A DNA stretch of 64,000 nucleotides from Burkholderiales bacterium (lineage in GTDB: Bacteria; Pseudomonadota; Gammaproteobacteria; Burkholderiales; SG8-41). Shown piece after piece: positions 1-64,000 of this stretch. The stretch's first letter is position 1. Each line of letters starts with the position of its first letter. The translations under genes and the position numbers were made by a program. The stretch is taken from positions 133,819 through 197,818 of the forward strand of contig JALHRQ010000006.1 in NCBI GenBank assembly GCA_022841375.1, written 5' to 3'. The notes below the pieces were generated by a model that was not told the DNA's origin, ran no database searches, and saw only the letters and a program-made list of their open reading frames with translations.

Positions 1-94
1 GATACCACAGACAACTAAGGCTCTATAAAAATATAAATAAAAACAATTAGTTACAGTATTATCCGGGCAGCACATGAGGCCCGACAACTGCAAG

Positions 95-1015
95 CTAAGC
101 CTGTGCCAAGCCCAGTTTGCGCAGCAGTGCGCCCATCACCACGCGCTCCTGATCGAGGAAGGCATCCAGAGCAGCGCCGCCGAGGTAGGTGTTGGCCCAG
201 TATTTGTCCGCGAGCTCGCTATTCCATTCCGGCGTCGCCGTGGCGGCCCGCAGCGCGTGATCCCAGAATGCGATCTGCGCCGGCGTGATGCCGGCGGCGC
301 AGATGACGCCACGCCAGGTACCGATCACGCAGTCGACGCCGCATTCGGTCCAGGTCGGTACGTCGGCATAAAGCCGCGGCAGGCGCTGTGGTGCTGAAAC
401 CGCGATGGCGCGAACCTGTCCGGTAGCCATGGCTTTGGTCGCGCTGACCGCGGTAATCGCAGCCACTTCCGCGCGGTGTTCAATCACGTCGGCCACGGCA
501 TACAACGCGGAATCGAAGACGTTGATCTGCAACGCCTGGATGTCGCCGCCGGCTTTGGCGGTGACCTGCGCCAGCGCCATGTGATTGATGTTGCCGATGG
601 CCGTAGCCAGCGCGATGCGGCAGCCCGCGGTGTCGTCGGCAAGGCGCTGCATGAAATCCGCGGCATTGCGGATCGGTGAATCCACGCGCACTACAAATGC
701 AATGTATTCGGTGTAGAGATTGGCCAGCGGCGTCAGCGCGGTATGGTCGAAATCCGCTTCGCCGAGTTGGCGGTTGGTGATCACGGTCGGTGAATTGATT
801 GCCAGCACATGCGGGTTGCCGGTCTGGGTGTGCAGATAATCCCAGCCGTTGCCGCCGCCGCGACCGGGAATGTTGGTGAGCTTGATCGGCTGGTTGACGA
901 GTTTGTTGGCCTCGAGAATGCCGATCAACGCCCGCGCCGGCCGATCCTGTCCGCCGCCGGCCGGGGTGCCGGCAACGAGTTCGATGCCGTGTTCAGGTTG
1001 CCATTCCGGTTTCAT
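95..1015 (-). CDS. TctC/Bug-family tricarboxylate-binding protein lacking a signal peptide
   Basis: The 306-residue product has the layout of the Bug (TctC) family of periplasmic solute receptors: an N-terminal VAGTPAGGGQD stretch, IPGRGGGNG near residue 50, and the family-like central and C-terminal lobes. Family members normally bind small carboxylates in the periplasm. Here the ATG (1015) overlaps the stop of the upstream MFS gene as ATGA, and the protein starts straight into the binding-protein fold with no hydrophobic leader. The reading frame is open further upstream, but that extension is an antisense-like, Arg/His-rich translation of the MFS gene, so I reject it. The product is probably cytoplasmic or non-classical; binding of a carboxylate or a CoA-pathway intermediate is inference. 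Confidence 0.85.
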   Translation of the reverse strand: MKPEWQPEHGIELVAGTPAGGGQDRPARALIGILEANKLVNQPIKLTNIPGRGGGNGWDYLHTQTGNPHVLAINSPTVITNRQLGEADFDHTALTPLANLYTEYIAFVVRVDSPIRNAADFMQRLADDTAGCRIALATAIGNINHMALAQVTAKAGGDIQALQINVFDSALYAVADVIEHRAEVAAITAVSATKAMATGQVRAIAVSAPQRLPRLYADVPTWTECGVDCVIGTWRGVICAAGITPAQIAFWDHALRAATATPEWNSELADKYWANTYLGGAALDAFLDQERVVMGALLRKLGLAQA

Positions 1016-2292
1016 GCGGCCGGGGAGCGCAGATCCTCGCGCGGCACAAAAAGCACCAGCAGGTTGGCGGCGATGATGGTGCCGGCGAGAAAGTAGAAAG
1101 CAGCGTAGACATTCCAGGTATCGGCGATCAGGCCGAAGGTCGCCGGTGCGATGCTGCCGCCGATGGCGAGAATGGTGAACTGCAGTCCCACGCCGGTGCC
1201 GGCCAGCCGCTTCGGCGTGTTTTCCACCGCCCAGGCCTGCATCACCGGGCGCATCGCGTATAGGAAAAAGCCAACCAGCGCGACAAACACGATGAACAAA
1301 AAGGATTGGCCGGCGAAGACCATGCCGATGATGGTGACCCCGGTCAGGACCATGCTCGACAGCACGACCTGACGCCGGCCGACCTTGTCCGAGACATGTC
1401 CGGCAATCGGCCCGGCGATCAGACCTGCGACCTGCAGTACGGTCATGCATACGCCGATGGCAATTGTTGAATAACCCTGTTCATAAGCCAGGTACACCGG
1501 CAGGAACACCATCAACCCGACCTGGGTCAGGGTGCGGCAGCCGCCACTGATGCAGATCAGCATCAGCGCGCGGTTGCGCATCAGCGTGCCCAGATCATGC
1601 AGGTACTGGCGTGCGTTCCATTTGCTGTCGTTACCGGCGTTGACGCCGTCTTTTAAATTTTCTTTATTTGCTTCTGCTTTGTCCTTGCTGCCATCCGTTG
1701 CGCGGGTGGTGGCGAGTGCGCCGACCAGCACCAGGATCATCGTCGCCATTACCAGGCCGGGCACGATGTTGATCACTACCACCTCGCGCCAGGTGAACCA
1801 GGCGAGCAATGTCCCGGCGGCCAGCGGCGCCAGAGCTTCGCCGATATTGCCGCCCATGCCGTGAAAGGACAGGACCAGACCCTTGCGCTGCGGATACTGG
1901 TGAGCCAGCGTCGGAATCGCTGCCGGATGCCACAGGTTGTTGCCGATGCCGACCAGCATCACGCACACCACCAGCATCCACATGCTGTTAGTCAGGCTCA
2001 TCAGTGCGTAGGGAAACCCGACCCAGAACAGCGAGGCCGCCATCAGGTAACCCTTTTTGCCGATGGCATCGACGATCATGCCGCCGGGCAGGTTGGACAG
2101 CGCGCCGGCGATGTGCTGCGCGCTCATCAGAAAACCGATTTGCGTATAGGAGAGGCCAAGTTCCTTGCCGATCAACGGCAGCAGGATATAAAACGTTGCC
2201 GGATACCAGTGGGTGAGGCCGTGACCGGCGGAAATCAGCCAGACATCGCGGAAGGTACGTGGGGGCAAAGCGTCGGCGGCAGTGATGCTCAT
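1012..2292 (-). CDS. Major facilitator superfamily transporter
   Basis: The 426-residue protein has about twelve hydrophobic segments in two halves, separated near residues 190-235 by a long hydrophilic, Lys/Asn/Asp-rich loop. It carries the MFS cytoplasmic loop motif as GHVSDKVGRR in the second half and a divergent copy (PGGMIVDAIGKKG) in the first. The fold resembles the fosmidomycin-resistance-like and organic-anion branches of MFS; the substrate cannot be read from sequence. The gene is divergent from the acyl-CoA synthetase and overlaps the next minus-strand gene by four bases, so the two are probably translationally coupled. The neighbours make a carboxylic acid substrate plausible (inference). 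Confidence 0.88.
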   Translation of the reverse strand: MSITAADALPPRTFRDVWLISAGHGLTHWYPATFYILLPLIGKELGLSYTQIGFLMSAQHIAGALSNLPGGMIVDAIGKKGYLMAASLFWVGFPYALMSLTNSMWMLVVCVMLVGIGNNLWHPAAIPTLAHQYPQRKGLVLSFHGMGGNIGEALAPLAAGTLLAWFTWREVVVINIVPGLVMATMILVLVGALATTRATDGSKDKAEANKENLKDGVNAGNDSKWNARQYLHDLGTLMRNRALMLICISGGCRTLTQVGLMVFLPVYLAYEQGYSTIAIGVCMTVLQVAGLIAGPIAGHVSDKVGRRQVVLSSMVLTGVTIIGMVFAGQSFLFIVFVALVGFFLYAMRPVMQAWAVENTPKRLAGTGVGLQFTILAIGGSIAPATFGLIADTWNVYAAFYFLAGTIIAANLLVLFVPREDLRSPAA

Positions 2293-2355
2293 AATATGGT
2301 CTCAAGCAGGGGTCGAAGTCATCTTAGCATGGGGCTTTGCACGTAAGCCGCGGCG

Positions 2356-2361
2356 TATAAT
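2356..2361 (+). promoter_or_regulatory. Putative -10 box for the acyl-CoA synthetase operon
   Basis: A perfect TATAAT lies 41 bases before the ATG of the synthetase gene, in the 110-base gap between divergent genes. The -35 side is poor: a TTGCAC at 2337-2342 is only 13 bases away. This may be a weak or activator-dependent sigma-70 promoter. Confidence 0.45.
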
Positions 2362-2402
2362 CGGCGCCTCTCCCGCAACACAAAATATAAATCCGGCCTC
2401 TC

Positions 2403-4526
2403 ATGCGTACCGACATCGAGCGTTTTTTCAGCCCCAAATCCATCGCCATCATCGGCGCCTCGCAGGATCTGATCACCATCAGCGGCCAGCCGCTGAAACA
2501 CCTGACCAGCCACGGCTACAAGGGCAAGCTGTATCCGATCAATCCGAAGTATCAGGAAATCATCGGCGTCAAATGCTGGCCCTCGCTGGAGGCGTTGCCG
2601 GAAGTGCCGGAGCTGGCGCTGATCCTGGTCAATGCGAAGCGCGTGGCCGACATGCTCACCGCCTGCGGCAAAAAGGGCGTGCCTTATGTGATCATTTTCA
2701 GCTCCGGCTTTTCAGAGACCGGCGGCGACGGCGTGGCGATGCAACAAAAGCTGGCGGACATTGCGCGCGAATACAACATCGGCGTCATCGGCCCCAACTG
2801 CCAGGGCATGATCAATGCGGCCGACGCGGTGTATGCCGGTTTCGGCTCGGTGTTCAACGCGGACTACGACGGCGGCACGGTGAGCATGGTGTCGCAGTCG
2901 GGCGGCTTCGGTTTTTCGGTAATGAACCTGTCTTCGCTCGACGGCGGCCTGCCGTTCCGCCAGATGGTGACCACCGGTAACGAAATCGGCGTGTCGACGC
3001 TGGACTTCATGGATTATTTCATCCGCGATCCGCATACCGAGATCATCGGCACCTATATCGAGGGGGTGAAGGATGCGCGGCGCATCCTCGACGTCGGTGA
3101 CAAGGCACTCGCGGCCGGCAAGCCGATCCTGATGTGGAAGGTCGGCAATACCGAACAGGGGCAGAAGGCTGCGGCGTCGCATACGGCGAACCTCGGCGGC
3201 GCAATGGCCTTGTACAAGGCGGCGTTCAAACAAAAGGGCATCATCCAGGTCGAGGACATTCAAGACCTGGTGGATTACGGCCGCGCGCTGCGCAGCAACC
3301 GCCTGCCGCGCGGCAACCGGCTGGCGATCATCACCATCTCCGGCGGCGCCGGCATCCTGATGACCGACGAAATCGTCGCCGGCGGCATGCAAATGGCGCA
3401 GTTGTCACCGGACACGGTGGCCAAGCTGAAGGAATTCGTGCCTTCATACGGTTCGGTGGGCAATCCGGTCGACGTCACCGCGGCGATATTCAACGATCTC
3501 ACCCTCATTAACCGCACGCTGCAGGCGATCAACGATGATCCGGGCGTCGATTGCATCGCGATGATCAACGCTTCGCTGCAGGGCGAGATTGCGCTCAACG
3601 TCGCCAATGAGATCGTTGCTGCCGCAGCCAAAACCGACAAGCCGATTTTCATTTCGTGGAGCGCGCGCGATGCCGTCGCGCCCGAGGCTTACGCTGCGCT
3701 GGATGCGGCGCGCATCCCCCATTACAAGTCGCCGGTGCGCTGCGGCCGCGCGCTGGCCGCGGTGTCCTGGTATGCCGAAGCCAGGCGCCGCAATGCCGCG
3801 CAGAAAAACGACAAGCCGCCGGTGACCAACCGGCCCGCGGCGCACGCCATGCTGAAGGGCAAAAGCGGTGATGTCGCCGAATACGCGGCCAAGCAGGTGC
3901 TGGCCGAGTACGGCATTTCAGTGACGCAGGAACAACTGGCGACCAGCCGCGAAGCCGCTGTCGCTGCCGCGCAGAAAATCGGTTTCCCGGTGGCGATGAA
4001 GGTGCAGTCGCCCGACATCTCGCACAAGACTGAAGCCAAGGCGGTATGTCTCGGCGTGGCGGATGCCGCGGGCGTTGCCGCGGCGTACGACGAGATCCTC
4101 AAAAATGCCAAGGCCTACAAGGCTGACGCCCGGATTGAAGGCGTGCTGGTGCAGGAGATGGTCGGCGGCGGCATCGAAGCGATTATCGGTATCACCAACG
4201 ACGCGCTGTTCGGCCCCGCGGTGATGTTTGGTCTCGGCGGGATTTTTGCCGAAGTGCTGAAGGATGTGTCCTTCCGTCTCGCGCCGATCACGCCGGCGAT
4301 GGCGCGTGAAATGGTCGAAGAGATCAAGGGTTACCCGGTACTCGCCGGTGCAAGGGGAAAACCGCCGGCCGATGTTGATGAGCTGGTCGATACGCTGGTC
4401 AAGCTGTCAGCACTGGCGGTTGATCTGAAGGATCAGGTCGCCGAGCTCGACATCAATCCGCTGATCGTCATGCCCAAGGGCAAAGGCGTCAAGGCTGCGG
4501 ATGCGTTGATTAGAATGAAGAGCTAA
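2403..4526 (+). CDS. ADP-forming acyl-CoA synthetase (acetate--CoA ligase family)
   Basis: The 707-residue protein is a fusion of the alpha and beta parts of NDP-forming acyl-CoA synthetases. Residues about 5-140 form a CoA-binding Rossmann domain (IAIIGAS, then GPNCQGM). Residues about 150-460 are succinyl-CoA-ligase-like domains with the SHTANLGG motif around residue 260, the region that carries the phospho-histidine in this family. Residues about 490-700 are an ATP-grasp domain with a GGIEAIIG core. The enzyme interconverts an acid, CoA and ATP with acyl-CoA, ADP and phosphate. It heads a plus-strand group with an acyl-CoA dehydrogenase and an SDR, which suggests activation and oxidation of one particular acid. 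The acid is unknown. Confidence 0.92.
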   Translation: MRTDIERFFSPKSIAIIGASQDLITISGQPLKHLTSHGYKGKLYPINPKYQEIIGVKCWPSLEALPEVPELALILVNAKRVADMLTACGKKGVPYVIIFSSGFSETGGDGVAMQQKLADIAREYNIGVIGPNCQGMINAADAVYAGFGSVFNADYDGGTVSMVSQSGGFGFSVMNLSSLDGGLPFRQMVTTGNEIGVSTLDFMDYFIRDPHTEIIGTYIEGVKDARRILDVGDKALAAGKPILMWKVGNTEQGQKAAASHTANLGGAMALYKAAFKQKGIIQVEDIQDLVDYGRALRSNRLPRGNRLAIITISGGAGILMTDEIVAGGMQMAQLSPDTVAKLKEFVPSYGSVGNPVDVTAAIFNDLTLINRTLQAINDDPGVDCIAMINASLQGEIALNVANEIVAAAAKTDKPIFISWSARDAVAPEAYAALDAARIPHYKSPVRCGRALAAVSWYAEARRRNAAQKNDKPPVTNRPAAHAMLKGKSGDVAEYAAKQVLAEYGISVTQEQLATSREAAVAAAQKIGFPVAMKVQSPDISHKTEAKAVCLGVADAAGVAAAYDEILKNAKAYKADARIEGVLVQEMVGGGIEAIIGITNDALFGPAVMFGLGGIFAEVLKDVSFRLAPITPAMAREMVEEIKGYPVLAGARGKPPADVDELVDTLVKLSALAVDLKDQVAELDINPLIVMPKGKGVKAADALIRMKS

Positions 4527-4542
4527 AGACCAAAATCTTTAG

Positions 4543-4684
4543 CCACAGAGGGCACAGAGAACACAGAGAACACAGAGAACACAGAGAACGGCAAGACAAA
4601 AATAAATAAAATCATAATTTATGTAATCTTCGCGGTGTGATTTTGGGTGTGAGTTTTTTTCTGTGAACTCTGTGTCCTCTGTGG
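4543..4684. repeat. Intergenic CACAGAG inverted-repeat element, copy 1
   Basis: The left arm (4543-4559) and right arm (4668-4684) are complementary at 16 of 17 positions. The left arm runs into about four tandem 9-base units of the CACAGAGAA type. The interior is AT-rich. The element fills the gap between the synthetase and dehydrogenase genes. Related copies lie at 5858-5962 and 53473-53569. Confidence 0.85.
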
Positions 4685-4710
4685 CAAGTTTTTGAACTTG
4701 GGGTTTCTTG

Positions 4711-5847
4711 ATGATATCTACCGAAGTGCGTTTGCTGTGCGACGAGGTCGCCAAGTTCGTACGCGAGCAGGTCGATCCGCGTTCGCGCTGGATCGAGGAA
4801 AACGATGCGATCCCCGATGACCTGATGCAGCTCGCCCGTGACATGGGTCTGTTCGGGTTGACCATCCCCGAGGAATACGGCGGCAGCGGTCTTGATCTCG
4901 CCGGCAAGTGCGCGATTGAAGAAGTCATGGGACGCACCAACTATGGTTTCGCCACGCTGATCGGCAACCACACCGGCATCAGTACCACCGGTATTACCGC
5001 ACTGGGTAATGTGGAGCAAAAGCAACGGTTCCTGCCGAAAATGGCCAGTGGCGAATGGATCGGCGCGTTTGCGTTGACCGAGCCGCAGGCCGGTTCCGAT
5101 CCCGCGGCGATGCGCACGATGGCGGTGAAAAAAGGCGACCGTTATGTGCTCAACGGCGAAAAAATCTACATCACCAACGCCGGCCCCGCCCATGTGTTCA
5201 CGGTGATGGCGATCACCGACAAGTCCAAGGGCATCAAGGGTATTTCGGCGTTTGTCATTGAACGCGATACACCGGGCTTCAGCGTCGGTAAAAACGAATT
5301 AAAAATGGGGATGCACGGCTGCACCACGGCGCCGTTGTCCTTTACGGATTGTGAAGTCCCGGCAGCCAACCTGCTCGGCGCCGAGGGCATGGGTTATGTG
5401 CAGGCGATGAAGACGCTGACCGCGGGCCGGGTCACGGTGTCGGCGCGCTGCTGCGGCATGATGGACAAGCTGATCGACCAGACCGCCGAGTACATGAAAA
5501 CCCGCAGCCAGGGCGGCAAGAAGCTCGCCGAACACCAGGGCTTGCAGTGGATGCTCGCCGACATGGCGGTGGCGCGTGATGCGGCGCGCGGCCTGACCTA
5601 TCGCGCGATTGACACGCTGATGCGCGGGGAACGCGGCACCATGGAAGCTTCGACCGCGAAAGTGTTTTCCACCGAAGCGCTGGGTCGTGTGGTCGATGCC
5701 TCGGTGCAGATTCACGGCGGCATGGGTTATATGCGCGAGGTCGGTATCGAAACCACGTTCCGCGATGCGCGCATCGTGCGCATTTACGAAGGCACCTCTG
5801 AAATCCAGCGCAATATCATCGCCGGGCTGTTGTTGAAGGATGACTGA
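4711..5847 (+). CDS. Acyl-CoA dehydrogenase
   Basis: The 378-residue protein shows the complete acyl-CoA dehydrogenase fold: an N-terminal helical domain (DMGLFGLTIPEEYGG), the middle beta domain with FALTEPQAGSD and the WIGAF/ITNAG substrate and FAD contacts, and a C-terminal helical domain with QIHGGMGYM. The motif IYEGTSEIQR near residue 360 holds the catalytic glutamate position of the medium- and short-chain enzymes. It oxidises an acyl-CoA to the 2-enoyl-CoA and passes electrons to ETF. I chose ATG 4711; an in-frame TTG lies one codon earlier and neither has a strong ribosome binding site. Chain length and substrate cannot be told. Confidence 0.93.
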   Translation: MISTEVRLLCDEVAKFVREQVDPRSRWIEENDAIPDDLMQLARDMGLFGLTIPEEYGGSGLDLAGKCAIEEVMGRTNYGFATLIGNHTGISTTGITALGNVEQKQRFLPKMASGEWIGAFALTEPQAGSDPAAMRTMAVKKGDRYVLNGEKIYITNAGPAHVFTVMAITDKSKGIKGISAFVIERDTPGFSVGKNELKMGMHGCTTAPLSFTDCEVPAANLLGAEGMGYVQAMKTLTAGRVTVSARCCGMMDKLIDQTAEYMKTRSQGGKKLAEHQGLQWMLADMAVARDAARGLTYRAIDTLMRGERGTMEASTAKVFSTEALGRVVDASVQIHGGMGYMREVGIETTFRDARIVRIYEGTSEIQRNIIAGLLLKDD

Positions 5848-5857
5848 AAGGCTTTAG

Positions 5858-5962
5858 CCACAGAGGACACAGAGAGCACAGAGGACGGCAAACCCGAGGG
5901 GTGGAGTCTCTGTAAGTAATTGTTTTTATTGTTTTTCTCTGCGTCCTCTGTGATCTCTGTGG
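5858..5962. repeat. Intergenic CACAGAG inverted-repeat element, copy 2
   Basis: The left arm from 5858 (CCACAGAGGACACAGAG and one further unit) is complementary to the right arm ending at 5962. The loop includes a T-rich tract. The element lies between the dehydrogenase and the SDR gene and ends 15 bases before the SDR ribosome binding site. Confidence 0.85.
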
Positions 5963-5989
5963 CAAAAAGATTTTTTGAAGGAGTTGGAA

Positions 5990-6766
5990 ATGGCAAAAGT
6001 CCAGGAATTGATGAACCTCGAGGGCCAGGTCAGTGTGGTCACCGGCGGCGCTACCGGCATTGGCCTGCAGATGGCGAAAGGGCTGGCGGAAGCCGGCTCC
6101 AACATCGTGCTCTGTTCGCGGCGCCTCGATGTCTGTGAACAAGCGGCGGCGGAGATCGAAAAACTCGGCGTCAAGGCGCTGGCCATCGCTTGCGATGTGA
6201 CCAAGCCGGATCAGGTCGAAGCGATGAAGGACGCGGTGCTGAAAAAATTCGGCCGCGTCGATGTCCTGGTCAACAACGCCGGCCGTGCCTGGGTGGCGCC
6301 GCCCGAAGACACGCCGCTCGAACGCTGGCAACAGGTGTTTGACCTCAACATCACCGCGCCATTCCTCTGCGCACAGGCGCTGGGCCGAGAATTCATCAAA
6401 CAGAAGCGCGGCAAGATCATCAACATCGCGTCGATCGCCGGCCTCGTCGGGCGCAATCCCGCCGCCTACAACTCGATTGCCTACGGTTCGAGCAAGGGCG
6501 CGCTGGTCAACTTCACCCGCGACCTTGCGGTGAAATGGGCGCAGCACAACATCCAGGTCAATGCGATTTGCCCGGGATTTTTTGTGACGCCCATCAATGA
6601 AAAGATGTACATGAAAAACAAGGAAAACGTCGAGCGCGAGATTCCGCTCGGCCGCACCGGTGGCCCGGATGACCTGAAGGGCATTGTGGTGGTGCTGGCT
6701 TCAGCGGCTTCCAATTTCATGACCGGGGCGATCATTCCGGTCGATGGTGGTTCGGTGGCCTGGTAG
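5990..6766 (+). CDS. Short-chain dehydrogenase/reductase (SDR)
   Basis: The 258-residue classical SDR has the glycine-rich cofactor motif TGGATGIG at residues 16-23, NNAG near residue 93, and the catalytic Ser (IASIAG) and Tyr-x3-Lys (YGSSK, about residue 165). The acidic or basic cofactor-selecting position reads CSRR, which leans towards NADPH; this is a weak inference. A GAAGGAG ribosome binding site 6-7 bases before ATG 5990 fixes the start. Next to an acyl-CoA dehydrogenase, oxidation or reduction of a 3-hydroxyacyl or alicyclic alcohol intermediate is the natural guess, but the substrate is not shown. Confidence 0.92.
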   Translation: MAKVQELMNLEGQVSVVTGGATGIGLQMAKGLAEAGSNIVLCSRRLDVCEQAAAEIEKLGVKALAIACDVTKPDQVEAMKDAVLKKFGRVDVLVNNAGRAWVAPPEDTPLERWQQVFDLNITAPFLCAQALGREFIKQKRGKIINIASIAGLVGRNPAAYNSIAYGSSKGALVNFTRDLAVKWAQHNIQVNAICPGFFVTPINEKMYMKNKENVEREIPLGRTGGPDDLKGIVVVLASAASNFMTGAIIPVDGGSVAW

Positions 6767-6926
6767 GGTAGGTGAATACCGGCATGGGGTGCAGGGTCCA
6801 GAAATACGAATCCTGTCGCCACTACCACTTAAATCAATCACTTCGGTTGATTTCTGGTTCATGCTTTCCTCTGTCACGAGCACGGCGTGGTCGAGGTTAA
6901 TGCCGCGATGAGCTTTAAAGAAGTTC

Positions 6927-8738
6927 TCAGGATCGATTGCAAAGGTCAACTTCGACGCGGTTCCGCCCACTCTGCTTCGCACGGTAAAGCATCCTGTCAG
7001 CCCGGTTGATAAATAATTCGCAGTTATCGCTGTCGTCGCGAAAATCTGTAATTCCAACACTCACTGTAACTTCTAGAGCGCCTCCAGCAGCGTCGAGGCC
7101 AATCGGTTTCATCGCCACCGCCTGGCGAATTCTCTCACCGATCATCACCAGCGAATCCACGTCAGCCGCGACCAGGATCAGCATGAATTCTTCGCCGCCA
7201 TAGCGCACGGCGATATCCGGTCTGCGAACGCAATCTGCAATACGACGGCTTACTTCCTTCAGAACTGCATCGCCTGCAGGGTGTCCGTAAATGTCGTTAA
7301 CCCGTTTGAAATTGTCGATGTCACACATCGCAAGCGCAAGCGCAGACTTATAACGACCAGCCGCAAACACGGCCTCGTTTAGTCGAGCAAGGCCATACCG
7401 CTTATTTTTCAACTGGGTAAGCCCGTCGGTGATCGCCCCGGTGTAGTTGCGCGAGTTGACCGTCGCCAGCATCAAATGCGCGCCGAGATTATTGAGCATT
7501 TCCTCGCCGACGCGTATTCCTGCCGTTACACCGACGCACACCAGCAGGCCCACCAACCGTTCTTCTGCAACCACTGGGAGCGCAAGTGTCAGCTCTTCGC
7601 GTTGTCGTTTAAACTGAAGTCTTTTTGTGCGGAGGGCATCCGTGACAAGTTCGGGTGGAATGCCCCCCAGCAGTTGCTGCACCTGCGCCGTGTTCGATAC
7701 GAGTGCTGCCTCCAGCGTGCCTTCGCCCCTTGCCATGATCTCTTCCTGCTGCTTTCCCGCAGCGGCACAGATCCAACTGCTGTCTGCAGTTTCCAGAAAA
7801 AAGGCGGTATGCGCCGGGTGCAGTTTTTCGAAGATTACGTGGGACAAGCTCATTGCAAAATCGGTTGTTTCCAGATTCTTGGAGGCCTCGGTGACGAGTG
7901 TATAAAGCAGCGCTGATTCGGTGTTGGCAGCCTCGATTTTCGTCACCTGTTCCTCAATGCGCTCGGCCATGCGGTTAAAATCACACGCCAGAAGTCCCAG
8001 TTCGTTCCTGCCCAGCACTTCGGTGCGTTCTCCCAGATCGCCACTCGCAAGTCGTTGCACGGACTCAATCAAGGCATGAACGGGCCGCATTACCAGTCTT
8101 TTGAATAACAGGGCAATCAGCACCAGCATTACCATTCCCGAAATCAGGCCCAGCATGAGGATGCTGCGGCGCCGTTCCTGGGCGCTGTTTTCGAGTGACG
8201 AAAGGTCGAAATCAATTGTGATAAATCCACGTATTTCCTCGTCCTGCGCATGGCAGGCTTTGCAGGCATGAACAGCAGGAATCGGGCTAACGACACGCAG
8301 GCTCCGTGAGCCATCCGGTGTAGGAAGAATCGCTGATGTCGGGAAATCCCCAGCGTGCGCGCTGTCGCAGGCCGGGCATTCCGCATTGTTCGAGGTGTCA
8401 ATGCGTGTACCTATCGAGGCGCTTTCTGATCCGGCCTTGACGAGGCCATCTTTATTCAGCACAAGGATGCGTAACGCGCCGACAAGCTGACCACGCTGCA
8501 CTGCTTTGGTAGAGACGGTACTCCATGCCGTCGTGCCACCTCCGGCCATCATGAGGTCACCGAGTTCGGCGGCAGTGACCACGGCGATATTGCGTGCCTC
8601 GTTAAGATGCCTATTGGTGTATTGATTTTCTTCCTGCTTGGCTGCGATCAGGAGCATAAGTGCAAACGCAGCCGAAGTGACAACCAGTACCCCTACCCCC
8701 AGCCTGACAGGAATGCTATCGCGCAGTCGCACTTTCAT
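6927..8738 (-). CDS. Diguanylate cyclase with periplasmic c-heme sensor domain, HAMP and GAF-like domains
   Basis: In the 603-residue protein, a transmembrane helix at residues 12-33 is followed by a periplasmic sensor containing one c-type heme motif, CKACH, near residue 158, and a CPAC pair about 30 residues earlier. A second transmembrane helix (about 192-212) leads to HAMP (about 213-265), a GAF-like region (about 275-420) and a GGDEF domain. The active site is YGGEEF near 513, and the product-inhibition site RRPD sits ten residues before it, so cyclase activity with feedback inhibition is expected. The sensor resembles that of the HAMP-PAS protein at 30860-32056. Redox or ligand sensing through the heme, driving c-di-GMP synthesis, is inference from this layout. 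Confidence 0.9.
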   Translation of the reverse strand: MKVRLRDSIPVRLGVGVLVVTSAAFALMLLIAAKQEENQYTNRHLNEARNIAVVTAAELGDLMMAGGGTTAWSTVSTKAVQRGQLVGALRILVLNKDGLVKAGSESASIGTRIDTSNNAECPACDSAHAGDFPTSAILPTPDGSRSLRVVSPIPAVHACKACHAQDEEIRGFITIDFDLSSLENSAQERRRSILMLGLISGMVMLVLIALLFKRLVMRPVHALIESVQRLASGDLGERTEVLGRNELGLLACDFNRMAERIEEQVTKIEAANTESALLYTLVTEASKNLETTDFAMSLSHVIFEKLHPAHTAFFLETADSSWICAAAGKQQEEIMARGEGTLEAALVSNTAQVQQLLGGIPPELVTDALRTKRLQFKRQREELTLALPVVAEERLVGLLVCVGVTAGIRVGEEMLNNLGAHLMLATVNSRNYTGAITDGLTQLKNKRYGLARLNEAVFAAGRYKSALALAMCDIDNFKRVNDIYGHPAGDAVLKEVSRRIADCVRRPDIAVRYGGEEFMLILVAADVDSLVMIGERIRQAVAMKPIGLDAAGGALEVTVSVGITDFRDDSDNCELFINRADRMLYRAKQSGRNRVEVDLCNRS

Positions 8739-9052
8739 TTCAATGTCCCCGAATTGGTCTTTTTATTCTTCTCTTGAACCTCAAGCTTCCCCTTGCTGGA
8801 GCCTGTTATAACTTTTACTAACAGGAGAGATAAGGCAAATGGCGGGGAGGAAAAATCTCGCCAAGCCCCTCAAGCTTCTCCCGCTGATGCATACGACATG
8901 GAATGATCATTTGGTGGCCCGCAGTCAATGCGCTCGCGAGTGATTGTGTCCTCACTCATTGCGACGTTGCATTCTATGGATACCAATTGCATTCAGTTAA
9001 TTGGCATCGAACCGAGACTCGCGGGATTTTTTCCCGGTAACGGGAACGTGAA
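8739..9052. other. Non-coding gap between two minus-strand genes
   Basis: I see no convincing gene in these 314 bases. It holds a CTTGAACCTCAAG palindrome around 8775 and, at about 9027-9048, overlapping short hairpins (GGGA-T6-CCCG and TTCCCG-GTAA-CGGGAA) just after the pentaheme cytochrome stop, which may help end that transcript although no T-run follows on the minus strand. Confidence 0.5.
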
Positions 9053-9964
9053 TTACTTCGTGTGGCACGCCAGGCAAAGAGTGCTACTCGAGTTGCTGAC
9101 GCGCAGAAAGGTCGGATTAAACTGGCTGCCTGGGCCACCGGACGGCACCCCGTGCGGGTCATGGCAGGTAGCGCATTCGACCTCGAAGCCCTCACCGGTG
9201 TCATAAAGTCGTATCTCGTTTTTGTCGGGTCGTGAATTACCGTTGGTGTCGAAGAAACGGATATTGCTGAACGTGGCGGTTGTGCTCTTGAAATCTGCAT
9301 TCGATCCGTTGGCGGGGTAGCGCACGCCGACGGGATGGTCGTTACGGAGGTCGGTGCCGATCAAGAACGCCGAGAAGTCGGTCGCGCCCGCGCCGACAAC
9401 ACCCGCGGAGGATGAGTGGCACGTCATGCATTCGACCATATTGGCGTGCACGCTGGGCCCGAGCCCGGAGGGATTGCTCCACGTGCTCAGAAAACCGATG
9501 TTGGTGCTGGATGCCTGCGAGGCCAGATAGCGTCCCGAGCCGGGCATGTTGATAATCGAATCAATTGCAGTCTGACCATCGTGACATGACAGACAGGCCA
9601 GTGAATTGACCCCCGGCTGGGTGACAGGTTGAGTCATCGTAGAAGTGTTCAAAGCGCTGTAGACCTGATAAGTCGTGGGGACGATCGTGCGGTTCCATAG
9701 CGGTAACCTCGCGCCGGCGCCACTTGCAGATGCGCCATGGGGCGTATGGCAGTACACGCAGACTTCCCCGTAATCGCTGCGGTACTGATCCATCGTGATA
9801 CCGGCCGGCCCGCCGCCGCTGGACTGCCGTTGCGTCATATTGTGGCGCGTGTTGGCCACGCTGCCCTGATTGGAAAACTTGGTCGTTCTGTCGCCGTCGG
9901 CGCTGGCAATAAACGTGAGCACTAATCCGAGCAATATGGTCAGGAATTTTGCGGTTGTGCTCAT
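9053..9964 (-). CDS. Pentaheme c-type cytochrome, paralogue of the tetraheme filament-type cytochrome
   Basis: The 303-residue secreted protein has a signal peptide ending near residue 22 and five CXXCH motifs at residues 69, 124, 179, 264 and 297. There are exactly five other histidines (41, 76, 173, 210, 271), enough for bis-His ligation of every heme and none spare. The order RHN, CVYCHTPHG, PLWN, CLSCHDG, NDHPVG, CATCHDPHG, FLRVSN, CLACH matches the tetraheme protein at 14776-15633. The difference is one extra unit, CMTCH with its partner His173. This pattern is that of OmcE-like extracellular cytochromes. A sigma-54-like promoter lies 35 bases upstream. Polymerisation into a filament is inference. 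Confidence 0.9.
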   Translation of the reverse strand: MSTTAKFLTILLGLVLTFIASADGDRTTKFSNQGSVANTRHNMTQRQSSGGGPAGITMDQYRSDYGEVCVYCHTPHGASASGAGARLPLWNRTIVPTTYQVYSALNTSTMTQPVTQPGVNSLACLSCHDGQTAIDSIINMPGSGRYLASQASSTNIGFLSTWSNPSGLGPSVHANMVECMTCHSSSAGVVGAGATDFSAFLIGTDLRNDHPVGVRYPANGSNADFKSTTATFSNIRFFDTNGNSRPDKNEIRLYDTGEGFEVECATCHDPHGVPSGGPGSQFNPTFLRVSNSSSTLCLACHTK

Positions 9965-9998
9965 ATTTGGGAATATCTATCAAGAAGAGTAAGAAACA

Positions 9999-10015
9999 AG
10001 CAAAAATCGCGCCCT
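9999..10015 (-). promoter_or_regulatory. Sigma-54-type promoter for the pentaheme cytochrome
   Basis: Read on the minus strand, AGGGCGCGATTTTTGCT has the invariant GG and GC ten bases apart, a perfect -12 TTGCT and five of seven -24 positions. The predicted start is about 25 bases before the ATG. Confidence 0.5.
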
Positions 10016-10022
10016 TACTGCT

Positions 10023-11168
10023 TCAACCGGTCAGCTTCCCGCCTTTGAGCAAAATATCGGCTTCAAAATCCTTCAACGGCCGCAGCACTTCAATCTTGTT
10101 GAACAGCTGGTCTGCAATGTAAATACGACCCGTCTCGTCCACCGCAACACCGCTGACCAGACCATAGCGTCCTGGAAGGTCGCTGCGGCTTAATTGGCCG
10201 ACCGCCAATAGCAGTTGCCCCTTCGGGTCGAAGATTTGTACGTTGTTAAAGCTTGCGTCACTGACATAAACGTTGCCCTGTCCATCGACTGCCAATCCCC
10301 GGGGCCGGGCGAGATCGCCGAAGCCGATACCAACGCCGCCGAAACCGAATTTGAATTCGCCATCGGCTGTTAGCGCCTGCACGCGGAAATTGCCGGCGTC
10401 AAGCACGTATAAGGTGCCATCCGGAGCGCACGCGCCGGCGACCGGCACGTTGAATTCCCCATTGCGACTTCCTCGCTTCCCGATGTGGCGCAGGAACCGG
10501 CCTTCACCGTCGAACATAGCCACCCGATGCATATCGCTTTCGTTACTGGCACGGTCGATGGCATAAACGCGTGTACCAGCGGCATTCACGGCAACACCCG
10601 TAGGCCGTTCAAGCGTCTTGGCATCGCCAAACCGACGGACGAGCAGTCCCCAAGCGTCGTACATCATGATTTGGTGTAGACCGATGTCGGCTACGTAAAC
10701 GTTGGACCGTGCGTCAAGTGCTATGCCTATCGGTTTTTGCAACTGCCCCGGCTCGCGCCAGCCAAACACAAACACTTTGCGTCGTGGCACGTCGAAGGTA
10801 ACCACCCGCCGCTTGACACTGTCGGTAACGTAGATGCGACCCTGGTGCGCAGCAACCGCCACCGGTTTTTCGAATGCCGGGAGATTTGCGGAGCGATCAC
10901 CGGTGAGCATCTGCCGGATTTGGAGTTCCTTCACGTCGGCGAGAATATCGGCCGGTGTGCGCAGCGCGTGTTCGTAGAGGTAGCGCGGTCGATCCGGTGG
11001 ACGCGGCCAGAACGGGTGACGATCAACCTTGTCATCCGTTTTGAGGGGGGGCGCCGCGCAGCCCGCGAACACAAGTGCAGAACCGGCGAGCACGCTCAGC
11101 ACCATGCTTCTGCGTTCCAAATGAATCGCAGGATGCGCATCAACGACAAGTTGCTGACGTATGGCCAC
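10023..11168 (-). CDS. NHL-repeat beta-propeller lipoprotein, probably Tat-exported
   Basis: The 381-residue protein has an ERRSMVLS twin-arginine-like motif at residues 18-25 and a lipobox FAGC with Cys37, so it is a predicted lipoprotein. Residues about 95-370 are repeated NHL blades (KPIGIALDARSNVYVAD, RPRGLAVDGQGNVYVSD and so on) that should form a six-bladed propeller. It is a close paralogue of the protein at 13353-14471; both share the entry motif PRPPDRPRYLYEHA. NHL propellers bind other proteins or sugars. The gene precedes the pentaheme cytochrome by 58 bases in the same direction, so a role in handling or docking that cytochrome is likely (inference). Confidence 0.88.
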   Translation of the reverse strand: MAIRQQLVVDAHPAIHLERRSMVLSVLAGSALVFAGCAAPPLKTDDKVDRHPFWPRPPDRPRYLYEHALRTPADILADVKELQIRQMLTGDRSANLPAFEKPVAVAAHQGRIYVTDSVKRRVVTFDVPRRKVFVFGWREPGQLQKPIGIALDARSNVYVADIGLHQIMMYDAWGLLVRRFGDAKTLERPTGVAVNAAGTRVYAIDRASNESDMHRVAMFDGEGRFLRHIGKRGSRNGEFNVPVAGACAPDGTLYVLDAGNFRVQALTADGEFKFGFGGVGIGFGDLARPRGLAVDGQGNVYVSDASFNNVQIFDPKGQLLLAVGQLSRSDLPGRYGLVSGVAVDETGRIYIADQLFNKIEVLRPLKDFEADILLKGGKLTG

Positions 11169-11299
11169 GGTAGCGCATCTACCTGCTGTGTTTACAGTCG
11201 AAGGGGCAATAGTGAGGCATGAGGAGAGTTAACTACACAAACGAGATGAGAAGTCATTCAGAAATATAAAATATAAATAAAATCATATGGTTATACACG

Positions 11300-11317
11300 C
11301 TGACAGTGAACTGTCAG
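11300..11317. repeat. Inverted repeat in the gap between cytochrome and NHL genes
   Basis: A CTGACAGT-GA-ACTGTCAG palindrome, then GCGGGCC and five T on the plus strand and AT-rich sequence on the minus side. It could be a weak terminator after the diheme cytochrome gene or an operator. The rest of the 260-base gap shows nothing else clear. Confidence 0.4.
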
Positions 11318-11428
11318 GCGGGCCTTTTTCTCGTATGGCCCAGATAGTTCTCGCGTGTCATTTTCTCATCGCGTTCCCATCAATCAGGTCACGCGGGTGG
11401 GATTCCACAATGCACCGATTCAGTCCGC

Positions 11429-12163
11429 TCATTGCCGTCCGCTGCGAGGCAGATTCGCTTGAGGCGCCTCTCCAGTCCGACCCGCGTGCAATTCCCACGC
11501 CACGCTGTCTTCACTGGCGCGGCCCCTGTCATGACAGCTTACGCAAGAGGCGAGATACAAGCGCTTGCCAGCGGCTTGGCGTGCGCTTAACTGATCCCAC
11601 GCTGTGTCGACGCCAAGTTCGCCGGTGGCGAACGCATACGCGTCAAGGTAGCGTTCGTGTTCCGGCCAACCGTTTGCGGCGGTGTGATATCGGGTATTGA
11701 CCGCCTTGCGCACCATGAATTCCTCGCGAACGAAATCGGTGACCAACTCTATCTCGCGCGATGTAAGGATGCCGCGAAAACCCGCCATTCCTGTGCCGGC
11801 ATGACCGTCGCGTATGGTTACTGTCATAGATGCGCGGCTCATTTTGCCGGGGTCGATAACGGTAAAATCACGTGGCTTGGGATCTAGGAACGTGCTGGCG
11901 AGCGTGCGTGCGTCACCAGAATACCCGTGGCAATAGTAGCAGCGGAAGTTGTAGATCGCCCTGCCGGCCTCGAGATCTGTCGCGTGTGTTTGGGTCGAAT
12001 TGGGGAGGGCAGAACCGGGGGCCGCATTCGGTTGACAGCCCGTTACAAGCAGCGTAACGAGCATCATCACTGCGAGCGTCAGGTGGTGCAACTTATGCGG
12101 CTCGCGGTCATTTGGCGCTCTTACCCACGGCGACCGCGGCTGACGGCTGCACAAATGTGACAA
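11429..12163 (-). CDS. Diheme class I cytochrome c lipoprotein
   Basis: Two CXXCH motifs (CYYCH and CVSCH) lie in two cytochrome c domains. A hydrophobic stretch MMLVTLLVTGC forms a lipobox, so the mature protein should be membrane-anchored in the periplasm. The first domain has the PKPRDFT and GTGMAGF elements shared with the triheme protein encoded just upstream. Its reading frame overlaps that gene by 56 bases if the outer ATG is used. An in-frame TTG at 12091 would give a more normal lipoprotein leader of about 18 residues and may be the real start. The second domain is short: it ends soon after the heme motif and lacks an obvious Met ligand. It is probably a periplasmic electron carrier of the island. 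Confidence 0.82.
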   Translation of the reverse strand: MSHLCSRQPRSPWVRAPNDREPHKLHHLTLAVMMLVTLLVTGCQPNAAPGSALPNSTQTHATDLEAGRAIYNFRCYYCHGYSGDARTLASTFLDPKPRDFTVIDPGKMSRASMTVTIRDGHAGTGMAGFRGILTSREIELVTDFVREEFMVRKAVNTRYHTAANGWPEHERYLDAYAFATGELGVDTAWDQLSARQAAGKRLYLASCVSCHDRGRASEDSVAWELHAGRTGEAPQANLPRSGRQ

Positions 12164-13154
12164 ACACGTATTCCGTTACATCCGCAATCTCCTGCGGGGT
12201 GAGCACTTTATCCCATGCAGACATTTCAGTCCCTTGCTTTCCCTTGGCGATGCCGGCGTACAGCACCGGGCGGTTAAGCAGTTGACGCGATGCCTTATCG
12301 ATGAAGTTACGGGGTCTGGGTCGGATGAAGTGCGCACGCGGCCCCTGTCCGTCACCTTTCGCGCCGTGACAGGTAGCACAATTGGCGAGAAATAATTTCC
12401 CGCCGCGTGCACGGTCCCCGGAAAGCGCATCGGGCAGGGGAAGTGCCAAATCAGCCTTGGTCGCAGCTACGACATCCTTTTCCCGGCCTCCATGCGCCGA
12501 GGTGCCCGATATACTCGCGGCGTCAATCTGCATGAACGCAGTGCGGATGTAATCCACAATAGCCTCTATTTCTGCAGGCCTTAGTTGCGTGGAGAAACCC
12601 GCCATGGCAGTTCCCGGCTTGCCGTGAGTGGCGACCGTGATCATGGTGGCGCGAGTCAGCTCCTTTCGGGAGGCCGCTGTGGAGAAGTCGCGCGGCGGAC
12701 GCGCCATGTTTCCGCTGGCCCACGCCGCACCCTGGCCGCGGTCGCCGTGACAAACCGAGCAATTCTGAATGTAGAGCGTGCGGCCGGGCCCAACATCTAC
12801 ATTCATGAAGGCAGTGCGGATGTAATCCACCACGCCCGCAATATCCTGCTCGCTCAGCTGCGTTTTCCAGCCTACCATCGCAGTGCCTGGTTTGCCGTCA
12901 CGCGTCACCGTAATCATGTAGTCGCGCGGTAGTTTTATGTTGGACGCGGTGAAGTCCCGCGGCGGTGGTGTGAGGCTGTTGCGTGCGCGGCTGAGGCCGT
13001 TGCCGCGGTCCCCGTGGCAGACCGAACAATAATTATGGTAAATCGTTTCGGGGCGCGTTTTTCCCGTGGCCGCTTTCGTTTCTGCCCCGAACGCGTTGCC
13101 GACAAGCATGCACGTCAGTAGAAGCAATAAATCTGAAAATGCCCTGGTTTTCAT
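12108..13154 (-). CDS. Triheme cytochrome made of three class I cytochrome c domains
   Basis: ATG 13154 gives a clean signal peptide (MKTRAFSDLLLLLTCMLVGNAFGA) and a 348-residue protein; the frame is open upstream, but that part is not leader-like. Three domains follow, each with CXXCH (CSVCH, CSVCH, CATCH) and a PPRDF or RPRNF loop. The first two also carry GKPGTAMVGW or GKPGTAMAGF, supplying the Met ligand; the third has GKQGTEMSAW. Domains one and two are very alike, suggesting tandem duplication. The gene is divergent from the NHL gene at 13353 and overlaps the next minus-strand cytochrome. It should act as a periplasmic electron shuttle. Confidence 0.88.
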   Translation of the reverse strand: MKTRAFSDLLLLLTCMLVGNAFGAETKAATGKTRPETIYHNYCSVCHGDRGNGLSRARNSLTPPPRDFTASNIKLPRDYMITVTRDGKPGTAMVGWKTQLSEQDIAGVVDYIRTAFMNVDVGPGRTLYIQNCSVCHGDRGQGAAWASGNMARPPRDFSTAASRKELTRATMITVATHGKPGTAMAGFSTQLRPAEIEAIVDYIRTAFMQIDAASISGTSAHGGREKDVVAATKADLALPLPDALSGDRARGGKLFLANCATCHGAKGDGQGPRAHFIRPRPRNFIDKASRQLLNRPVLYAGIAKGKQGTEMSAWDKVLTPQEIADVTEYVFVTFVQPSAAVAVGKSAK

Positions 13155-13225
13155 GATGGTTTGCATTGTAAAGCAAGAATCGCACCCGTCTATTGTTGCC
13201 GCATGGAGCATTCCTTCAGGGTTAG

Positions 13226-13242
13226 TTGGAACGCTATTTGCG
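13226..13242 (+). promoter_or_regulatory. Sigma-54-type promoter for the Tat NHL lipoprotein
   Basis: TTGGAACGCTATTTGCG has the GG-N10-GC frame, six of seven -24 positions and a perfect TTGC at -12. It lies about 110 bases before the start codon, in the divergent gap. Confidence 0.5.
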
Positions 13243-13352
13243 TGAGGATGGGTCATCGAAGCAGTTAAAGCTTCAGTTTTGGTTGCCAAGTTGGTGCGGC
13301 GGCTCGCAACGCTATTAATATGACGCTTCACACTTGGACAAGGAGTGCGTGC

Positions 13353-14471
13353 ATGAGCAGACGAAAGTTTCTCGGCGGCGCAGCTGCGCTACTCGCAACC
13401 GCGGTTGCCGGCTGTGCGCCGGTCCAAGTGGTAACGCGACGCGATACCGGGCCGCTGGTATTCCCCAAACCCCCGGACGACCCGCGCTTTTATTACGAAC
13501 GTACGATTTATAGCAGCGTTGACGTGGTCTCAGATGAACAGACATCCCAGTTCCGGCGCCTGGTTACCGGTGAAACCCGCAGGGGTGCGGGTCTTGCCAA
13601 ACCCTATGCAGTTGCGGTTCATCAGGGCCGTATCTTTCTCTCGGATTCGGTGGAACGATTCATCAAAGTATTCGACGTTCCGAAGGGGCGTCACTTCAAT
13701 ATCGGCGGCGATGAGCCCGGACTCCTGCAGAAACCATTGGGCATAGATGTAGATCGTCAGGGCAATCTGTATGTAGCGGACGCCAGCGCAAAGGCGATTA
13801 TGATTTACGACCGCGATGGCAAGTTTCTGCGCAAGATTGGTGGCAGCGCAAAGGATAAATGGTTTGACCGTCTGACGAGTGTAACCGTCGATCCCAAAGG
13901 TGACCGTGTCTACGTGACCGATATTGGTGGAGTAAGTTCCGAGGCGCACCGTATACGTGTGTTCGATCCGGAAAGCGGCAAGCATTTGTTTGATTTCGGC
14001 AAACGCGGCACAGGCCCCGGTGAATTCAATTTACCCCGCGACGTGGCGGTGGGACGCGATGGGCAACTCTACGTCGTCGACAGCGGTAATTTCCGCATTC
14101 AGGTGTTCGATCGCAACGGCAGGTATTTGCAAGCCTTCGGGCGCGTTGGGCGTCAGGTCGGCCAGTTTGCGCGACCCAAGGAAGCCGCTACCGACAGGGA
14201 AGGCAATCTTTACGTAGTGGACACCGCGTTCGGTAATATTCAGATATTTAATCCCGATGGCGAGCTGCTGATGTTCATGGGCGACCGTTCGGAGCAGGAC
14301 GGCCCTGCCAAATATATGTTGCCGTCCGGCGTCTACGTCGACGAAGACGGTCGTGTTTATATGGTTGATCAGTGGTTCCGCAAGGTCGATGTTTTTCGTC
14401 CTGCCGGGTTGAAACCCCAGGATGGGTATCTCGGGCGTATGACTGCCAGCAAGCCAATGATTAAGCAATAG
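13353..14471 (+). CDS. NHL-repeat beta-propeller lipoprotein with Tat signal
   Basis: An AAGGAG ribosome binding site 8-9 bases upstream selects ATG 13353. The 372-residue product opens with SRRKFLGG, a classical twin-arginine motif, followed by AVAGC, a lipobox with Cys21. Export in folded form and lipid anchoring are predicted. The rest is an NHL six-bladed propeller (KPLGIDVDRQGNLYVAD, LPRDVAVGRDGQLYVVD, RPKEAATDREGNLYVVD). Its position just before the tetraheme cytochrome, in the same direction, mirrors the NHL-pentaheme pair at 9053-11168. I infer that each filament-type cytochrome has its own propeller partner. Confidence 0.9.
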   Translation: MSRRKFLGGAAALLATAVAGCAPVQVVTRRDTGPLVFPKPPDDPRFYYERTIYSSVDVVSDEQTSQFRRLVTGETRRGAGLAKPYAVAVHQGRIFLSDSVERFIKVFDVPKGRHFNIGGDEPGLLQKPLGIDVDRQGNLYVADASAKAIMIYDRDGKFLRKIGGSAKDKWFDRLTSVTVDPKGDRVYVTDIGGVSSEAHRIRVFDPESGKHLFDFGKRGTGPGEFNLPRDVAVGRDGQLYVVDSGNFRIQVFDRNGRYLQAFGRVGRQVGQFARPKEAATDREGNLYVVDTAFGNIQIFNPDGELLMFMGDRSEQDGPAKYMLPSGVYVDEDGRVYMVDQWFRKVDVFRPAGLKPQDGYLGRMTASKPMIKQ

Positions 14472-14508
14472 CTTGTTAACACTGTGCATTTAGTCACTGC
14501 GACAAATC

Positions 14509-14566
14509 CCGGGTATGGGAATCCCCTGTTCCCATTTTCGAGAAAAACGGCGCCGGGAATACCCGG
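14509..14566. promoter_or_regulatory. Candidate enhancer (upstream activating) sites for the tetraheme promoter
   Basis: Two related palindromic sites, ATGGGAATCCCCTG at 14515-14528 and CCGGGAATACCCGG at 14553-14566, lie inside an 8-base inverted repeat (CCGGGTAT with ATACCCGG). They sit about 130-180 bases before the predicted sigma-54 start, the usual distance for an NtrC-family activator. A near-identical site is at 36335-36348. Confidence 0.5.
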
Positions 14567-14667
14567 CTGATGGTCCCAACGGCATTCTGTGTCCGGGCAA
14601 TGTGACTTTTTGCCTATATATCGGTTCATTAGACGGTGCGAGCACAGGATGACGGCGATATTGGGTT

Positions 14668-14684
14668 CTGGCACGAATGCTGCT
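14668..14684 (+). promoter_or_regulatory. Sigma-54-type promoter for the tetraheme cytochrome
   Basis: CTGGCACGAATGCTGCT matches the YTGGCACGRNNNTTGCW consensus except for one base in the -12 element. Predicted start is near 14695, giving a leader of about 80 bases. The remainder of the 304-base gap before the gene holds the enhancer candidates and no gene. Confidence 0.72.
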
Positions 14685-14775
14685 CTTTAAGGGTTGTGAC
14701 GCACGGCTTTTTTAGGAGCGAGACGGTTTCGCCGGCTGTTGCGAGTATTTAACCCTTGAAAGGGGGTATTCCATC

Positions 14776-15633
14776 ATGAAAACCTCAATGCAGTTGTTTG
14801 CCCTCGGAACATGGACCAAAGCAATCGCTGCGTCAGCAGTGGTGCTGACTACAATGATCGCGGGACAGGCAGTAGCGGCTGGTATCGCTGATACCAAGCA
14901 CAACCTCGGCACGAGCAATCCGAGGGTAGGTGAGAACCGCGTTAGTGCCGGTACCGAAGAAATCTGTGTGTTTTGCCACACGCCACACGGCGCGGATACC
15001 ACAGCGCCGGCGCCCCTGTGGAACAAGCGACTGACAACCGGTGCGGCTTATTCAACCTACGCCACTCTGAATTCGAGCACCATAGACGGCACCATGTTGG
15101 CCGTGGGTTCGGTCTCGCTGGCCTGTCTGTCGTGCCATGACGGCACTCAAGCCATGGATAATATTATCAACGCGCCAGGTTCCGGTGGTTATGACGTCAC
15201 GGGAGGTGGATCAACCGGTTTGGGTTACACGTGGGCAGGGCCCCGGGTTGACGCCGACGGCAAAATGACCGGCATTGCGAATTTAGGTGCGGATCTCAGC
15301 AACGATCACCCGATCGGCATCCAATACTGTGGCGGTGGCCCCAATGCTACAACGCCGACCGGTGCATGCACGGATACCGACTTCGTGGCGCCTCAAAATG
15401 CCACGATCAACACCAATCTCGTTTGGTGGGTCGATACGTCGGGAGGTACTGCAGGTACTCGTCAGCGTACCGACATGTTGCTCTATACCCGCAGTTTTGG
15501 AGGCACCAACGGGCCGTCGGTAGAATGCGGCAGCTGCCACGATCCGCATGCGCCGGCGGTAGGCACGCAAGTAGCATTCCTGCGGGTTTCGAATGCGGGC
15601 AGCGCGCTGTGTCTGGCCTGTCATGTGAAATAG
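14776..15633 (+). CDS. Tetraheme c-type cytochrome, candidate extracellular filament subunit (OmcE-like)
   Basis: The 285-residue protein has a signal peptide ending near AVA35 and four CXXCH motifs at 64, 117, 251 and 279. The only other histidines are 42, 71, 178 and 258, so there are exactly eight His for four bis-His hemes. The motif series KHN, CVFCHTPHG, PLWN, CLSCHDG, NDHPIG, CGSCHDPH, FLRVSN, CLACH resembles OmcE of Geobacter and its relatives, which stack hemes end to end in polymers. Cys185 and Cys198 are an extra pair that could form a disulfide. A good GAAAGGGGG ribosome binding site precedes ATG. It has its own sigma-54-like promoter and a strong terminator, consistent with high separate expression. 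Filament formation is inference. Confidence 0.92.
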   Translation: MKTSMQLFALGTWTKAIAASAVVLTTMIAGQAVAAGIADTKHNLGTSNPRVGENRVSAGTEEICVFCHTPHGADTTAPAPLWNKRLTTGAAYSTYATLNSSTIDGTMLAVGSVSLACLSCHDGTQAMDNIINAPGSGGYDVTGGGSTGLGYTWAGPRVDADGKMTGIANLGADLSNDHPIGIQYCGGGPNATTPTGACTDTDFVAPQNATINTNLVWWVDTSGGTAGTRQRTDMLLYTRSFGGTNGPSVECGSCHDPHAPAVGTQVAFLRVSNAGSALCLACHVK

Positions 15634-15658
15634 GATCGGGAGCCCGGCACTAGGTAGG

Positions 15659-15691
15659 CGGGTCGGGCGAGCAGCCCGACCCGTTTTTTTT
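15659..15691 (+). terminator. Strong intrinsic terminator after the tetraheme cytochrome
   Basis: A perfect 10-base stem (CGGGTCGGGC with GCCCGACCCG), 5-base loop and eight T. It separates the cytochrome from the downstream operon, which starts 25 bases later without a visible promoter of its own. Confidence 0.9.
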
Positions 15692-15715
15692 GACGATCCG
15701 CGAACGGAAATTATC

Positions 15716-16753
15716 ATGAGACGTACTCTAAGTTGTGCTGGCTGCGCCGTATTGTTTGCGGCCATGCCGTGGGTCGCCTTGGCTGCGGCGCCAGTGGAAT
15801 CCTCCGTGCAAAAGCCGGCGCATCCTGCGGCGGCAGTATTCGCCAGTGTGAACAACTCGGTAATCACCGTGCAGGAATATGAAACGGCAGTTGCGCAGGC
15901 CGCCCGCCAGAAGTTCTACCACCGCACTCCCGACGGCGACAAGCTGGCTGAACTACAGCGCGAAGTGGCGGATAACCTGATTAATCATCGGCTGTTGATC
16001 GCGGAAAGCAAGCGCCGCGGTGTCGTACCCGATCAACAGAGCGTGCAGAAGCAGATTGCCGTATACGATGAGCGGTACAAAGATAGTCCACAGTGGAAAA
16101 GCAATCGCGCGCAAATGCTGCCGCCGTTGAAAGCGGAGCTTGAGCTGCGCAGTTCACTTGAAAGTCTCGAAAAGCAGGTTCGCGGGACGGCTGACCCCAC
16201 CGAACAACGGCTGCGCGCCTACTATGACAGTCATCACGATCTTTTCACGCAACCGGAGCAGGTGCAACTGTCGATAATACTCCTCAAGGTGGACCCGTCG
16301 GCGCCGCGCCTGACATGGGACAAGGCGCGCGAGGAAGCGCAGACCATACTGAAACGACTGAAGGGCGGAATGGCGTTCGCGCAACTGGCACAACTGCATT
16401 CTGCCGATGGGAGCGCGCAGAAGGGCGGTGACATGGGATACGTACATCGCGGCGTACTGCCCCCTGCCGCGCAGGAGGCCATTGACAAGCTGCAAGCGGG
16501 CATGGTCACGGAAGCTGTGACCTTGCTCGAAGGCGTGGCGCTTTTCCGGCTGGAAGATCGCAAGCCGGCCCAATTGCGCAACTTCGCAGACGTGCGTGTG
16601 CGTGCGGCCGACCTGTGGCGGCGTGAGCAGAGCGAGGCCAAGTGGAAGGACTTCCTCGCATCCTTGCGCAAGGCGGCGGTCATCAAAATCGATACGACGC
16701 GCTACCCGGGTCTGGGCGCGGTGCAAGCGGCTCAACTTGATGCAAGGCGATAA
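15716..16753 (+). CDS. Periplasmic peptidyl-prolyl isomerase, PpiC/SurA type
   Basis: The 345-residue product has a signal peptide (cleavage near residue 24), a SurA-N-like helical chaperone segment with the VNNSVITVQEYE entry (about 40-170), a parvulin domain at about 180-285 (LSIILLKV, FAQLAQLHSAD, GGDMGYV, PPAAQEAI) and a C-terminal helical segment. It should act as a foldase or chaperone in the periplasm. The next gene is an outer-membrane barrel and the one before is a secreted cytochrome. A dedicated chaperone for one of these is the simplest role. From memory, PPIases also accompany extracellular cytochrome genes in Geobacter; I have not checked this. Confidence 0.88.
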   Translation: MRRTLSCAGCAVLFAAMPWVALAAAPVESSVQKPAHPAAAVFASVNNSVITVQEYETAVAQAARQKFYHRTPDGDKLAELQREVADNLINHRLLIAESKRRGVVPDQQSVQKQIAVYDERYKDSPQWKSNRAQMLPPLKAELELRSSLESLEKQVRGTADPTEQRLRAYYDSHHDLFTQPEQVQLSIILLKVDPSAPRLTWDKAREEAQTILKRLKGGMAFAQLAQLHSADGSAQKGGDMGYVHRGVLPPAAQEAIDKLQAGMVTEAVTLLEGVALFRLEDRKPAQLRNFADVRVRAADLWRREQSEAKWKDFLASLRKAAVIKIDTTRYPGLGAVQAAQLDARR

Positions 16754-16792
16754 TTTATTGTCTATCAATTGTTGCTGCGTGGAGCCCAGCGC

Positions 16793-18679
16793 GTGTACCG
16801 AAGACAAGTCGAATGGGCATGCGCATTTGGCTTTTTATGTCTATTGCGTGCCATGTGCAGTTATGCGGCAGAACCGGAGGTTGCGGCATCAACCGCGGTC
16901 GCCGCGCAACCTGCAGCCTCGTCAGTGGGCGACGATATTGCTTCAATCGCCAGTTTTATCGATTGGCGGCTGGCACCCATCCGCTGGAGCGGAGCGTTCG
17001 GTACCGGCTTGCGGCTAAGCGGCGGCACCGATCAAGCGCGAAGATTTCAGGACGTGGAGACCGCGAACATACAGGGACGCAGCTACATTTGGCAGCCGTG
17101 GTTCGCGCAGTTTTCCGCAGGACTCGGATTGGTAACCTCACTTGATCGCGTCAGCAGCCGTGCGGGGGATGCCAACGGTGCAACGGCAGCCAGCTCCAGG
17201 AATACATCCACTACCCACACTGGTAATCTGGGACTAAATCTGCTCCCGGTCAGCCGCTTTCCGTTTCAATTCACCTACGACATCTCGGACAGTCGTGCCA
17301 GTGGAGAGCTCACAGGAAACGATTTTCAGCGACGCCACCTCGGTCTGCGCCAGAACTACCGCCCGCTTACGGGTAACACCAATTATGTGGTGGGTTACGA
17401 CCGTAACACCCTCAATTCGGCATCGTTCGGCGCCGACACCGTGAGCGCGCTGAATGGTGGTGTTACCCACAGTTGGAATACCCAAAATGTCGATGTTAAC
17501 GCTAGTCGCACCCGCAACACGCGCAGCAACACCGGTGAGAGTTCGCTGATCAGCCGGCTTAACGCGCGGCATGGCTACCGCCCGGATGGTACGTTGTCGC
17601 TGGATACGCAGGCGAGTTACAGCGGGAGCGATCTGCATCTGTTGAGTTCCGGGCTTGCTGCCGATATACGTTCGAGATTCCTGCAACTCAACTCGGTGGG
17701 GACCTGGCGACCCGAGGAAGATCATCCGCTTTACGTGGTGGGCAGCGCACGCCTGTTCCAGAACTCGTTTTCCAGCGGTAACTCAAATTCCGATTCAACT
17801 TCACTCGGCGGCAATATTGCAGCCAACTACCGCTGGACGCCACAAACAACGATTTATGGCACCTTCGGGCTTACCCAAGCAGCAAACGACATCGGAAGTA
17901 CACTTCTCACCAGTCAGGCGACGGGAATTAACTATACGCCGGATCCGATCAATTTTGGCGCGTACAGATACTCATGGTATGCCGGCGGCAATGTGGCCAA
18001 TCAGACCGGCGGTAGCGAAGGCGCCCGCAATAACGTCGGCGGCAACATCGGCCAAAACCTCACGCGCGGAATTCAGCTCAAAAGCTCGACCACACTGAGT
18101 CTCAGCGCCGGCCAGTCCTATTCTTTGAATCGCGACAGCGTCGCGTCGCTTGCACAGACACTCTCGCATACGGCCACTGTTGCGCTGCGCACTTCACCAA
18201 CGCTGAACTCGAACGCTTCTGTAAGTGCGACAGCAGCTGACTCGCGTACCTACGGAGTGAATGAAAATACCTTTCAAATCATTAACATACAGACGAACGG
18301 TCAAATCCAGTTCGGGCGCTATTCGTATGGATCGGCGAGCCTCACCCTTCAGGGCACACGCCAATACACGCTGGCTTCGCCTGCCAGTGATTTCATTTTC
18401 AATACCAGCGGCAACCTCACCTATAGCCACACCCGCGCATTCGATATACCGCTGTTGCGCTACACATTGATTTACAGCGGCAATCAAAATCAATTTCAGT
18501 CGCGCCTGCTGGGAGACATCAATGCGCCGCGCGAGCAGATCAGCCATTCGCTCGAACAACGGCTCGATTACAACATTGGTCGTATTGAGCTGCGCTTGAG
18601 CGCCCGTATCGCGCACATCGATGACCGCGATGACTGGCTGATTTTTTTCACCCTTAATCGTCGAATCGGCGAGTATTGA
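16793..18679 (+). CDS. Outer-membrane beta-barrel protein, candidate cytochrome conduit or export pore
   Basis: GTG 16793 with a GGAG eight bases before it gives a 628-residue protein with a signal peptide ending near AMCSYA. The remainder is rich in Asn, Ser, Thr and Gly, with alternating amphipathic strands (FTYDISDS, TNYVVGYDRN, YSYGSASLTLQG, RIELRLSARIAHI) ending in Tyr, as is usual for barrels. There is no Cys in the mature part, so no heme. The number of strands is large; I did not count them reliably. I recognise no named family (it is not clearly MtrB/PioB). Flanked by a PPIase and periplasmic triheme cytochromes, it could house an electron conduit or let the filament subunit out. Confidence 0.82.
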   Translation: MYRRQVEWACAFGFLCLLRAMCSYAAEPEVAASTAVAAQPAASSVGDDIASIASFIDWRLAPIRWSGAFGTGLRLSGGTDQARRFQDVETANIQGRSYIWQPWFAQFSAGLGLVTSLDRVSSRAGDANGATAASSRNTSTTHTGNLGLNLLPVSRFPFQFTYDISDSRASGELTGNDFQRRHLGLRQNYRPLTGNTNYVVGYDRNTLNSASFGADTVSALNGGVTHSWNTQNVDVNASRTRNTRSNTGESSLISRLNARHGYRPDGTLSLDTQASYSGSDLHLLSSGLAADIRSRFLQLNSVGTWRPEEDHPLYVVGSARLFQNSFSSGNSNSDSTSLGGNIAANYRWTPQTTIYGTFGLTQAANDIGSTLLTSQATGINYTPDPINFGAYRYSWYAGGNVANQTGGSEGARNNVGGNIGQNLTRGIQLKSSTTLSLSAGQSYSLNRDSVASLAQTLSHTATVALRTSPTLNSNASVSATAADSRTYGVNENTFQIINIQTNGQIQFGRYSYGSASLTLQGTRQYTLASPASDFIFNTSGNLTYSHTRAFDIPLLRYTLIYSGNQNQFQSRLLGDINAPREQISHSLEQRLDYNIGRIELRLSARIAHIDDRDDWLIFFTLNRRIGEY

Positions 18680-18716
18680 TTACATGCCGCGAATGAATCT
18701 TGCTTGGAGCAACTGC

Positions 18717-19166
18717 ATGAGAACAGAATTTCGTAAATTTTACCGGCCGGGCGTGCTGTGGGCGCTTGCGCTGCTGGCGGCCATTGCCGGCACAATGATC
18801 ACGACATCGGAGGCGCAGGCGGAATATGGCGATGTGGTGATCAATAACCATTCCGACGCTGCGGGTATGCGTCCGGTCGTGTTTCCCCATTGGTTTCATC
18901 GCGTGCGTTTCCGCTGCAAGGTATGCCACGCCGATCTCGGCTTTAAGTTCAAGGCCGGTGGCAACGATATCAATATGGTGAAGATTATCGATGGCCAGTT
19001 TTGCGGCTCCTGTCACAACGGCAAGGTTGCGTGGGCGGTTGACAGTTGCGATTTGTGTCATTCCGGCAAACCCGGCACCCCGACGCAGGTGCACGAGAGC
19101 ACGATCAATCTGTTGGTGACACCGGGTGCCTTGACACCGGCTCCTGCAGCGGCCGGAAAGAGGTGA
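18717..19166 (+). CDS. Triheme cytochrome c7-type protein
   Basis: ATG 18717, with TTGGAG eight bases upstream, gives a 149-residue protein; another in-frame ATG lies at 18684. A signal peptide ends at EAQA, then EYGDVV. Three CXXCH motifs (CKVCH, CGSCH, CDLCH) and the PHWFHR motif give the c7 (triheme, bis-His) layout. It is a paralogue of the product at 23082-23504, with which it shares EYGDVV, FPHWFHRVRFRCKVCH and the motif spacing. It is probably a small periplasmic carrier feeding the outer-membrane complex. It follows the barrel gene closely and ends two bases before the next start. Confidence 0.9.
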   Translation: MRTEFRKFYRPGVLWALALLAAIAGTMITTSEAQAEYGDVVINNHSDAAGMRPVVFPHWFHRVRFRCKVCHADLGFKFKAGGNDINMVKIIDGQFCGSCHNGKVAWAVDSCDLCHSGKPGTPTQVHESTINLLVTPGALTPAPAAAGKR

Positions 19167-19168
19167 CT

Positions 19169-20713
19169 ATGCGCCGTACTGCATTCATTATCGGCCTGCT
19201 GCTCGGGCTGCTGAGCAGCGCTCATGCACAGACACAGGAACTGTCTGGCGGACGTTCAATATATGACGTGCAATGCTTGCCATGTCATGGGAATGGTCTT
19301 TTGGGAGCGCCGCGCACGGGCGATGCAGCGGCTTGGGCGCCACGCATTGCAGCCGGTGTTAACGGGCTTTACGCCAATGCGATCAAAGGCAAGGGCGGCA
19401 TGCCGCCGCGTGGCGGAAACGCCGTGCTGACCGATACGCAAGTAATCGCTGCGGTCAATCACATGCTCAATTTATCCGCTGCCAAACCTGCCGCTGATGT
19501 TGCCAAAACCACTGTGGCGCCAGTTGACGCCGCTAGCGGCCGCAAGGTGTACCAGGCATCCTGCGCGGCGTGTCACGCCACCGGTGCTGCTGGCGCGCCA
19601 AAGCTCGGCGACAGTGTGGCATGGACCCAGCGATTGAACGCGGGCGCCGGTGCGATGCATACCAGCGCACTAAAGGGCAAAGGCGCGATGCCGCCGAAGG
19701 GTGGCAATGCCTCGCTCGCCGATGCCGACGTTCGTGCCGCAGTGGATTTCATGCTGGCGCAGGCGCGCGGGGGGGCAGCCACCCCCGCCGCGGTGGCTCC
19801 CGCAACAGCACCCGCAACGCCGTCCGCGCCACTCTCCGCAGATGGGGGTAAGGGACGCATGGTGTATCAGGCTTCGTGTGCGGCATGCCACAGCACGGGA
19901 GTGGCAGGAGCGCCGAAAATCGGAGACAGTGCTGCGTGGACGCCGCGATTGAAAGCGGGCGCCGGGGCAATGCAAGTCAGCGCACTCAAGGGCAAAGGTG
20001 CAATGCCGCCGAAGGGCGGCAATGCCTCGCTTGCCGATGCCGACGTTCGCGCCGCGGTGGATTACATAATCTCGCAAATGCGCACCGGCACGGCGGGGGC
20101 GGATGCGGGGACATCAGTGCCAGCCACGGCGGTGGCGAGCGTCACCCAGTCAATACCGCCTGCTCCGGTGGTGGCGCCAGGCCCGGCGGCCCAGTCCTCG
20201 AATGATCCGAATGCCTTTAACCGGCTGATGACGCCACCTTCTAAACGCAACGCCGCGCCGGCCGAAGACGGCATACACGACCCGGCAAGTCCCGGCACCA
20301 TGCTGTTACAGGCGCCGCTGGCATCATTTACAACGCTGCCGCGCAACAATACCGGCAACTACGTGGACTGGGGTGCGGCGCTGAGCAAGAAACAGATACT
20401 GCCGCGCTGGGACGTGCGCGACCCCAAAGCCGACGCCACAGTGATGGATTTGAACATCGTGCGTGAAGTCAAAGGATCAATGCCCGACGTGGTATTTCCG
20501 CACAAGCAACATACGGAGTGGCTGGATTGTTCCAATTGCCATCCAGCGATATTTATTCCGCAAAAGGGCGCCAACCAGATTAGCATGGCGGCGATCATGC
20601 TCGGCCAGAAATGCGGTGTGTGCCACGGCAAGGTGGCGTTTCCGGTGTCGGAATGCAGATTGTGTCATTCGCGCTCGAAGAACGCGCAGCCCACCGGGGA
20701 GGTCAAACGATGA
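19169..20713 (+). CDS. Hexaheme fusion cytochrome: three c5-type domains plus a c7-type domain
   Basis: AAAGAGG before ATG 19169 sets the start two bases after the previous stop; the 514-residue product has a signal peptide ending at AHA. Three class I c5-type domains carry CLPCH (about 36), CAACH (131) and CAACH (236), each followed by GAP..GD, W..R and a GKG.MPP(K/R)GGN Met-ligand loop. A Pro/Ala/Thr linker leads to a C-terminal domain with CSNCH, CGVCH and CRLCH (about 453, 481, 496), the c7 type. That domain shares GIHDP and FPH.QHT.WLDC.NCH with the protein at 22516-23085. Mixed His/Met and bis-His hemes suggest a bridge over a wide potential range (inference). The stop overlaps the next ATG as ATGA. 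Confidence 0.9.
   Translation: MRRTAFIIGLLLGLLSSAHAQTQELSGGRSIYDVQCLPCHGNGLLGAPRTGDAAAWAPRIAAGVNGLYANAIKGKGGMPPRGGNAVLTDTQVIAAVNHMLNLSAAKPAADVAKTTVAPVDAASGRKVYQASCAACHATGAAGAPKLGDSVAWTQRLNAGAGAMHTSALKGKGAMPPKGGNASLADADVRAAVDFMLAQARGGAATPAAVAPATAPATPSAPLSADGGKGRMVYQASCAACHSTGVAGAPKIGDSAAWTPRLKAGAGAMQVSALKGKGAMPPKGGNASLADADVRAAVDYIISQMRTGTAGADAGTSVPATAVASVTQSIPPAPVVAPGPAAQSSNDPNAFNRLMTPPSKRNAAPAEDGIHDPASPGTMLLQAPLASFTTLPRNNTGNYVDWGAALSKKQILPRWDVRDPKADATVMDLNIVREVKGSMPDVVFPHKQHTEWLDCSNCHPAIFIPQKGANQISMAAIMLGQKCGVCHGKVAFPVSECRLCHSRSKNAQPTGEVKR
19538..20066 (+). repeat. Tandem duplication of a c5 domain inside the hexaheme gene
   Basis: The second and third c5 domains (about 19538-19753 and 19850-20066) are nearly identical in DNA, with mostly silent third-base changes, over the MPPKGGNASLADADVRAAVD segment. 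The first domain (about 19249-19467) is clearly more diverged. This points to a recent internal duplication. Confidence 0.8.
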
Positions 20714-21648
20714 TATTGCGAGCGTTGTGGACGGGAGTGATGATAGGGATATGCACTGCCGCGTCTATTCCTTCAATGGCTGCCGAGTTGCCTGCAACCG
20801 GCTCTACAGTTGCGATTACACGCCAATTGGTCGAACAGAAAGAAGCGCTGGTAAAGCGGCTGCTTGCGGACTCGCCGGCCGTGCGCCGCGTGGAGGCAAG
20901 TGGCAACGCCGAGGCCAGAAAACACCTGGTGTCTGCCCAAGAAGCCTATCGCAAGGCGCTGAGCGCACTAAAGGCCAACGATTTGCAAGCGGCAGACAAG
21001 CAACTCAATAACGCGACCTTGTTGATTGGTAAGGCGCGCCAGTTAGCACCAGATCCCGCTACGCGCAATGTCGAGCAGCATCTCCGGTATGCGCAAATGT
21101 TGGAGTCGGTGGAGTCGCTCAAGGTAACTTATCACAGGCATTTGCAGCGCATGCGCAGACAGCCGGCGGACGCGATAACGAGCGACGCGCAGCTTGTGGA
21201 AATATCACGACGGATCGATAGCGCGAAAAGCCAGGCCAATGCCAAACAGTTTACGGAGGCTAACCGGACCCTGAGCGGTGCGGAGAATACGCTGATGGTG
21301 AACATCAGCCGCATGTTGGGGGCGCGTACGGTCGAGTACACCCTGCGTTTCGAAACCCAGGAGGAGGAGTACGGCTTTGAGCTCGATCGCAATCGCAGTT
21401 ACCTTGACCTGATACCGGTAGCAATCGCGGAGTTCAAACCGGGCAGCGAAGCTATACGGCAAGTGAATTACTTTGTAGATACCAATCGCCAGATGCGTGA
21501 ACTGGCACAGCAGCATACAGCAACAAAAAATTACAAAGAAGCGTTGGCGGCTGTGCGGGGTGGTACCGGATATTTGCAAAGCGCGCTGGAGGCAGTCGGG
21601 TTGAAAGTGCCGCCTGACACTAAGCCGGCTGCAGCGAGGCGGCCATAA
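20710..21648 (+). CDS. Secreted helical protein of unknown family, copy 1
   Basis: The 312-residue protein has a signal peptide ending near SMAA and no Cys in the mature part, so no heme. The body is predicted almost wholly helical, with long charged segments (VEQKEALVKRLLADSPAVRRVEASG, EAYRKALSALKANDLQAADKQL). A conserved element, EEEYGFELDRN, lies near residue 220. It is a paralogue of the next gene: both share E-R/K-SSG or SPAVR, the EEEY.(F/Y)E(L/I)DRN element and a C-terminal A..L..G....P. I do not recognise a family. It starts on the ATGA overlap and ends on a TAATG overlap, so it is tightly coupled to its neighbours. A scaffold or adaptor for the periplasmic cytochromes is speculation. 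Confidence 0.85.
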   Translation: MILRALWTGVMIGICTAASIPSMAAELPATGSTVAITRQLVEQKEALVKRLLADSPAVRRVEASGNAEARKHLVSAQEAYRKALSALKANDLQAADKQLNNATLLIGKARQLAPDPATRNVEQHLRYAQMLESVESLKVTYHRHLQRMRRQPADAITSDAQLVEISRRIDSAKSQANAKQFTEANRTLSGAENTLMVNISRMLGARTVEYTLRFETQEEEYGFELDRNRSYLDLIPVAIAEFKPGSEAIRQVNYFVDTNRQMRELAQQHTATKNYKEALAAVRGGTGYLQSALEAVGLKVPPDTKPAAARRP

Positions 21649-22511
21649 TGCCAATTCGCTGGCCTGGCGTGTTAATGGCCTGTGTGTTGGCGCTGCCGGT
21701 GTTCGCGCAGCAGGGGGCGGACAATTCGGCCGTGGATCACTTGCGGCTCGAACAGCGCTTTTCCTCAGTGGAGACATTGATCGAACGCTCGTCCGGTGCG
21801 CGGCAGATCGAATCCAGCGGCGTAACGGAAGCACGCGACAAACGCGAAAAGGCGCGGGAAATTTACCGGCAGGCGCGCGCGGCCTACGATAGTGGTCAAT
21901 TTGCGCGCGCGTCGCAGTTGCTGCCGCAGGCGAGCATGCAGATGTTCGAAGCGGTGCGGCTGGCCGCGCCGGAACAGATCACGGCGCCGAGGGCGCGCAG
22001 CGATTTTGAGGCGCGGCTGGAAAGTGTGAACTCGTTGCACGCCGCGTACCGCCGCGTCGCCGCCGAAAAAAATGGCGTATCGGACGCCGCCCAAACCAGC
22101 CGCGACATTGAGCGTCGGATCAGCGAAGCGAGGCGGCTTGCCGATGAAGGCCACGTCGACGCCGGGCGCGCCGAGCTTGATCGCGCTTATCTCATAACCA
22201 AGGCGGCAGTGAGTTCACTGCGCGGCGGCGACACACTGGTCCGTGCGCTTGAATTCGGTAGCAAGGAGGAGGAGTACCGCTATGAGATCGACCGCAACGA
22301 CACGCACCAGATGCTGATCAAGGTGCTGCTCGACGGCAAGCCGGAAACATCGCAGTCGCGCGGTTTCATCGATCGTGCCGAGCAACTGCGCAGGCAGGCC
22401 GAAGGTGCGGCCGCGCGCAACGATCATCTGGGCGCGATACAGCTTCTGGAACAATCCACGCGTGAACTGGTGCGTGCGATCCGCGGCGCTGGCGTTTACA
22501 TCCCGGGTTGA
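21648..22511 (+). CDS. Secreted helical protein of unknown family, copy 2
   Basis: The 287-residue protein has a signal peptide ending at VFAQ and no heme motif or Cys in the mature part. It is helical throughout, with TPR-like spacing of Ala and Tyr (EKAREIYRQARAAYDSGQFARASQLL) but no clear TPR consensus. KEEEYRYEIDRN near residue 205 matches copy 1. The one-base TAATG overlap with copy 1 suggests the two are made in equal amounts and may form a heterodimer (inference). Function unknown. Confidence 0.85.
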   Translation: MPIRWPGVLMACVLALPVFAQQGADNSAVDHLRLEQRFSSVETLIERSSGARQIESSGVTEARDKREKAREIYRQARAAYDSGQFARASQLLPQASMQMFEAVRLAAPEQITAPRARSDFEARLESVNSLHAAYRRVAAEKNGVSDAAQTSRDIERRISEARRLADEGHVDAGRAELDRAYLITKAAVSSLRGGDTLVRALEFGSKEEEYRYEIDRNDTHQMLIKVLLDGKPETSQSRGFIDRAEQLRRQAEGAAARNDHLGAIQLLEQSTRELVRAIRGAGVYIPG

Positions 22512-22515
22512 GCGC

Positions 22516-23085
22516 ATGCGCCAAGCCAGACACAGGATGGTATCCACGATCTCGCGGCTGCCGGTACTGATCCTGCTGCTGGTGAGCATGGCAGCGTGGG
22601 CGCAAACCGCACGGCAGTGGTTGCCGCTCGCCAAGGACGGCATTCACGATCCGCGCAATCCAGCATTGCGGCTGCTTCAGGAGCCGGCCGCGGCGCTGTC
22701 CCGGTTGCCAGCGGATGGTGCTGGCAATCAAGTGAACTGGGTGCATGCGCTGGAGCGCGGTGTCATTAACCCGCGTACCAATATTCTTCCCGAAACGCAG
22801 GTGATGGTGATCGATGTCGATATCTATCTTAACCTGCGTGGTGGTACCCCCATTGTGCGATTTCCGCATCGTGCGCACACCATGTGGCTGGATTGCACGA
22901 ACTGCCATCAACAGTTGTTTGCATCAAAAGCGGGCGCCAACAAGTTGAGCATGGAGGCGATGCTGAAAGGCGAGCAGTGCGGCGTGTGTCACGGCGCGGT
23001 TGCATTTCCGCTTACGGAGTGCGCTCGCTGCCACAACACGCCGCGCAACCAGCCATTGCCGGTGGGTGCGATACGCGGATCATGA
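22516..23085 (+). CDS. Triheme c7-type cytochrome related to the hexaheme C-terminal domain
   Basis: ATG 22516 gives a 189-residue protein with a signal peptide ending near AWAQ; an alternative ATG lies seven codons on. CTNCH, CGVCH and CARCH, together with FPHRAHT.WLDC, place it in the c7 group. The segment KDGIHDPRNPALRLLQEPAAAL and the following residues match the C-terminal third of the hexaheme fusion, so the two share an ancestor. It should be a soluble periplasmic electron carrier. The stop overlaps the next start as ATGA. Confidence 0.9.
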   Translation: MRQARHRMVSTISRLPVLILLLVSMAAWAQTARQWLPLAKDGIHDPRNPALRLLQEPAAALSRLPADGAGNQVNWVHALERGVINPRTNILPETQVMVIDVDIYLNLRGGTPIVRFPHRAHTMWLDCTNCHQQLFASKAGANKLSMEAMLKGEQCGVCHGAVAFPLTECARCHNTPRNQPLPVGAIRGS

Positions 23086-23504
23086 CAAGCGGCCTGTTCA
23101 AACGCCGCACGCTGATCGGGATGGGCAACGGCGTAAAACGCAGCGTGGTGTTGGCGCTGGTCGGATTGACGCTGCTGGCAGCGCCGGCGGAGGCGGAATA
23201 TGGTGACGTGGTGTTGAACAAACTTTCAGAGAAGAACGGGGTGCGTCCTGTGGTGTTTCCGCACTGGTTTCACCGCGTGCGCTTTCGCTGCAAGGTTTGC
23301 CACAGTGAACTCGGGTTCAAGATGCGCGCCGGTGCGAATCATGTGACCATGGCCGATATTACCAACGGAAAATTTTGCGGCATGTGCCACAACGGTCAGA
23401 TTGCGTGGGGCGCCAATCAATGCGATTTGTGTCATAGTGGAAAGCGCGGCCTGAAAAGCGGCATTTACGGCGGGCATCAAACCAGCGGACCTGGGCAATG
23501 GTAA
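23082..23504 (+). CDS. Triheme c7-type cytochrome, paralogue of the product at 18717
   Basis: The 140-residue protein has a signal peptide ending at AEA, then EYGDVVLN. CKVCH, CGMCH and CDLCH with FPHWFHRVRFR give the same c7 layout as the protein encoded 4.3 kb upstream; the two are highly similar over the whole mature length. The start follows the ATGA overlap with the preceding c7 gene, and the 3-prime end overlaps the NHL gene by seven bases. The pair probably arose by duplication of part of this operon. Confidence 0.9.
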   Translation: MTSGLFKRRTLIGMGNGVKRSVVLALVGLTLLAAPAEAEYGDVVLNKLSEKNGVRPVVFPHWFHRVRFRCKVCHSELGFKMRAGANHVTMADITNGKFCGMCHNGQIAWGANQCDLCHSGKRGLKSGIYGGHQTSGPGQW

Positions 23505-24526
23505 CGAAAGCAGTCCGTTTTCATTGTGTTCTTCATCTCTCCCGTCTACCGGGCAATGCACTGCGGGTCGCGACAGCGGCGTTTGCGCTGCTGCTCGCGG
23601 GCTGTGAGACGGCACCAAGCGCAGCGCCCGCAACGCCTGCGGGCAACGTGGTGCGTGCGCGATCCGCGCTGTCGCTGATGCCATGGCTGTCGCTCACCGG
23701 AGCGCGGCTTGCTTTAACCACCGATCACACCGGCATGCCATCGCCGAACGCCGGCCCGCTTGCCTTCATGCGCTTCATCCGTCCGCTTTCACTGGCTGCA
23801 CGCAATGGTGATCTGGTGATACTCGATTCGGGCTCCAACACGGCTTATCGTTATGACCCTGCACTCAATCTGATGAGCGCATTGCGCGGCGTGCCGACGC
23901 AACCCGGAACGCAGCTGGCACTGGGCGCAGACCATTCGCTCTATGCCATCGACCAGCCGGGCGCTCGCGTGCTACGTGTGGGAAGAAATGGTCAGATGCT
24001 GGCGAGCTACAGCGACCCCCTCAACATGCCACGTCCGGTTGATATTGCGGTCGACGATGCGCGCGGTCTGGTAATTGTTGCAGACGGCACTTACAATCAT
24101 CTGATTGCATTTCATGCGCTAGGCGGTGCCTCCTATGTGATTGCCTTGCGCGGCGGCGAACTATCCGTGGGGGCGGTGGGTGCAATCGCGCTGGGGCCGG
24201 ATGCGATTTATGTGACTGATCCGCTGTGCAGCTGCATAGCGCGCGTAGCCTTCACCGGCGGCGTGCTGAGCAATTTTGGCCGCGGTGCCGTCGTCCAGCC
24301 GGGATCGCTCGCCGTGGATCGTTTCCGGCGGGTGTTCGTCATTGATCAGTTCGAGCGCGCTCTTAAAGTATTCGACCGTGGACAATTGATTGACACCATA
24401 CCCGCACGTCGCTTCAACATGCAGCAGATCGACGATATATGGATCGATGAGGGTGTGCTTTATGTTGCCGACGGCCTGTCTGCGCGGGTTGAAGCGCTGC
24501 GTATCGCCGCACCGACAGGCCCCTAG
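23498..24526 (+). CDS. Divergent NHL-like propeller lipoprotein
   Basis: The 342-residue protein has a lipobox LLAGC with Cys36 after a hydrophobic segment. Propeller blades are weaker than in the other NHL proteins here but visible (GDLVILDSGSNTAYRYD, RPVDIAVDDARGLVIVADGTYN, QPGSLAVDRFRRVFVIDQFERALKVFD). An unusual CSC lies near residue 250. Lipid anchoring to the outer membrane is likely because Cys+1 is Glu rather than Asp (inference). It overlaps its neighbours, so it belongs to the operon. Confidence 0.82.
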   Translation: MVTKAVRFHCVLHLSRLPGNALRVATAAFALLLAGCETAPSAAPATPAGNVVRARSALSLMPWLSLTGARLALTTDHTGMPSPNAGPLAFMRFIRPLSLAARNGDLVILDSGSNTAYRYDPALNLMSALRGVPTQPGTQLALGADHSLYAIDQPGARVLRVGRNGQMLASYSDPLNMPRPVDIAVDDARGLVIVADGTYNHLIAFHALGGASYVIALRGGELSVGAVGAIALGPDAIYVTDPLCSCIARVAFTGGVLSNFGRGAVVQPGSLAVDRFRRVFVIDQFERALKVFDRGQLIDTIPARRFNMQQIDDIWIDEGVLYVADGLSARVEALRIAAPTGP

Positions 24527-24527
24527 C

Positions 24528-25622
24528 ATGCACCCGCACCGGCTGCTCATCTTGATTGCGGTGTTGATGCTCAGCGCTTGTGCGGGTGATGGAGTTCCGC
24601 GGGTGTTGCATTTCGGAATGTCCGACGCGCCGGAGGGTAAACGTGTACTGTGGCCGATGGCACCCGACGTGCCGCGCTATTTATACGCCGGCGAACTCGT
24701 CGGAGAAGCAAATTTTCGGAAGACCGAACGCGCGCATGAGGGCGTGGGTGGTTTTCTGCGCTGGATCGCAGGAATCATTGCCGGCGAGCAGGCACCGGTG
24801 GTGTTGCAGCGACCGCAGAGCGGTGCAGTGGATGAAAGTGGCCGTATCTACGTCACTGATGTAAGCCGACAGGCACTGTTTGTGTTTGATCAAAATGCGG
24901 GTGATCTGCTGGTGTGGGACAAAGCTGAGGGGCTGGCGAATTTTGTCACGCCGGTTGCAGTGACACCGGGTCCGGCTGGACAGATTTTGGTCAGCGATGC
25001 AGAACTGGGTATGGTCGCGCGACTGGACAGCAAGGGTAATCCACAACGCGGTTTCGGCAAAGGCATACTCAAACGTCCGACAGGAATTGCCTACGACGCC
25101 AAGCGGGGTCTGATCTACGTAGCGGACACGCGCGCCCATGACATTAAGGTCTTCAATAGTGACGGCGTACACGTTAAATCAATTGGCCGGCCTGGGGAAG
25201 GCGATGGGGAATTTAATGCGCCGACACATCTCGCATTCGCGCACGATGAACTCTATGTAATTGACACCTTGAACAACCGCGTGCAGGTCTTCAGCAACGG
25301 TGGCGCTGGAGACTATAAAATGCGGCTGAAGTTCGGCGCGCGCGGGCTCTACATCGGCAATCTGGTGCGTCCCAAGGGCGTGGCGGTCGACAGCGAAGGC
25401 AACATCTACGTCGTCGAATCCTATTACGACCGCCTGCTGGTATTCGACAAGTATGGCAATTTTTTGATGCCGATCGGCGGCACCGGGCCGGAGACCGGGC
25501 GCTTTTACTTGCCGGCGGGCGTATGGATTGATAGCCGTAACCGTGTGTTTGTCGCCGACATGTTTAATGGCCGCGTGGCGCTATTTCAGTTTTTGGGCGG
25601 AGGCGCGGATGGCGAACCATAA
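24528..25622 (+). CDS. NHL-repeat propeller lipoprotein
   Basis: The 364-residue protein has a lipobox MLSAC with Cys18. NHL blades are plain (RPQSGAVDESGRIYVTDVSRQALFVFD, RPTGIAYDAKRGLIYVADTRAHDIKVF, RPKGVAVDSEGNIYVVESYYDRLLVFD, YLPAGVWIDSRNRVFVADMFNGRVALF) and should close a six-bladed ring. The sequence PDVPRYLYAGEL resembles the entry segment of the propellers at 10023 and 13353. It starts one base after the previous stop and overlaps the 11-heme gene. A surface or periplasmic docking protein for that cytochrome is the likely role (inference). Confidence 0.88.
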   Translation: MHPHRLLILIAVLMLSACAGDGVPRVLHFGMSDAPEGKRVLWPMAPDVPRYLYAGELVGEANFRKTERAHEGVGGFLRWIAGIIAGEQAPVVLQRPQSGAVDESGRIYVTDVSRQALFVFDQNAGDLLVWDKAEGLANFVTPVAVTPGPAGQILVSDAELGMVARLDSKGNPQRGFGKGILKRPTGIAYDAKRGLIYVADTRAHDIKVFNSDGVHVKSIGRPGEGDGEFNAPTHLAFAHDELYVIDTLNNRVQVFSNGGAGDYKMRLKFGARGLYIGNLVRPKGVAVDSEGNIYVVESYYDRLLVFDKYGNFLMPIGGTGPETGRFYLPAGVWIDSRNRVFVADMFNGRVALFQFLGGGADGEP

Positions 25623-28194
25623 CTTTACGGATGCCATGGCACTGACGCTTCTAACCACAGTGTTCGTTATGCTCATGACCACGTCTGCGTATACCGCAGC
25701 CGCGGTCGCCGATGTGCGCAGTACGCGTCACAATCTTTCGGTGACAGGTCCCGGCACCGTCAAGGCCACTACCGAGACGCAGGTATGCGTATTCTGTCAT
25801 ACGCCGCACGCCGCGACGCCGGGTGTGACGCCATTGTGGAACCGCAAACTCTCGAATGCCACGTATACCACCTACACTTCGTCGTCGCTTGATGCCATAG
25901 AAATTCAGGGCACGCTTAACCAACCTGGTGGCAGTTCGAAGTTGTGCCTGTCGTGTCACGATGGAACGCTCGCCATTGGCAACGTCAATGTGCTGAACGG
26001 TCAAGGGTCGGCGACGCTGCAGGGCACAGTTCCGGTGCTGATGAGCGGCGCCGGCACGGGGGGCGTGATACCTGATGGTGCTGGAGCAACTACCGGCTTC
26101 ACGCGCAACCTCGGTGTAAATCTTACTAACGATCATCCGATATCGCTCACCTACAGCAATACGCTCGCAGCGCGCGACGGCGAGCTGCGTAACGTCGATG
26201 CCAGCCAAAAATGGCCGCCCGGCGATGGTAGCCTGATCGGTGTCAGGAGTTCGGGCTACCGGCCCAAGTTACCGCTTGAGCCCACCGGTGCTTCCGGTCA
26301 GGGTCAAATACAGTGTGGCACCTGTCACGATCCACATCTGCACGAGCCTGACACCACCAAGGGCAATCAAAAGTTCTTGCGTCAGAACCGTTTTCAGCAG
26401 GCCACGCCGACCAATACGCACGATAGCGTGAACGACATCATTTGCGTGGCATGCCACGATAAGAATCAGGGCAGCGGCACGTGGGCATACTCGGCGCACG
26501 CAAATCCGCTGGTGGCAATACAGACCTATAATGCCACTGCCGCCACGCAGCGCGAATTTCCCGCCAATCTGCCGGTTTGGAAAGCGTCATGTCTCAATTG
26601 CCACGACACGCATACAGTGCAGGGTGCGCGCCGGCTGCTGCGCGAAGGCACCGACAGCGTGACCACGCCGAAGAGCGGCGGCAATGCGGCGCTGGAACAG
26701 ACGTGTTACCAGTGCCACACCGACGCTGCGTCCAGTGTGATTTCGCCCTCGACCACGGTGCCCAACATTCGCAGTGATTTTCAGCTGGCGCGGCGCATGC
26801 CGATCACCTCTACTGATCAGGCGGCGGGCAGCGAAGCACATGATATCGGCGGCAATTTCACCGATACCGGTCTTGCCGACTGCTCCACGCCGACCAACAA
26901 ATGCGGCAAGGATTTCCTTGAATCGCGGGCCAGACTCGGAGCCGGCAACCTGTCCAATCGCCACGCCGAATGCACCGACTGCCATAACCCCCACCGCGTG
27001 GTGAAATTCCGCTTGTTTCTCGGCAATCCGCCGGGCAGCCTTGCCGGTGCGCCCGACGCCGCCGGCACGCATAGGCATACCGATACCACGGGTTATACGC
27101 ATACCAATCTCATCTCCGGCGTGCTGCGCGGCACGTGGGGTGTGGAGCCGGTGTACGGCTCGGCTTCATTCCAGAATCTGCCGACCAGCTACCTCGTCAA
27201 GCGTGGTGATCCGGGTTCCAGTGTGGATACATCGGTGACCGCGCCGTATGTGACGCGCGAGTACCAGATTTGCCTGAAGTGCCATTCTGATTATGGTTAC
27301 AGCGACAACAATGTTTATCCCATCGGCAACCGGCCCAATCTCGGTTATCCGGGCGGCACGCCGGCGGGCACGAATAACCTTCAGCAGTACACCAATCAGG
27401 CCAAGGAATTTCAGGCGCCGGTCACGCATCGCGGCGCGGCGACCACCAATGACTCCGGCGCGGCGGTGGCGTATGGCACGAACAATCAGCGCTCATGGCA
27501 TCCGGTAATGGACGCGACCGGGCGCACCGGCACCATACGCGGCAACGGCACCAACATCAGCGCGCGCTGGCGCCTGCCGTGGAGCAACGCGGTGGGCACG
27601 CAAACCATGTATTGCAGCGATTGTCATGGTTCGAACGTGACCTCGGCCACCTCGGTGATACCGGACGGCGGCGAGAACGGCAATTCGTGGGGCCCGCACG
27701 GCTCCGGCAACAATTTCATACTCAAGGGATTGTGGAACACCTCCACCGGCACCGGCCAGCAGGCGAATGGCTTGTGCTTCAAGTGCCACGACTATGCGAG
27801 CTACGCCACCAGTTCCGGCAACCGCACCGGGTTTTACGACCTGGGTGGCCGCGGCGATCTGCATTCGTACCATGCCAACAGGATTGGGCGCATGCGCTGC
27901 AACTGGTGCCATGTCGCGGTACCCCACGGCTGGAAGAACAAGGCGCTGCTCGTCAATCTGAATGATGTCGGACCCGAAGTCGGACTTGCTGCCGGTACGC
28001 AGGTGCGCAACAACACCACGGCGGCTTACAACAACGGCCCGTACTACATGAACGCGGTGCTGAAAATCCGCAATTTCCGTCCGAGTGGACAGTGGCAGCA
28101 AGCCGATTGCGGCTCCAGCGGCGCGCCCGGCAACGGCCAATCGGGGCGCAACTGGATGCGCGACAGCAATGAGAACTGCGCCAATCCGCCATGA
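25609..28194 (+). CDS. Eleven-heme c-type cytochrome with an N-terminal filament-type domain
   Basis: GGAGG before ATG 25609 sets the start inside the end of the NHL gene; the 861-residue product has a signal peptide ending near AYTA. Eleven CXXCH motifs are present: CVFCH, CLSCH, CGTCH, CVACH, CLNCH, CYQCH, CTDCH, CLKCH, CSDCH, CFKCH, CNWCH. The first 250 residues repeat the motif series of the tetraheme protein (RHN, CVFCHTPHA, PLWN, CLSCHDG, NDHPIS, CGTCHDPH). The remaining two thirds is a different multiheme region with long Asn/Thr/Gly-rich, low-heme stretches typical of secreted or surface cytochromes. It could be a terminal reductase, a cap or an anchor for the filament (inference). 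Confidence 0.92.
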   Translation: MANHNFTDAMALTLLTTVFVMLMTTSAYTAAAVADVRSTRHNLSVTGPGTVKATTETQVCVFCHTPHAATPGVTPLWNRKLSNATYTTYTSSSLDAIEIQGTLNQPGGSSKLCLSCHDGTLAIGNVNVLNGQGSATLQGTVPVLMSGAGTGGVIPDGAGATTGFTRNLGVNLTNDHPISLTYSNTLAARDGELRNVDASQKWPPGDGSLIGVRSSGYRPKLPLEPTGASGQGQIQCGTCHDPHLHEPDTTKGNQKFLRQNRFQQATPTNTHDSVNDIICVACHDKNQGSGTWAYSAHANPLVAIQTYNATAATQREFPANLPVWKASCLNCHDTHTVQGARRLLREGTDSVTTPKSGGNAALEQTCYQCHTDAASSVISPSTTVPNIRSDFQLARRMPITSTDQAAGSEAHDIGGNFTDTGLADCSTPTNKCGKDFLESRARLGAGNLSNRHAECTDCHNPHRVVKFRLFLGNPPGSLAGAPDAAGTHRHTDTTGYTHTNLISGVLRGTWGVEPVYGSASFQNLPTSYLVKRGDPGSSVDTSVTAPYVTREYQICLKCHSDYGYSDNNVYPIGNRPNLGYPGGTPAGTNNLQQYTNQAKEFQAPVTHRGAATTNDSGAAVAYGTNNQRSWHPVMDATGRTGTIRGNGTNISARWRLPWSNAVGTQTMYCSDCHGSNVTSATSVIPDGGENGNSWGPHGSGNNFILKGLWNTSTGTGQQANGLCFKCHDYASYATSSGNRTGFYDLGGRGDLHSYHANRIGRMRCNWCHVAVPHGWKNKALLVNLNDVGPEVGLAAGTQVRNNTTAAYNNGPYYMNAVLKIRNFRPSGQWQQADCGSSGAPGNGQSGRNWMRDSNENCANPP

Positions 28195-28225
28195 TTAATA
28201 AGTTGTTGTTTTTAATGGATATTAT

Positions 28226-29242
28226 TTGAACACGTCCGCAGCAAACGCGGGTGTCTCCAATACCGGCGGCTGGTACGCGGCGGCATGGCTGCACCGACTC
28301 GCCAGTACGCGGCTGACGCTGCTGTTCATCGTGTTGCTCGCGTGCGGCGTGATCGCCTATGAACCTGCGGCGGGCCGTGGCGCGTGGCTGATCGTTGCAC
28401 CGCTGTCGCTGGGCGCGGCGAACCTTGCTGCGGCAATACTCACCAACGCAGTCATACGTCAGCACACGGCGCTGCTGGTGTTTCATCTAGCATTGCTGGC
28501 CATCGTGCTGCTGGCGGCGGCGGGGCGGCTCACGTATCTCAAGGGGCAGCTTGAACTCGCCGAAGGCGAGGCATTCAGCGGACAACTGATGCAAGTCGAG
28601 CGCGGCCCGTGGCACCGGTCGCAGCTCGAACGTGCGGTGTTCAGCAACGAGGGCTACACCATCCGTTATGAAAAAGGCGTGCGCCGCGCGGATACGCGCA
28701 ATGCCGTGCGCTGGGTGGATGAGAGCGGGCGCGAGCAGCGTGCGGTGATCGGCGATCACACGCCGCTCACGCTCCACGGTTACCGTTTTTACACCAGCTT
28801 CAACAAGGGCTTTGCGCCGGTCTTCATCTGGCAACCTTTCGCCGGTGTACCGCAACGCGGCAGCGTCAACCTGCCGTCGTATCCGATCCATGAATACCGC
28901 CAGGCGCTGGAATGGAATCTGCCCGCAACGCAAACCAGCGTATGGACGATGCTGCAATTCGACGAGGTGCTTCTGGATCCCGACAAACCCTCGCAATTGC
29001 GGTTGCCGTCGCAGCATGCGCTGGTGGTGCGCATCGGCGAGGCGCGGCATGAGCTCGCGCCTGGCGCACGGATTGCCCTGCCGCAAGGCGTGCTGACGTA
29101 TGAGCGTTTGAGTCTGTGGATGGGCTACACCGTGTTCTACGACTGGACCTTGCCGTGGCTCGCCGCGGCATGCGTGCTGGCGGTGGCTGCGCTGGCGTGG
29201 CACTTCCGGCGGAAATTCGCGGCACAGCCCTGGGACGCATGA
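28226..29242 (+). CDS. resB: ResB/Ccs1-family cytochrome c biogenesis protein
   Basis: The 338-residue protein is shorter than most ResB proteins. It has three N-terminal hydrophobic helices (about 28-45, 55-75, 83-100), a periplasmic domain (about 105-300) and one C-terminal helix (about 305-323). The TLHGYRFYTSFNKG and GYTVFYDW segments are ResB-like. With CcsA it forms the system II synthase that moves heme out and attaches it to CXXCH motifs. The start is a TTG at 28226; the nearby ATG is out of frame. It follows the 11-heme gene by 31 bases and precedes ccsA by three, which suggests a dedicated maturation unit. Confidence 0.85.
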   Translation: MNTSAANAGVSNTGGWYAAAWLHRLASTRLTLLFIVLLACGVIAYEPAAGRGAWLIVAPLSLGAANLAAAILTNAVIRQHTALLVFHLALLAIVLLAAAGRLTYLKGQLELAEGEAFSGQLMQVERGPWHRSQLERAVFSNEGYTIRYEKGVRRADTRNAVRWVDESGREQRAVIGDHTPLTLHGYRFYTSFNKGFAPVFIWQPFAGVPQRGSVNLPSYPIHEYRQALEWNLPATQTSVWTMLQFDEVLLDPDKPSQLRLPSQHALVVRIGEARHELAPGARIALPQGVLTYERLSLWMGYTVFYDWTLPWLAAACVLAVAALAWHFRRKFAAQPWDA

Positions 29243-29245
29243 GCG

Positions 29246-30058
29246 ATGACAATTGAATTGCAATTGCTGTGGGGCGCACTGGCGCTGTACACGCTCGCCG
29301 GATCGACCGCGATCGGCGGTACCGTGCTGGCGCGGCGTGTGGAGCGGTCAGTGCTGGCGTTGATCGTGATCGGACTGGTCGTACATGCCGTCTCCATCGG
29401 ACTGCGCTGGGAGCGCGTCGGACACGGCCCGTTCATTACGATGTTCGAAATCCTGTCCAGCAATGTGTGGAGCCTGTTGCTGATTTTTGCGCTGGCTTAC
29501 TGGCGAGTGCCGGCAGTACGGCCAGCTGCTGCCGTGGTGATGCCGATACTGTTCGTAATGATGGGCTGGATGCTGGTGACCAGTCCCGGCGACGGGCATT
29601 ATCCGCCGACGTATCGTACGGTATGGCTCTATATCCATGTGTTTTTCGGTAAGGTGTTTCTGGGTGCAGTGCTGGTAGCGGTGGGCATCGCCGGTCTGAT
29701 ACTGCTGCGCCGCGCGGGCTTCGGCGTGCAGCGTCTGGCACGCCTGCCGGACAGCGCACGTCTGGAAAACCTTGCCTTCCGTTTCATGATCCTCGGCTTT
29801 GTGTTCGAGACGCTGATGCTGATTGCAGGCGCAGTATGGGCGCAGGACGCGTGGGGGCGTTACTGGGCATGGGATCCGCTGGAAACCTGGGCGTTTCTGA
29901 CCTGGCTCACATTGGCGTTTTTTGTGCACGCTCGCGCGACGTTCCGGCTCCAACCCCACCACAGTGCATTGTTCATCATGGGCGTGTTTGTGCTGGCATT
30001 CCTCACATTTTTCGGCGTGCCGTTTGTTTCGACGGCGCCGCACAAGGGAGCGGTATGA
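29246..30058 (+). CDS. ccsA: CcsA/ResC-family heme handling protein
   Basis: The 270-residue protein has about eight transmembrane helices and the hallmark heme-binding WWD motif as WGRYWAWDPLETWAF near residue 205. His residues flank it: HGPF near residue 60, HVFFGK near 133 and FVHAR near 230. It is the membrane heme channel of cytochrome c maturation system II, partner of ResB. Its presence inside a cytochrome operon, next to its own ResB, supports heme loading devoted to the 34 heme sites encoded between 14776 and 28194 (inference). The stop overlaps the next ATG as ATGA. Confidence 0.92.
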   Translation: MTIELQLLWGALALYTLAGSTAIGGTVLARRVERSVLALIVIGLVVHAVSIGLRWERVGHGPFITMFEILSSNVWSLLLIFALAYWRVPAVRPAAAVVMPILFVMMGWMLVTSPGDGHYPPTYRTVWLYIHVFFGKVFLGAVLVAVGIAGLILLRRAGFGVQRLARLPDSARLENLAFRFMILGFVFETLMLIAGAVWAQDAWGRYWAWDPLETWAFLTWLTLAFFVHARATFRLQPHHSALFIMGVFVLAFLTFFGVPFVSTAPHKGAV

Positions 30059-30618
30059 ACCTGCGCCGATGGCGCGATGCGCGCTGGACTGCGTTGACGC
30101 TGACCGCAATCGTTATCGCGGCAGGTGGTGCTTTGGTGGCTGCGTTTTCCGACAGTATGGCGGTGGGCGGTAGTGTAATGCAGGCGCCAATGGCCAAGAA
30201 ATTATCGGTGAATCCTGAAGTCCATCAGCGCTTCCAGCAGGGTGTGATGATGCTGCACGCTAAGCAGCATGAACATGCTTTCACCGCTTTTCATCGCGTA
30301 ATCGAACTTGCGCCCGACATGCCGGAAGCGCACGTCAATATGGGTTTTGCGCTACTCGGCTTGCAGCGCTTCGACACCGCACGGCAGTTTTTCGAGGGCG
30401 CGATTGCGCTGCGCACGAACCAACTCAATGCCTACTACGGCCTGGCGATGGCGTTCGAAGGTTTGCGCGATATGCCGGGTGCGATCGGCGCGATGCGTAC
30501 CTACGCGCACCTTGCCCAACCCGACGATCCGTTTCGACGCAAGGCTGAGGCCGCACTGTGGGAATGGCAGGCTGCGGCGCAACCTGGCGCCCCAACCGCA
30601 GCGCAGAACAGAAAGTAG
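30055..30618 (+). CDS. Membrane-anchored TPR protein
   Basis: The 187-residue protein has an N-terminal helix at about 12-32 that acts as anchor or uncleaved signal, followed by about three tetratricopeptide repeats (HAFTAFHRVIELAPDMPEAHVNMGFALLGLQRFDTARQFFEGAIAL). AGGGAG-like AAGGGAG precedes the ATG. TPR proteins such as CcmI and NrfG hand apocytochromes to heme lyases. Coupling to ccsA suggests the same job here (inference). Last gene of the plus-strand operon. Confidence 0.88.
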   Translation: MNLRRWRDARWTALTLTAIVIAAGGALVAAFSDSMAVGGSVMQAPMAKKLSVNPEVHQRFQQGVMMLHAKQHEHAFTAFHRVIELAPDMPEAHVNMGFALLGLQRFDTARQFFEGAIALRTNQLNAYYGLAMAFEGLRDMPGAIGAMRTYAHLAQPDDPFRRKAEAALWEWQAAAQPGAPTAAQNRK

Positions 30619-30835
30619 CTGTACCGGACTCAGTCGGAACGTTATTTATTTCCAAAAAACAAATACCTGGAAAAGTATTTCGGGGTAAGTGCAAATGCTG
30701 GTGGTGAGAGTGCAATGACTCTTTCCCCGGAATCGGAATGCTGAGTATCCAGGACTCGCGCATTAATGGGATCCAATACGCCGCGCAGCCAATTTTTTCC
30801 CCGCGCCGGGGCCTTTAATACGCTCCCCCGGGCTT

Positions 30836-30866
30836 GAACTGATCGGGCAACATGCCCGATCAGTTC
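30836..30866. terminator. Perfect hairpin between convergent genes
   Basis: A 13-base perfect inverted repeat (GAACTGATCGGGC with GCCCGATCAGTTC, loop AACAT) overlaps the stop codon of the minus-strand sensor gene. No T-run follows on either side, so it may slow rather than end transcription, or protect the mRNA end. The 241-base convergent gap holds only a second short CCCCG/CGGGG hairpin near 30800. Confidence 0.5.
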
Positions 30867-32056
30867 TCCGTGACGGGTGTGATGTCGCGCAGCAGGGCGG
30901 CCGAGCCGATCGGCGTTCCATCCTTGGCGTGGATCGTGGCGGCGATGATCCTCAGCGCGTGGCCCTTGTAGCTGACCTTGAACGGGCTGGGGGCCGCGCT
31001 GGTCTGGCGCTGCAGCAGCGTCTCCACGATCTCAGGGTTATCCAGCAGCTTGTGGAATCCATCCGCCATGATTCTCTCGCGGCGCTTGCCCAGCAAATGC
31101 ACCGCTGCGTCGTTGACCAGGACGATCCGGCCCGTGGCATCGGTGACCACCACCCCCTCGCCGGTGCTCTGGATCACCGTGTTGAGTTTGTCCTGTTCCA
31201 GCTTGAGCCCTTGGTAGAGCTCGTTCAGGCGCGCCATCATGATATTGAAGCTTTCCGCCATCTGCCCGATTTCATCGTTGCCCGGCACCGGAACCACCTG
31301 GTCCAGATTGCCTTCGGCGGCGCGCTGCATGGCTGCAGTGACCGCTTCGATCGGCTGCACCACGGATCGGCGGATCATTGCACCCACCAGAACCAGCGCA
31401 AGAATCAGAGCCGCGCTGGTGGCGATCCAGGTGTCGCGGCGCGCCTTGGCCATCATCGCGTCCACCGCCTCCATCGATGCCGTGAGTTTTACCGCACCGA
31501 GGTAAGGGCGCTCGGCACCGTGGCAACCATGGCAGGCGGTCTGGTTCGGGATCGCATGGATGAACGTCAGTTGCCGCGGTCCGCTCGGATGCAGCTCTTC
31601 ATAGGAAACCAGATCGTGCCGCGTGGGTTCCATCGCCGCCCTCAGGTTGGGGTCCGTGGCCGGCAGCACCGGCGCCACTGTTTCGCGCTCGTGCAGCGCG
31701 AAGACCCGGCTGCCGAGCCTGGCATTGACTGCTTCCAGGGTATGGTTGTCACGAAAGGCCTCGGTGCCGTCGCTGCGCATGATGCGGAAATCGACCACGT
31801 CCGGGACCGTCTTGAGCCGTTCGGCGTAGGACTGCGCGAGCGACGCCTGGCCCGGCAGCATGATGCCTTCGATGCCGCGGGTGACGCTTTCCATCAGGCG
31901 CTGCATATCGCGATCGCTCAGCGCGCGGATGGTCTCCTCCTGTCGCACGGCATAAATCTGGCCGAAGGTGATGACGATGATCGCGACGCAGGTGCCGACC
32001 AGCGCCAGGATGCGGGTGCCGATCTTGCGGGGTTTAATTTTCGGGATGTCCGGCAT
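30860..32056 (-). CDS. Membrane c-heme sensor with HAMP and PAS domains but no output domain
   Basis: In the 398-residue protein, a transmembrane helix at about 15-37 is followed by a periplasmic domain ending in one heme motif ACHGCH near residue 175. A second helix (about 210-230), HAMP (about 232-285) and a PAS domain (about 290-395, STGEGVVVTDATGRIVLVNDAA) complete it. It stops right after PAS, so there is no kinase, GGDEF or methyl-accepting domain. The periplasmic part resembles that of the diguanylate cyclase at 6927-8738. It is downstream of the degenerate EAL gene by 15 bases. It must signal by protein contact, perhaps to that EAL protein or a kinase (inference). Confidence 0.88.
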   Translation of the reverse strand: MPDIPKIKPRKIGTRILALVGTCVAIIVITFGQIYAVRQEETIRALSDRDMQRLMESVTRGIEGIMLPGQASLAQSYAERLKTVPDVVDFRIMRSDGTEAFRDNHTLEAVNARLGSRVFALHERETVAPVLPATDPNLRAAMEPTRHDLVSYEELHPSGPRQLTFIHAIPNQTACHGCHGAERPYLGAVKLTASMEAVDAMMAKARRDTWIATSAALILALVLVGAMIRRSVVQPIEAVTAAMQRAAEGNLDQVVPVPGNDEIGQMAESFNIMMARLNELYQGLKLEQDKLNTVIQSTGEGVVVTDATGRIVLVNDAAVHLLGKRRERIMADGFHKLLDNPEIVETLLQRQTSAAPSPFKVSYKGHALRIIAATIHAKDGTPIGSAALLRDITPVTEN

Positions 32057-32071
32057 GGCCTGTTTCCTATC

Positions 32072-32968
32072 TTAGATTGGAGGAGTGGCTACCTGGTTGA
32101 GCTCGTGCAGCGGCACAGCGCAGGCAATCGCCACGCCCTGCGCGTAGTCGACTCCGAGTTCGCGCAGTTTGTCTATAGTCTCGCGGCTTTCGACCAGTTC
32201 GGCGATGGTATTGATTCCGATCGCGTGCGCCATGCGGACAATGCCACGCATCTTCGACACGCTCGCTTCGCTGCGCAGGAGGTTGTATACCAGCGAGCCC
32301 TCGATCCTGAGGAAATCAAAATGCATCTCCTTGATGATCTCCATCGATACCTTGTCGTACCTGAAGGCGCCGAGCATTGTCCGGTACCCGTATGATCGCA
32401 GGTTACGGACCAGTTCCGCGGAGTCCACCGCAAGCGCGGTCACGTCCGGTTCCAGGAACTCAAAGCACAGCGCCTCGGCCGGCACGCCCGACTGCGCTAC
32501 CTGCGCCTGGACGAACTCGGGAAAGTAAGGGTCGCTGATGGTGTCGCGTGAAAGGTTGATGTAATACAGCGAGGGCCGCCAGCCGGCGCGTTCGCGCCTG
32601 CACGCGGACACCCATTCCAGTACGCCACTCACCACCGAGCGGTCGAGTTCCGACATCAGCCCGTATTCCTCCGCCAGTTCGAAGAAGCCGCCCGGCGGCA
32701 ACATGTTGTTCTCTTCTTCGACATGGCGGACGAAAATGCTGCGGAACGGAGGGACGTCCGCGGCCAGATCCTGGACCGCCTGGGAGTACAGACGGAACTC
32801 GCCGTTGCGGATCGCGGATTTGACGAGCCGGGCCGCCTCCTGCCATTCGGTTTGCGCCTTTGTAACCGCGCCCTTATGCAACTCCGGCGCGTCCTCCGCG
32901 GCGTCAGCGGGACCCAGCGGCTCGATCAATTGCAGGGTGGCGGCGGTTGCGCTTTCGAATGCCGCCAT
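32072..32968 (-). CDS. Degenerate EAL-domain protein
   Basis: The 298-residue protein has an EAL fold, recognisable as GEFRLYSQAVQDL, LPPGGFFELAEEYGLM, YYINLSR, CFEFLEPD, RIEGSLV, AELVESRETIDKLRELGVDYAQG and CAVPL. The catalytic EAL signature, expected where the sequence reads SIFVRHVEEEN, is missing, as are several metal ligands. It is therefore unlikely to hydrolyse c-di-GMP and may bind it or a protein partner. ATG 32968 with AGGG upstream is preferred over a GTG one codon earlier. No transmembrane segment. It heads a two-gene unit with the heme-HAMP-PAS protein, a plausible sensor-receiver pair (inference). Confidence 0.85.
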   Translation of the reverse strand: MAAFESATAATLQLIEPLGPADAAEDAPELHKGAVTKAQTEWQEAARLVKSAIRNGEFRLYSQAVQDLAADVPPFRSIFVRHVEEENNMLPPGGFFELAEEYGLMSELDRSVVSGVLEWVSACRRERAGWRPSLYYINLSRDTISDPYFPEFVQAQVAQSGVPAEALCFEFLEPDVTALAVDSAELVRNLRSYGYRTMLGAFRYDKVSMEIIKEMHFDFLRIEGSLVYNLLRSEASVSKMRGIVRMAHAIGINTIAELVESRETIDKLRELGVDYAQGVAIACAVPLHELNQVATPPI

Positions 32969-33245
32969 CACCAGACCCTGCCAAGGTGGAAATCATCGTT
33001 TTGAACGGTGTCTGTGGATGAGCGTTCCGTTCCCACCATCACCGGAGGATTGACCTTCCGGGAGCAGAGCCCGGCCACCGCTCGCCGTTCATCGACGTTC
33101 GGCATCTGGGGCATGCAGATCTTCCGCGTGCCGGCGCCGCGCTCGTCAAACCTTGAAACGGATGCTCTTCTCATACTGTTACGCGTTTTTATACACTGCC
33201 GCTCGAGCAGTTGCCTTTCGGACACTGAAGTCTCGCGCCGGCGGG

Positions 33246-34304
33246 TCAACTGCCAAACAGTCTGCGGAAGCTGGCACCCAGTTTGGAGGCGAGTCCTTCG
33301 TCTGCGTGGGCAGGCGCAACGGCGCCGGCTGGCGTCGCTGCGGCCGGTTGCGGCATCATCGGGGTAGTAGTGGCCACCGCCTGCCGGACGTCGCGCAGCA
33401 GCGACTCGGCGGTATTCTCCGCCACTGGTTCAACTGCGAAGCGGCGCCGCAGCGCCGGGCTGTCGAGCAGTTCGCGATGGCGCTTGAGCGCCGTATTGAG
33501 TACGATCCGGATGAACCCGGGCTTGAACGGCTTGGGAATGAACCGGTAGACTTGGCCCTGATTGATAAGCGTCATCACGACCTCGGCATCATTCTGGTCG
33601 CTGAACACAACGCTCACGGTCTCGGGATATTTGGCTTTCATCAGCCGCACCAGACGCGTGGCGTCCAGCTTGCCTACCTTGACCTCGGAGACGATGACAC
33701 TGACCGGCTTCTCGTTCAGCATCCGGACCGCGTCGACCAGGTTGTAGGCGTGCAGCACCTGCACCGAATCGCCGCAGACCTGATTGACCGCTGCATGCAC
33801 CTCGGGATTGTCGTCCACCAGCAGAATGCTCTCAGTGCAGTGCAGCGCCACCGTGGTGACCTGGTGTTTGAAGGCGATTTCGGCGGCGGCGGCCTTCTCC
33901 TCGGGCTGCACCTGAGAAGTGGTATCGGCTTGCGCAATCCGCGCGGCTTCGGCGATCAGTTCGGGAAGTTCCTTGATGTCCCACGGTTTGTTGATGAAGC
34001 GGAACACTTCACTCTCGTTCACCGAACGCACCATGGCGTCCAGATCGGTGTAACCGGTGAGCAGGATCCGCATCGCACGCGGCGCCGCGTGGCGCACCTG
34101 CTGCAGGAAATCCACGCCGGACACCTCCGGCATTCTCTGGTCACTGACCACGACGTCGAAGTCGTGGCTCTGCAGCAGGCGCAGGCCCTCCTGCGCGCTA
34201 CCCGCAGTGTGGACTTCGAAGTTCCGGTTCAGCAGCCACTGCAGCGCGCGCAGCACGTGCGGTTCGTCGTCCACGCAGAGCACTTTGCCGATTTTATTGC
34301 TCAT
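33246..34304 (-). CDS. Response regulator with two receiver domains, the second lacking its Asp
   Basis: In the 352-residue protein, receiver 1 (about 5-125) is complete: VDDE, the phospho-acceptor in VVVSDQRMP, LLTGYTD and INKPW. Receiver 2 (about 160-280) has LLVDDN, VVFSDQND and IPKPF, but the phosphorylation site reads VIVSEVKVG, with Glu in place of Asp, so it may be locked in a phosphorylated-like state. A Pro/Ala-rich tail follows. There is no DNA-binding or enzymatic domain. A GGGAGGG ribosome binding site precedes the ATG. It lies 30 bases after the sensor kinase gene and is the obvious partner. Confidence 0.9.
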   Translation of the reverse strand: MSNKIGKVLCVDDEPHVLRALQWLLNRNFEVHTAGSAQEGLRLLQSHDFDVVVSDQRMPEVSGVDFLQQVRHAAPRAMRILLTGYTDLDAMVRSVNESEVFRFINKPWDIKELPELIAEAARIAQADTTSQVQPEEKAAAAEIAFKHQVTTVALHCTESILLVDDNPEVHAAVNQVCGDSVQVLHAYNLVDAVRMLNEKPVSVIVSEVKVGKLDATRLVRLMKAKYPETVSVVFSDQNDAEVVMTLINQGQVYRFIPKPFKPGFIRIVLNTALKRHRELLDSPALRRRFAVEPVAENTAESLLRDVRQAVATTTPMMPQPAAATPAGAVAPAHADEGLASKLGASFRRLFGS

Positions 34305-34334
34305 CTTGCCACCCTCCCGGTGCGTTGCCTCATC

Positions 34335-36197
34335 TCATGCCGCCATCGGCAGCGCCTGCTCCCCGGCGATCGGCAGCCAGACCGTGAACGTGCTGCCCTT
34401 TCCGACCTGGGTGGTCACTTCGATGTCGCCGCCATGGTTGCGCACGATGTCGCGCGCGATAGTCAGGCCCAGGCCGGTGCCCTCGCCTTCGGCCTTGGTG
34501 GTGAAGTAGTTGTCGAAAATCTTCGGCAGCACCTCCGGCGGGATGCCGCTGCCGGTATCGGATACATCCACCCGGACGCGACCGTGCTCGACGCTGCTGC
34601 GCACGGTTATGGTGCCGGTACCTTCGATGGACTGCGCGGCATTGTTGATCAGGTTGAGGAACACCTGGTTGAGCTGGGAGGCGTTGCAGTGGATCGGCGG
34701 CACGTCGGCGTACTCCTCCACCACGCGCACCCGTTCGGGAATCACACTGCGCGCGATGTAGGTCACCGTGGCGACGCCCTTGTTGACGTCGAACTCGGAG
34801 GTACGGGCGCGGTCCAGGCGCGTGAAGTTGCGCAAGTGGGTGACCAGCTCCGTCATCTGGTGGATGCCCGAAAGCACGTCTTGCAGCATTTCGCGCATCG
34901 GGTTTACATACTCGGGACGCGCCTCGCAGGATTCGATCTGGGTGCGGGAACGTGTGAGGTTGAGCACCACCTGGTCTCCCGGCGTGCGCCGGACGATATC
35001 GGCGAACTTGGAGGCAACCTGCAGCGGCAGTTCGATGCCTTGGAGCTGCTCCAGCACCAGACTCACGTTGTTGTGTGAGAACGCCAGCGGCGTGTTGAGC
35101 TGGTGCGCGACGCCCGCCACCATTTGGCCGAGCGACGCCATTTTTTCGGACTGTGCGAGTTGCTGCCGCGAGTGCTCGCGCTCTGCTTCCTGTGCGCGGA
35201 GCAGGGTTTCGGCGCGCCGCACGATCACAAACAGCACTGCGAACAACAGCGCCAGCAGACCCATCACGACCAGCAGGCCGATGTTCGACATCGATTCGGT
35301 TTCCTGTTGGTTGCGCCTGGCGGCTTCCTCCAGGCGGGCCTGGTCGCGGGCCGCCCCGGCGCGGATCTGCTCGGATGTGGACTTGATCTGCGCGAGAAAC
35401 GGGGTCACGTCAGAGTAGACCTCAAACACGCCGACGATCTTTTCGGAACCGGGTTCCAGCACCGGCAGGTAGCTGGAGATCAGGTCGCGGTTCTCGACCA
35501 CGCCCTCGAAGGCGCTGAACTTGCCGCGGTGGGTAAGTTCACTCGCCGGTTTGCCCGCCATCGCCGACTTCCAGCCGGCATTGCCGAGCTTGTCCTCGCC
35601 GACCTGCGCATGCTCTGAGGAGTAGACGGTGATACCGCGCAGGTCGAACACCTTGATCTTGAACACGGTGCTCTTTTTCATTGAATCGTAAACTTTTGCG
35701 TCGAGCGCTTTGAACTCCGGAAGGGCCACAATCCGCCGGCCGGCTTCCGCGTAGCAAGCCTTCTTGGCGGGCGGCTGGACCGTCTTTCCCGCCGCATCGC
35801 TCGCATCGGGCATCCCGCGGCAGTGCTCGACCGGAATCGCCAGCGCCTTGGCCACGAACGGCGCGAAATCGCGCTCCCAGAGGGAGTTGGCGAACAGACG
35901 CGTCAGGTTGACATTGCCGCTTTCATGTACTGAAAGGAGATCACGGCGCGCCACCTCGTCCTGACGGCGTGCGAACTCGTCCTGCAGCCGCCCGACATAG
36001 GACCTTTGCTCGTCCTGCACCCTGCTGAAGAACAGATCCTGTCCCCGCTCATGCCAGGCCAGTGCCGCCGCCGTCAGGCCGAATGCGCCCAGCCCGGCGA
36101 TCGTGAAATAGCGCAGCAGCCGAAAACGCCCCGACTGGACCCGGTGTACCGCCTGTTCCTTGCTCTTGGACGGCTTGCCAAAGATTCTCGCCAGCAC
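34335..36197 (-). CDS. Membrane sensor histidine kinase with a large periplasmic domain
   Basis: A GGAGG five bases before GTG 36197 marks the start (620 residues); an upstream GTG at 36227 has no such site. A transmembrane helix (about 30-50) is followed by a periplasmic sensor (about 50-285) with two conserved cysteines in VEHCRGM and KKACYAE, and a second helix (about 300-325). The kinase core has AGVAHQLNTPL with the phospho-His near residue 365, the N box NLINNAAQSI, DTGSGI and GTGLGL, so it should be active. The sensor half is clearly paralogous to that of the kinase at 46857-48554. The pair of periplasmic Cys suggests thiol-disulfide or metal sensing (inference). Confidence 0.9.
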   Translation of the reverse strand: MLARIFGKPSKSKEQAVHRVQSGRFRLLRYFTIAGLGAFGLTAAALAWHERGQDLFFSRVQDEQRSYVGRLQDEFARRQDEVARRDLLSVHESGNVNLTRLFANSLWERDFAPFVAKALAIPVEHCRGMPDASDAAGKTVQPPAKKACYAEAGRRIVALPEFKALDAKVYDSMKKSTVFKIKVFDLRGITVYSSEHAQVGEDKLGNAGWKSAMAGKPASELTHRGKFSAFEGVVENRDLISSYLPVLEPGSEKIVGVFEVYSDVTPFLAQIKSTSEQIRAGAARDQARLEEAARRNQQETESMSNIGLLVVMGLLALLFAVLFVIVRRAETLLRAQEAEREHSRQQLAQSEKMASLGQMVAGVAHQLNTPLAFSHNNVSLVLEQLQGIELPLQVASKFADIVRRTPGDQVVLNLTRSRTQIESCEARPEYVNPMREMLQDVLSGIHQMTELVTHLRNFTRLDRARTSEFDVNKGVATVTYIARSVIPERVRVVEEYADVPPIHCNASQLNQVFLNLINNAAQSIEGTGTITVRSSVEHGRVRVDVSDTGSGIPPEVLPKIFDNYFTTKAEGEGTGLGLTIARDIVRNHGGDIEVTTQVGKGSTFTVWLPIAGEQALPMAA

Positions 36198-36245
36198 TTT
36201 GTCCTCCGTTTCAAATCCTGCGATCACGCATTCTTCGGAAGAATA

Positions 36246-36262
36246 GGCAAGATCCGTACCTA
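36246..36262 (-). promoter_or_regulatory. Sigma-54-type promoter for the sensor kinase
   Basis: On the minus strand TAGGTACGGATCTTGCC keeps GG-N10-GC, five of seven -24 positions and TTGC at -12. The predicted start near 36235 gives a 38-base leader to the GTG at 36197. Confidence 0.42.
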
Positions 36263-36334
36263 TACCGGGTTGCCGCGCGTGAAGGGTGCATCTGTTTCAT
36301 ATGCGTGGCGGCGACTTGCCGGGGCATCTTGATT

Positions 36335-36348
36335 CCGGGAATTCCCTG
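36335..36348. promoter_or_regulatory. Candidate enhancer site matching those of the tetraheme gene
   Basis: CCGGGAATTCCCTG agrees with CCGGGAATACCCGG (14553-14566) at 12 of 14 positions and with ATGGGAATCCCCTG (14515-14528) at 11 of 14. It lies about 105 bases before the predicted start of the kinase transcript. Confidence 0.45.
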
Positions 36349-36589
36349 TCTCAAAATCTCGTTGTCGAGAATCGGGACGCAGCCGCGATTGAGGGGGGGC
36401 AGAGGCCGTCATGATCGTGGTCCATGTTGACCAAGCGCCAGGGATGCGCATCGATTACGCGGACACCGGTTTTTCCGGGCCGGGTGTTCCAATCGGGCAC
36501 GTTGGTGAGTGTTCCTGCAGACGAGCGGCCGCGAGAAGCGGGCCGCTGGCTCGAACGGCAAGCCTGGCGCGAAAGAGTTCAGCACCGAT

Positions 36590-37192
36590 TTACTCCATTG
36601 CCAGCGCCTTTTTCGCCCGTTGCAGCAAACCTATCCGCGCCACCTCGTCACGCTCCATCAGTGCCGCCTCCCACTGCGGAAACATGTTGTGTTCCTCGCC
36701 GGAATGATGCTTGGTCAGCGTTTCCGACAGGAGCCTGCAATGGACGGCGAGTTGCGCCGCGTCCGGCCGGTTCTGCGCCAGCAATCTTTTGACATGCGTG
36801 AGTTGCTGGGAAATTTCGCGGTGTTCGCGCAGCAGGATTGCTGACGACTGGTCAGAAACGGTCTCCGCCACCCCGTGGATCGCTGCCAATTCACCATCCT
36901 CGAACGCGACATGCCGGTCCAACGCAACGACAAATGCCTGCACCAGCGGCACCGCCGTCGCGGCATCGCCTTGATTCAGAAGCCCCAGCGCGCGTGCCAG
37001 CAACCCGATGATGCTTTTGTGGTCTGCTTCGAGCAGCGCCAGCACGGCGGACACCTCGATGTGGATTTGGTCATTCACGGTGAGATTCCAATCCCCGCCG
37101 GCCTCGGTGGTGTCCCAGGTCAGGCGCTCTTGTCGCTCCAGGTTGAGGTTTGCCGGCAGCAATGACGGCTCTTGCGCAAGGATCAGCGCCAC
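36590..37192 (-). CDS. Hemerythrin-like (HHE) domain protein
   Basis: The 200-residue soluble protein has the His/Glu pattern of non-heme diiron hemerythrin-like domains: ADHKSI, DRHVAFEDGE, REHREI and KHHSGEEHNMFP. About 45 residues precede the domain. Such proteins bind O2 or NO or hold iron. The start GTG at 37192 has no strong ribosome binding site, so a later start is possible. It lies downstream of nothing on its strand but reads towards the kinase gene across a regulatory gap. An oxygen or NO sensing or scavenging role in a redox island is plausible (inference). Confidence 0.85.
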   Translation of the reverse strand: MALILAQEPSLLPANLNLERQERLTWDTTEAGGDWNLTVNDQIHIEVSAVLALLEADHKSIIGLLARALGLLNQGDAATAVPLVQAFVVALDRHVAFEDGELAAIHGVAETVSDQSSAILLREHREISQQLTHVKRLLAQNRPDAAQLAVHCRLLSETLTKHHSGEEHNMFPQWEAALMERDEVARIGLLQRAKKALAME

Positions 37193-37691
37193 GCAAGACT
37201 AGATGGTTCTCACACAGTCCAACGGCGGCGGCGACCTGATTTGATGATTGCTTACGCAGGTCGTGTACGGTCGGTAGGGATATCAAATTAGTCCAGTAAT
37301 ACGATGGTTAAAAAAATTTTGCCGCTCACCTTTAATGCTGCGAGACGGCCCCGATTACGAACGGCTTGAATTAAACCACGTTAAACAGGGGGGTATCAAT
37401 TACTAAATGCTACAAAACCACAATAGCAACAAGCGTACCATGATGCTGCTTTAAAGCACAAGCATTCGGGGTGAACAACTCGGCAGGGCACCGGAAACTC
37501 ATCAACTTTCGTGGTCTGGTGTTCAGCTACCATGCAATGGCATCCAATTGCGCGCTCGAGTTCGGCATCCTTGAGCAGATACTGTCGCAGCAGTCCATTT
37601 GGTGTACTCGTTGATGCCGCGTTGCCACGGGCTGTGCGGGTCGCCGAAGTACACTTACACACCAGTGGCATTCAGAAAATGAAAGCCAACG
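37193..37691. other. Gene-poor gap with transposase remnant
   Basis: Apart from the IS30-family fragment at 37410-37662, the gap is AT-richer than its neighbours and shows no gene. No terminal inverted repeats of an intact element are visible. Confidence 0.5.
37410..37662 (-). pseudogene. IS30-family transposase, C-terminal remnant
   Basis: Reading the minus strand in three frames gives VYFGDPHSPWQRGINEYT, then NGLLRQYLLKDAELERA, then QLDAIAW-stop-LNTRPRK, then FRCPAELFTPNACALKQHH and a stop. These are consecutive pieces of the catalytic C-terminal end of IS30-type transposases. At least two frameshifts (one an extra A after the EYT codons) and an internal TAG break it. About 85 codons remain; the N-terminal two thirds and the terminal repeats are gone. 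It marks an old insertion in the island. Confidence 0.82.
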
Positions 37692-38294
37692 ATGAAACAC
37701 TCGCTTTCAAACGCTATTGATGGAAGAACCCGTATGGTTATATGCAATTTGCAAGCCCACATGCGCAATGCACTGCTGGGCGTGCTCTTGCTGCTGTGCG
37801 TGATCGGCGCCTTAGGTGCCTGCAGCGAGAGCCCGGCGCCCGGCGCTGCACCGGGAACGGCTTTTCCTGTTCTACCGCTTGCCAGCCTCACCGGCGGTGC
37901 AGTGCTGTCGCCGGACGTGTTGTCGGGCAAAGCGCTGGTAATCAATTTCTGGGCGACCTGGTGTGAGCCCTGCCGCAAAGAAATGCCGAGTCTGGAGCGC
38001 CTGCACCTGCAAGCCGATCCCGAAAAGCTGGCCGTGCTGGGGGTTTCCGTTGATACCGATCTGCATCTCGCCCGCGAATTCCTGCTTCAGCACAAGCTCA
38101 CATTCGCCAATTACACCGACGGCGAGCAGAAACTCGCGCGCGGCGCCCTTAATGTTCAGGCGTTTCCCGTTACTTTCCTCGTGGCGCCCGACGGTACGAT
38201 CAAGGCGCGTATTAACGGCGTGCGTGACTGGGGCAGCGCCGACACGCTGCGTATGCTGGAGCAGGCGCTGGTGACGCCCATTGCGATGCACTAG
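37692..38294 (+). CDS. TlpA/ResA-like thioredoxin lipoprotein
   Basis: A thioredoxin fold with active site WCEPC near residue 90, the preceding FWAT, cis-Pro in FPVTFLV and a GVSVDTD segment typical of TlpA/ResA. A lipobox ALGAC follows a hydrophobic segment, so it is membrane-anchored and faces the periplasm. ATG 37692 gives 200 residues with a long leader; ATG 37761 (MRNALLGVLLLL) would give a standard lipoprotein signal and may be correct. ResA/CcsX proteins keep apocytochrome CXXCH cysteines reduced for system II. With resB and ccsA in the same island, that is the likely role (inference). Confidence 0.88.
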   Translation: MKHSLSNAIDGRTRMVICNLQAHMRNALLGVLLLLCVIGALGACSESPAPGAAPGTAFPVLPLASLTGGAVLSPDVLSGKALVINFWATWCEPCRKEMPSLERLHLQADPEKLAVLGVSVDTDLHLAREFLLQHKLTFANYTDGEQKLARGALNVQAFPVTFLVAPDGTIKARINGVRDWGSADTLRMLEQALVTPIAMH

Positions 38295-38488
38295 CAGTGT
38301 GGCGGACTGAATATCCGAAAATGACGCAAGTCATTGATTTATAATAATAATATGTATAGAAAAATAAAAACTTTAATTAAAACAATGACTTACGAGTTAA
38401 GCCCGGGGCTGCTAGTGGTCAATTAATTGGGGTTGATCGCCGTTGTCTGTCCGGCATCGTACTGCTTCATTCTCATATGCAAGAAAAG

Positions 38489-38502
38489 TTGATCTGGATC
38501 AT
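38489..38502. promoter_or_regulatory. FNR/Anr-like box upstream of the kinase-regulator operon
   Basis: TTGATCTGGATCAT matches TTGAT-N4-ATCAA at nine of ten positions and lies about 60 bases before the ATG of the sensor kinase, a normal activating position. The 266-base gap (38295-38560) otherwise shows AT-rich sequence only. Confidence 0.55.
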
Positions 38503-38560
38503 TAAACTGCCTCCCCGCTGCAATCAGCATGGGCATGTCCATTAATGAGGGTTGTGATTG

Positions 38561-40111
38561 ATGCTGAATCCCAGAATGATTTCCCGGCTTTTTGCGCAGG
38601 ATACGAACCGTAGCCAATCCGACCCAACTCCGCTGACCGGGATCGGCAAGCTAACGCTGCGCATGAAGGGCATCATCGGTTTTGTCGCGCTGGTTGCCTA
38701 CATTGCAGTCGCTGGTGTGCTGATTGCTCAACAGCGCGAAGCGTTGCTGCACAACGTACAGGAGCTGGAGCAGATACATGCCAGGCAGGACGCACTGACC
38801 AAGGTCAGCAGTTCCCTTGCGCATGCGGTCACAGAAGTCAATGCGGCGTATTACGAAGTTCAGGTGGCGCCCCGCTTCGACAACATCGCGATTGATGTCG
38901 AAGCGGTTCAGGCGGGACTGCATGCGCTGACGACCGATTCACCGGCGCTGACGAAAATCGTAGAACGGATCAATCAGAATATCACTGCCTTGCGTGCGAT
39001 GCCGGTGCGTTCAGGCTTGTTGGGATTGCGTGACAATATGCATGTGCTGGTGGGCGAACTCGACACGATTACCCGAGGGGTAAGTGAGCGCCGCAAAATC
39101 CTCTCCGATGCTTATCGCATCGCCTACAACTCAATAACGGTCATTGCGCTCACCATGGGGATGGCCGGCATCATCCTGTTTGGTTCTGTTACGGCATTGT
39201 TTTTCTCAAGGCTGGCGTGGGATCTCAATACGCTGGAGAAGCGGGCGCGGCAAGTGGTCAAGGGGTATCGCGGCGAGCCGCTACCAGTAACGCGACACGA
39301 CGAAGTGGGCGGGCTGATGAAAGCGGTCAATCAGATGCAGTCCGATCTGCGCAATCATGAACAGCAGCTCGAGATTGTGCGCCAGCAGCGCTTTCACCAG
39401 GAGCGGATGGCTGCGGTGGGCTCGCTTGCGGCAGCCATTGCGCACGAAATCAACAACCCCATCGCCGCCATCACCGGTGCCACTGAGGAAATGTGCCGCA
39501 CCCAGCGGCAAGGCCTTTGCAGCAGTCACGGCAACTCATGCAGTCCCGATCTGGTACTGGAGCAGGCCCAGCGCATTGCCCGCATCACACGCCAGATTTC
39601 CGATCTGACGGCGCCCCAATCCGCGCAATCGCAATTGATGGATGTCAACGGATTGCTGCGCAGCACCGGAAATTTCCTGTGCTACGACCAACGTCTTCGC
39701 GAGACTGGAATCAATTATGATCTGGATAACCAGTTGCCGGCATTACTCGCCGTGCCTGATGAAATCACCCAAATCGCGGTGAACCTGCTGATTAATGCGG
39801 CGGACGCGATCGCCGCGGTGCCGGGTCTCCACGGACGCATTGATTTATCCACCCGGGTTGAAGACCACGCTATTGTCATCGCTGTGGCTGACAACGGCTG
39901 CGGCATGAGCGAAGCAGCGTGCGAGCATGCATTTGACGAAGGATTCACCACCAAGTCTAACGGCAGCGGCATCGGCCTGTTCATGTGCAAGTCGTTGGCC
40001 GAAGCGTATGGCGGAACTGTTGAAATTACTTCAACACCCGGCAAAGGTACCCGGGTGCGGGTGTGCCTGCCGTTCGAGACTGAAACCAGCTCTGTGACCG
40101 CAACAGGATAA
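38561..40111 (+). CDS. Sensor histidine kinase with cysteine-bearing DHp loop, NtrB-like
   Basis: ATG 38561 (a TTG lies one codon earlier) gives 516 residues. A transmembrane helix at about 38-58, a helical periplasmic sensor, a second helix at about 195-215 and a HAMP-like linker lead to AAAIAHEINNPIA with the phospho-His near 295. The ATPase part is intact: NLLINAADAI, DNGCGM, GSGIGL. Between the two dimerisation helices there is an insertion with three cysteines (about 311, 319, 326). The gene is six bases before a sigma-54 response regulator, so the pair is an NtrB-NtrC-type system. Cys-based redox sensing in the cytoplasm is inference. Confidence 0.92.
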   Translation: MLNPRMISRLFAQDTNRSQSDPTPLTGIGKLTLRMKGIIGFVALVAYIAVAGVLIAQQREALLHNVQELEQIHARQDALTKVSSSLAHAVTEVNAAYYEVQVAPRFDNIAIDVEAVQAGLHALTTDSPALTKIVERINQNITALRAMPVRSGLLGLRDNMHVLVGELDTITRGVSERRKILSDAYRIAYNSITVIALTMGMAGIILFGSVTALFFSRLAWDLNTLEKRARQVVKGYRGEPLPVTRHDEVGGLMKAVNQMQSDLRNHEQQLEIVRQQRFHQERMAAVGSLAAAIAHEINNPIAAITGATEEMCRTQRQGLCSSHGNSCSPDLVLEQAQRIARITRQISDLTAPQSAQSQLMDVNGLLRSTGNFLCYDQRLRETGINYDLDNQLPALLAVPDEITQIAVNLLINAADAIAAVPGLHGRIDLSTRVEDHAIVIAVADNGCGMSEAACEHAFDEGFTTKSNGSGIGLFMCKSLAEAYGGTVEITSTPGKGTRVRVCLPFETETSSVTATG

Positions 40112-40117
40112 ATCGCC

Positions 40118-41539
40118 ATGACTGCATTACATATACTCGTGATCGATGATGAGCCCGCCTTGCGGCAAATAATTACTGCGGCGGTAAAGAAGGCCGGTTA
40201 CAGCGTGGATCAGGCTGCGACCGCACGCGAAGCATCGTCCCGGCTGGTTCGCGGAGACGTGGACGTGGCGTTATGCGACATCAAGCTTCCCGATGGCAAC
40301 GGTATTGACTTGTTGCGTGATGCCAAGGCCGCGGGCATCGATACCACATTCGTGATGGTCACCGCTTTCGGCTCGATGGAAACAGCGGTAGAGGCGCTGC
40401 GTGCGGGCGCATTCGACTATGTGGTAAAGCCGGTGTCCAACGAGGAGCTGTTGCACCGGCTGTCGCAGATCGCTGCGATGCGCGGCTTGCGTGAGGAGAA
40501 CAACGCGCTGCGCAAGGTGGTCGGCGACAGCTTGCACAAGCTTTATTCCTTTGCTTCCCCCGTTATGCTGGAAGTCGAGCGGCTTGTGTCGAAAGTGGCG
40601 CCAACAGACAGCACGGTGCTCATCACCGGCGAGAGCGGTACGGGAAAGGGGGTCACTGCGCGTCGCATACACGAGTTGAGTACGCGCAGCAGCAGCCCGC
40701 TGGTGACAGTGAATTGCAGCGCAATTCCCGAAAATCTGATGGAGAGCGAATTCTTCGGACATACCAAGGGTGCGTTTACCAGCGCCGATCGCGCGCGCAA
40801 GGGACTTTTTCTCGAAGCCGATGGCGGCACGCTGTTCCTGGACGAGATCGGCGAGCTGCCACTGCCGATGCAAACCAAGCTGCTCCACGTGATCGAGGAC
40901 AAAACCGTGCGCGCGGTAGGCGGCGAGCAGATGCGGCATGTGAACGTGCGCATCATTGTGGCCACTAATCGTGATCTGCAGGAGATGGTAAAACAGGGGC
41001 GTTTCCGCGAAGACTTGTTTTTCCGGCTGTCAATGTTCCACATCCCGGTGCCACCGTTGCGCGAGCAGCGGGCTGACATGCCCGGATTAATCCGGCATTT
41101 GCTGCGCGAGTCGAAATACAATGGTGCTGGTGCTGACGAGATTGATCCGCTGGCGGTAGAAGCATTGATTTCGTATCGCTGGCCGGGCAACGTGAGGGAA
41201 CTGGATAACGTGATTAACCGCGCGCAAATCCTTGCCGAAGGCCCTGTCATCAGGCTCACCGACTTGCCGCAGGACATTACGCATGCGATAGCGAGCCGCA
41301 CTTCTGGCACGACAATTGCTCGGGAAGAAGGATGTCTGCGTGACCAGGTGCGGCGTTTCGAGGCCGAGATCATTGCCCGGGCGATAAAAGTTGCAGGCGG
41401 AGACCGGCGTCTGGCTTCGCAGAAACTGGGTATCGGGTTGTCCAGTCTGTATCGCAAGCTGGAAGAATTGGAGCGTGACGGTTTGATGTCCGGCGCTGGC
41501 GCTCAATCTGCGCAACCCGAGCATGCGCCTGGATTTTAA
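40118..41539 (+). CDS. Sigma-54-dependent response regulator, NtrC family
   Basis: In the 473-residue protein, the receiver domain (about 5-120) has IDDE and the phospho-Asp in ALCDIKLPD. The AAA+ domain (about 140-375) has Walker A GESGTGKG, Walker B GTLFLDEIGELP, the arginine-finger region FREDLFFRLSMF and the sigma-54 contact loop. That loop reads GAFTSA instead of the canonical GAFTGA. A Fis-type helix-turn-helix ends the protein (RLASQKLGIGLSSLYRKLEEL). It is cotranscribed with the kinase upstream. The sigma-54-like promoters found at the tetraheme, pentaheme, NHL and kinase genes make this the best candidate activator of the island (inference). Confidence 0.94.
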   Translation: MTALHILVIDDEPALRQIITAAVKKAGYSVDQAATAREASSRLVRGDVDVALCDIKLPDGNGIDLLRDAKAAGIDTTFVMVTAFGSMETAVEALRAGAFDYVVKPVSNEELLHRLSQIAAMRGLREENNALRKVVGDSLHKLYSFASPVMLEVERLVSKVAPTDSTVLITGESGTGKGVTARRIHELSTRSSSPLVTVNCSAIPENLMESEFFGHTKGAFTSADRARKGLFLEADGGTLFLDEIGELPLPMQTKLLHVIEDKTVRAVGGEQMRHVNVRIIVATNRDLQEMVKQGRFREDLFFRLSMFHIPVPPLREQRADMPGLIRHLLRESKYNGAGADEIDPLAVEALISYRWPGNVRELDNVINRAQILAEGPVIRLTDLPQDITHAIASRTSGTTIAREEGCLRDQVRRFEAEIIARAIKVAGGDRRLASQKLGIGLSSLYRKLEELERDGLMSGAGAQSAQPEHAPGF

Positions 41540-41568
41540 CGAGTTGCGCTACGCGGGAGCGATGAGGG

Positions 41569-42228
41569 ATGGATGGGATGCAGCACTTGAGGCGGAACCA
41601 TATCCATTGGATATCGAAGGCGGCGTGCGCGGTGGTCGCGCTGTGTTTTACGCTCACTGCGTTCGCGGCGGCGGAAGACGACTATCGCGAAGGCTTCAAG
41701 TTCTATCAGACGGGCGATGTCACTACCGCGATGGCACGATTGAAAAAGGCCGCTGATGTCGGGCACGCGCCGGCGCAGGTGCTGCTGGCCGACATACTTG
41801 ACCAGGCAGAATTCAATGAAGAGGCGGTGAGTTATTACCGCAAAGCGGCGGAGCAGGGAAATGCGGACGGGGAATTTGGCCTGGGCAACATGATTGCAAG
41901 CGGCGAGGGGGTCAAGCGCGATGCCGCCGAAGCGCGCAAGTGGATCACCAGCGCGGCAGACAAGAACCACCCGCGCGCGATTGCCGCGCTGGCTCAGGCT
42001 TATATCAGTGGCGGACTTGGCATTGAGGAGAAACAACGCGGCGGCGAGGACGCGCGCCGCTGGATTGTACGCGCCGCCGACAGTAGCTATCTGCCGGCGT
42101 TGGACTATCTTGCCAGATCTTATCGTACGGGAATGCTCGGCCTGTCGGTGGACCTAAAGCAGGCCGAAGCACTGGAAGCCAAAGCCCGTACCATACGTGG
42201 CGTGACTACCCGGAAAGGGAAAAAATGA
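41569..42228 (+). CDS. Secreted Sel1-repeat protein
   Basis: The 219-residue protein has a signal peptide (AACAVVALCFTLTAFAA) and then four to five Sel1-like repeats (AMARLKKAADVGHAPAQVLLADI, EAVSYYRKAAEQGNADGEFGLGNMIASGEGV, EARKWITSAADKNHPRAIAALAQAY). The repeats form an alpha-solenoid used for protein binding. ATG 41569 is chosen; a second ATG three codons on is possible. It follows the regulator by 29 bases and precedes a cytochrome by 16, so it is part of the same transcript. It could be a periplasmic adaptor between the propeller sensors and the kinase (inference). Confidence 0.88.
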   Translation: MDGMQHLRRNHIHWISKAACAVVALCFTLTAFAAAEDDYREGFKFYQTGDVTTAMARLKKAADVGHAPAQVLLADILDQAEFNEEAVSYYRKAAEQGNADGEFGLGNMIASGEGVKRDAAEARKWITSAADKNHPRAIAALAQAYISGGLGIEEKQRGGEDARRWIVRAADSSYLPALDYLARSYRTGMLGLSVDLKQAEALEAKARTIRGVTTRKGKK

Positions 42229-42244
42229 TAAAAAACATAATGCT

Positions 42245-42544
42245 ATGCATACTCTGCTGCTGTTGACGCTGATGATGGGTACGGCTGCCATCGCTGATGC
42301 GGCTGATATCAACAAGGGCGCGTTAATTTACAGTGTCCATTGTGCCAATTGCCATGGCGGCTCAGGCGCTCCGGTGATGCCAGGATCGCCCAATTTCCAG
42401 CGCGGCGAGAAATTGCTTCAGGCTGACTTTGCGCTGCTCGCCTCGATACGTCGCGGGAAAAACGCGATGCCCGCATACATGGGCCTGCTACGTGATCAGG
42501 AGATCATGGATGTAGTCGCCTATCTGCGGACGCTGCAACGATGA
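42245..42544 (+). CDS. Small monoheme class I cytochrome c
   Basis: The 99-residue protein has a signal peptide ending at ADA, one heme motif CANCH and the Met ligand region NAMPAYMG, ending in the usual C-terminal helix MDVVAYLRTL. It is a soluble periplasmic class I cytochrome of minimal size. The stop overlaps the next ATG as ATGA. In a transcript of sensors it may report the redox state of the periplasm or link to the propeller proteins (inference). Confidence 0.9.
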   Translation: MHTLLLLTLMMGTAAIADAADINKGALIYSVHCANCHGGSGAPVMPGSPNFQRGEKLLQADFALLASIRRGKNAMPAYMGLLRDQEIMDVVAYLRTLQR

Positions 42545-43629
42545 GGTGTGACTGTCGACGCATCGCGGTGGCGTGCATACTGAGCGTTTTGTGCGGCGTG
42601 GCGGTGGCGCAGTCGAAGGCGCCGGCAGTGCCAACTGTGCCGGGTGGTCTGCGTGTAATGGAATCTTTCGAGGTCGGCGCCAATGTTTATGTGCGCGCAC
42701 TCACCGTGGAGCCTGCAACACGCACTTTGTGGGTGGGCACTTCCACCGGTGTAAATGAAGTCGATCTGGCGAGTGGAAAATTGCGCAACACATTTACGCG
42801 CGATCATGGGCTTGCAAATGAGTATGTATTCGCGGTCGGCATTGACCATGATGGTTACAAGTGGTTCGGCACCAACGCCGGCGGCGCGTCGCGGTACCGC
42901 GACGGCAAATGGAAAACTTATTTCCCCATGCACGGAATTGCCGACTATTGGGTCTACGCATTTGCCAATGATTTGCGTGGCAATTTGTGGATTGGCACGT
43001 GGGCCGGCGCCACCCGCTATGAGCTTAAAACCGCCAAGTTCACCAACTACGTCAAGGAACTTGTCAACGAAAAGGTCTATGGCATCGCCGTGGACAAGGC
43101 AGGAAGCGTCTGGTTCGGCACCGAAGGTGGAGTATCAATGTTCGACGGCAAGGCATGGAAGGCATGGAAACATCGCGATGGACTCGGGGCGCCGAATGAA
43201 GCCAAACTGCCTGCGAGCACGAAAACTGGCCCCGATACGCGCTCACGCCATGATATTAATGTGGAGGCCGGCGGCATTGCGACGTTTAATCCCAACTATG
43301 TGTTTTCGATACACACTGCAGCCGACGGCTCGGTGTGGGCCGGCACTTGGGGCGGTGGCGTGGCGCGCTTTGACGGCAAGCGGTGGCGCAATTTCACGGT
43401 GAAAGATGGTCTCGCCGGCAATATCGTTTATGCCATTGCTCAAGACGAACAGGGCGTAATGTGGTTCGGCACAGAGAACGGCGTGTCGCGTCATGATGGC
43501 AAGGAGTGGCGCAGTTTCCGTCGTCAGGATGGCCTGCTGGAAAATAATGTTTATGCGCTTGCCGCCGAAGTCGGTGGCAATATGTGGGTAGGTACCAAGC
43601 GCGGCGTGGCGCGCATCGCCAAGCGGTAG
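42541..43629 (+). CDS. Periplasmic beta-propeller of the two-component-regulator type, copy 1
   Basis: The 362-residue protein has a signal peptide ending at AVAQ. Repeats of the reg_prop type follow: LWVGTSTGVNEVD, KWFGTNAGGASRYRDGKWKTY, LWIGTWAGATRY, VWFGTEGGVSMFDGKAW, VWAGTWGGGVARFDGKRWRNFTVKDGL, MWFGTENGVSRHDGKEWRSF, MWVGTKRGVARI. These usually make up the sensor part of large hybrid kinases; here they stand alone. It is a paralogue of the next gene. No heme motif. It may sense an extracellular ligand, or bind the preceding cytochrome; function unproven. Confidence 0.88.
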   Translation: MRCDCRRIAVACILSVLCGVAVAQSKAPAVPTVPGGLRVMESFEVGANVYVRALTVEPATRTLWVGTSTGVNEVDLASGKLRNTFTRDHGLANEYVFAVGIDHDGYKWFGTNAGGASRYRDGKWKTYFPMHGIADYWVYAFANDLRGNLWIGTWAGATRYELKTAKFTNYVKELVNEKVYGIAVDKAGSVWFGTEGGVSMFDGKAWKAWKHRDGLGAPNEAKLPASTKTGPDTRSRHDINVEAGGIATFNPNYVFSIHTAADGSVWAGTWGGGVARFDGKRWRNFTVKDGLAGNIVYAIAQDEQGVMWFGTENGVSRHDGKEWRSFRRQDGLLENNVYALAAEVGGNMWVGTKRGVARIAKR

Positions 43630-43656
43630 CGTATCCGATCAAGACAGGAGAGATCT

Positions 43657-44910
43657 ATGGGAATTAATTACAAGCTTGCTGGAATCGCACTGATCGCTGT
43701 GGGCGTTGTGGCTGCAGGTGCCTACACGCTCGGTAAACGCAGCGGGGAATCAGCGAGCGTCGATGCGGCCAAGTCGATTGCTGCCGCCGCGCCAGGGGCT
43801 AAAGGTGCCCTGCCGACGAACCATCCGCCGATGGCAAACAAGGACGGACAAACCGAGCGGCAGGGAAAAGTGCAAGTCGATACGACGCAGGCATTCACAC
43901 ACTTTCGTGTCGGCAACAAGAACGTGAAGGCAATCCATGCCGAGGGCAAGGTGATGTGGGTAGGGACTTCGGGTGGCGTCATTCGGTATGACACGACGAC
44001 TGACGAGTTCAAGCTGTTTGATGCTAAAAACGGACTGCTATCCAACGGCATTTTTCACATTAGCAGGTTGCAGGGACGTATCGCCGTAGGCACTTACGGC
44101 GGCGGGCTGTCGCTATACGACGAAAAAACCGACAAGTGGGAGACTTTAAATATCCCCGATGGACTGGGTGATGCTTTTGTCTACGACGTTGTGCAGGCAT
44201 CCAACGGTGATGTGTGGATTGCGACTTGGTCGGGTGCCAATCGCATACGCGGCGGCGCACTCAAAGACCGCTCAAAGTGGGATCTTTACACCGTGGCGAA
44301 CACCAAAGGCGGATTGCCCAACGACTGGGTATATGGCCTGGCCGAGGGCAAGAACGGTGACATCTGGCTTGCCACTGAGGGTGGCATGGCGCGGTTCGCC
44401 GGCGGCAAGTGGGAGAACTGGAACCACGCAAAGGGTGTAGGAGCGCCCTACGAAGCCGTTAAAAAAGACATCCAGTTCAAGGAGGATCCGTCGAAGCAAT
44501 CAGCACATCACGCTCGACAGAAGGAAGAAATGGGGCTGCAAAAAATTGATGTTGCCTACAACCCTAACTATATCGTTTCGCTGCGTGTGGATGGTGATGG
44601 CATAGTATGGGCCGGAACCTGGGGCGGCGGGCTTGCGCGCTATGACGGCAAGCAGTGGAAAAATTATACCGTTGCCGATGGACTACCCGGCAACCATGTG
44701 TTCATGTTGCACATTGATCACAAAAAGAAACTATGGATTGGCACCAACAATGGCCTTGCATTCATGAAGGATGGCAAGTTTCAGGTAATGACAACCGCTA
44801 ATGGACTGTTTGCCGACAACGTATTCTCCATGGCGACGACGCCCGAAGGTGCGTTGTGGGTTGGCAGCTTTGGTGGCGTGGCCAATATTCGAAAAACGTC
44901 GTTAAATTAA
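43657..44910 (+). CDS. Periplasmic beta-propeller of the two-component-regulator type, copy 2
   Basis: The 417-residue protein has an N-terminal hydrophobic helix (about 7-24) that looks like an uncleaved anchor, then a low-complexity linker to about residue 75. The propeller repeats follow (MWVGTSGGVIRYD, VWIATWSGANRI, IWLATEGGMARFAGGKWENW, VWAGTWGGGLARYDGKQWKNYTVADGL, LWIGTNNGLAFMKDG, LWVGSFGGVANI). A charged insert with HHARQKEEMG lies near residue 290. CAGGAGAG precedes the ATG. Probably an inner-membrane-anchored sensor working with its soluble paralogue (inference). Confidence 0.88.
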   Translation: MGINYKLAGIALIAVGVVAAGAYTLGKRSGESASVDAAKSIAAAAPGAKGALPTNHPPMANKDGQTERQGKVQVDTTQAFTHFRVGNKNVKAIHAEGKVMWVGTSGGVIRYDTTTDEFKLFDAKNGLLSNGIFHISRLQGRIAVGTYGGGLSLYDEKTDKWETLNIPDGLGDAFVYDVVQASNGDVWIATWSGANRIRGGALKDRSKWDLYTVANTKGGLPNDWVYGLAEGKNGDIWLATEGGMARFAGGKWENWNHAKGVGAPYEAVKKDIQFKEDPSKQSAHHARQKEEMGLQKIDVAYNPNYIVSLRVDGDGIVWAGTWGGGLARYDGKQWKNYTVADGLPGNHVFMLHIDHKKKLWIGTNNGLAFMKDGKFQVMTTANGLFADNVFSMATTPEGALWVGSFGGVANIRKTSLN

Positions 44911-44911
44911 A

Positions 44912-45742
44912 ATGGGCGCGCTTATCAAAGGTGTAATCAAGAATCCGCTCATATTTACGCCTGCGTTGCGGCGCCTGGCGTGTCTGGCGGTCTTCGGCAT
45001 CTTCCTTGTATTCGCGGATCTGGTGTATGCCGCCGAACCGGTGCTAACGCCCGCTCAGGCAATCAACGTTGCGGGCCGCCAGCGAATGCTCAGCCAGCGC
45101 ATTGTCAAGGCCTATGTGCAGGTTGGTCTCGGCATAACACCAGAACTTTCGGTCCGACAGCTGGCTGATGCGGTGCTGCTTTTTGAGAAACAACTGGCGC
45201 AATTGCGAAGCGGTGCGCCTGATGCTCAAAGCCGACAATCGCTGGCTGCAATCGAAAAACTTTGGCAGCGGTTCAGGTTCGTGGCCAATGGCCAGGTCAA
45301 CCGCCGCAACGCCGAGGTCCTGTTGGGCATGGGCAATGATTTGCTCGCCGCTGCACATGAACTGACGCTCGCGCTGCAGAGCCGCTCCGGCATTTCTACT
45401 GCGCGCCTCGTCGAAATCTCAGGGCGGCAGCGTATGCTGTCGCAGCGACTGGCGAAATTTTATCTCGCGAGAGCGTGGGGAATTGATTCTATGGTTGCCG
45501 CCCGCGAACTCGGTTCCGCGCACGTGGAATTTGATGCTGCACTCGTAATGCTGCGATCAGCTCCGGAAAACACCGCCGAGATTAACAAGGAACTCGATGC
45601 CGTCGCGCTACAGTGGGAGTGGTTCAAGAATGCGCTCTCACTTGAAGGTGCGGCAAGTTATGGTCTGGTGGTGGTGCATGTGAGTGAGGCAATACTGAAT
45701 AGTATGGAACTGGTAACCACCCTATACGAAGAATTACCGTGA
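44912..45742 (+). CDS. Secreted protein with two PilJ-N (type IV pili transducer N-terminal) domains
   Basis: The 276-residue protein has a signal peptide (LAVFGIFLVFADLVYA) followed by two copies of the PilJ-N/NIT-like helical module, each opening with an almost identical motif: NVAGRQRMLSQRIVKAY near residue 52 and EISGRQRMLSQRLAKFYL near 172. These modules are normally the periplasmic sensors of chemoreceptors and kinases. Here no output domain is attached. It starts one base after the propeller gene stop, so it belongs to that sensor operon. A freestanding ligand-binding partner of the kinase is likely (inference). Confidence 0.87.
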   Translation: MGALIKGVIKNPLIFTPALRRLACLAVFGIFLVFADLVYAAEPVLTPAQAINVAGRQRMLSQRIVKAYVQVGLGITPELSVRQLADAVLLFEKQLAQLRSGAPDAQSRQSLAAIEKLWQRFRFVANGQVNRRNAEVLLGMGNDLLAAAHELTLALQSRSGISTARLVEISGRQRMLSQRLAKFYLARAWGIDSMVAARELGSAHVEFDAALVMLRSAPENTAEINKELDAVALQWEWFKNALSLEGAASYGLVVVHVSEAILNSMELVTTLYEELP

Positions 45743-45853
45743 CCAGAATTTGATATGGACATCGATATCTGACCCTGTGGGTGACGGCATAAGATATGGT
45801 GATGCGCTTATGAGCACGGTATTCATTTTGGATTCAACAAGATTGGAGAGGCA

Positions 45854-46675
45854 GTGACACATGTGATAGACATAGCGGTTATCGTATGTGGGAGAGCACA
45901 TAAGTCAGCAGGGATAATGCTGCTGGCTTCGCTGTTTAGCTTCGGCGCCATGGCGGCGCAGTCTCAGGGTGAGCGTCAGGTTGCAAGTGTGGACGCACCT
46001 GGCACCCTCTATCAGAACAATTGCTCCGTTTGTCACGGTGAGAGGGGTGACGGCAAGAGTATGGCGCGGTTCGCGCTCGACCCTCCTCCGGCAGACTTCA
46101 CTTCAGAAAAAACCCGCAAGAAACTCTCGCGTGCTCACATGATTGAAGTGCTGAGCAAAGGAACTCGCACCAAGCAAGGTAATCCTACAGCCATGGTTGC
46201 CTGGACGCACCAATTGAGCCGCAAGCAAATGGAGACCGTTGTGGACTATGTCATAGTCAAGTTCATGGACGGCAAGGTGGCGCAGAATGACCAGATTCAC
46301 GCCGAAGGCCACGAGCACCAGGGCCATGACCACTCAGTGGCAAATGTCAAGGAAGTAAACTATCCATATGGTCTCCAGGCAAATGCTGCGCGCGGGAAAT
46401 CGATTTACTCGGCAAATTGCGCGCGGTGCCACGGCGCAAAGGGTGACGGCACTGGCAACTCCGCGGGTACGGGACCGAATAAGCCCCGAAACTTTCATGA
46501 CGCCGACTTTCGCAAGTTTGCCACCGGATTCTCGTTGTTCTCAGCGGTATCGCGTGGCAGCGGCCACATGCCCGCATGGGGCAAGACACTAAGCAACCAG
46601 GAAATAGCGGACGTCTCGGAATACGTCCGGCTAACTTATGTCGGTCGGCGGCGCACAGGGGCGGTGGCGAAGTAA
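45854..46675 (+). CDS. Diheme cytochrome c with His-rich linker
   Basis: A GTG start with GGAGAGG just upstream gives 273 residues; the signal peptide ends near MAAQ. Two class I domains carry CSVCH (about 57) and CARCH (about 189) with Met loops PTAMVAW and GHMPAWG. The linker between them has six His within about fifteen residues (HAEGHEHQGHDH), a likely metal site. The domains resemble those of the triheme cytochrome at 12108-13154. It lies 111 bases after the sensor operon and could have its own promoter, which I did not find. Confidence 0.9.
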   Translation: MTHVIDIAVIVCGRAHKSAGIMLLASLFSFGAMAAQSQGERQVASVDAPGTLYQNNCSVCHGERGDGKSMARFALDPPPADFTSEKTRKKLSRAHMIEVLSKGTRTKQGNPTAMVAWTHQLSRKQMETVVDYVIVKFMDGKVAQNDQIHAEGHEHQGHDHSVANVKEVNYPYGLQANAARGKSIYSANCARCHGAKGDGTGNSAGTGPNKPRNFHDADFRKFATGFSLFSAVSRGSGHMPAWGKTLSNQEIADVSEYVRLTYVGRRRTGAVAK

Positions 46676-46711
46676 TTGGATTGGGTTGTCCGGAGTATCA
46701 ATACACAGCCC

Positions 46712-46737
46712 CCCAGTTAGTAGCCGGGGATTTTTGA
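46712..46737 (+). terminator. Weak terminator-like hairpin between convergent genes
   Basis: A CCCC run and a GGGG run about twelve bases apart are followed by ATTTTTG. The stem is only four or five pairs long, so the call is tentative. Confidence 0.3.
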
Positions 46738-46856
46738 TCGGACCTGATTGCAGAGCGCAGGTTTGATTCAATGGCTGGACTGCGGTTTGGATTTGCTTTT
46801 CGACAGCATATTTCTCATCCGCGAACCACTCTTGCAAGTGTCGTGAGTGACGAAGA

Positions 46857-48554
46857 CTAAACGCTTTCGTCCAGTGCCGGAGGTGGCAAAGTAATCTCGA
46901 TCTCGAAACCAGCCGCAGTGAGATGCCCACCCATGGCGGTTACCCGACGGCACGTCGATTCTATCCGGGGATCGGTTTCCGCATTGGACAAAAGTCTTTC
47001 GGCGGATATCGCATCACAGGTGACCCGAATCAGCACATCTGCTCCGCTCGCCAGGGTTGCTACCATGATCAGTTTCGGAACGGGTTGTTCTTCATCATCG
47101 CTGTCAACGTACGCGTGCAGCAGATTCATGAATGCTTCGGTTAGGTGATCTGGGACGACAACACGAGCTGGCAGGCCGGTGCCAGGCATGAATTCTATGG
47201 TCGTTCCCCGGAAGCCGTGATCGAAAGCAAGGAAATCACAGATCGCCTTGACCATCTGGTTCACGTCCACCGGTTCCATTGTCTCGCTGCGGGCCGCGGC
47301 GAAATTGACGATCTGCCGCGTCTTTGCCGCAATGCGCCGGGTCTGCTCCATAATCATGTCAGACTTGCAGTCATGGCAATCACCATTACGCTCCCGATCG
47401 GCAATGCCCTCCGCAAGCCCTGATATTGTCGCCAGTGGATTGCCGATTTCGTGCGCGAGGGAAGACGCCATCGTCGCAAGTGCGGCCATTTTTTCACGAT
47501 GCCAGCGCTGTTCGCGAATGATCGATAGCTCCTGCGCACGCGTCTGCGCATCTATGATGCGTTGGCCGTAGCGCACGATCAGCAGCAGGACGAAATAGAG
47601 CAGCAGGAGGAGCGCACCCATGACTGCTAGAAGAAAATTCGAGGATGCCTCGACCTTGCGTTGGTTCTCAATGGCGCCTTGTGTGAGCTTCGCCTGGTTA
47701 GCGGCGGAGTGCTCCGCAGTCCGTGCCAAGGCGCTCTTGATTTGGTCAAGGAACGGCGTGATGTCTGAATAAATCTCGAACACGCCCACGACATTGTCAC
47801 CATCAGCGCCAAACACTGGCAAATAGCTTGAGATGAGGTCGCGGTTTTCCACTACACCCTCGAAAGCACTGAATTTGTCGCGATGCGTGAGTTCGCTCGC
47901 GGGTTGGCCACTGATTGCAGTGCGCCAGCCCTGGTTATCGCGCTTGTCCTCTCCAATCTGGATGTGTTCCGTGGAATATACGGTGATGCCGCGCGAGTCA
48001 ATCACCTTAATTTTGAATACGGCGCTTTTCTGTATGGTCGCGGCTATTTTTGTATCAAGTGCTGCAAATCCCGGAAGGGCGAGTATTTTCTTTCCAATGT
48101 CAGCGAAACAGGCACGCGCTGCGGTTGGAGGGGGCGTTACGTCCGTCATGGGACTGTTCCCAGCCATAGCGCGGCAGTGCTCGGTCGGAACTCGTTGGGC
48201 TTGCGCGACAAATGGCGCGAAGTGTGAATCCCATATGGCATTTGCTAGCAGGCGCGTGAGCTTGACGTGCCCCGCTTCGTGAATGAGAAGAATATCCCGG
48301 CGGACTACGGCCTCTTGCTGTCTGGAAAAATCCTCATGAATTTGTGCAACGAAAGCTTTCTGTTCGTGCTGTACCTGCCTGAAGTAAGCGATTTCCTGGA
48401 GTTGGAGAAAGTAGAGCACGATCGCAACAACTAAAAATGCCCCAAGCGCTGTGGCCGAAAAATAGCGGATGAGATGAAACTTTTTTTTATTGAAATCAAG
48501 TGCAGCAGATGCCCCCTCAGCTTGTCCGGACCGCGTCGTAGCCCGCTGGCTCAT
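46857..48554 (-). CDS. Membrane sensor kinase with degenerate ATPase domain
   Basis: The 565-residue protein has transmembrane helices at about 28-50 and 310-335 with a periplasmic sensor between them that is paralogous to the kinase at 34335-36197, including the two cysteines (TEHCRAM, ARACFAD). The dimerisation helix has an intact H box SSLAHEIGNPLA near residue 370 and a CHDC motif in the loop after it. The ATPase part is eroded: the N box reads NLLHAYVDS, and no DxGxG or GxGxG box can be found before the end. It probably cannot phosphorylate itself; it may act as phosphatase or as a heterodimer partner (inference). An FNR-like box lies upstream. Confidence 0.87.
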   Translation of the reverse strand: MSQRATTRSGQAEGASAALDFNKKKFHLIRYFSATALGAFLVVAIVLYFLQLQEIAYFRQVQHEQKAFVAQIHEDFSRQQEAVVRRDILLIHEAGHVKLTRLLANAIWDSHFAPFVAQAQRVPTEHCRAMAGNSPMTDVTPPPTAARACFADIGKKILALPGFAALDTKIAATIQKSAVFKIKVIDSRGITVYSTEHIQIGEDKRDNQGWRTAISGQPASELTHRDKFSAFEGVVENRDLISSYLPVFGADGDNVVGVFEIYSDITPFLDQIKSALARTAEHSAANQAKLTQGAIENQRKVEASSNFLLAVMGALLLLLYFVLLLIVRYGQRIIDAQTRAQELSIIREQRWHREKMAALATMASSLAHEIGNPLATISGLAEGIADRERNGDCHDCKSDMIMEQTRRIAAKTRQIVNFAAARSETMEPVDVNQMVKAICDFLAFDHGFRGTTIEFMPGTGLPARVVVPDHLTEAFMNLLHAYVDSDDEEQPVPKLIMVATLASGADVLIRVTCDAISAERLLSNAETDPRIESTCRRVTAMGGHLTAAGFEIEITLPPPALDESV

Positions 48555-48656
48555 GATCTATTTATCGTTCCAATTCAAATGGTTGCAGTGCCGGACTGTT
48601 CATCAATCTTACTTTGCCCGACTTTATTGATTATTGGTGGTTTAACCAACGGGGTA

Positions 48657-48670
48657 TTGACGTATATCAA
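48657..48670. promoter_or_regulatory. FNR/Anr-like box upstream of the degenerate kinase
   Basis: TTGACGTATATCAA matches TTGAT-N4-ATCAA at nine of ten positions and lies about 100 bases before the kinase start on the minus strand. Confidence 0.5.
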
Positions 48671-49132
48671 TCCGGTATGCACAGAACAGCCCTCAAATAG
48701 CCGGAATCCTGCCGAGTGAAGTTCGCTTTTCCAGACTTCCGGATGAACACTCCATTTCGCGAGGAACTGAGATGGCAGCCGAAGAGTCATGCGGGGGTGG
48801 TGCATGCGAAATTTGAAATTCATAATAAGGTCAATACTTTCCGGACATTGAGCGGGAAAGGCTGGATAAGTGACTGATTAAATTGAATATCCAAGATATT
48901 TTCCTGACATCGATTTGAACAGCACCGCTTCGATTTGCGAACCTGCACTCAACACACTTCATGGGTGCAAACCTGCGCAATTTCATCAGTCAAAAAAGGG
49001 CTCCTTGCGGCCTTCACGGCCGCGCAGGGCTGGCTCCCTTACTCCGGCCGAGGGTGGTTCGGTAGCTAGGTAGCCGCTGCTGGGCAAGGCGGGTTACCGT
49101 ACAGATCGGTCCGCTCAATTTGTGCAACATCA

Positions 49133-49149
49133 ACCCCCAACTTGGGGGT
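49133..49149 (+). promoter_or_regulatory. Palindrome covering the ribosome binding site of the diguanylate cyclase
   Basis: ACCCCCAACTTGGGGGT can fold with 7-base arms around ACT. The GGGGG of the right arm is the only ribosome-binding-site-like stretch before the ATG at 49158, so folding would hide it. Confidence 0.4.
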
Positions 49150-49157
49150 GATCCGTG

Positions 49158-50018
49158 ATGAAAATCGCACAAATACAAAGTGATGTTCCCGCCCCACGGC
49201 CCAAGGCAACCAAACAGGCCGAATCCCTGTCCAAAGTGCTTGGTCAAAGCGAGCACGTCAACCAGTTAGTGAAGGAATCCGCCGAGGAACTATCCTCGGT
49301 AAATACTGCAATCAAGCAGGAACTTCAAAATCAACACGTGCAGCCCGCAGTAGCAAACGTTATCGTCCAAAGCGAAGCCGTTGAGAGCAAAGTTCAGGAT
49401 GCATCTGACAAGCTCACGGTTGTAAATCTGGCCTTAGAGGTGGAAATCCGCGAGCGGATTATTGTTGAGCAGGAATTAGCCACCGCCATCGAACAAAAGG
49501 AAGTTGCTCAGGATGCCGCCCTTCACGATGCCTTGACCGGCCTGCCCAACCGCGCGCTGTTTATCGATCGGCTCGAGCATGGAATTGCGCAGGCGAAGCG
49601 GGATTGTGGAAATCTGGCCGTTATTTTCGTCGACCTGGACAAATTCAAAAGCGTTAACGACACGCATGGTCACGACGTAGGTGATTTGGTTTTACAAACA
49701 GCGGCGCAGCGGCTGAAAAGCCATTTTCGCGATGGCGACACGGTCAGCCGTTATGGCGGCGATGAATTTTTGTGCTTGCTGACGGGTATCCAGAAGGAAA
49801 GCGACATCGCAATGATTGCGCTGAAGATCATCAAGGGGATGCAAGCCCCCATCAAGGTGAATGTACGCGACGTCAAGGTGAATGCGAAAATCGGTGCAAG
49901 TATTGGAATCGCGATTTTTCCGCAGCACGGCACCACCGCGGAAGTGCTGATCAGACGTGCCGATGAGGCGATGTATCAAGTAAAAAAGAGCAAGTGCAAG
50001 TATTTATTCGCGCATTAG
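49158..50018 (+). CDS. Soluble diguanylate cyclase (GGDEF) with coiled-coil N-terminus
   Basis: The 286-residue protein has no transmembrane helix. Residues about 20-115 are Glu/Gln/Val-rich and predicted coiled coil, which can drive dimerisation. The GGDEF domain (about 120-284) has DALTGLPNR, the active site YGGDEF near 200, the inhibition site RDGD ten residues before it, and SIGIAIFP. It should make c-di-GMP. There is no recognisable sensor, so activity may be set by expression. ATG 49158 is preferred to a GTG one codon earlier. It is closed off by its own terminator. Confidence 0.92.
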   Translation: MKIAQIQSDVPAPRPKATKQAESLSKVLGQSEHVNQLVKESAEELSSVNTAIKQELQNQHVQPAVANVIVQSEAVESKVQDASDKLTVVNLALEVEIRERIIVEQELATAIEQKEVAQDAALHDALTGLPNRALFIDRLEHGIAQAKRDCGNLAVIFVDLDKFKSVNDTHGHDVGDLVLQTAAQRLKSHFRDGDTVSRYGGDEFLCLLTGIQKESDIAMIALKIIKGMQAPIKVNVRDVKVNAKIGASIGIAIFPQHGTTAEVLIRRADEAMYQVKKSKCKYLFAH

Positions 50019-50031
50019 GACAAACAAAGGT

Positions 50032-50060
50032 CAAAGGGCTCCGCAAGGAGCCCTTTGTTA
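50032..50060. terminator. Intrinsic terminator after the GGDEF gene
   Basis: An 11-base perfect stem (CAAAGGGCTCC with GGAGCCCTTTG) with GCAA loop, followed by TTATTTG. It sits between convergent genes and may serve both. Confidence 0.8.
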
Positions 50061-50076
50061 TTTGACAGTCGCAGGA

Positions 50077-51042
50077 TCAGCTGGGCTGTACTCCCGCAGC
50101 CCTGATCACCTTGCGCCACTTGTCAATTTCGCTCTGCATGTATTTGGCGAATTCAGCAGGGCTGTTGCCCACCGGATCCGCGCCTTCACGCGTCAGGCGC
50201 TCGTTCAGGTCCGGGCTTTTTAGTCCCGCCACAACTTCGGCATTGAGCCGGTTGACAAGTTCTGCCGGTGTGGCAGCGGGAGCGACCAGGCCGTACCAGG
50301 TCGACGATTCGTAACCCTTGATGCCCGCCTCGACCATGGTCGGCAGTTCTTTCGCAGCGGGTGAGCGTTGCGCGCCGGTCACCGCCAGCGGAAACAGCCG
50401 CTTGCTGGCGACCTGCGGCATGCCTGAAGCGATGCTGGCAAAAGCCATCGTGACCTGGCCGCCGACGACGTCCATCATTGCCGGCTGCACGCCTTTGTAT
50501 GGAATGTGCAGGATGTCGATTTGCGCCAGCATCTTGAACAATTCGCCCGACAGGTGACCGCCGACACCGTTACCCGCTGAAGCGAATGTCAGCTTGCCCG
50601 GTTGCCTTTTCGCCAACGCCACCAGTTCCCTGACCGACCTTGCCGGAATCGACGGGTGGATCAGCAACACCAGATTCTGCGTGGCGACCAGGGTGATCGG
50701 CGCGAAATCCTTCACCGGATCGTACGGCAGCGATTTGTACAGGCTGACGTTGGTGGCGAGGGATGCGATGGTGCCCATCATCAGCGTATAACCGTCGGGC
50801 GGTGCCTTGGCCACCAGTTCGGCGGCGATTGCGCCGCCGGCGCCGGGCCGGTTATCAACCAGCACCTGCTGATTCCACTTCGACGACAGTTTCGGACCAA
50901 TGGCCCGTGCCAGAGTATCGACACTGCCGCCGGGTGTGCTGACGACAACAATGCGTACCGGTTTGGTTGGATAATTCTGCGCTGCCGCCGGCAAGGCCGC
51001 GGTCAGTGCGGTGATGATCAGCAGTGCGGACTGGCTGCGCAT
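50077..51042 (-). CDS. Bug/TctC-family periplasmic carboxylate-binding protein
   Basis: GGGAGGAAG upstream selects ATG 51042 (321 residues); the signal peptide ends at AAAQ, then NYPTKPVRIVV. All family landmarks are present: YPTKPVRIVV, PGGSVDTLARAI, VDNRPGAGGAIAAE, YTLMMGTI, AYKSLPYDP-like LYKSLPYDPVKDFAPITL and the C-terminal lobe. It binds a small carboxylate or related compound in the periplasm. No TctA or TctB membrane subunit is nearby, as is common for this expanded family. It is divergent from the lyase-dehydratase genes, which suggests that its ligand feeds them (inference). Confidence 0.93.
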   Translation of the reverse strand: MRSQSALLIITALTAALPAAAQNYPTKPVRIVVVSTPGGSVDTLARAIGPKLSSKWNQQVLVDNRPGAGGAIAAELVAKAPPDGYTLMMGTIASLATNVSLYKSLPYDPVKDFAPITLVATQNLVLLIHPSIPARSVRELVALAKRQPGKLTFASAGNGVGGHLSGELFKMLAQIDILHIPYKGVQPAMMDVVGGQVTMAFASIASGMPQVASKRLFPLAVTGAQRSPAAKELPTMVEAGIKGYESSTWYGLVAPAATPAELVNRLNAEVVAGLKSPDLNERLTREGADPVGNSPAEFAKYMQSEIDKWRKVIRAAGVQPS

Positions 51043-51189
51043 GAGTATCTTCCTCCCTATATTTCGCAGCATTGTAGTCCTGAGTTTGTGGCGATGCGCC
51101 GGGGAAGTCCATGATCCGGTAATTGTTCTCCGGGGTATTGCCGGCGGTTCTACAATCCTTCACATCGTTATTCACCTGAGGAGTTTCAC

Positions 51190-52083
51190 ATGATGAGCCG
51201 CGGCAAGCAGTTCAAGGAGCTGATCTACAAAAAGGAAATTCTGATCCAGCCCGGTGTTTACGACGGTTACAGCGTGCGGCTGATCGAGCAGGCGGGGTTC
51301 AAGACGGCGTCGATTTCCGGCGCCGGCGTGTCCGAAAGCCGCATGGGCTGGGCCGACCGCGGCGTGATGACTTTTGAAGAAAATCTCAACAACGCGCGGC
51401 GGCTCGCCGATTGCTCGGACCTGCTGCTGCGCGCGGATGCCGATACCGGTTACGGCAATGCGATGACCGTGCACTTTGTCGTGCGCGCCTTCGAGAAGGC
51501 CGGAATGGCGGCGCTGATGATTGAGGACCAGGTGTGGCCCAAACGCTGCGGCCACATGGCCGGCAAGTCGTGCATACCCGCTGAAGAGATGGTGCAGAAG
51601 GTCAAGGCTGCGGTCGATGCGCGCCGCGACAATGACTTCGTCATCGTTTCGCGCACCGATGCTGCGGGTCCGCACGGCGTCGATGAGGCGATCCGCCGCC
51701 TCAATATGTATGCCGAAGCCGGTGCCGATGTGATGTATGCCGATGCGCTGCTGTCAAAGGAAGACATTGCCAAAGTAGCGAAAAACGTGCCCAAGCCCTT
51801 GATTGTGAATATGGGTCTTGGCATGCGGCCGCGCAAAACCACCCCGCTGATGAGCCCGCAACAGCTGCAGGACATCGGCGTTGCCGCAGTGAGTTACCCG
51901 CGCCTGCTGACCACTGCCGCACTGCGCGGCATGATGAATGCGCTGGCGGTGTTCAAGGACGAGGTGGTGGGCCAGAACAAGGTGGTTGAGCGCACCGACC
52001 TGCAGGTCGGGTTTGAGGAAATCAACGACCTGATGGGCATGAAGGTGCTGGACGAGATGGAACAGCGTTACACGATCAAATAA
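51190..52083 (+). CDS. Isocitrate lyase/PEP mutase family lyase (2,3-dimethylmalate lyase-like)
   Basis: The 297-residue enzyme has the ICL/PEPM TIM-barrel hallmarks: GVYDGYSVRLIEQAGF, metal ligands in DADTGYGN, the IEDQVWPKRCGHMAGK segment with the catalytic Cys of lyases (KRCGH), and SRTDA. Family lyases cleave 2-methylisocitrate, 2,3-dimethylmalate or oxaloacetate. GAGGAG precedes the ATG. It is followed by a two-subunit aconitase-type dehydratase, the arrangement known for 2,3-dimethylmalate metabolism in nicotinate fermenters, where the lyase gives propionate and pyruvate. That substrate is inference; methylcitrate-type reactions remain possible. Confidence 0.88.
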   Translation: MMSRGKQFKELIYKKEILIQPGVYDGYSVRLIEQAGFKTASISGAGVSESRMGWADRGVMTFEENLNNARRLADCSDLLLRADADTGYGNAMTVHFVVRAFEKAGMAALMIEDQVWPKRCGHMAGKSCIPAEEMVQKVKAAVDARRDNDFVIVSRTDAAGPHGVDEAIRRLNMYAEAGADVMYADALLSKEDIAKVAKNVPKPLIVNMGLGMRPRKTTPLMSPQQLQDIGVAAVSYPRLLTTAALRGMMNALAVFKDEVVGQNKVVERTDLQVGFEEINDLMGMKVLDEMEQRYTIK

Positions 52084-52168
52084 CGGTGGCTGGTGGCTAG
52101 TGGCTGGTAACTGGAGAAAACCGGGGCGGTGCTTTGCCAGCCACCAGCCACCAGCCACTAGCCACCGG
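52084..52168. repeat. Intergenic GGTGGCTGG-type inverted repeat
   Basis: The left arm (about 52085-52107) and right arm (about 52137-52168) are complementary over GGTGGCTAGTGGCTGG, and each is built from short GGTGGCT units. It fills most of the gap between the lyase and dehydratase genes. Its sequence differs from the CACAGAG elements. Confidence 0.82.
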
Positions 52169-52197
52169 TTAGATCCCCCGGAACGAAGAGGCAACCA

Positions 52198-53451
52198 ATG
52201 GGCATGACCATCGCAGAAAAAATCCTCGCCGCCAAAAGCGGGTGCAAGGCCGTGGTGCCGGGGGATGTGGTTACGGTGGATGTTGACACGGTGATCCTGT
52301 TCGACAACAACTTCCTGCCGACCAACTGGCGCGACATTCTCAAGGTCGCTGACCCGGAGAAGATCGTTGTTACTTTTGATCACCGCGTACCGGCGCCGAC
52401 CCAGCAGGCCGCTGCGGCGCAGGTCACCGGTCGCGCCTTTGTCAAAAAGTTCGGCATCAAGCGTTTTCATGATGTCGGCCACAATCAGGGCATCAGTCAC
52501 CAGCTGGTCGCCGACTATGGTTATGCCATGCCGGGTTCGGTGCTGTTGTGCAGTGACTCGCATACCTGCAGCGCGGGGGTGTTCAACTGCCTGGCGCGCG
52601 GCGTCGGCGGACCCGACATCATTTACGCCGCAATCAAGGGCCAGACCTGGTTCCGCTGCGGCGAAACGGTGCGCTACGAACTGACGGGTTGCCTGCCGTC
52701 AGCGGTGACGGCCAAAGATGCCTTCCTGCAGATTGCAGGTGTGCATGGTGCGCACGCAACGATGAATGTTGAATACGGCGGTCCGGGAGTGGCTTCGCTG
52801 TCGATCAATGCGCGCAAGACGCTGACCGCGATGTCGGCGGAATTGTCGGCCGAGTTTGCGACCTTCGAGGCCGATGCGGTGCTGGCGGAATGGATGCGCA
52901 CCCGCAATCCGGCGCCGTTCATTCCGGTCAGGCCCGATGCCGATGCAAAATATCTTGCGGTACGCACCGTCGACCTGTCGGCGCTGGAGCCGCTGGTGGC
53001 ATTGCCCGACAGCGTGGTCAACAACTCGCAGCCGGTGGGTCAGGCCAAAGGCACGCGTATCGATCAGGCCTATATCGGTTCCTGCGCCAACGGCACCCAG
53101 GACGACATTGAACTCGCGGCAATGGTGGTCAAAGGCCGTCGTGTCGCATCCGGCGTGCGGTTTATTGTCACGCCGGCTTCGCAGACCGTGTATCGCGATG
53201 TGGTGGCCAGCGGCGCGATCCGGATTCTGCTCGAAGCCGGTGCGATGATTGCGCCGCCGACCTGCGGCGCCTGTGGCGGCGGCCACATGGGCGTGCTCGG
53301 GCCCGACGAGGTCTGCATTACGTCGAGCACGCGCAACTTCAAGGGCCGCATGGGGGATCCGAGTTCGCAGGTGTGGATGGCGTCACCGGCGACAGTGGCG
53401 GCTTCAGCACTGACCGGTTTCATCACCGATCCCAGGGAATTCCTGAACTAG
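52198..53451 (+). CDS. Aconitase-family dehydratase, large subunit
   Basis: The 417-residue protein has the LeuC/homoaconitase large-subunit fold with DSHTCSAG, the iron-sulfur ligands in GSCANG and CGACGGGHMG, and SSTRNFKGRMG. It holds a 4Fe-4S cluster and dehydrates or hydrates a hydroxyacid together with the small subunit encoded 135 bases downstream. Family options are isopropylmalate, citramalate or dimethylmalate/dimethylmaleate. The coupling to an ICL-family lyase rather than to leuA/leuB argues against leucine synthesis and for a catabolic C-C cleavage route (inference). Confidence 0.88.
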   Translation: MGMTIAEKILAAKSGCKAVVPGDVVTVDVDTVILFDNNFLPTNWRDILKVADPEKIVVTFDHRVPAPTQQAAAAQVTGRAFVKKFGIKRFHDVGHNQGISHQLVADYGYAMPGSVLLCSDSHTCSAGVFNCLARGVGGPDIIYAAIKGQTWFRCGETVRYELTGCLPSAVTAKDAFLQIAGVHGAHATMNVEYGGPGVASLSINARKTLTAMSAELSAEFATFEADAVLAEWMRTRNPAPFIPVRPDADAKYLAVRTVDLSALEPLVALPDSVVNNSQPVGQAKGTRIDQAYIGSCANGTQDDIELAAMVVKGRRVASGVRFIVTPASQTVYRDVVASGAIRILLEAGAMIAPPTCGACGGGHMGVLGPDEVCITSSTRNFKGRMGDPSSQVWMASPATVAASALTGFITDPREFLN

Positions 53452-53472
53452 AGACAAGAAAGTCAAAAGCAG

Positions 53473-53569
53473 CCACAGAGGACACAGAGTTCACAGAGAA
53501 AAACCAAAACTACTCCACCTGCCGGGATTTGGTTTTGAAGTTCTCTGTGTTCTCTGTGAACTCTGTGCC
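53473..53569. repeat. Intergenic CACAGAG inverted-repeat element, copy 3
   Basis: The left arm (CCACAGAGGACACAGAG from 53473) is complementary to the right arm ending near 53569 (units of CTCTGTG). It lies between the two dehydratase subunit genes. The family is the same as at 4543-4684 and 5858-5962, 48 kb away. Confidence 0.85.
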
Positions 53570-53586
53570 TAAAAAGGGGTTGAATC

Positions 53587-54087
53587 ATGAACTTCAAAGG
53601 ACGCGTCTGGATCGTCGGCGACAACATCAACACCGATCTGATCCTGCCCAACAAGGCGTTTTACCTGACGCATGAAGAACAGGCACAGTACGTGTTCAGT
53701 GCCAACCGCCCGGGCTGGGCGCAGCAGGTGCAGCAAGGCGACATCCTGATCGGCGGGCACAACTTCGGCATGGGTTCGAGCCGCGCTGCGGCGCGTTCGC
53801 TGAAAAACCTCGGCTTGGCTTGTCTGGTCACTGAATCGCTGAACGGCCTGTTCCTGCGCAACTGCGTGAACTTCGCGTTCCCGGCGCTGGAATGTCCGGG
53901 CGTGCACGCCGCATTTAGCGAAGGTGAGGAAGCCGAGGTCGAATTCGAGATGGCGCTGGTGCGTAACGTCACGCGCAATACTGCGCTGCAGGGCAAACCG
54001 CTGCCGCAGCAGTTGATGGCGCTGGTGCAGGCCGGCGGGGTTTACCAGTTGCTGGAGCAGGAGGGGCTGATTGCCCCTAAAAAATAA
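53587..54087 (+). CDS. Aconitase-family dehydratase, small (swivel) subunit
   Basis: The 166-residue LeuD-like swivelling domain has GDNINTDLILP at the start, GGHNFGMGSSR in the substrate-binding loop and ESLNGLFLRNCVN. It closes over the active site of the large subunit. AAGGGG precedes the ATG. It converges with the chpA gene, whose stop is 23 bases away, and no terminator is visible between them. Confidence 0.9.
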   Translation: MNFKGRVWIVGDNINTDLILPNKAFYLTHEEQAQYVFSANRPGWAQQVQQGDILIGGHNFGMGSSRAAARSLKNLGLACLVTESLNGLFLRNCVNFAFPALECPGVHAAFSEGEEAEVEFEMALVRNVTRNTALQGKPLPQQLMALVQAGGVYQLLEQEGLIAPKK

Positions 54088-54110
54088 CCATTAAAAACAG
54101 ATAGTTATAT

Positions 54111-57100
54111 TCATTTCGCTGCTTCGGCTGATGAGCGTCCTGGCTCCGCGTGATGCGGCACATAACGCGCCAGTTGCGCCAGTATTTCTGATTCCTGATA
54201 CGGCTTGCCGAGGAAGGCGTTGACGCCGATCTGCTGAGCCCGGCTGCGGTGTTTTTCCGCGGTGCGCGAGGAAATGATGACAATCGGTACGGCCGCAGTG
54301 CGTGCATCCTGGCGGATGCGCATCGACAACTCAAAGCCGTCCATGCGCGGCATTTCGATATCCACCAGCATCAGATCCGGCAGCTGGTTGTTGATTTGCT
54401 CCAGCGCATCAACGCCGTCCTTGGCGGTCAGTACCCGATAACATTCACGTTCGAGCAGGCGGCTGGTGATTTTTCGCACCGTCAGTGAATCGTCAACGAC
54501 CATCACCAGCGGCGCTGAGGAGTTTGCCGCCGCCGCTTGCGGTTGTTCCGGTAACCGTTGCGCGGGCAGCGCGCGATGGGTCAGCGGCACCGGATTGATG
54601 ATCAGCACCACGCGGCCGTCCCCTAACACGGTGGCCCCGGTGATTCCAGGCACACGCGCCAGTTGCGGGCTCAGGTGTTTGACGACGATTTCCTGATTAC
54701 GCAACAGTTCATCAACATGCAGAGCGATGCGCTGGAGGCCACTGCGCAACAGCAGCAAGGTGGAATAACCCTGAGCCGGCGGAGATTTTGCTTCGCCGAG
54801 CAAATCGCCCAGGTTGTGCAGCGGGTAGTCGTTGTCACGATGGCGCACACGGCCGTCCTGTTGCACGCTCGCCAGTGCATCAGGCTGCACGCGCTGCACC
54901 TGTTCAACCATCGCCGACGAAATGGCGAAAATGCCGGAGCCGGCGCGCACCAGCACCGCCTGTGCGACGGCCAGCGTCAGCGGCAGGAAAATGCTGAAGG
55001 TCGTACCCCGGCCTTCGACCGTGGTGGTGTCGATATGGCCGCCGATCGCGGTAATTTCGCTGCGCACCACGTCCATGCCCACGCCGCGGCCGGCGAGTTC
55101 GGTGACCGATTCCGCCGTCGACAGACCAGGCGCGTAAATCAGCGCGGTCAGTTCTTCTGTTGACGGTTCGCGCGCGGGATCCAGCAATCCTTTTTCAATA
55201 CCCCGGGCGCGCAGTTTTGCCAGATCCAGACCGGCGCCATCATCGCGGATGACGATGGCGATTTCGTTGCTTTCCTGGCGCAGCGCAATGGTGATTTCCC
55301 CGGTTTCCGCTTTGCCGGCGGCGCGGCGGGTTTCCGGGGATTCGATGCCGTGACCGATGGCATTTCGCAGCAGATGTTCGAGCGGGGCAGCGATGCGTTC
55401 GAGCACGCTGCGGTCGAGTTCGATATGGCTGTCGCTGATGTCGAGCTGGATTTTTTTGTCCAGTTCGCGCGCTGTCTGCCGGGCGATGCGGTACAGGCGG
55501 TCTTCAAGCGTGGCGAACGGGATGGTGCGGGTGCGCATCAGGCCCTGCTGCAGTTCGCGACCGACCCGCGCCTGCTGCAGCACGGCGGCATCGATTTCAC
55601 CGAGGTTGCGCAACAGCGTCTGCTGCACAGTGGACAGATCGTGCAGGCTTTCCGCCATCATCCGCGTCAGTTCCTGCAGCCGGGTGTAACGGTCGAATTC
55701 CAGCGGATCGAATTCTGGGCGGTCTGTGCCAACCACCGAGCGGCGCGACTGCATCTGGCTGTCGGCTTGCAGTTCCATTTCCCGCAACTGGTTTTTCAGA
55801 CGCGACATGCTGTCGTTCAGTTCGCCCAGCGACTGGCGGACGTTGCGCAGTTCGCCTTCAATGCGCGAGCGGGCGATACCGACTTCGCCGGCATCGTTGA
55901 TCAGCCGGTCGAGCACATCGGCCTGGATGCGCAGCGCGGCGGCGCTGTGGGTGACGGCATCGACGCCGGAAACGGCCGCGGTCGTTGCGGCCGTATCCGC
56001 AGGCTGTGCGGCTTCGGTTGCGATTGCGTCTGGAGATGCGGTCTGATCCACGCGCAGCTTTACCACGCCATCGGCAAGCCGGTCCGCATGATTGAGCAAT
56101 TCTTCCAGTTGCTCCGATCCCGCGGAGCCGGCCGAGAGGGCGGCCTCAACACGGGTTTCCATGCGATGCGCGAGTTCGCCCAAACGCATCGCACCCGCCA
56201 TGCGCGCGCTGCCTTTCAGCGTATGCAGGGCGCGCTGCAATGCCAGTGGCGGTTGACGATCGGCTGGCGCATCGCGCCATGCGCGCAGGTCGCGGCCGAT
56301 TTGCGGCAGCAGTTCCTGCGCTTCTTCGAGAAACACCGGCAGCAGTTCATGATCGATGTCGTCGCGGATCAGTCGCTGATCCTGCGCAGTGAGCGCTGCG
56401 GCGGCACGTACCAGCGCCTCGTCGTCGATGGGTTCAATGACTGGTTCGATAACCGATTCGATAACTGTTTCAACCGGGGGTTGCGCGGCCGCGGGCGGGG
56501 CATTTTGTGGAGCATGGGAATGCGCAGCCTGCAGCCGCCGGTTCAACGCGTCGAGTTCGGTCACCAGAGTGTCCGCCCGCCGGGGTTCCTGCTGTCGGGC
56601 AATGTCGTCGAGCATGCCACGCAAACGGGCCACGGCCTGCGTCAGCAGTTGCAGGTCGGCAGCTTCGGTCACCAGCCGGGCGCTGGGCAGGCATTGTTCG
56701 ATGCGCATTGCAAGATCAGCCGGCGCAGCCAGTCCTGCGGTCCGCGAAATGCTGGCCAGGGTATGTGCGGCTATGGTCAGCGGCTCGCTGGCCGCGTGGC
56801 CGGGCGCATTGCGCCAGGCGGTAGTTTCGGTTTCGAGTACTGCCAGGTGTTGTTGCGCTTCCTTGCAATAAATGTCGAAAAAAGTCGATGAAATGAGTGC
56901 GTCGCCAATCCTGATCTCGTCAGTCACGGGTGCTGCTGCCGCTGCCGGTTGTGCAACGGGTTGCGGCATGGCCAGCAGCACAGCCGCTTTTTCAATCAGC
57001 GGCTGGCTGTCGATCATCACCGGTTGTCCTGCGTTCAGCGCCGCAGTCCATGTCGACAGGGCGGTAGTGGCAGCATCGGTCAATTCGAGCAATTCCGGCG

Positions 57101-59111
57101 TCGCCGGCCATTGTTGTTCCAGCCAGCGGTTTAGCACGCGCTCGACCGACCAGGCCACTTCGCCCAGCGCATCGAGCCCGACCATGCGTCCGCTGCCTTT
57201 CAGCGTATGGAAGCCGCGGCGGATGGTGCGCAGGGCCTCGATGTCGGCGGGATTGTTGCGGCAGACCGGCGTCGCCGTACTGATATCGGCGAATACCGTC
57301 TGCGCCTCCTCCAGAAAGACGCCCAGCAATTCGTCGTCCGCGGCGGCTGGTGCCGGCTCTGCGGCGGGAGCAACTTCGGTGGCCTGCGCTGCAGGCGCTG
57401 CTGCGGGCTGTTGCGGCGCGTTGCGTTGTTCGAGCCGTGCAAAAAAAGCGTCCAGCGCATTTTCCGACGGGGCCAGGCCGCGCAGGCAGGGGTCGAGGAA
57501 AAAGCCGAGGCTGGTCAGTCCTTCAACAACGGTTTCGAGATCATTTTCGGTCCACGCAGGATCGGATTCCGCGCAACGGGCAATCAGCCGGTTGCATTGC
57601 GACTGGATTTCAGCGGCGCGGTCAAAACCGAGTATTGATAGCGCGCCATGGATCTGTTTGAGCAGCGGCGACAGCGTGGCCAGAGTGGCGAGTCTCGAGC
57701 GGTCGCGCGCGAAGCTGTCGAGCACCTGTTCAACCTGTTGCAGGTTGCTGATGATTTCGCGGGCGACCTGGGTCTGCAGTTTCAGCCGGCTGACTTCCTG
57801 GCTGAGGTCTTCGCGCAAACCCTCGGGGATGAAGTCTGACGATTTGCCTTTGACCGCATCAAGCAGCCAGCCGCCCATGATTTCAACCTGCGTGCCGAGA
57901 TCCGGCGGCGTGTCGGTGAAATTGTCGACGATGTTTTCAATCAGCAAAAAGGCCGAGGCCATTTCCGTGATCATCAGCTGGCTTTGCCGCGGATACGGAT
58001 TGGGCAGCCGGGTCGACACCATCGCCACGACGTCAACCATACGGATCATGTGAATGTTGCCGAGGTCATGGATCTTGGTCTTCAGCGCCGTCAGCGAATC
58101 GCGCAGGCGCACCAGTGCACCTGCATCGCCCGAGACATAAGCCACCCATAAATCCTTGATCGCCTGCACCCGGCTGCGCACATCGCCCAGCGCCGGTCCC
58201 AGCCAGTCCATGTCGAATTCCATCAATCCGGGCAGATCCGGTTCCGGAAACAAACTGTCCAGCTGAAAAAGCTGGCGGATGTCGCGGATGCGCTGGGTCG
58301 CGGTTTTGCTTTTGCCGATGACGTAGAGCACATCGCGCAGGATCTGATCCTGTTGCGGAACGCCGCCTTTGGCGAGGTCGCGCATGCGCAGATCGAGCTT
58401 GGCACACAACGCTTTTGCGCTGATGGCCCACGCATCCTTGGGTTGCGCATGCAGCAGGCCGTCGATCAGTCCCGTCGCGGCCCACCACAACGACCGTGGC
58501 GGCGGCAGTTGTGCCGCCAGCATGTCCAGGGTTTCCAGCGACAGGCGCATGTCTTTCAACCCGTCGCGGCTGCTCGGGTCGCGAAGTATGGTCAGCAGGC
58601 CGCGCTGGAAGCGCGTGCGTTGGGCATTGAGCAGTGCCGGCAGTTTCTGCGCGGGCACTTCTGCAGCCGAAGGATGCGCCGGCGCGGCCGGCGACAGATC
58701 CGGATAAAACAGGTCTTTTTCCGAGACGTCGGCTTTGCCTTGCAAGCAGGAGATTTCCCGGTAAACCGGAAACAGCTTGATCGGTGCGTTGGCCTCACCC
58801 TTGGCCAGGCCGTCGATGAATTCCTTCAAGGCCAGCACCGCGCGATCCAGAGTACCCACGGCCGAGCGGCGCGGTTCGGCGGTGACCCCGGAGAAGGCGT
58901 GTTCCATTGATACGCAGAATCCGACCACGCCGTTCAGCCCGAGAATATTCAATGCGCCGGTGACCTGATGGATTTGCGGCGGACATTGTTGCAGCAGCGT
59001 TAGTTCATCCGGGCGCTCCAGATATTGCGCGATGTTGTCCCGAACCGATTTCAGGGCAAAGTCGACCTCGGGTTTGACCCAGGACAGCGGCGGAGCGAGC
59101 GGGGTAGGCAT
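54111..59111 (-). CDS. chpA: ChpA/PilL hybrid chemotaxis-type histidine kinase of the Pil-Chp system
   Basis: The 1666-residue protein has an N-terminal PilL-type helical region with degenerate Hpt-like repeats, then Hpt domains with HTLKGSGRM near 635 and HTLKGSARM near 962; a third between them reads HTLASISRT (about 782) and may be weak. The CheA core follows: dimerisation and ATPase domains (NAIGHGIES near 1252, DDGAGLD, GRGVGMD), a CheW-like domain, and a C-terminal receiver with its Asp in VDIEMPRMDGF near 1583. It is the central kinase controlling type IV pilus extension, retraction and cAMP or surface responses. Last gene of the pilG-H-I-J-chpA order on this strand; pilK and chpB/chpC are not present. 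Confidence 0.95.
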   Translation of the reverse strand: MPTPLAPPLSWVKPEVDFALKSVRDNIAQYLERPDELTLLQQCPPQIHQVTGALNILGLNGVVGFCVSMEHAFSGVTAEPRRSAVGTLDRAVLALKEFIDGLAKGEANAPIKLFPVYREISCLQGKADVSEKDLFYPDLSPAAPAHPSAAEVPAQKLPALLNAQRTRFQRGLLTILRDPSSRDGLKDMRLSLETLDMLAAQLPPPRSLWWAATGLIDGLLHAQPKDAWAISAKALCAKLDLRMRDLAKGGVPQQDQILRDVLYVIGKSKTATQRIRDIRQLFQLDSLFPEPDLPGLMEFDMDWLGPALGDVRSRVQAIKDLWVAYVSGDAGALVRLRDSLTALKTKIHDLGNIHMIRMVDVVAMVSTRLPNPYPRQSQLMITEMASAFLLIENIVDNFTDTPPDLGTQVEIMGGWLLDAVKGKSSDFIPEGLREDLSQEVSRLKLQTQVAREIISNLQQVEQVLDSFARDRSRLATLATLSPLLKQIHGALSILGFDRAAEIQSQCNRLIARCAESDPAWTENDLETVVEGLTSLGFFLDPCLRGLAPSENALDAFFARLEQRNAPQQPAAAPAAQATEVAPAAEPAPAAADDELLGVFLEEAQTVFADISTATPVCRNNPADIEALRTIRRGFHTLKGSGRMVGLDALGEVAWSVERVLNRWLEQQWPATPELLELTDAATTALSTWTAALNAGQPVMIDSQPLIEKAAVLLAMPQPVAQPAAAAAPVTDEIRIGDALISSTFFDIYCKEAQQHLAVLETETTAWRNAPGHAASEPLTIAAHTLASISRTAGLAAPADLAMRIEQCLPSARLVTEAADLQLLTQAVARLRGMLDDIARQQEPRRADTLVTELDALNRRLQAAHSHAPQNAPPAAAQPPVETVIESVIEPVIEPIDDEALVRAAAALTAQDQRLIRDDIDHELLPVFLEEAQELLPQIGRDLRAWRDAPADRQPPLALQRALHTLKGSARMAGAMRLGELAHRMETRVEAALSAGSAGSEQLEELLNHADRLADGVVKLRVDQTASPDAIATEAAQPADTAATTAAVSGVDAVTHSAAALRIQADVLDRLINDAGEVGIARSRIEGELRNVRQSLGELNDSMSRLKNQLREMELQADSQMQSRRSVVGTDRPEFDPLEFDRYTRLQELTRMMAESLHDLSTVQQTLLRNLGEIDAAVLQQARVGRELQQGLMRTRTIPFATLEDRLYRIARQTARELDKKIQLDISDSHIELDRSVLERIAAPLEHLLRNAIGHGIESPETRRAAGKAETGEITIALRQESNEIAIVIRDDGAGLDLAKLRARGIEKGLLDPAREPSTEELTALIYAPGLSTAESVTELAGRGVGMDVVRSEITAIGGHIDTTTVEGRGTTFSIFLPLTLAVAQAVLVRAGSGIFAISSAMVEQVQRVQPDALASVQQDGRVRHRDNDYPLHNLGDLLGEAKSPPAQGYSTLLLLRSGLQRIALHVDELLRNQEIVVKHLSPQLARVPGITGATVLGDGRVVLIINPVPLTHRALPAQRLPEQPQAAAANSSAPLVMVVDDSLTVRKITSRLLERECYRVLTAKDGVDALEQINNQLPDLMLVDIEMPRMDGFELSMRIRQDARTAAVPIVIISSRTAEKHRSRAQQIGVNAFLGKPYQESEILAQLARYVPHHAEPGRSSAEAAK

Positions 59112-59155
59112 GGCGACGGCCTTCTGTGACGAGTTCAGTGCTGGGCGTTCTGCGT

Positions 59156-61267
59156 TCAGGTGAGCTTGAAGCCGGAAACCGAATGTTTCAGTTCGGTCGC
59201 CAGGGTGATCAGCTCGGTGGCCGACTGCGCGGATTTTTGCGTACCGGCCGTGGTGAGCTGGGTGATGTTGAGAATGCCCTTCATGCTGGCGGAGACCTTG
59301 GCTGCGGATTTCGACTGTTCCTGCGTCGCATTCGAGATCGCGCCGATGAGTTCGGCCAGTTGCGTTGAAACGGCCTCGATCTCGTGCAGCGCCTGTCCCG
59401 CTTCGTCGGCGACCCTTGCGCCTTCCACCACGCCCTGGGTGCTGCGCTCCATCGCTTCCACGGTGTTCTGCGTATCCTGCTGAATGCTTTTGACGATTTC
59501 GGTGATGTGTTTGGTGGCTTCGCCGGAACGTTCGGCGAGCCGCTGCACTTCTTCCGCGACCACGGCGAAACCGCGGCCCGCTTCACCCGCCGAGGCGGCC
59601 TGGATCGCGGCGTTCAGCGCCAGCACGTTAGTCTGTTCGGTGATGCCGGTGATCAGCTGCACGATCTCGCCGATTTCCTGTGAGCTTTCACCGAGGCGTT
59701 TGATCCGCTTCGAGGTTTCCTGGATCTGTTCGCGGATTTCGTCCATGCCGCGGATCGCATTCTGCACGGCATGAGAACCTTTTTCTGCAGCGCTCAGTGA
59801 GTTCTGCGCGACCTTTGCCGATTGCGTGGCGTTCTCCGACACCTGGTTGATCGATTGCGCGATCAGCAATACCGACTGTCCGGTCGACTGGATCTCCGTC
59901 GATTGCTTCTGTGATGCAGCGAGCAATTGCGTTGCAATTTTCTGCGCGTTGCCGGTGGCGTGCGTGACCTGGTCCGCCGCTTTGGTGATGCCGCCGACCA
60001 GACCGCGTACCTGTTCGATGGTGAAGTTGATGGAGTCCGCAATGGCGCCGGTGACGTCTTCAGTGACGGTGGCCTGCACCGTCAGATCGCCGTCGGCGAG
60101 GTTGCCCATTTCATCCAGCAGCCGCAGGATGGCTTCCTGATTGCGGCGGTTCTGCTCTTCGCTTTGCAGCGCCCGTTTGCGGGCGTCGGCGACGAGCAGC
60201 TTGTCCAGAGCCACGAGAGAGACCAGCAAGACCAGGGCGCAGGCAGCCGCCCCAACCAGAAACAACGGCAGTCCTGCTTGTTGCCGGCCATAAGCGGCCG
60301 CGAGCTGGTCCGATATTCTCAACATGCCGTCAGTGCTTTCGCCGACATCGCGTGCGGCCTGCTTGGCGAGAGACAGCGAATTCATGTTTTCGGTGATTGA
60401 CTGCACAGCGGCGGAAAATGGGGAAATCAGATTCAGCAGTTCCTGTGCGGATTGCAGCGCACCGGGGTCGCTTAGGGGCTGGATGCCTTTTTTGGAGGGT
60501 TCGGCGCCTGTGAGTTCTTTCAAGGTGGCGTGGTAACGACGCACGTTCTCCGCAAAATTGAGCGCTATCTGGGGATTGGGCTGATCTGTGGACAGAAGGA
60601 CCGAGGTTTCGCCGAAATTGAAATTAGAGATGTCGGCGAGCAACTGCTTGCTGTAAGTCACGGTGGCATAGGGTTCCCGCGCAAACTGCGCCTGAACTGC
60701 AACCTTCTGAGCCAGCAGGCCAAGCTGTGCCGGCGTGTTGCGTATCGTTTCCTCCAGCGCACCGAGTCCGATCAGGTTGTTGCCCTGGGCCAGGATCAAG
60801 TCGACGTTGCTTGCAGTCGCCGGCCAGCGGGCGGACAGGTTCTTCACCATCGGCTGCAGTTCGCTGCCGGCGGCCGCCACGGTCATGCTGTCGCGTTCGC
60901 CGCCTTCCTGCAGCAGCTTCAGGTCTCGCGTGATTTCGTCGCGCGACTCGCGCAGCGATTCAAATGCCGAAGGGGTTCCGCCGGCCGCCTGTTGCACGTT
61001 TTTGGCAATGCGCAAAAGGTTGAAACTTACTTTTTCCGAGGTGAAGGTTGAAGCGGTCTGCAGACTGGTCTCCCTGGTGTGCAGCACTGTGAGCACGATG
61101 CCCCCGATCATGCTGGCCACAATCAGGGCGGAAAGGAGCTTTTTCACGACACCCGACTCCAGTTTCGGCCATTTGACCAAACGCCCGACCCGCGGCGCAG
61201 CAGTGGCCGATGGAAAAGTTAAGGGCGAGAAGCTTTGCAGTTTCAGCAGATTGTTCAGCACGTTCAT
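59156..61267 (-). CDS. pilJ: PilJ methyl-accepting chemotaxis protein
   Basis: The 703-residue protein has a transmembrane helix at about 42-62, a long helical periplasmic region with two PilJ-type modules (to about 310), a second helix (about 325-350), HAMP and a cytoplasmic signalling hairpin with the invariant tip [25 protein letters not shown]-like region. It senses pilus or surface signals and passes them to ChpA through PilI. It follows pilI by 32 bases. Compared with the freestanding double PilJ-N protein at 44912-45742, it lacks the GRQRMLSQ motif. Confidence 0.95.
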
Positions 61268-61299
61268 GGTGATCCCCTGTCAATCGGTGTGGCGACGGT

Positions 61300-61809
61300 T
61301 CAAACGGCAATGTTCAGAAAAACCGTCGTCCTGAGCAGTCCGGGGATTCCGGGCCTGAGCCAGGTTTCACCGGTTTGTGCATGTTCGACTGCCTGCAACC
61401 AGTTCTGCCCGGTGTTTCCGGAGACCGGAGCCAGAAACTGGTCAGCCCGGAACAGACCACTGATGCGGTCGACCAGAAAGCCGCAAAACATGCGATGACG
61501 TGGTGCGACAAGTACAACCCGCGACTGGTCGGAGAGCGTTGCGGCACTATGCCCTGCGAACAGGCCCAGATCGATCAACGTATGCAGGTCGCCGCGGATG
61601 TTCGACACGCCGAGCAGCCAGGGCTGGGTCAGCGGAACGGGATGCAGCGCAGGCCGCGGCAGGGTCTCCCCGACATCAGCGAGGTCGAGCAACCAGGAAT
61701 GGCCGCCAGATTCAATGCCCAGCCAGATTGCCGTGGGGGCAGATTGCGGATTGAGCAGGCGCGCGGACAGCGTGCGTTGGTAGTCGCGCAAAGAGGTTGT
61801 GGCGCTCAT
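61300..61809 (-). CDS. pilI: PilI, CheW-like adaptor
   Basis: The 169-residue CheW-fold protein (WLGIESGGHSWLLDLADVGETL, WLLGVSNIRGDLHTLIDLGLF, FLVDRISGL) links PilJ to ChpA. The ATG at 61809 lies just after the pilH stop; six codons of open frame further upstream are inside pilH and unlikely to be used. Confidence 0.93.
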   Translation of the reverse strand: MSATTSLRDYQRTLSARLLNPQSAPTAIWLGIESGGHSWLLDLADVGETLPRPALHPVPLTQPWLLGVSNIRGDLHTLIDLGLFAGHSAATLSDQSRVVLVAPRHRMFCGFLVDRISGLFRADQFLAPVSGNTGQNWLQAVEHAQTGETWLRPGIPGLLRTTVFLNIAV

Positions 61810-61810
61810 G

Positions 61811-62176
61811 TCAGCCCAGCGCCGCAATTTTGCCCAGCAGGTCGCCGGCGTTGATGGGCTTGACCACGTAATCCTTCGCGCCTTGACGCAGCCCCCAGAC
61901 CTTGTCGGTTTCCTGCCCTTTGGAGGAGCAGATGATGACGGGGATATGGCTGGTGTCGTTGGCGCGGGTCAGCGCCCGGGTCGCCTGAAAGCCGTTCTGG
62001 CCCGGCATCACGATATCCATCAGCACGAGGTCCGGCTGCAGTTGCCGGGCTTTGGTGAGTCCGTCCGCTGCGCTGTCAGCACCGAACACCTTGTATCCGT
62101 TTTTGACCAGCATGTCGGTCAGGTGCTGGCGGTCGGTGGCGGAATCATCGACAACGAGGATATTTTTGATCGGCAT
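61811..62176 (-). CDS. pilH: PilH, single-domain response regulator
   Basis: A 121-residue receiver domain with VVDDS, phospho-Asp in VLMDIVMPGQNGF, ICSSKGQ and VVKPI. CheY-like regulator of pilus retraction in the Pil-Chp system. It is preceded by a good GGAGA ribosome binding site and lies 36 bases after pilG. Confidence 0.95.
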   Translation of the reverse strand: MPIKNILVVDDSATDRQHLTDMLVKNGYKVFGADSAADGLTKARQLQPDLVLMDIVMPGQNGFQATRALTRANDTSHIPVIICSSKGQETDKVWGLRQGAKDYVVKPINAGDLLGKIAALG

Positions 62177-62212
62177 GGCGGTGTCTCCTGGGTGAAAGTG
62201 TTCAGACCGTGA

Positions 62213-62620
62213 TCAGGCGGGGACGGCTTCACGCGTGTAATCGATGACGGTCTGCACCAGTCCTTCCTTGTTGAAGGGTTTGGTCAGGTAACGGTCGGAT
62301 CCTGCGAGGCGACCGCGAGCGCGATCGAAAAGTCCGTCCTTGCTCGACAGCATGATCACCGGGGTGTTGCGGTAATGGGGGTTCTGCTTGATCAGCGCGC
62401 AGGTCTGGTAACCGTCGAGGCGGGGCATCATCACATCGACAAAAATGATGCGCGGCTGGTGATCGCTGATTTTGGACAGCGCGTCAAAGCCATCCTCGGC
62501 GAGGATGACTTCATACCCTGCCTGGCGGAGAAACATTTCCGCGCTGCGCCGAATCGTGTTGCTGTCATCGATGATCAACACTTTGACTGCGCCCCGATTT
62601 GCCATGTCGCTCATATCCAT
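62213..62620 (-). CDS. pilG: PilG, single-domain response regulator
   Basis: ATG 62620 with GGGAGAG upstream gives a 135-residue receiver: IIDDSNTIRRSAEMFLRQAGYEV, phospho-Asp in IFVDVMMPRLDGY, MLSSKDG, LTKPF. CheY-like regulator of pilus extension, first gene of the operon. An upstream in-frame ATG (62677) would add 19 residues unlike other PilG proteins. Confidence 0.94.
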   Translation of the reverse strand: MDMSDMANRGAVKVLIIDDSNTIRRSAEMFLRQAGYEVILAEDGFDALSKISDHQPRIIFVDVMMPRLDGYQTCALIKQNPHYRNTPVIMLSSKDGLFDRARGRLAGSDRYLTKPFNKEGLVQTVIDYTREAVPA

Positions 62621-63046
62621 AACGCTCTCCCTGACCGTGCTCTGAGGCGTGTTTGCCCGCGCATGTGTGGTTTTCATGCGGTATCCGGCTGCTTGTTGTT
62701 GTTCAGTGCCGAGCCAAGGATGGCCCGCGATTACCGCCGGTTGATGACGCCGGGTTTACGTTGAACCCTTTCGGCTGGCCTCGCGGCTGGCATGCGCATT
62801 TCAATGCAGAGAAGCGCATGTGGTGTTCCCTGTTTCAGATACGCAGCCTAAGTTACTGACTGCGGCAACCGTGCACAAACCTAACAAACTGATAAGTTCG
62901 TGCGCCGCGCAGGGCGCGGAGAAAATTAATAATGCTATTAAATACAATGGGTTGCGAGCTCGCGGCGAGCCGCATCTGCAGGCATTGTGGCCGTTTACGT
63001 ATTTAACGCATTTCGCGGAATGTTCACGAAATGTTCGTGACTAATT
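62621..63046. other. Promoter gap upstream of pilG
   Basis: I see no gene in these 426 bases, part of which (about 62860-63030) is AT-rich. There are a GC-rich hairpin near 62905 and an inverted repeat TCACGAA-ATG-TTCGTGA at 63024-63040, just past the stop of the cytidylyltransferase gene. I cannot assign a clear sigma-70 promoter for pilG. Confidence 0.45.
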
Positions 63047-63988
63047 TCACGTCGACCACCAGTGCCGCACCAGATGAAAGAACACGGGGGCGGCAAAACA
63101 AACGGACGCCACGCGATCCAGCATGCCGCCGCCTTCGATGCTGCCGCCCCAGTCTTTCACGCCGCGGTCGCGTTTCATCGCCGACAGCACCAGGCCGCCG
63201 AAGAATCCCATCAGCGCAGCGGCCAGCGAGACCAGCGCAGCCTCGCCGATCGAAAAGGGGGTCATCCACGACAGCAGCATGCCGAGCACGACCGACGCAG
63301 TAATGCCGCCGATGAAACCTTCGATGGTTTTGTTGGGTGACACCTGCGGCGCAATCTGGTGTTTGCCGAAAAGGCGGCTGCAGACATGATGCAGGATGTC
63401 GCCGCTCTGCACGATCAGCACCAGGAATACGATCAGGAACACATTGCGCTGCTCGTAGCCGGGGATGCGCAGGCTGAGCAGCGCGGGTATGTGCGAGATG
63501 CAGAAAACCGTGACCATCAATCCCCACTGGATGGTACCGGTGCGTTCCATGAAGTTGCGGGTGTCAGACTTGACCGCCGAGAGGATGGGCAGGAACAGGA
63601 AGGCATAAACAGGAATAAAAACCTCGTAAAAACCCAGCCACTCCACGCCGATCAGAAAATACTGAAACGGTAATGCCACAAAAAATGCCATGACCAGCGC
63701 CTGATGGTCGCCGCGGCGGGTCGGCGCAATGGTCAGGAACTCACGCAAGGCAGTGAACGACACGAAGGCGAACAGCACCACCACGCCGATGCGTCCGGCA
63801 AGCAGTGCTAGGCCGATGGTGACGGTCATTGCCCACCAGGCCTGAATGCGCAGATTCATGTTGTCGATCAACGAATGCGGGCGGCCTTCGGCACGCACGA
63901 TCTTGAGCCAGGTGCCCAGCACCGATGCCCCGACCAGCAGCAGAAAAACGCCGCCGGTAATCAACAAGGTGCCCTGGAAGTGGGTCAT
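63047..63988 (-). CDS. CdsA-family phosphatidate cytidylyltransferase
   Basis: The 313-residue membrane protein has about eight transmembrane helices and the CDP-diglyceride synthase signature at its C-terminus: SPNKTIEGFIGG, then SAMKRDRGVKDWGGSIEGGGMLDR. The enzyme makes CDP-diacylglycerol from CTP and phosphatidate. There is no uppS, dxr or frr next to it, so it is likely the second, YnbB-type CdsA paralogue rather than the housekeeping copy (inference). The gene is complete; its ATG lies 12 bases from the window end, so its upstream neighbour is not seen. Confidence 0.9.
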   Translation of the reverse strand: MTHFQGTLLITGGVFLLLVGASVLGTWLKIVRAEGRPHSLIDNMNLRIQAWWAMTVTIGLALLAGRIGVVVLFAFVSFTALREFLTIAPTRRGDHQALVMAFFVALPFQYFLIGVEWLGFYEVFIPVYAFLFLPILSAVKSDTRNFMERTGTIQWGLMVTVFCISHIPALLSLRIPGYEQRNVFLIVFLVLIVQSGDILHHVCSRLFGKHQIAPQVSPNKTIEGFIGGITASVVLGMLLSWMTPFSIGEAALVSLAAALMGFFGGLVLSAMKRDRGVKDWGGSIEGGGMLDRVASVCFAAPVFFHLVRHWWST

Positions 63989-64000
63989 GTTTCCGCCGGC

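Follow-up and report, generated by a model that had tools for sequence, protein, structure and literature searches.

A Uet-type gene cluster with OmcE-like cytochromes in a Burkholderiales bacterium

Gene content and junctions of the locus

The 64,000-nucleotide stretch of Burkholderiales DNA analyzed here (the window) contains a gene block at 15716-30618 which was initially annotated as a single overlapping operon. Reading of the open reading frames and Pfam matches bore this out, as all the genes named in that annotation, from a peptidylprolyl isomerase to a TPR protein, are present, co-directional, and closely packed on one strand. The conserved unit begins upstream of 15716 with an NHL gene (13320-14471) and a tetraheme cytochrome gene (14776-15633), both of which are placed likewise in relatives. 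These and the genes described next lie on the plus strand. They are referred to by the names of the Uet (undecaheme electron transfer) system, to which the locus is assigned below. The upstream NHL protein is a propeller (Pfam NHL, 1.3e-26) with an N-terminus that appears, by eye, twin-arginine-like and lipobox-like; a homologue was found in 61 of the 80 named loci kept. The tetraheme cytochrome, UetA, is followed by a terminator-like hairpin of 13 pairs with a T-run (15656-15686). Because this hairpin separates UetA from UetB, one transcript would extend at best from 15716 onward.

UetB (15716-16753) is a SurA/PpiC-type peptidylprolyl isomerase (Rotamase, 3e-15; SurA_N_3, 1.6e-8). If UetC starts at the TTG at 16769, a gap of 15 nt separates UetB from this outer-membrane barrel (16769-18679). 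The AF2 model of UetC (pLDDT 86.5, pTM 0.71) has 28 predicted strands, counted by hand among strands of at least ten residues, and the protein had no Pfam match. After 4 nt follows UetD (18684-19166), a triheme c7 cytochrome (TIGR04257, 8.6e-17) with 68-87% identity in nine relatives. UetE (19163-20713) begins at -4 (GTG 19163) or +2 (ATG 19169) relative to UetD and consists of three c5-type monoheme domains (Cytochrome_CBB3 in three stretches) fused to a triheme c7 (Cytochrome_C7; TIGR04257, 9.6e-18). An ATGA overlap (-4, 20710) leads to helical protein 1 (20710-21648; weak YfdX match, 0.0019), which is joined by TAATG (-1) to helical protein 2 (21648-22511; weak YfdX match, 4e-4). The two occupy the UetF position and are paralogues (28% identity, E=4e-22), with homologues in 40/80 and 72/80 named loci, respectively; the Pfam search gave no TPR match for them. 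Next come two UetG-like triheme c7 cytochromes, the first at +4 (22516-23085; Cytochrome_C7, 4e-12) and the second overlapping it by ATGA (-4; 23082-23504; TIGR04257, 1.9e-19).

Two NHL lipoproteins follow, UetH (23498-24526, at -7; NHL, 2.9e-8) and UetI (24528-25622, at +1; NHL, 1.3e-26), with the lipoboxes LLAGC and LSAC recognized by eye. The undecaheme cytochrome UetJ (25609-28194) overlaps UetI by 14 nt. Counted in gene order, the CXXCH motifs number three in UetD, six in UetE, three in each UetG-like protein, and 11 in UetJ. Downstream, at +31, lies a ResB-like cytochrome c maturation protein of 338 aa (28226-29242), whose Pfam match (PF05140, 1.7e-9) is over the cut-off but covers only profile positions 152-263 of 486. 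At +3 it is followed by a CcsA/CcsB-like heme handling protein of 270 aa (29246-30058), which exceeds the cut-off of PF01578 (1.2e-25) and scores 142 bits against TIGR03144, the CcsB model, under its cut-off of 187.6. The block ends with a TPR protein (30055-30618; TPR_2, 4e-9; TPR_CcmH_CycH, 4e-4) overlapping CcsA by ATGA (-4). All junction distances were taken from start codons judged likely. The ResB of the cluster is the sole ResB match in its own genome, which holds further PF01578 genes resembling CcmF and CcmC by frame length.

Although the system is patchily distributed, base composition does not point to recent acquisition from a foreign source: G+C is 59.3% in 13320-30618 vs 58.3% in 1-13000 and 58.9% in 30700-64000. 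UetC was found in 0/20 same-genus genomes. A promoter scan was uninformative, as it returned fewer sites (4) than the shuffles (7.6). Rfam and tRNA scans of the 64-kb window were empty, and PF16694 proved a poor probe, matching nowhere, controls included.

Assignment to Uet and conservation across loci

The initial annotation did not recognize the operon as any named porin-cytochrome complex. This view is not supported, since parts and order are those of Uet in the published descriptions considered (PMC10734462; PMC12575090; PMC13386937). As far as these descriptions go, Uet comprises the tetraheme UetA, the isomerase UetB, the barrel UetC, the trihemes UetD, UetE, and UetG, the NHL proteins UetH and UetI, and the undecaheme UetJ (PMC10734462). 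We are highly confident in the assignment, which was made by architecture and order against those accounts; none of the 80 named loci kept was titled Tenderia. The undecaheme cytochrome, the tetraheme gene beside UetB and UetC, the NHL pair, and the grouping in one cluster are all shared with published Uet. In contrast to the three trihemes described there, four c7 genes are present here, and UetE carries three extra c5-type domains. For Tenderia, high expression at the cathode is described for three triheme genes, among which a TPR gene lies (PMC5371394). That TPR gene (Tel_16525) can be equated with UetF by inference from its order, whereas the two paralogous helical proteins stand at this position here. 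The ResB-CcsA-TPR tail and a set of divergent cytochromes have no place among UetA to UetJ in the descriptions considered.

Uet carriers named in these sources are Ca. Tenderia electrophaga and other Tenderiales, some Gallionella, and part of the Leptothrix group (PMC10734462; PMC12575090; PMC13386937). The gene-neighborhood analysis proved the set to be clearly conserved well beyond the window. All ten core genes lie on one strand in 53 of the 80 named loci, in identical order in 53/53, and the gene order fits in 13/13 loci from genomes of the same taxonomic order. Of 45 loci where this could be tested, 40 have ResB after the 11-heme gene, and ResB is in turn followed by CcsA in 35/36. The TPR gene is matched in only 13/80, many loci ending before that point. 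In about ten other loci, the gene arrangement differs or core genes are missing. The arrangement is altered in seven Aromatoleum/Azoarcus loci (L062, L064, L067, L069, L070, L075, L107), which gave no match to UetA or UetJ within the stretch examined; L054 has no match for UetA, UetB, or UetJ, L097 none for the barrel, UetG, or UetJ, and L048 and L089 none for the barrel, while L106 is rearranged. The same core order occurs in L046, from the genome of Rhodocyclales bacterium GT-UBC, which we take to be Ca. Dechloromonas occultata. An undecaheme cytochrome is cited for the latter, a manganese reducer (PMC13264449), and its cluster is likened to ours by that citation and the order of L046. As for the present organism, no RuBisCO match was found in its genome (0/1; control matches in 5/14), and autotrophy by the CBB cycle is therefore unsupported.

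The initial description of a complete factory for a secreted cytochrome holds in part. A conserved co-directional set with its own ResB and CcsA would serve to produce a secreted multiheme cytochrome and to connect it, but the OmcE-like UetA upstream had been left out. Since a large share of the operon encodes chaperone, NHL, and heme-assembly proteins, UetC might be regarded mainly as a secretion or assembly channel for UetA and UetJ, with the c7 proteins serving another pathway. This is improbable, as the c7 genes keep fixed places between the genes for the barrel, the helical proteins, and the NHL proteins, which would be difficult to account for if they had no electrical role.

The presence of a barrel, a multiheme protein, and periplasmic cytochromes is also shared with MtrCAB/MtoAB. 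A conduit of that type, with a multiheme inserted in the barrel and the undecaheme as the equivalent of MtrA or MtrC, would agree with the 28 predicted strands of UetC, with MtrB at Foldseek rank 3, and with the match of part of UetJ to TIGR03508. However, this match reaches 42 bits, far below the family cut-off of 192, and no MtrA-family decaheme over the cut-off belongs to this cluster. MtrB has a TM score of only 0.31, and TonB-type receptors score alike; the comparison of the UetC model thus indicates the barrel class only and does not single out MtrB. Moreover, an MtrA-family decaheme that passes the cut-off is encoded elsewhere in the genome, on contig 3, with NapC-type and barrel neighbors, i.e., a separate Mto-like set. 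An MtrCAB/MtoAB-type conduit at 15716-30618 is therefore unlikely.

Relation of UetA and UetJ to OmcE

UetA is an OmcE-like tetraheme cytochrome and a probable extracellular conductor. As a single sequence it matches OmcE, the subunit of a cytochrome nanowire of Geobacter sulfurreducens (7tfs, E=3.7e-26), and 9yuq (E=1.3e-25), and its profile finds only 9yuq (1e-36) and 7tfs (7e-36) in the PDB up to E=1. Residues 21-285 align to 7tfs with four CXXCH motifs and four other histidines in register. UetA has exactly these eight histidines, invariant in 13/13 sequences, so that a second histidine is available for each of its four hemes. Among 33 looser paralogues, 29 lack the NDHP pattern. UetJ carries a related module at its N-terminus: residues 53-271 of the long ORF match 7tfs (E=2.2e-22), and the identity to UetA is 33% (E=3e-29). 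In a quick tree, the 47 UetJ N-terminal modules all fall on one side of a branch (SH-aLRT 99). The 11 CXXCH motifs recur in 46 of 60 UetJ pieces from the named loci; of the other 14, one ended at a contig edge, ten were short frames with a misplaced start, and three were fragments of one broken copy. The AF2 model of UetJ has a mean pLDDT of only 58.

A terminator-like signal at the 3' junction of UetA was found in 46 of 65 relatives when one mismatch was allowed, against a mean of 2.6 and a maximum of 5 in shuffles, and 19/65 loci were without it. This count, made in stretches of up to 250 bases, is the one relied on; perfect stems occurred in 36/65 in stretches of up to 600 bases. In the gap between the NHL gene and UetA, the same signal was seen in 10/59 vs 4.4 in shuffles. 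The signal behind UetA suggests overproduction of UetA relative to the other components.

The locus is probably best explained as a Uet-type extracellular electron-transfer conduit which may bear an OmcE-type filament. Whether UetA polymerizes is, judged from its sequence, close to an even question, with the odds slightly against. In OmcE, heme is coordinated by a histidine of the neighboring subunit (PMC9473688), and the four histidines outside CXXCH that align with those of OmcE are retained in 13/13, as would be expected if that subunit contact is kept. Alternatively, Uet might be a porin-cytochrome conduit without a filament, in which UetA is a single extracellular tetraheme docking on UetJ and exchanging electrons there. 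In the published account considered, UetA is described as a tetraheme cytochrome outside the cell and OmcE, as far as that account goes, is not mentioned (PMC10734462), homology is no proof of polymerization, and some loci show no UetA within the stretch examined. The conserved histidines and the terminator-like signal speak against this alternative, to which we give a substantial though minority chance.

The full filament model, which we put forward tentatively at somewhat less than even, sees Uet as a nanowire machine, a Geobacter-type extracellular wire for many beta- and gammaproteobacteria, cultured ones included. In our main reading of the locus, UetJ and UetA would cross the inner membrane via Sec and receive their hemes from the cell's Ccm-type machinery, the locus's own ResB-CcsA pair, or both, with UetB aiding folding. 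UetC would form a wide barrel in the outer membrane, and the c7 proteins UetD, UetE, and UetG would carry electrons across the periplasm, in a direction that we infer rather than observe. UetJ might bridge barrel and surface as the base piece, its OmcE-like module accepting UetA subunits and so seeding the filament on UetC. Further UetA subunits, supplied in excess through the conserved terminator, would elongate the wire outward in the manner of OmcE. Roles in assembly or docking may fall to the NHL lipoproteins and the helical pair.

To our knowledge, the attachment of OmcE, OmcS, and OmcZ wires to the outer membrane is an open question, on which the UetA-OmcE link bears directly. Our literature search found no earlier report of this link, which is no proof of absence. 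Uet has been proposed as an electron-uptake route from cathodes and iron, and the descriptions considered give no structure or mechanism (PMC10734462; PMC12575090; PMC13386937). The link provides a concrete model of filament, seed, and conduit. To an operon of known kind, the present analysis thus adds the relation of UetA and UetJ to OmcE, the conserved terminator-like signal, and the sole-ResB observation. The model can be studied in cultures, as UetD loci were found in Ramlibacter species (including R. lithotrophicus), Dechloromonas hankyongensis, Herbaspirillum sp. ST 5-3, and Ideonella sp. A 288.

Divergent cytochrome unit upstream

Upstream of the conserved unit, on the minus strand, lie two c-type cytochromes, one with three CXXCH motifs (12108-13331; homologue in 57/80 named loci) and one with two (11429-12163; 55/80). 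The same divergent unit includes an NHL protein (10023-11168; Pfam NHL, 7e-23) adjoining a second UetA/OmcE-like cytochrome with five CXXCH motifs (9053-9964). The latter is 35% identical to UetA (E=3e-47), gives a profile match of 4.8e-51 in the search of the organism's own genome, and groups with the pentaheme copies of L082, L103, and L096.

Identity and gene content of the cluster

The locus shares the content and order of the published undecaheme electron transfer (Uet) cluster, and the names UetA to UetJ can be applied to the genes at 14776-28194. The name rests on gene architecture and order. The parts listed for Uet are the undecaheme UetJ, the extracellular tetraheme UetA, the triheme UetDEG, the peptidylprolyl isomerase UetB, the NHL proteins UetHI and the barrel UetC (PMC10734462). 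The cluster is cited as uetABCDEFGHIJ, conserved in Tenderiales (PMC12575090), and UetJ with its porin is reported from part of the Leptothrix group (PMC13386937). The Tenderia genes named are the trihemes Tel_16515, 16520 and 16530, the TPR gene Tel_16525 and the undecaheme Tel_16545; these trihemes are described as ranking near the top in expression on the cathode (PMC5371394). The initial annotation, which recognised no named porin-cytochrome complex here, was therefore wrong on this point.

Its description of a tight one-strand gene block at 15716-30618 held, as every claimed gene was found, with ATGA and TAATG joints. By Pfam and NCBIfam, the isomerase is of the SurA/PpiC type, four proteins carry a c7 triheme domain, two are NHL proteins (a lipobox was seen on both by eye), and the tail encodes ResB, a CcsA-type protein and a TPR protein. 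The same family searches place the 11-heme protein in the doubled-CXXCH type. The UetC barrel had no family match; its predicted structure contains 28 strands of at least 10 residues (mean pLDDT 86.5). The gene pair at the UetF position, helical-1 (20710-21648) and helical-2 (21648-22511), encodes paralogues (28% identical, E=4e-22), both with a weak YfdX signal and nothing else. An unusual feature of this copy is its UetE, with three c5-type domains ahead of the c7 domain and six CXXCH in total. Among 126 UetE-matched frames in named genomes, which include separate small cytochromes, four CXXCH occur in 64, one in 40, three in 19, five in 2 and six in 1.

The conserved unit starts upstream of 15716, where the initial annotation had it begin, leaving out the tetraheme UetA gene (14776-15633) and an NHL gene (13320-14471) whose product has a twin-arginine-like start and a lipobox (by eye). 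A divergent set on the opposite strand (9053-13331) encodes two c-type cytochromes, a further NHL protein and a pentaheme relative of the tetraheme protein. In a quick tree, this pentaheme OmcE/UetA-like gene (9053-9964, minus strand) clusters with the pentaheme copies of loci L082, L103 and L096 (support 100).

Conservation across genomes

The barrel is present in 3/61 relatives and 13/399 genomes of the order, own genome included in both counts, and in 0/20 same-genus genomes. Thirteen comparison loci, the surroundings of the 12 other places from the order-level search plus one family member, all keep the gene order as far as their contigs reach. Some of them are without matches to helical-1 or UetH, and L020 has no match to UetD or either helical gene. 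Two UetJ copies stand in tandem in L020 (3998-9070).

In the named genomes, 503 stretches matched the UetD alignment. Eighty of these loci were retained, many of them cut by contig ends. Matches were found for UetD in 80 (by selection), UetE in 79, the barrel in 76, the UetG-like triheme genes G1 and G2 in 72 and 70, helical-2 in 72, UetB and UetI in 67 each, UetA in 66, the upstream NHL gene in 61, UetH in 59, ResB and UetJ in 58 each, CcsA in 52, helical-1 in 40 and TPR in 13. The order was kept in 53/53 loci with all ten core genes (A, B, C, D, E, helical-2, G1, G2, I and J) on one strand; for genes matched more than once, the UetA match closest upstream of UetB and the first UetE match downstream of UetD were used. 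Seven rearranged Aromatoleum/Azoarcus loci (L062, L064, L067, L069, L070, L075, L107) count against a uniform order and had no UetA or UetJ match within the stretch examined. L054, L097 and L106 likewise deviate from the standard layout, and the barrel was not matched in L048 and L089. At class level, the UetD profile matches 48/369 genomes; the weakest matches (E around 1e-12) could represent c7 proteins other than UetD.

UetA and UetJ as relatives of OmcE

The most useful addition is the link to OmcE, the Geobacter cytochrome filament, from which we infer a model where the N-terminal module of UetJ would seed a filament of UetA subunits. Judged by sequence, UetA is an OmcE relative. Two PDB entries matched it significantly: the OmcE filament 7tfs (E=3.7e-26) and 9yuq, a 16-chain putative multiheme cytochrome (1.3e-25). 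The next match was at E=0.11, and the UetA profile matched solely 7tfs and 9yuq up to E=1. The UetA protein contains eight histidines in all. Four belong to the CXXCH motifs, and the other four (His42, 71, 178 and 258) are invariant in 13/13 sequences. Four CXXCH were present in 59/64 complete UetA frames of the named loci; 57 of these 59 had all five searched ligand patterns, the first being altered in the other two. In OmcE, one heme is described as ligated by a histidine of the neighbouring subunit (PMC9473688).

The UetJ N-terminus is the same module (33% to UetA, E=3e-29). In the quick tree, 47 rows of UetJ modules fall on one side of a branch, separate from UetA (SH-aLRT 99); the long-branched L106 joins them without strong support. 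All four motifs occur in 28/46 complete 11-heme UetJ under a strict pattern, and histidines 41, 67, 176 and 243 are invariant in 34/34 alignment rows. Many loci (L034, L046, L056 and others) also carry a tetraheme UetA-like paralogue that is more distantly related and lies before the NHL gene, ~2 kb ahead of UetA. Such paralogues form a 28-row group in the tree, and that of L046 also matches 7tfs (1.9e-13).

A hairpin of 13 pairs with a T-run lies 3' of the UetA gene (15656-15686). Across loci, a terminator-like signal with a perfect stem was found at the UetA/UetB junction in 36/65, and in 46/65 with one mismatch allowed (ten rounds of dinucleotide shuffling gave a mean of 2.6 and never more than 5). 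The longer NHL/UetA gap, a fair control, had it in 10/59 versus 4.4 shuffled. UetB/UetC (2/64), UetC/UetD (0/69) and UetJ/ResB (1/51) are weaker controls, because gaps <30 bases were scored as without signal. UetA may thus be transcribed in excess over the remaining genes, which would be fed by read-through past the signal or by a promoter not detected here.

Heme attachment and electron flow

ResB follows UetJ in 40/45 testable loci (not found there in L041, L049, L051, L052 and L085), and CcsA follows ResB in 35/36. The own genome has four PF01578 matches. Besides the Uet copy, these are two frames on contig 7 (677 and 251 aa, CcmF-like and CcmC-like by length) and a further one on contig 8. 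The single PF05140 match lies inside the Uet cluster. The cell thus probably matures most of its cytochromes by system I, the ResB/CcsA pair being an addition that travels with the cluster.

Electron flow via the cluster is possible in either direction. The Tenderia cluster was proposed for electron uptake from a cathode, and an undecaheme is cited in a manganese reducer (PMC13264449). RuBisCO had no match in the own genome. A separate Mto-like set on contig 3 (L120, 3433-7093) comprises a decaheme scoring above the MtrA-family cut-off, a NapC-type protein with four hemes and a barrel-like protein of 678 aa.

Both flanks encode signalling proteins on the minus strand whose sensor parts each contain a single CXXCH. 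These are a HAMP-GGDEF protein on the left (6927-8738, CKACH) and a HAMP-PAS protein on the right (30860-32971, CHGCH), which adjoins an EAL protein where no CXXCH was counted. The HAMP-GGDEF and HAMP-PAS proteins may be heme-based sensors linked to the redox state.
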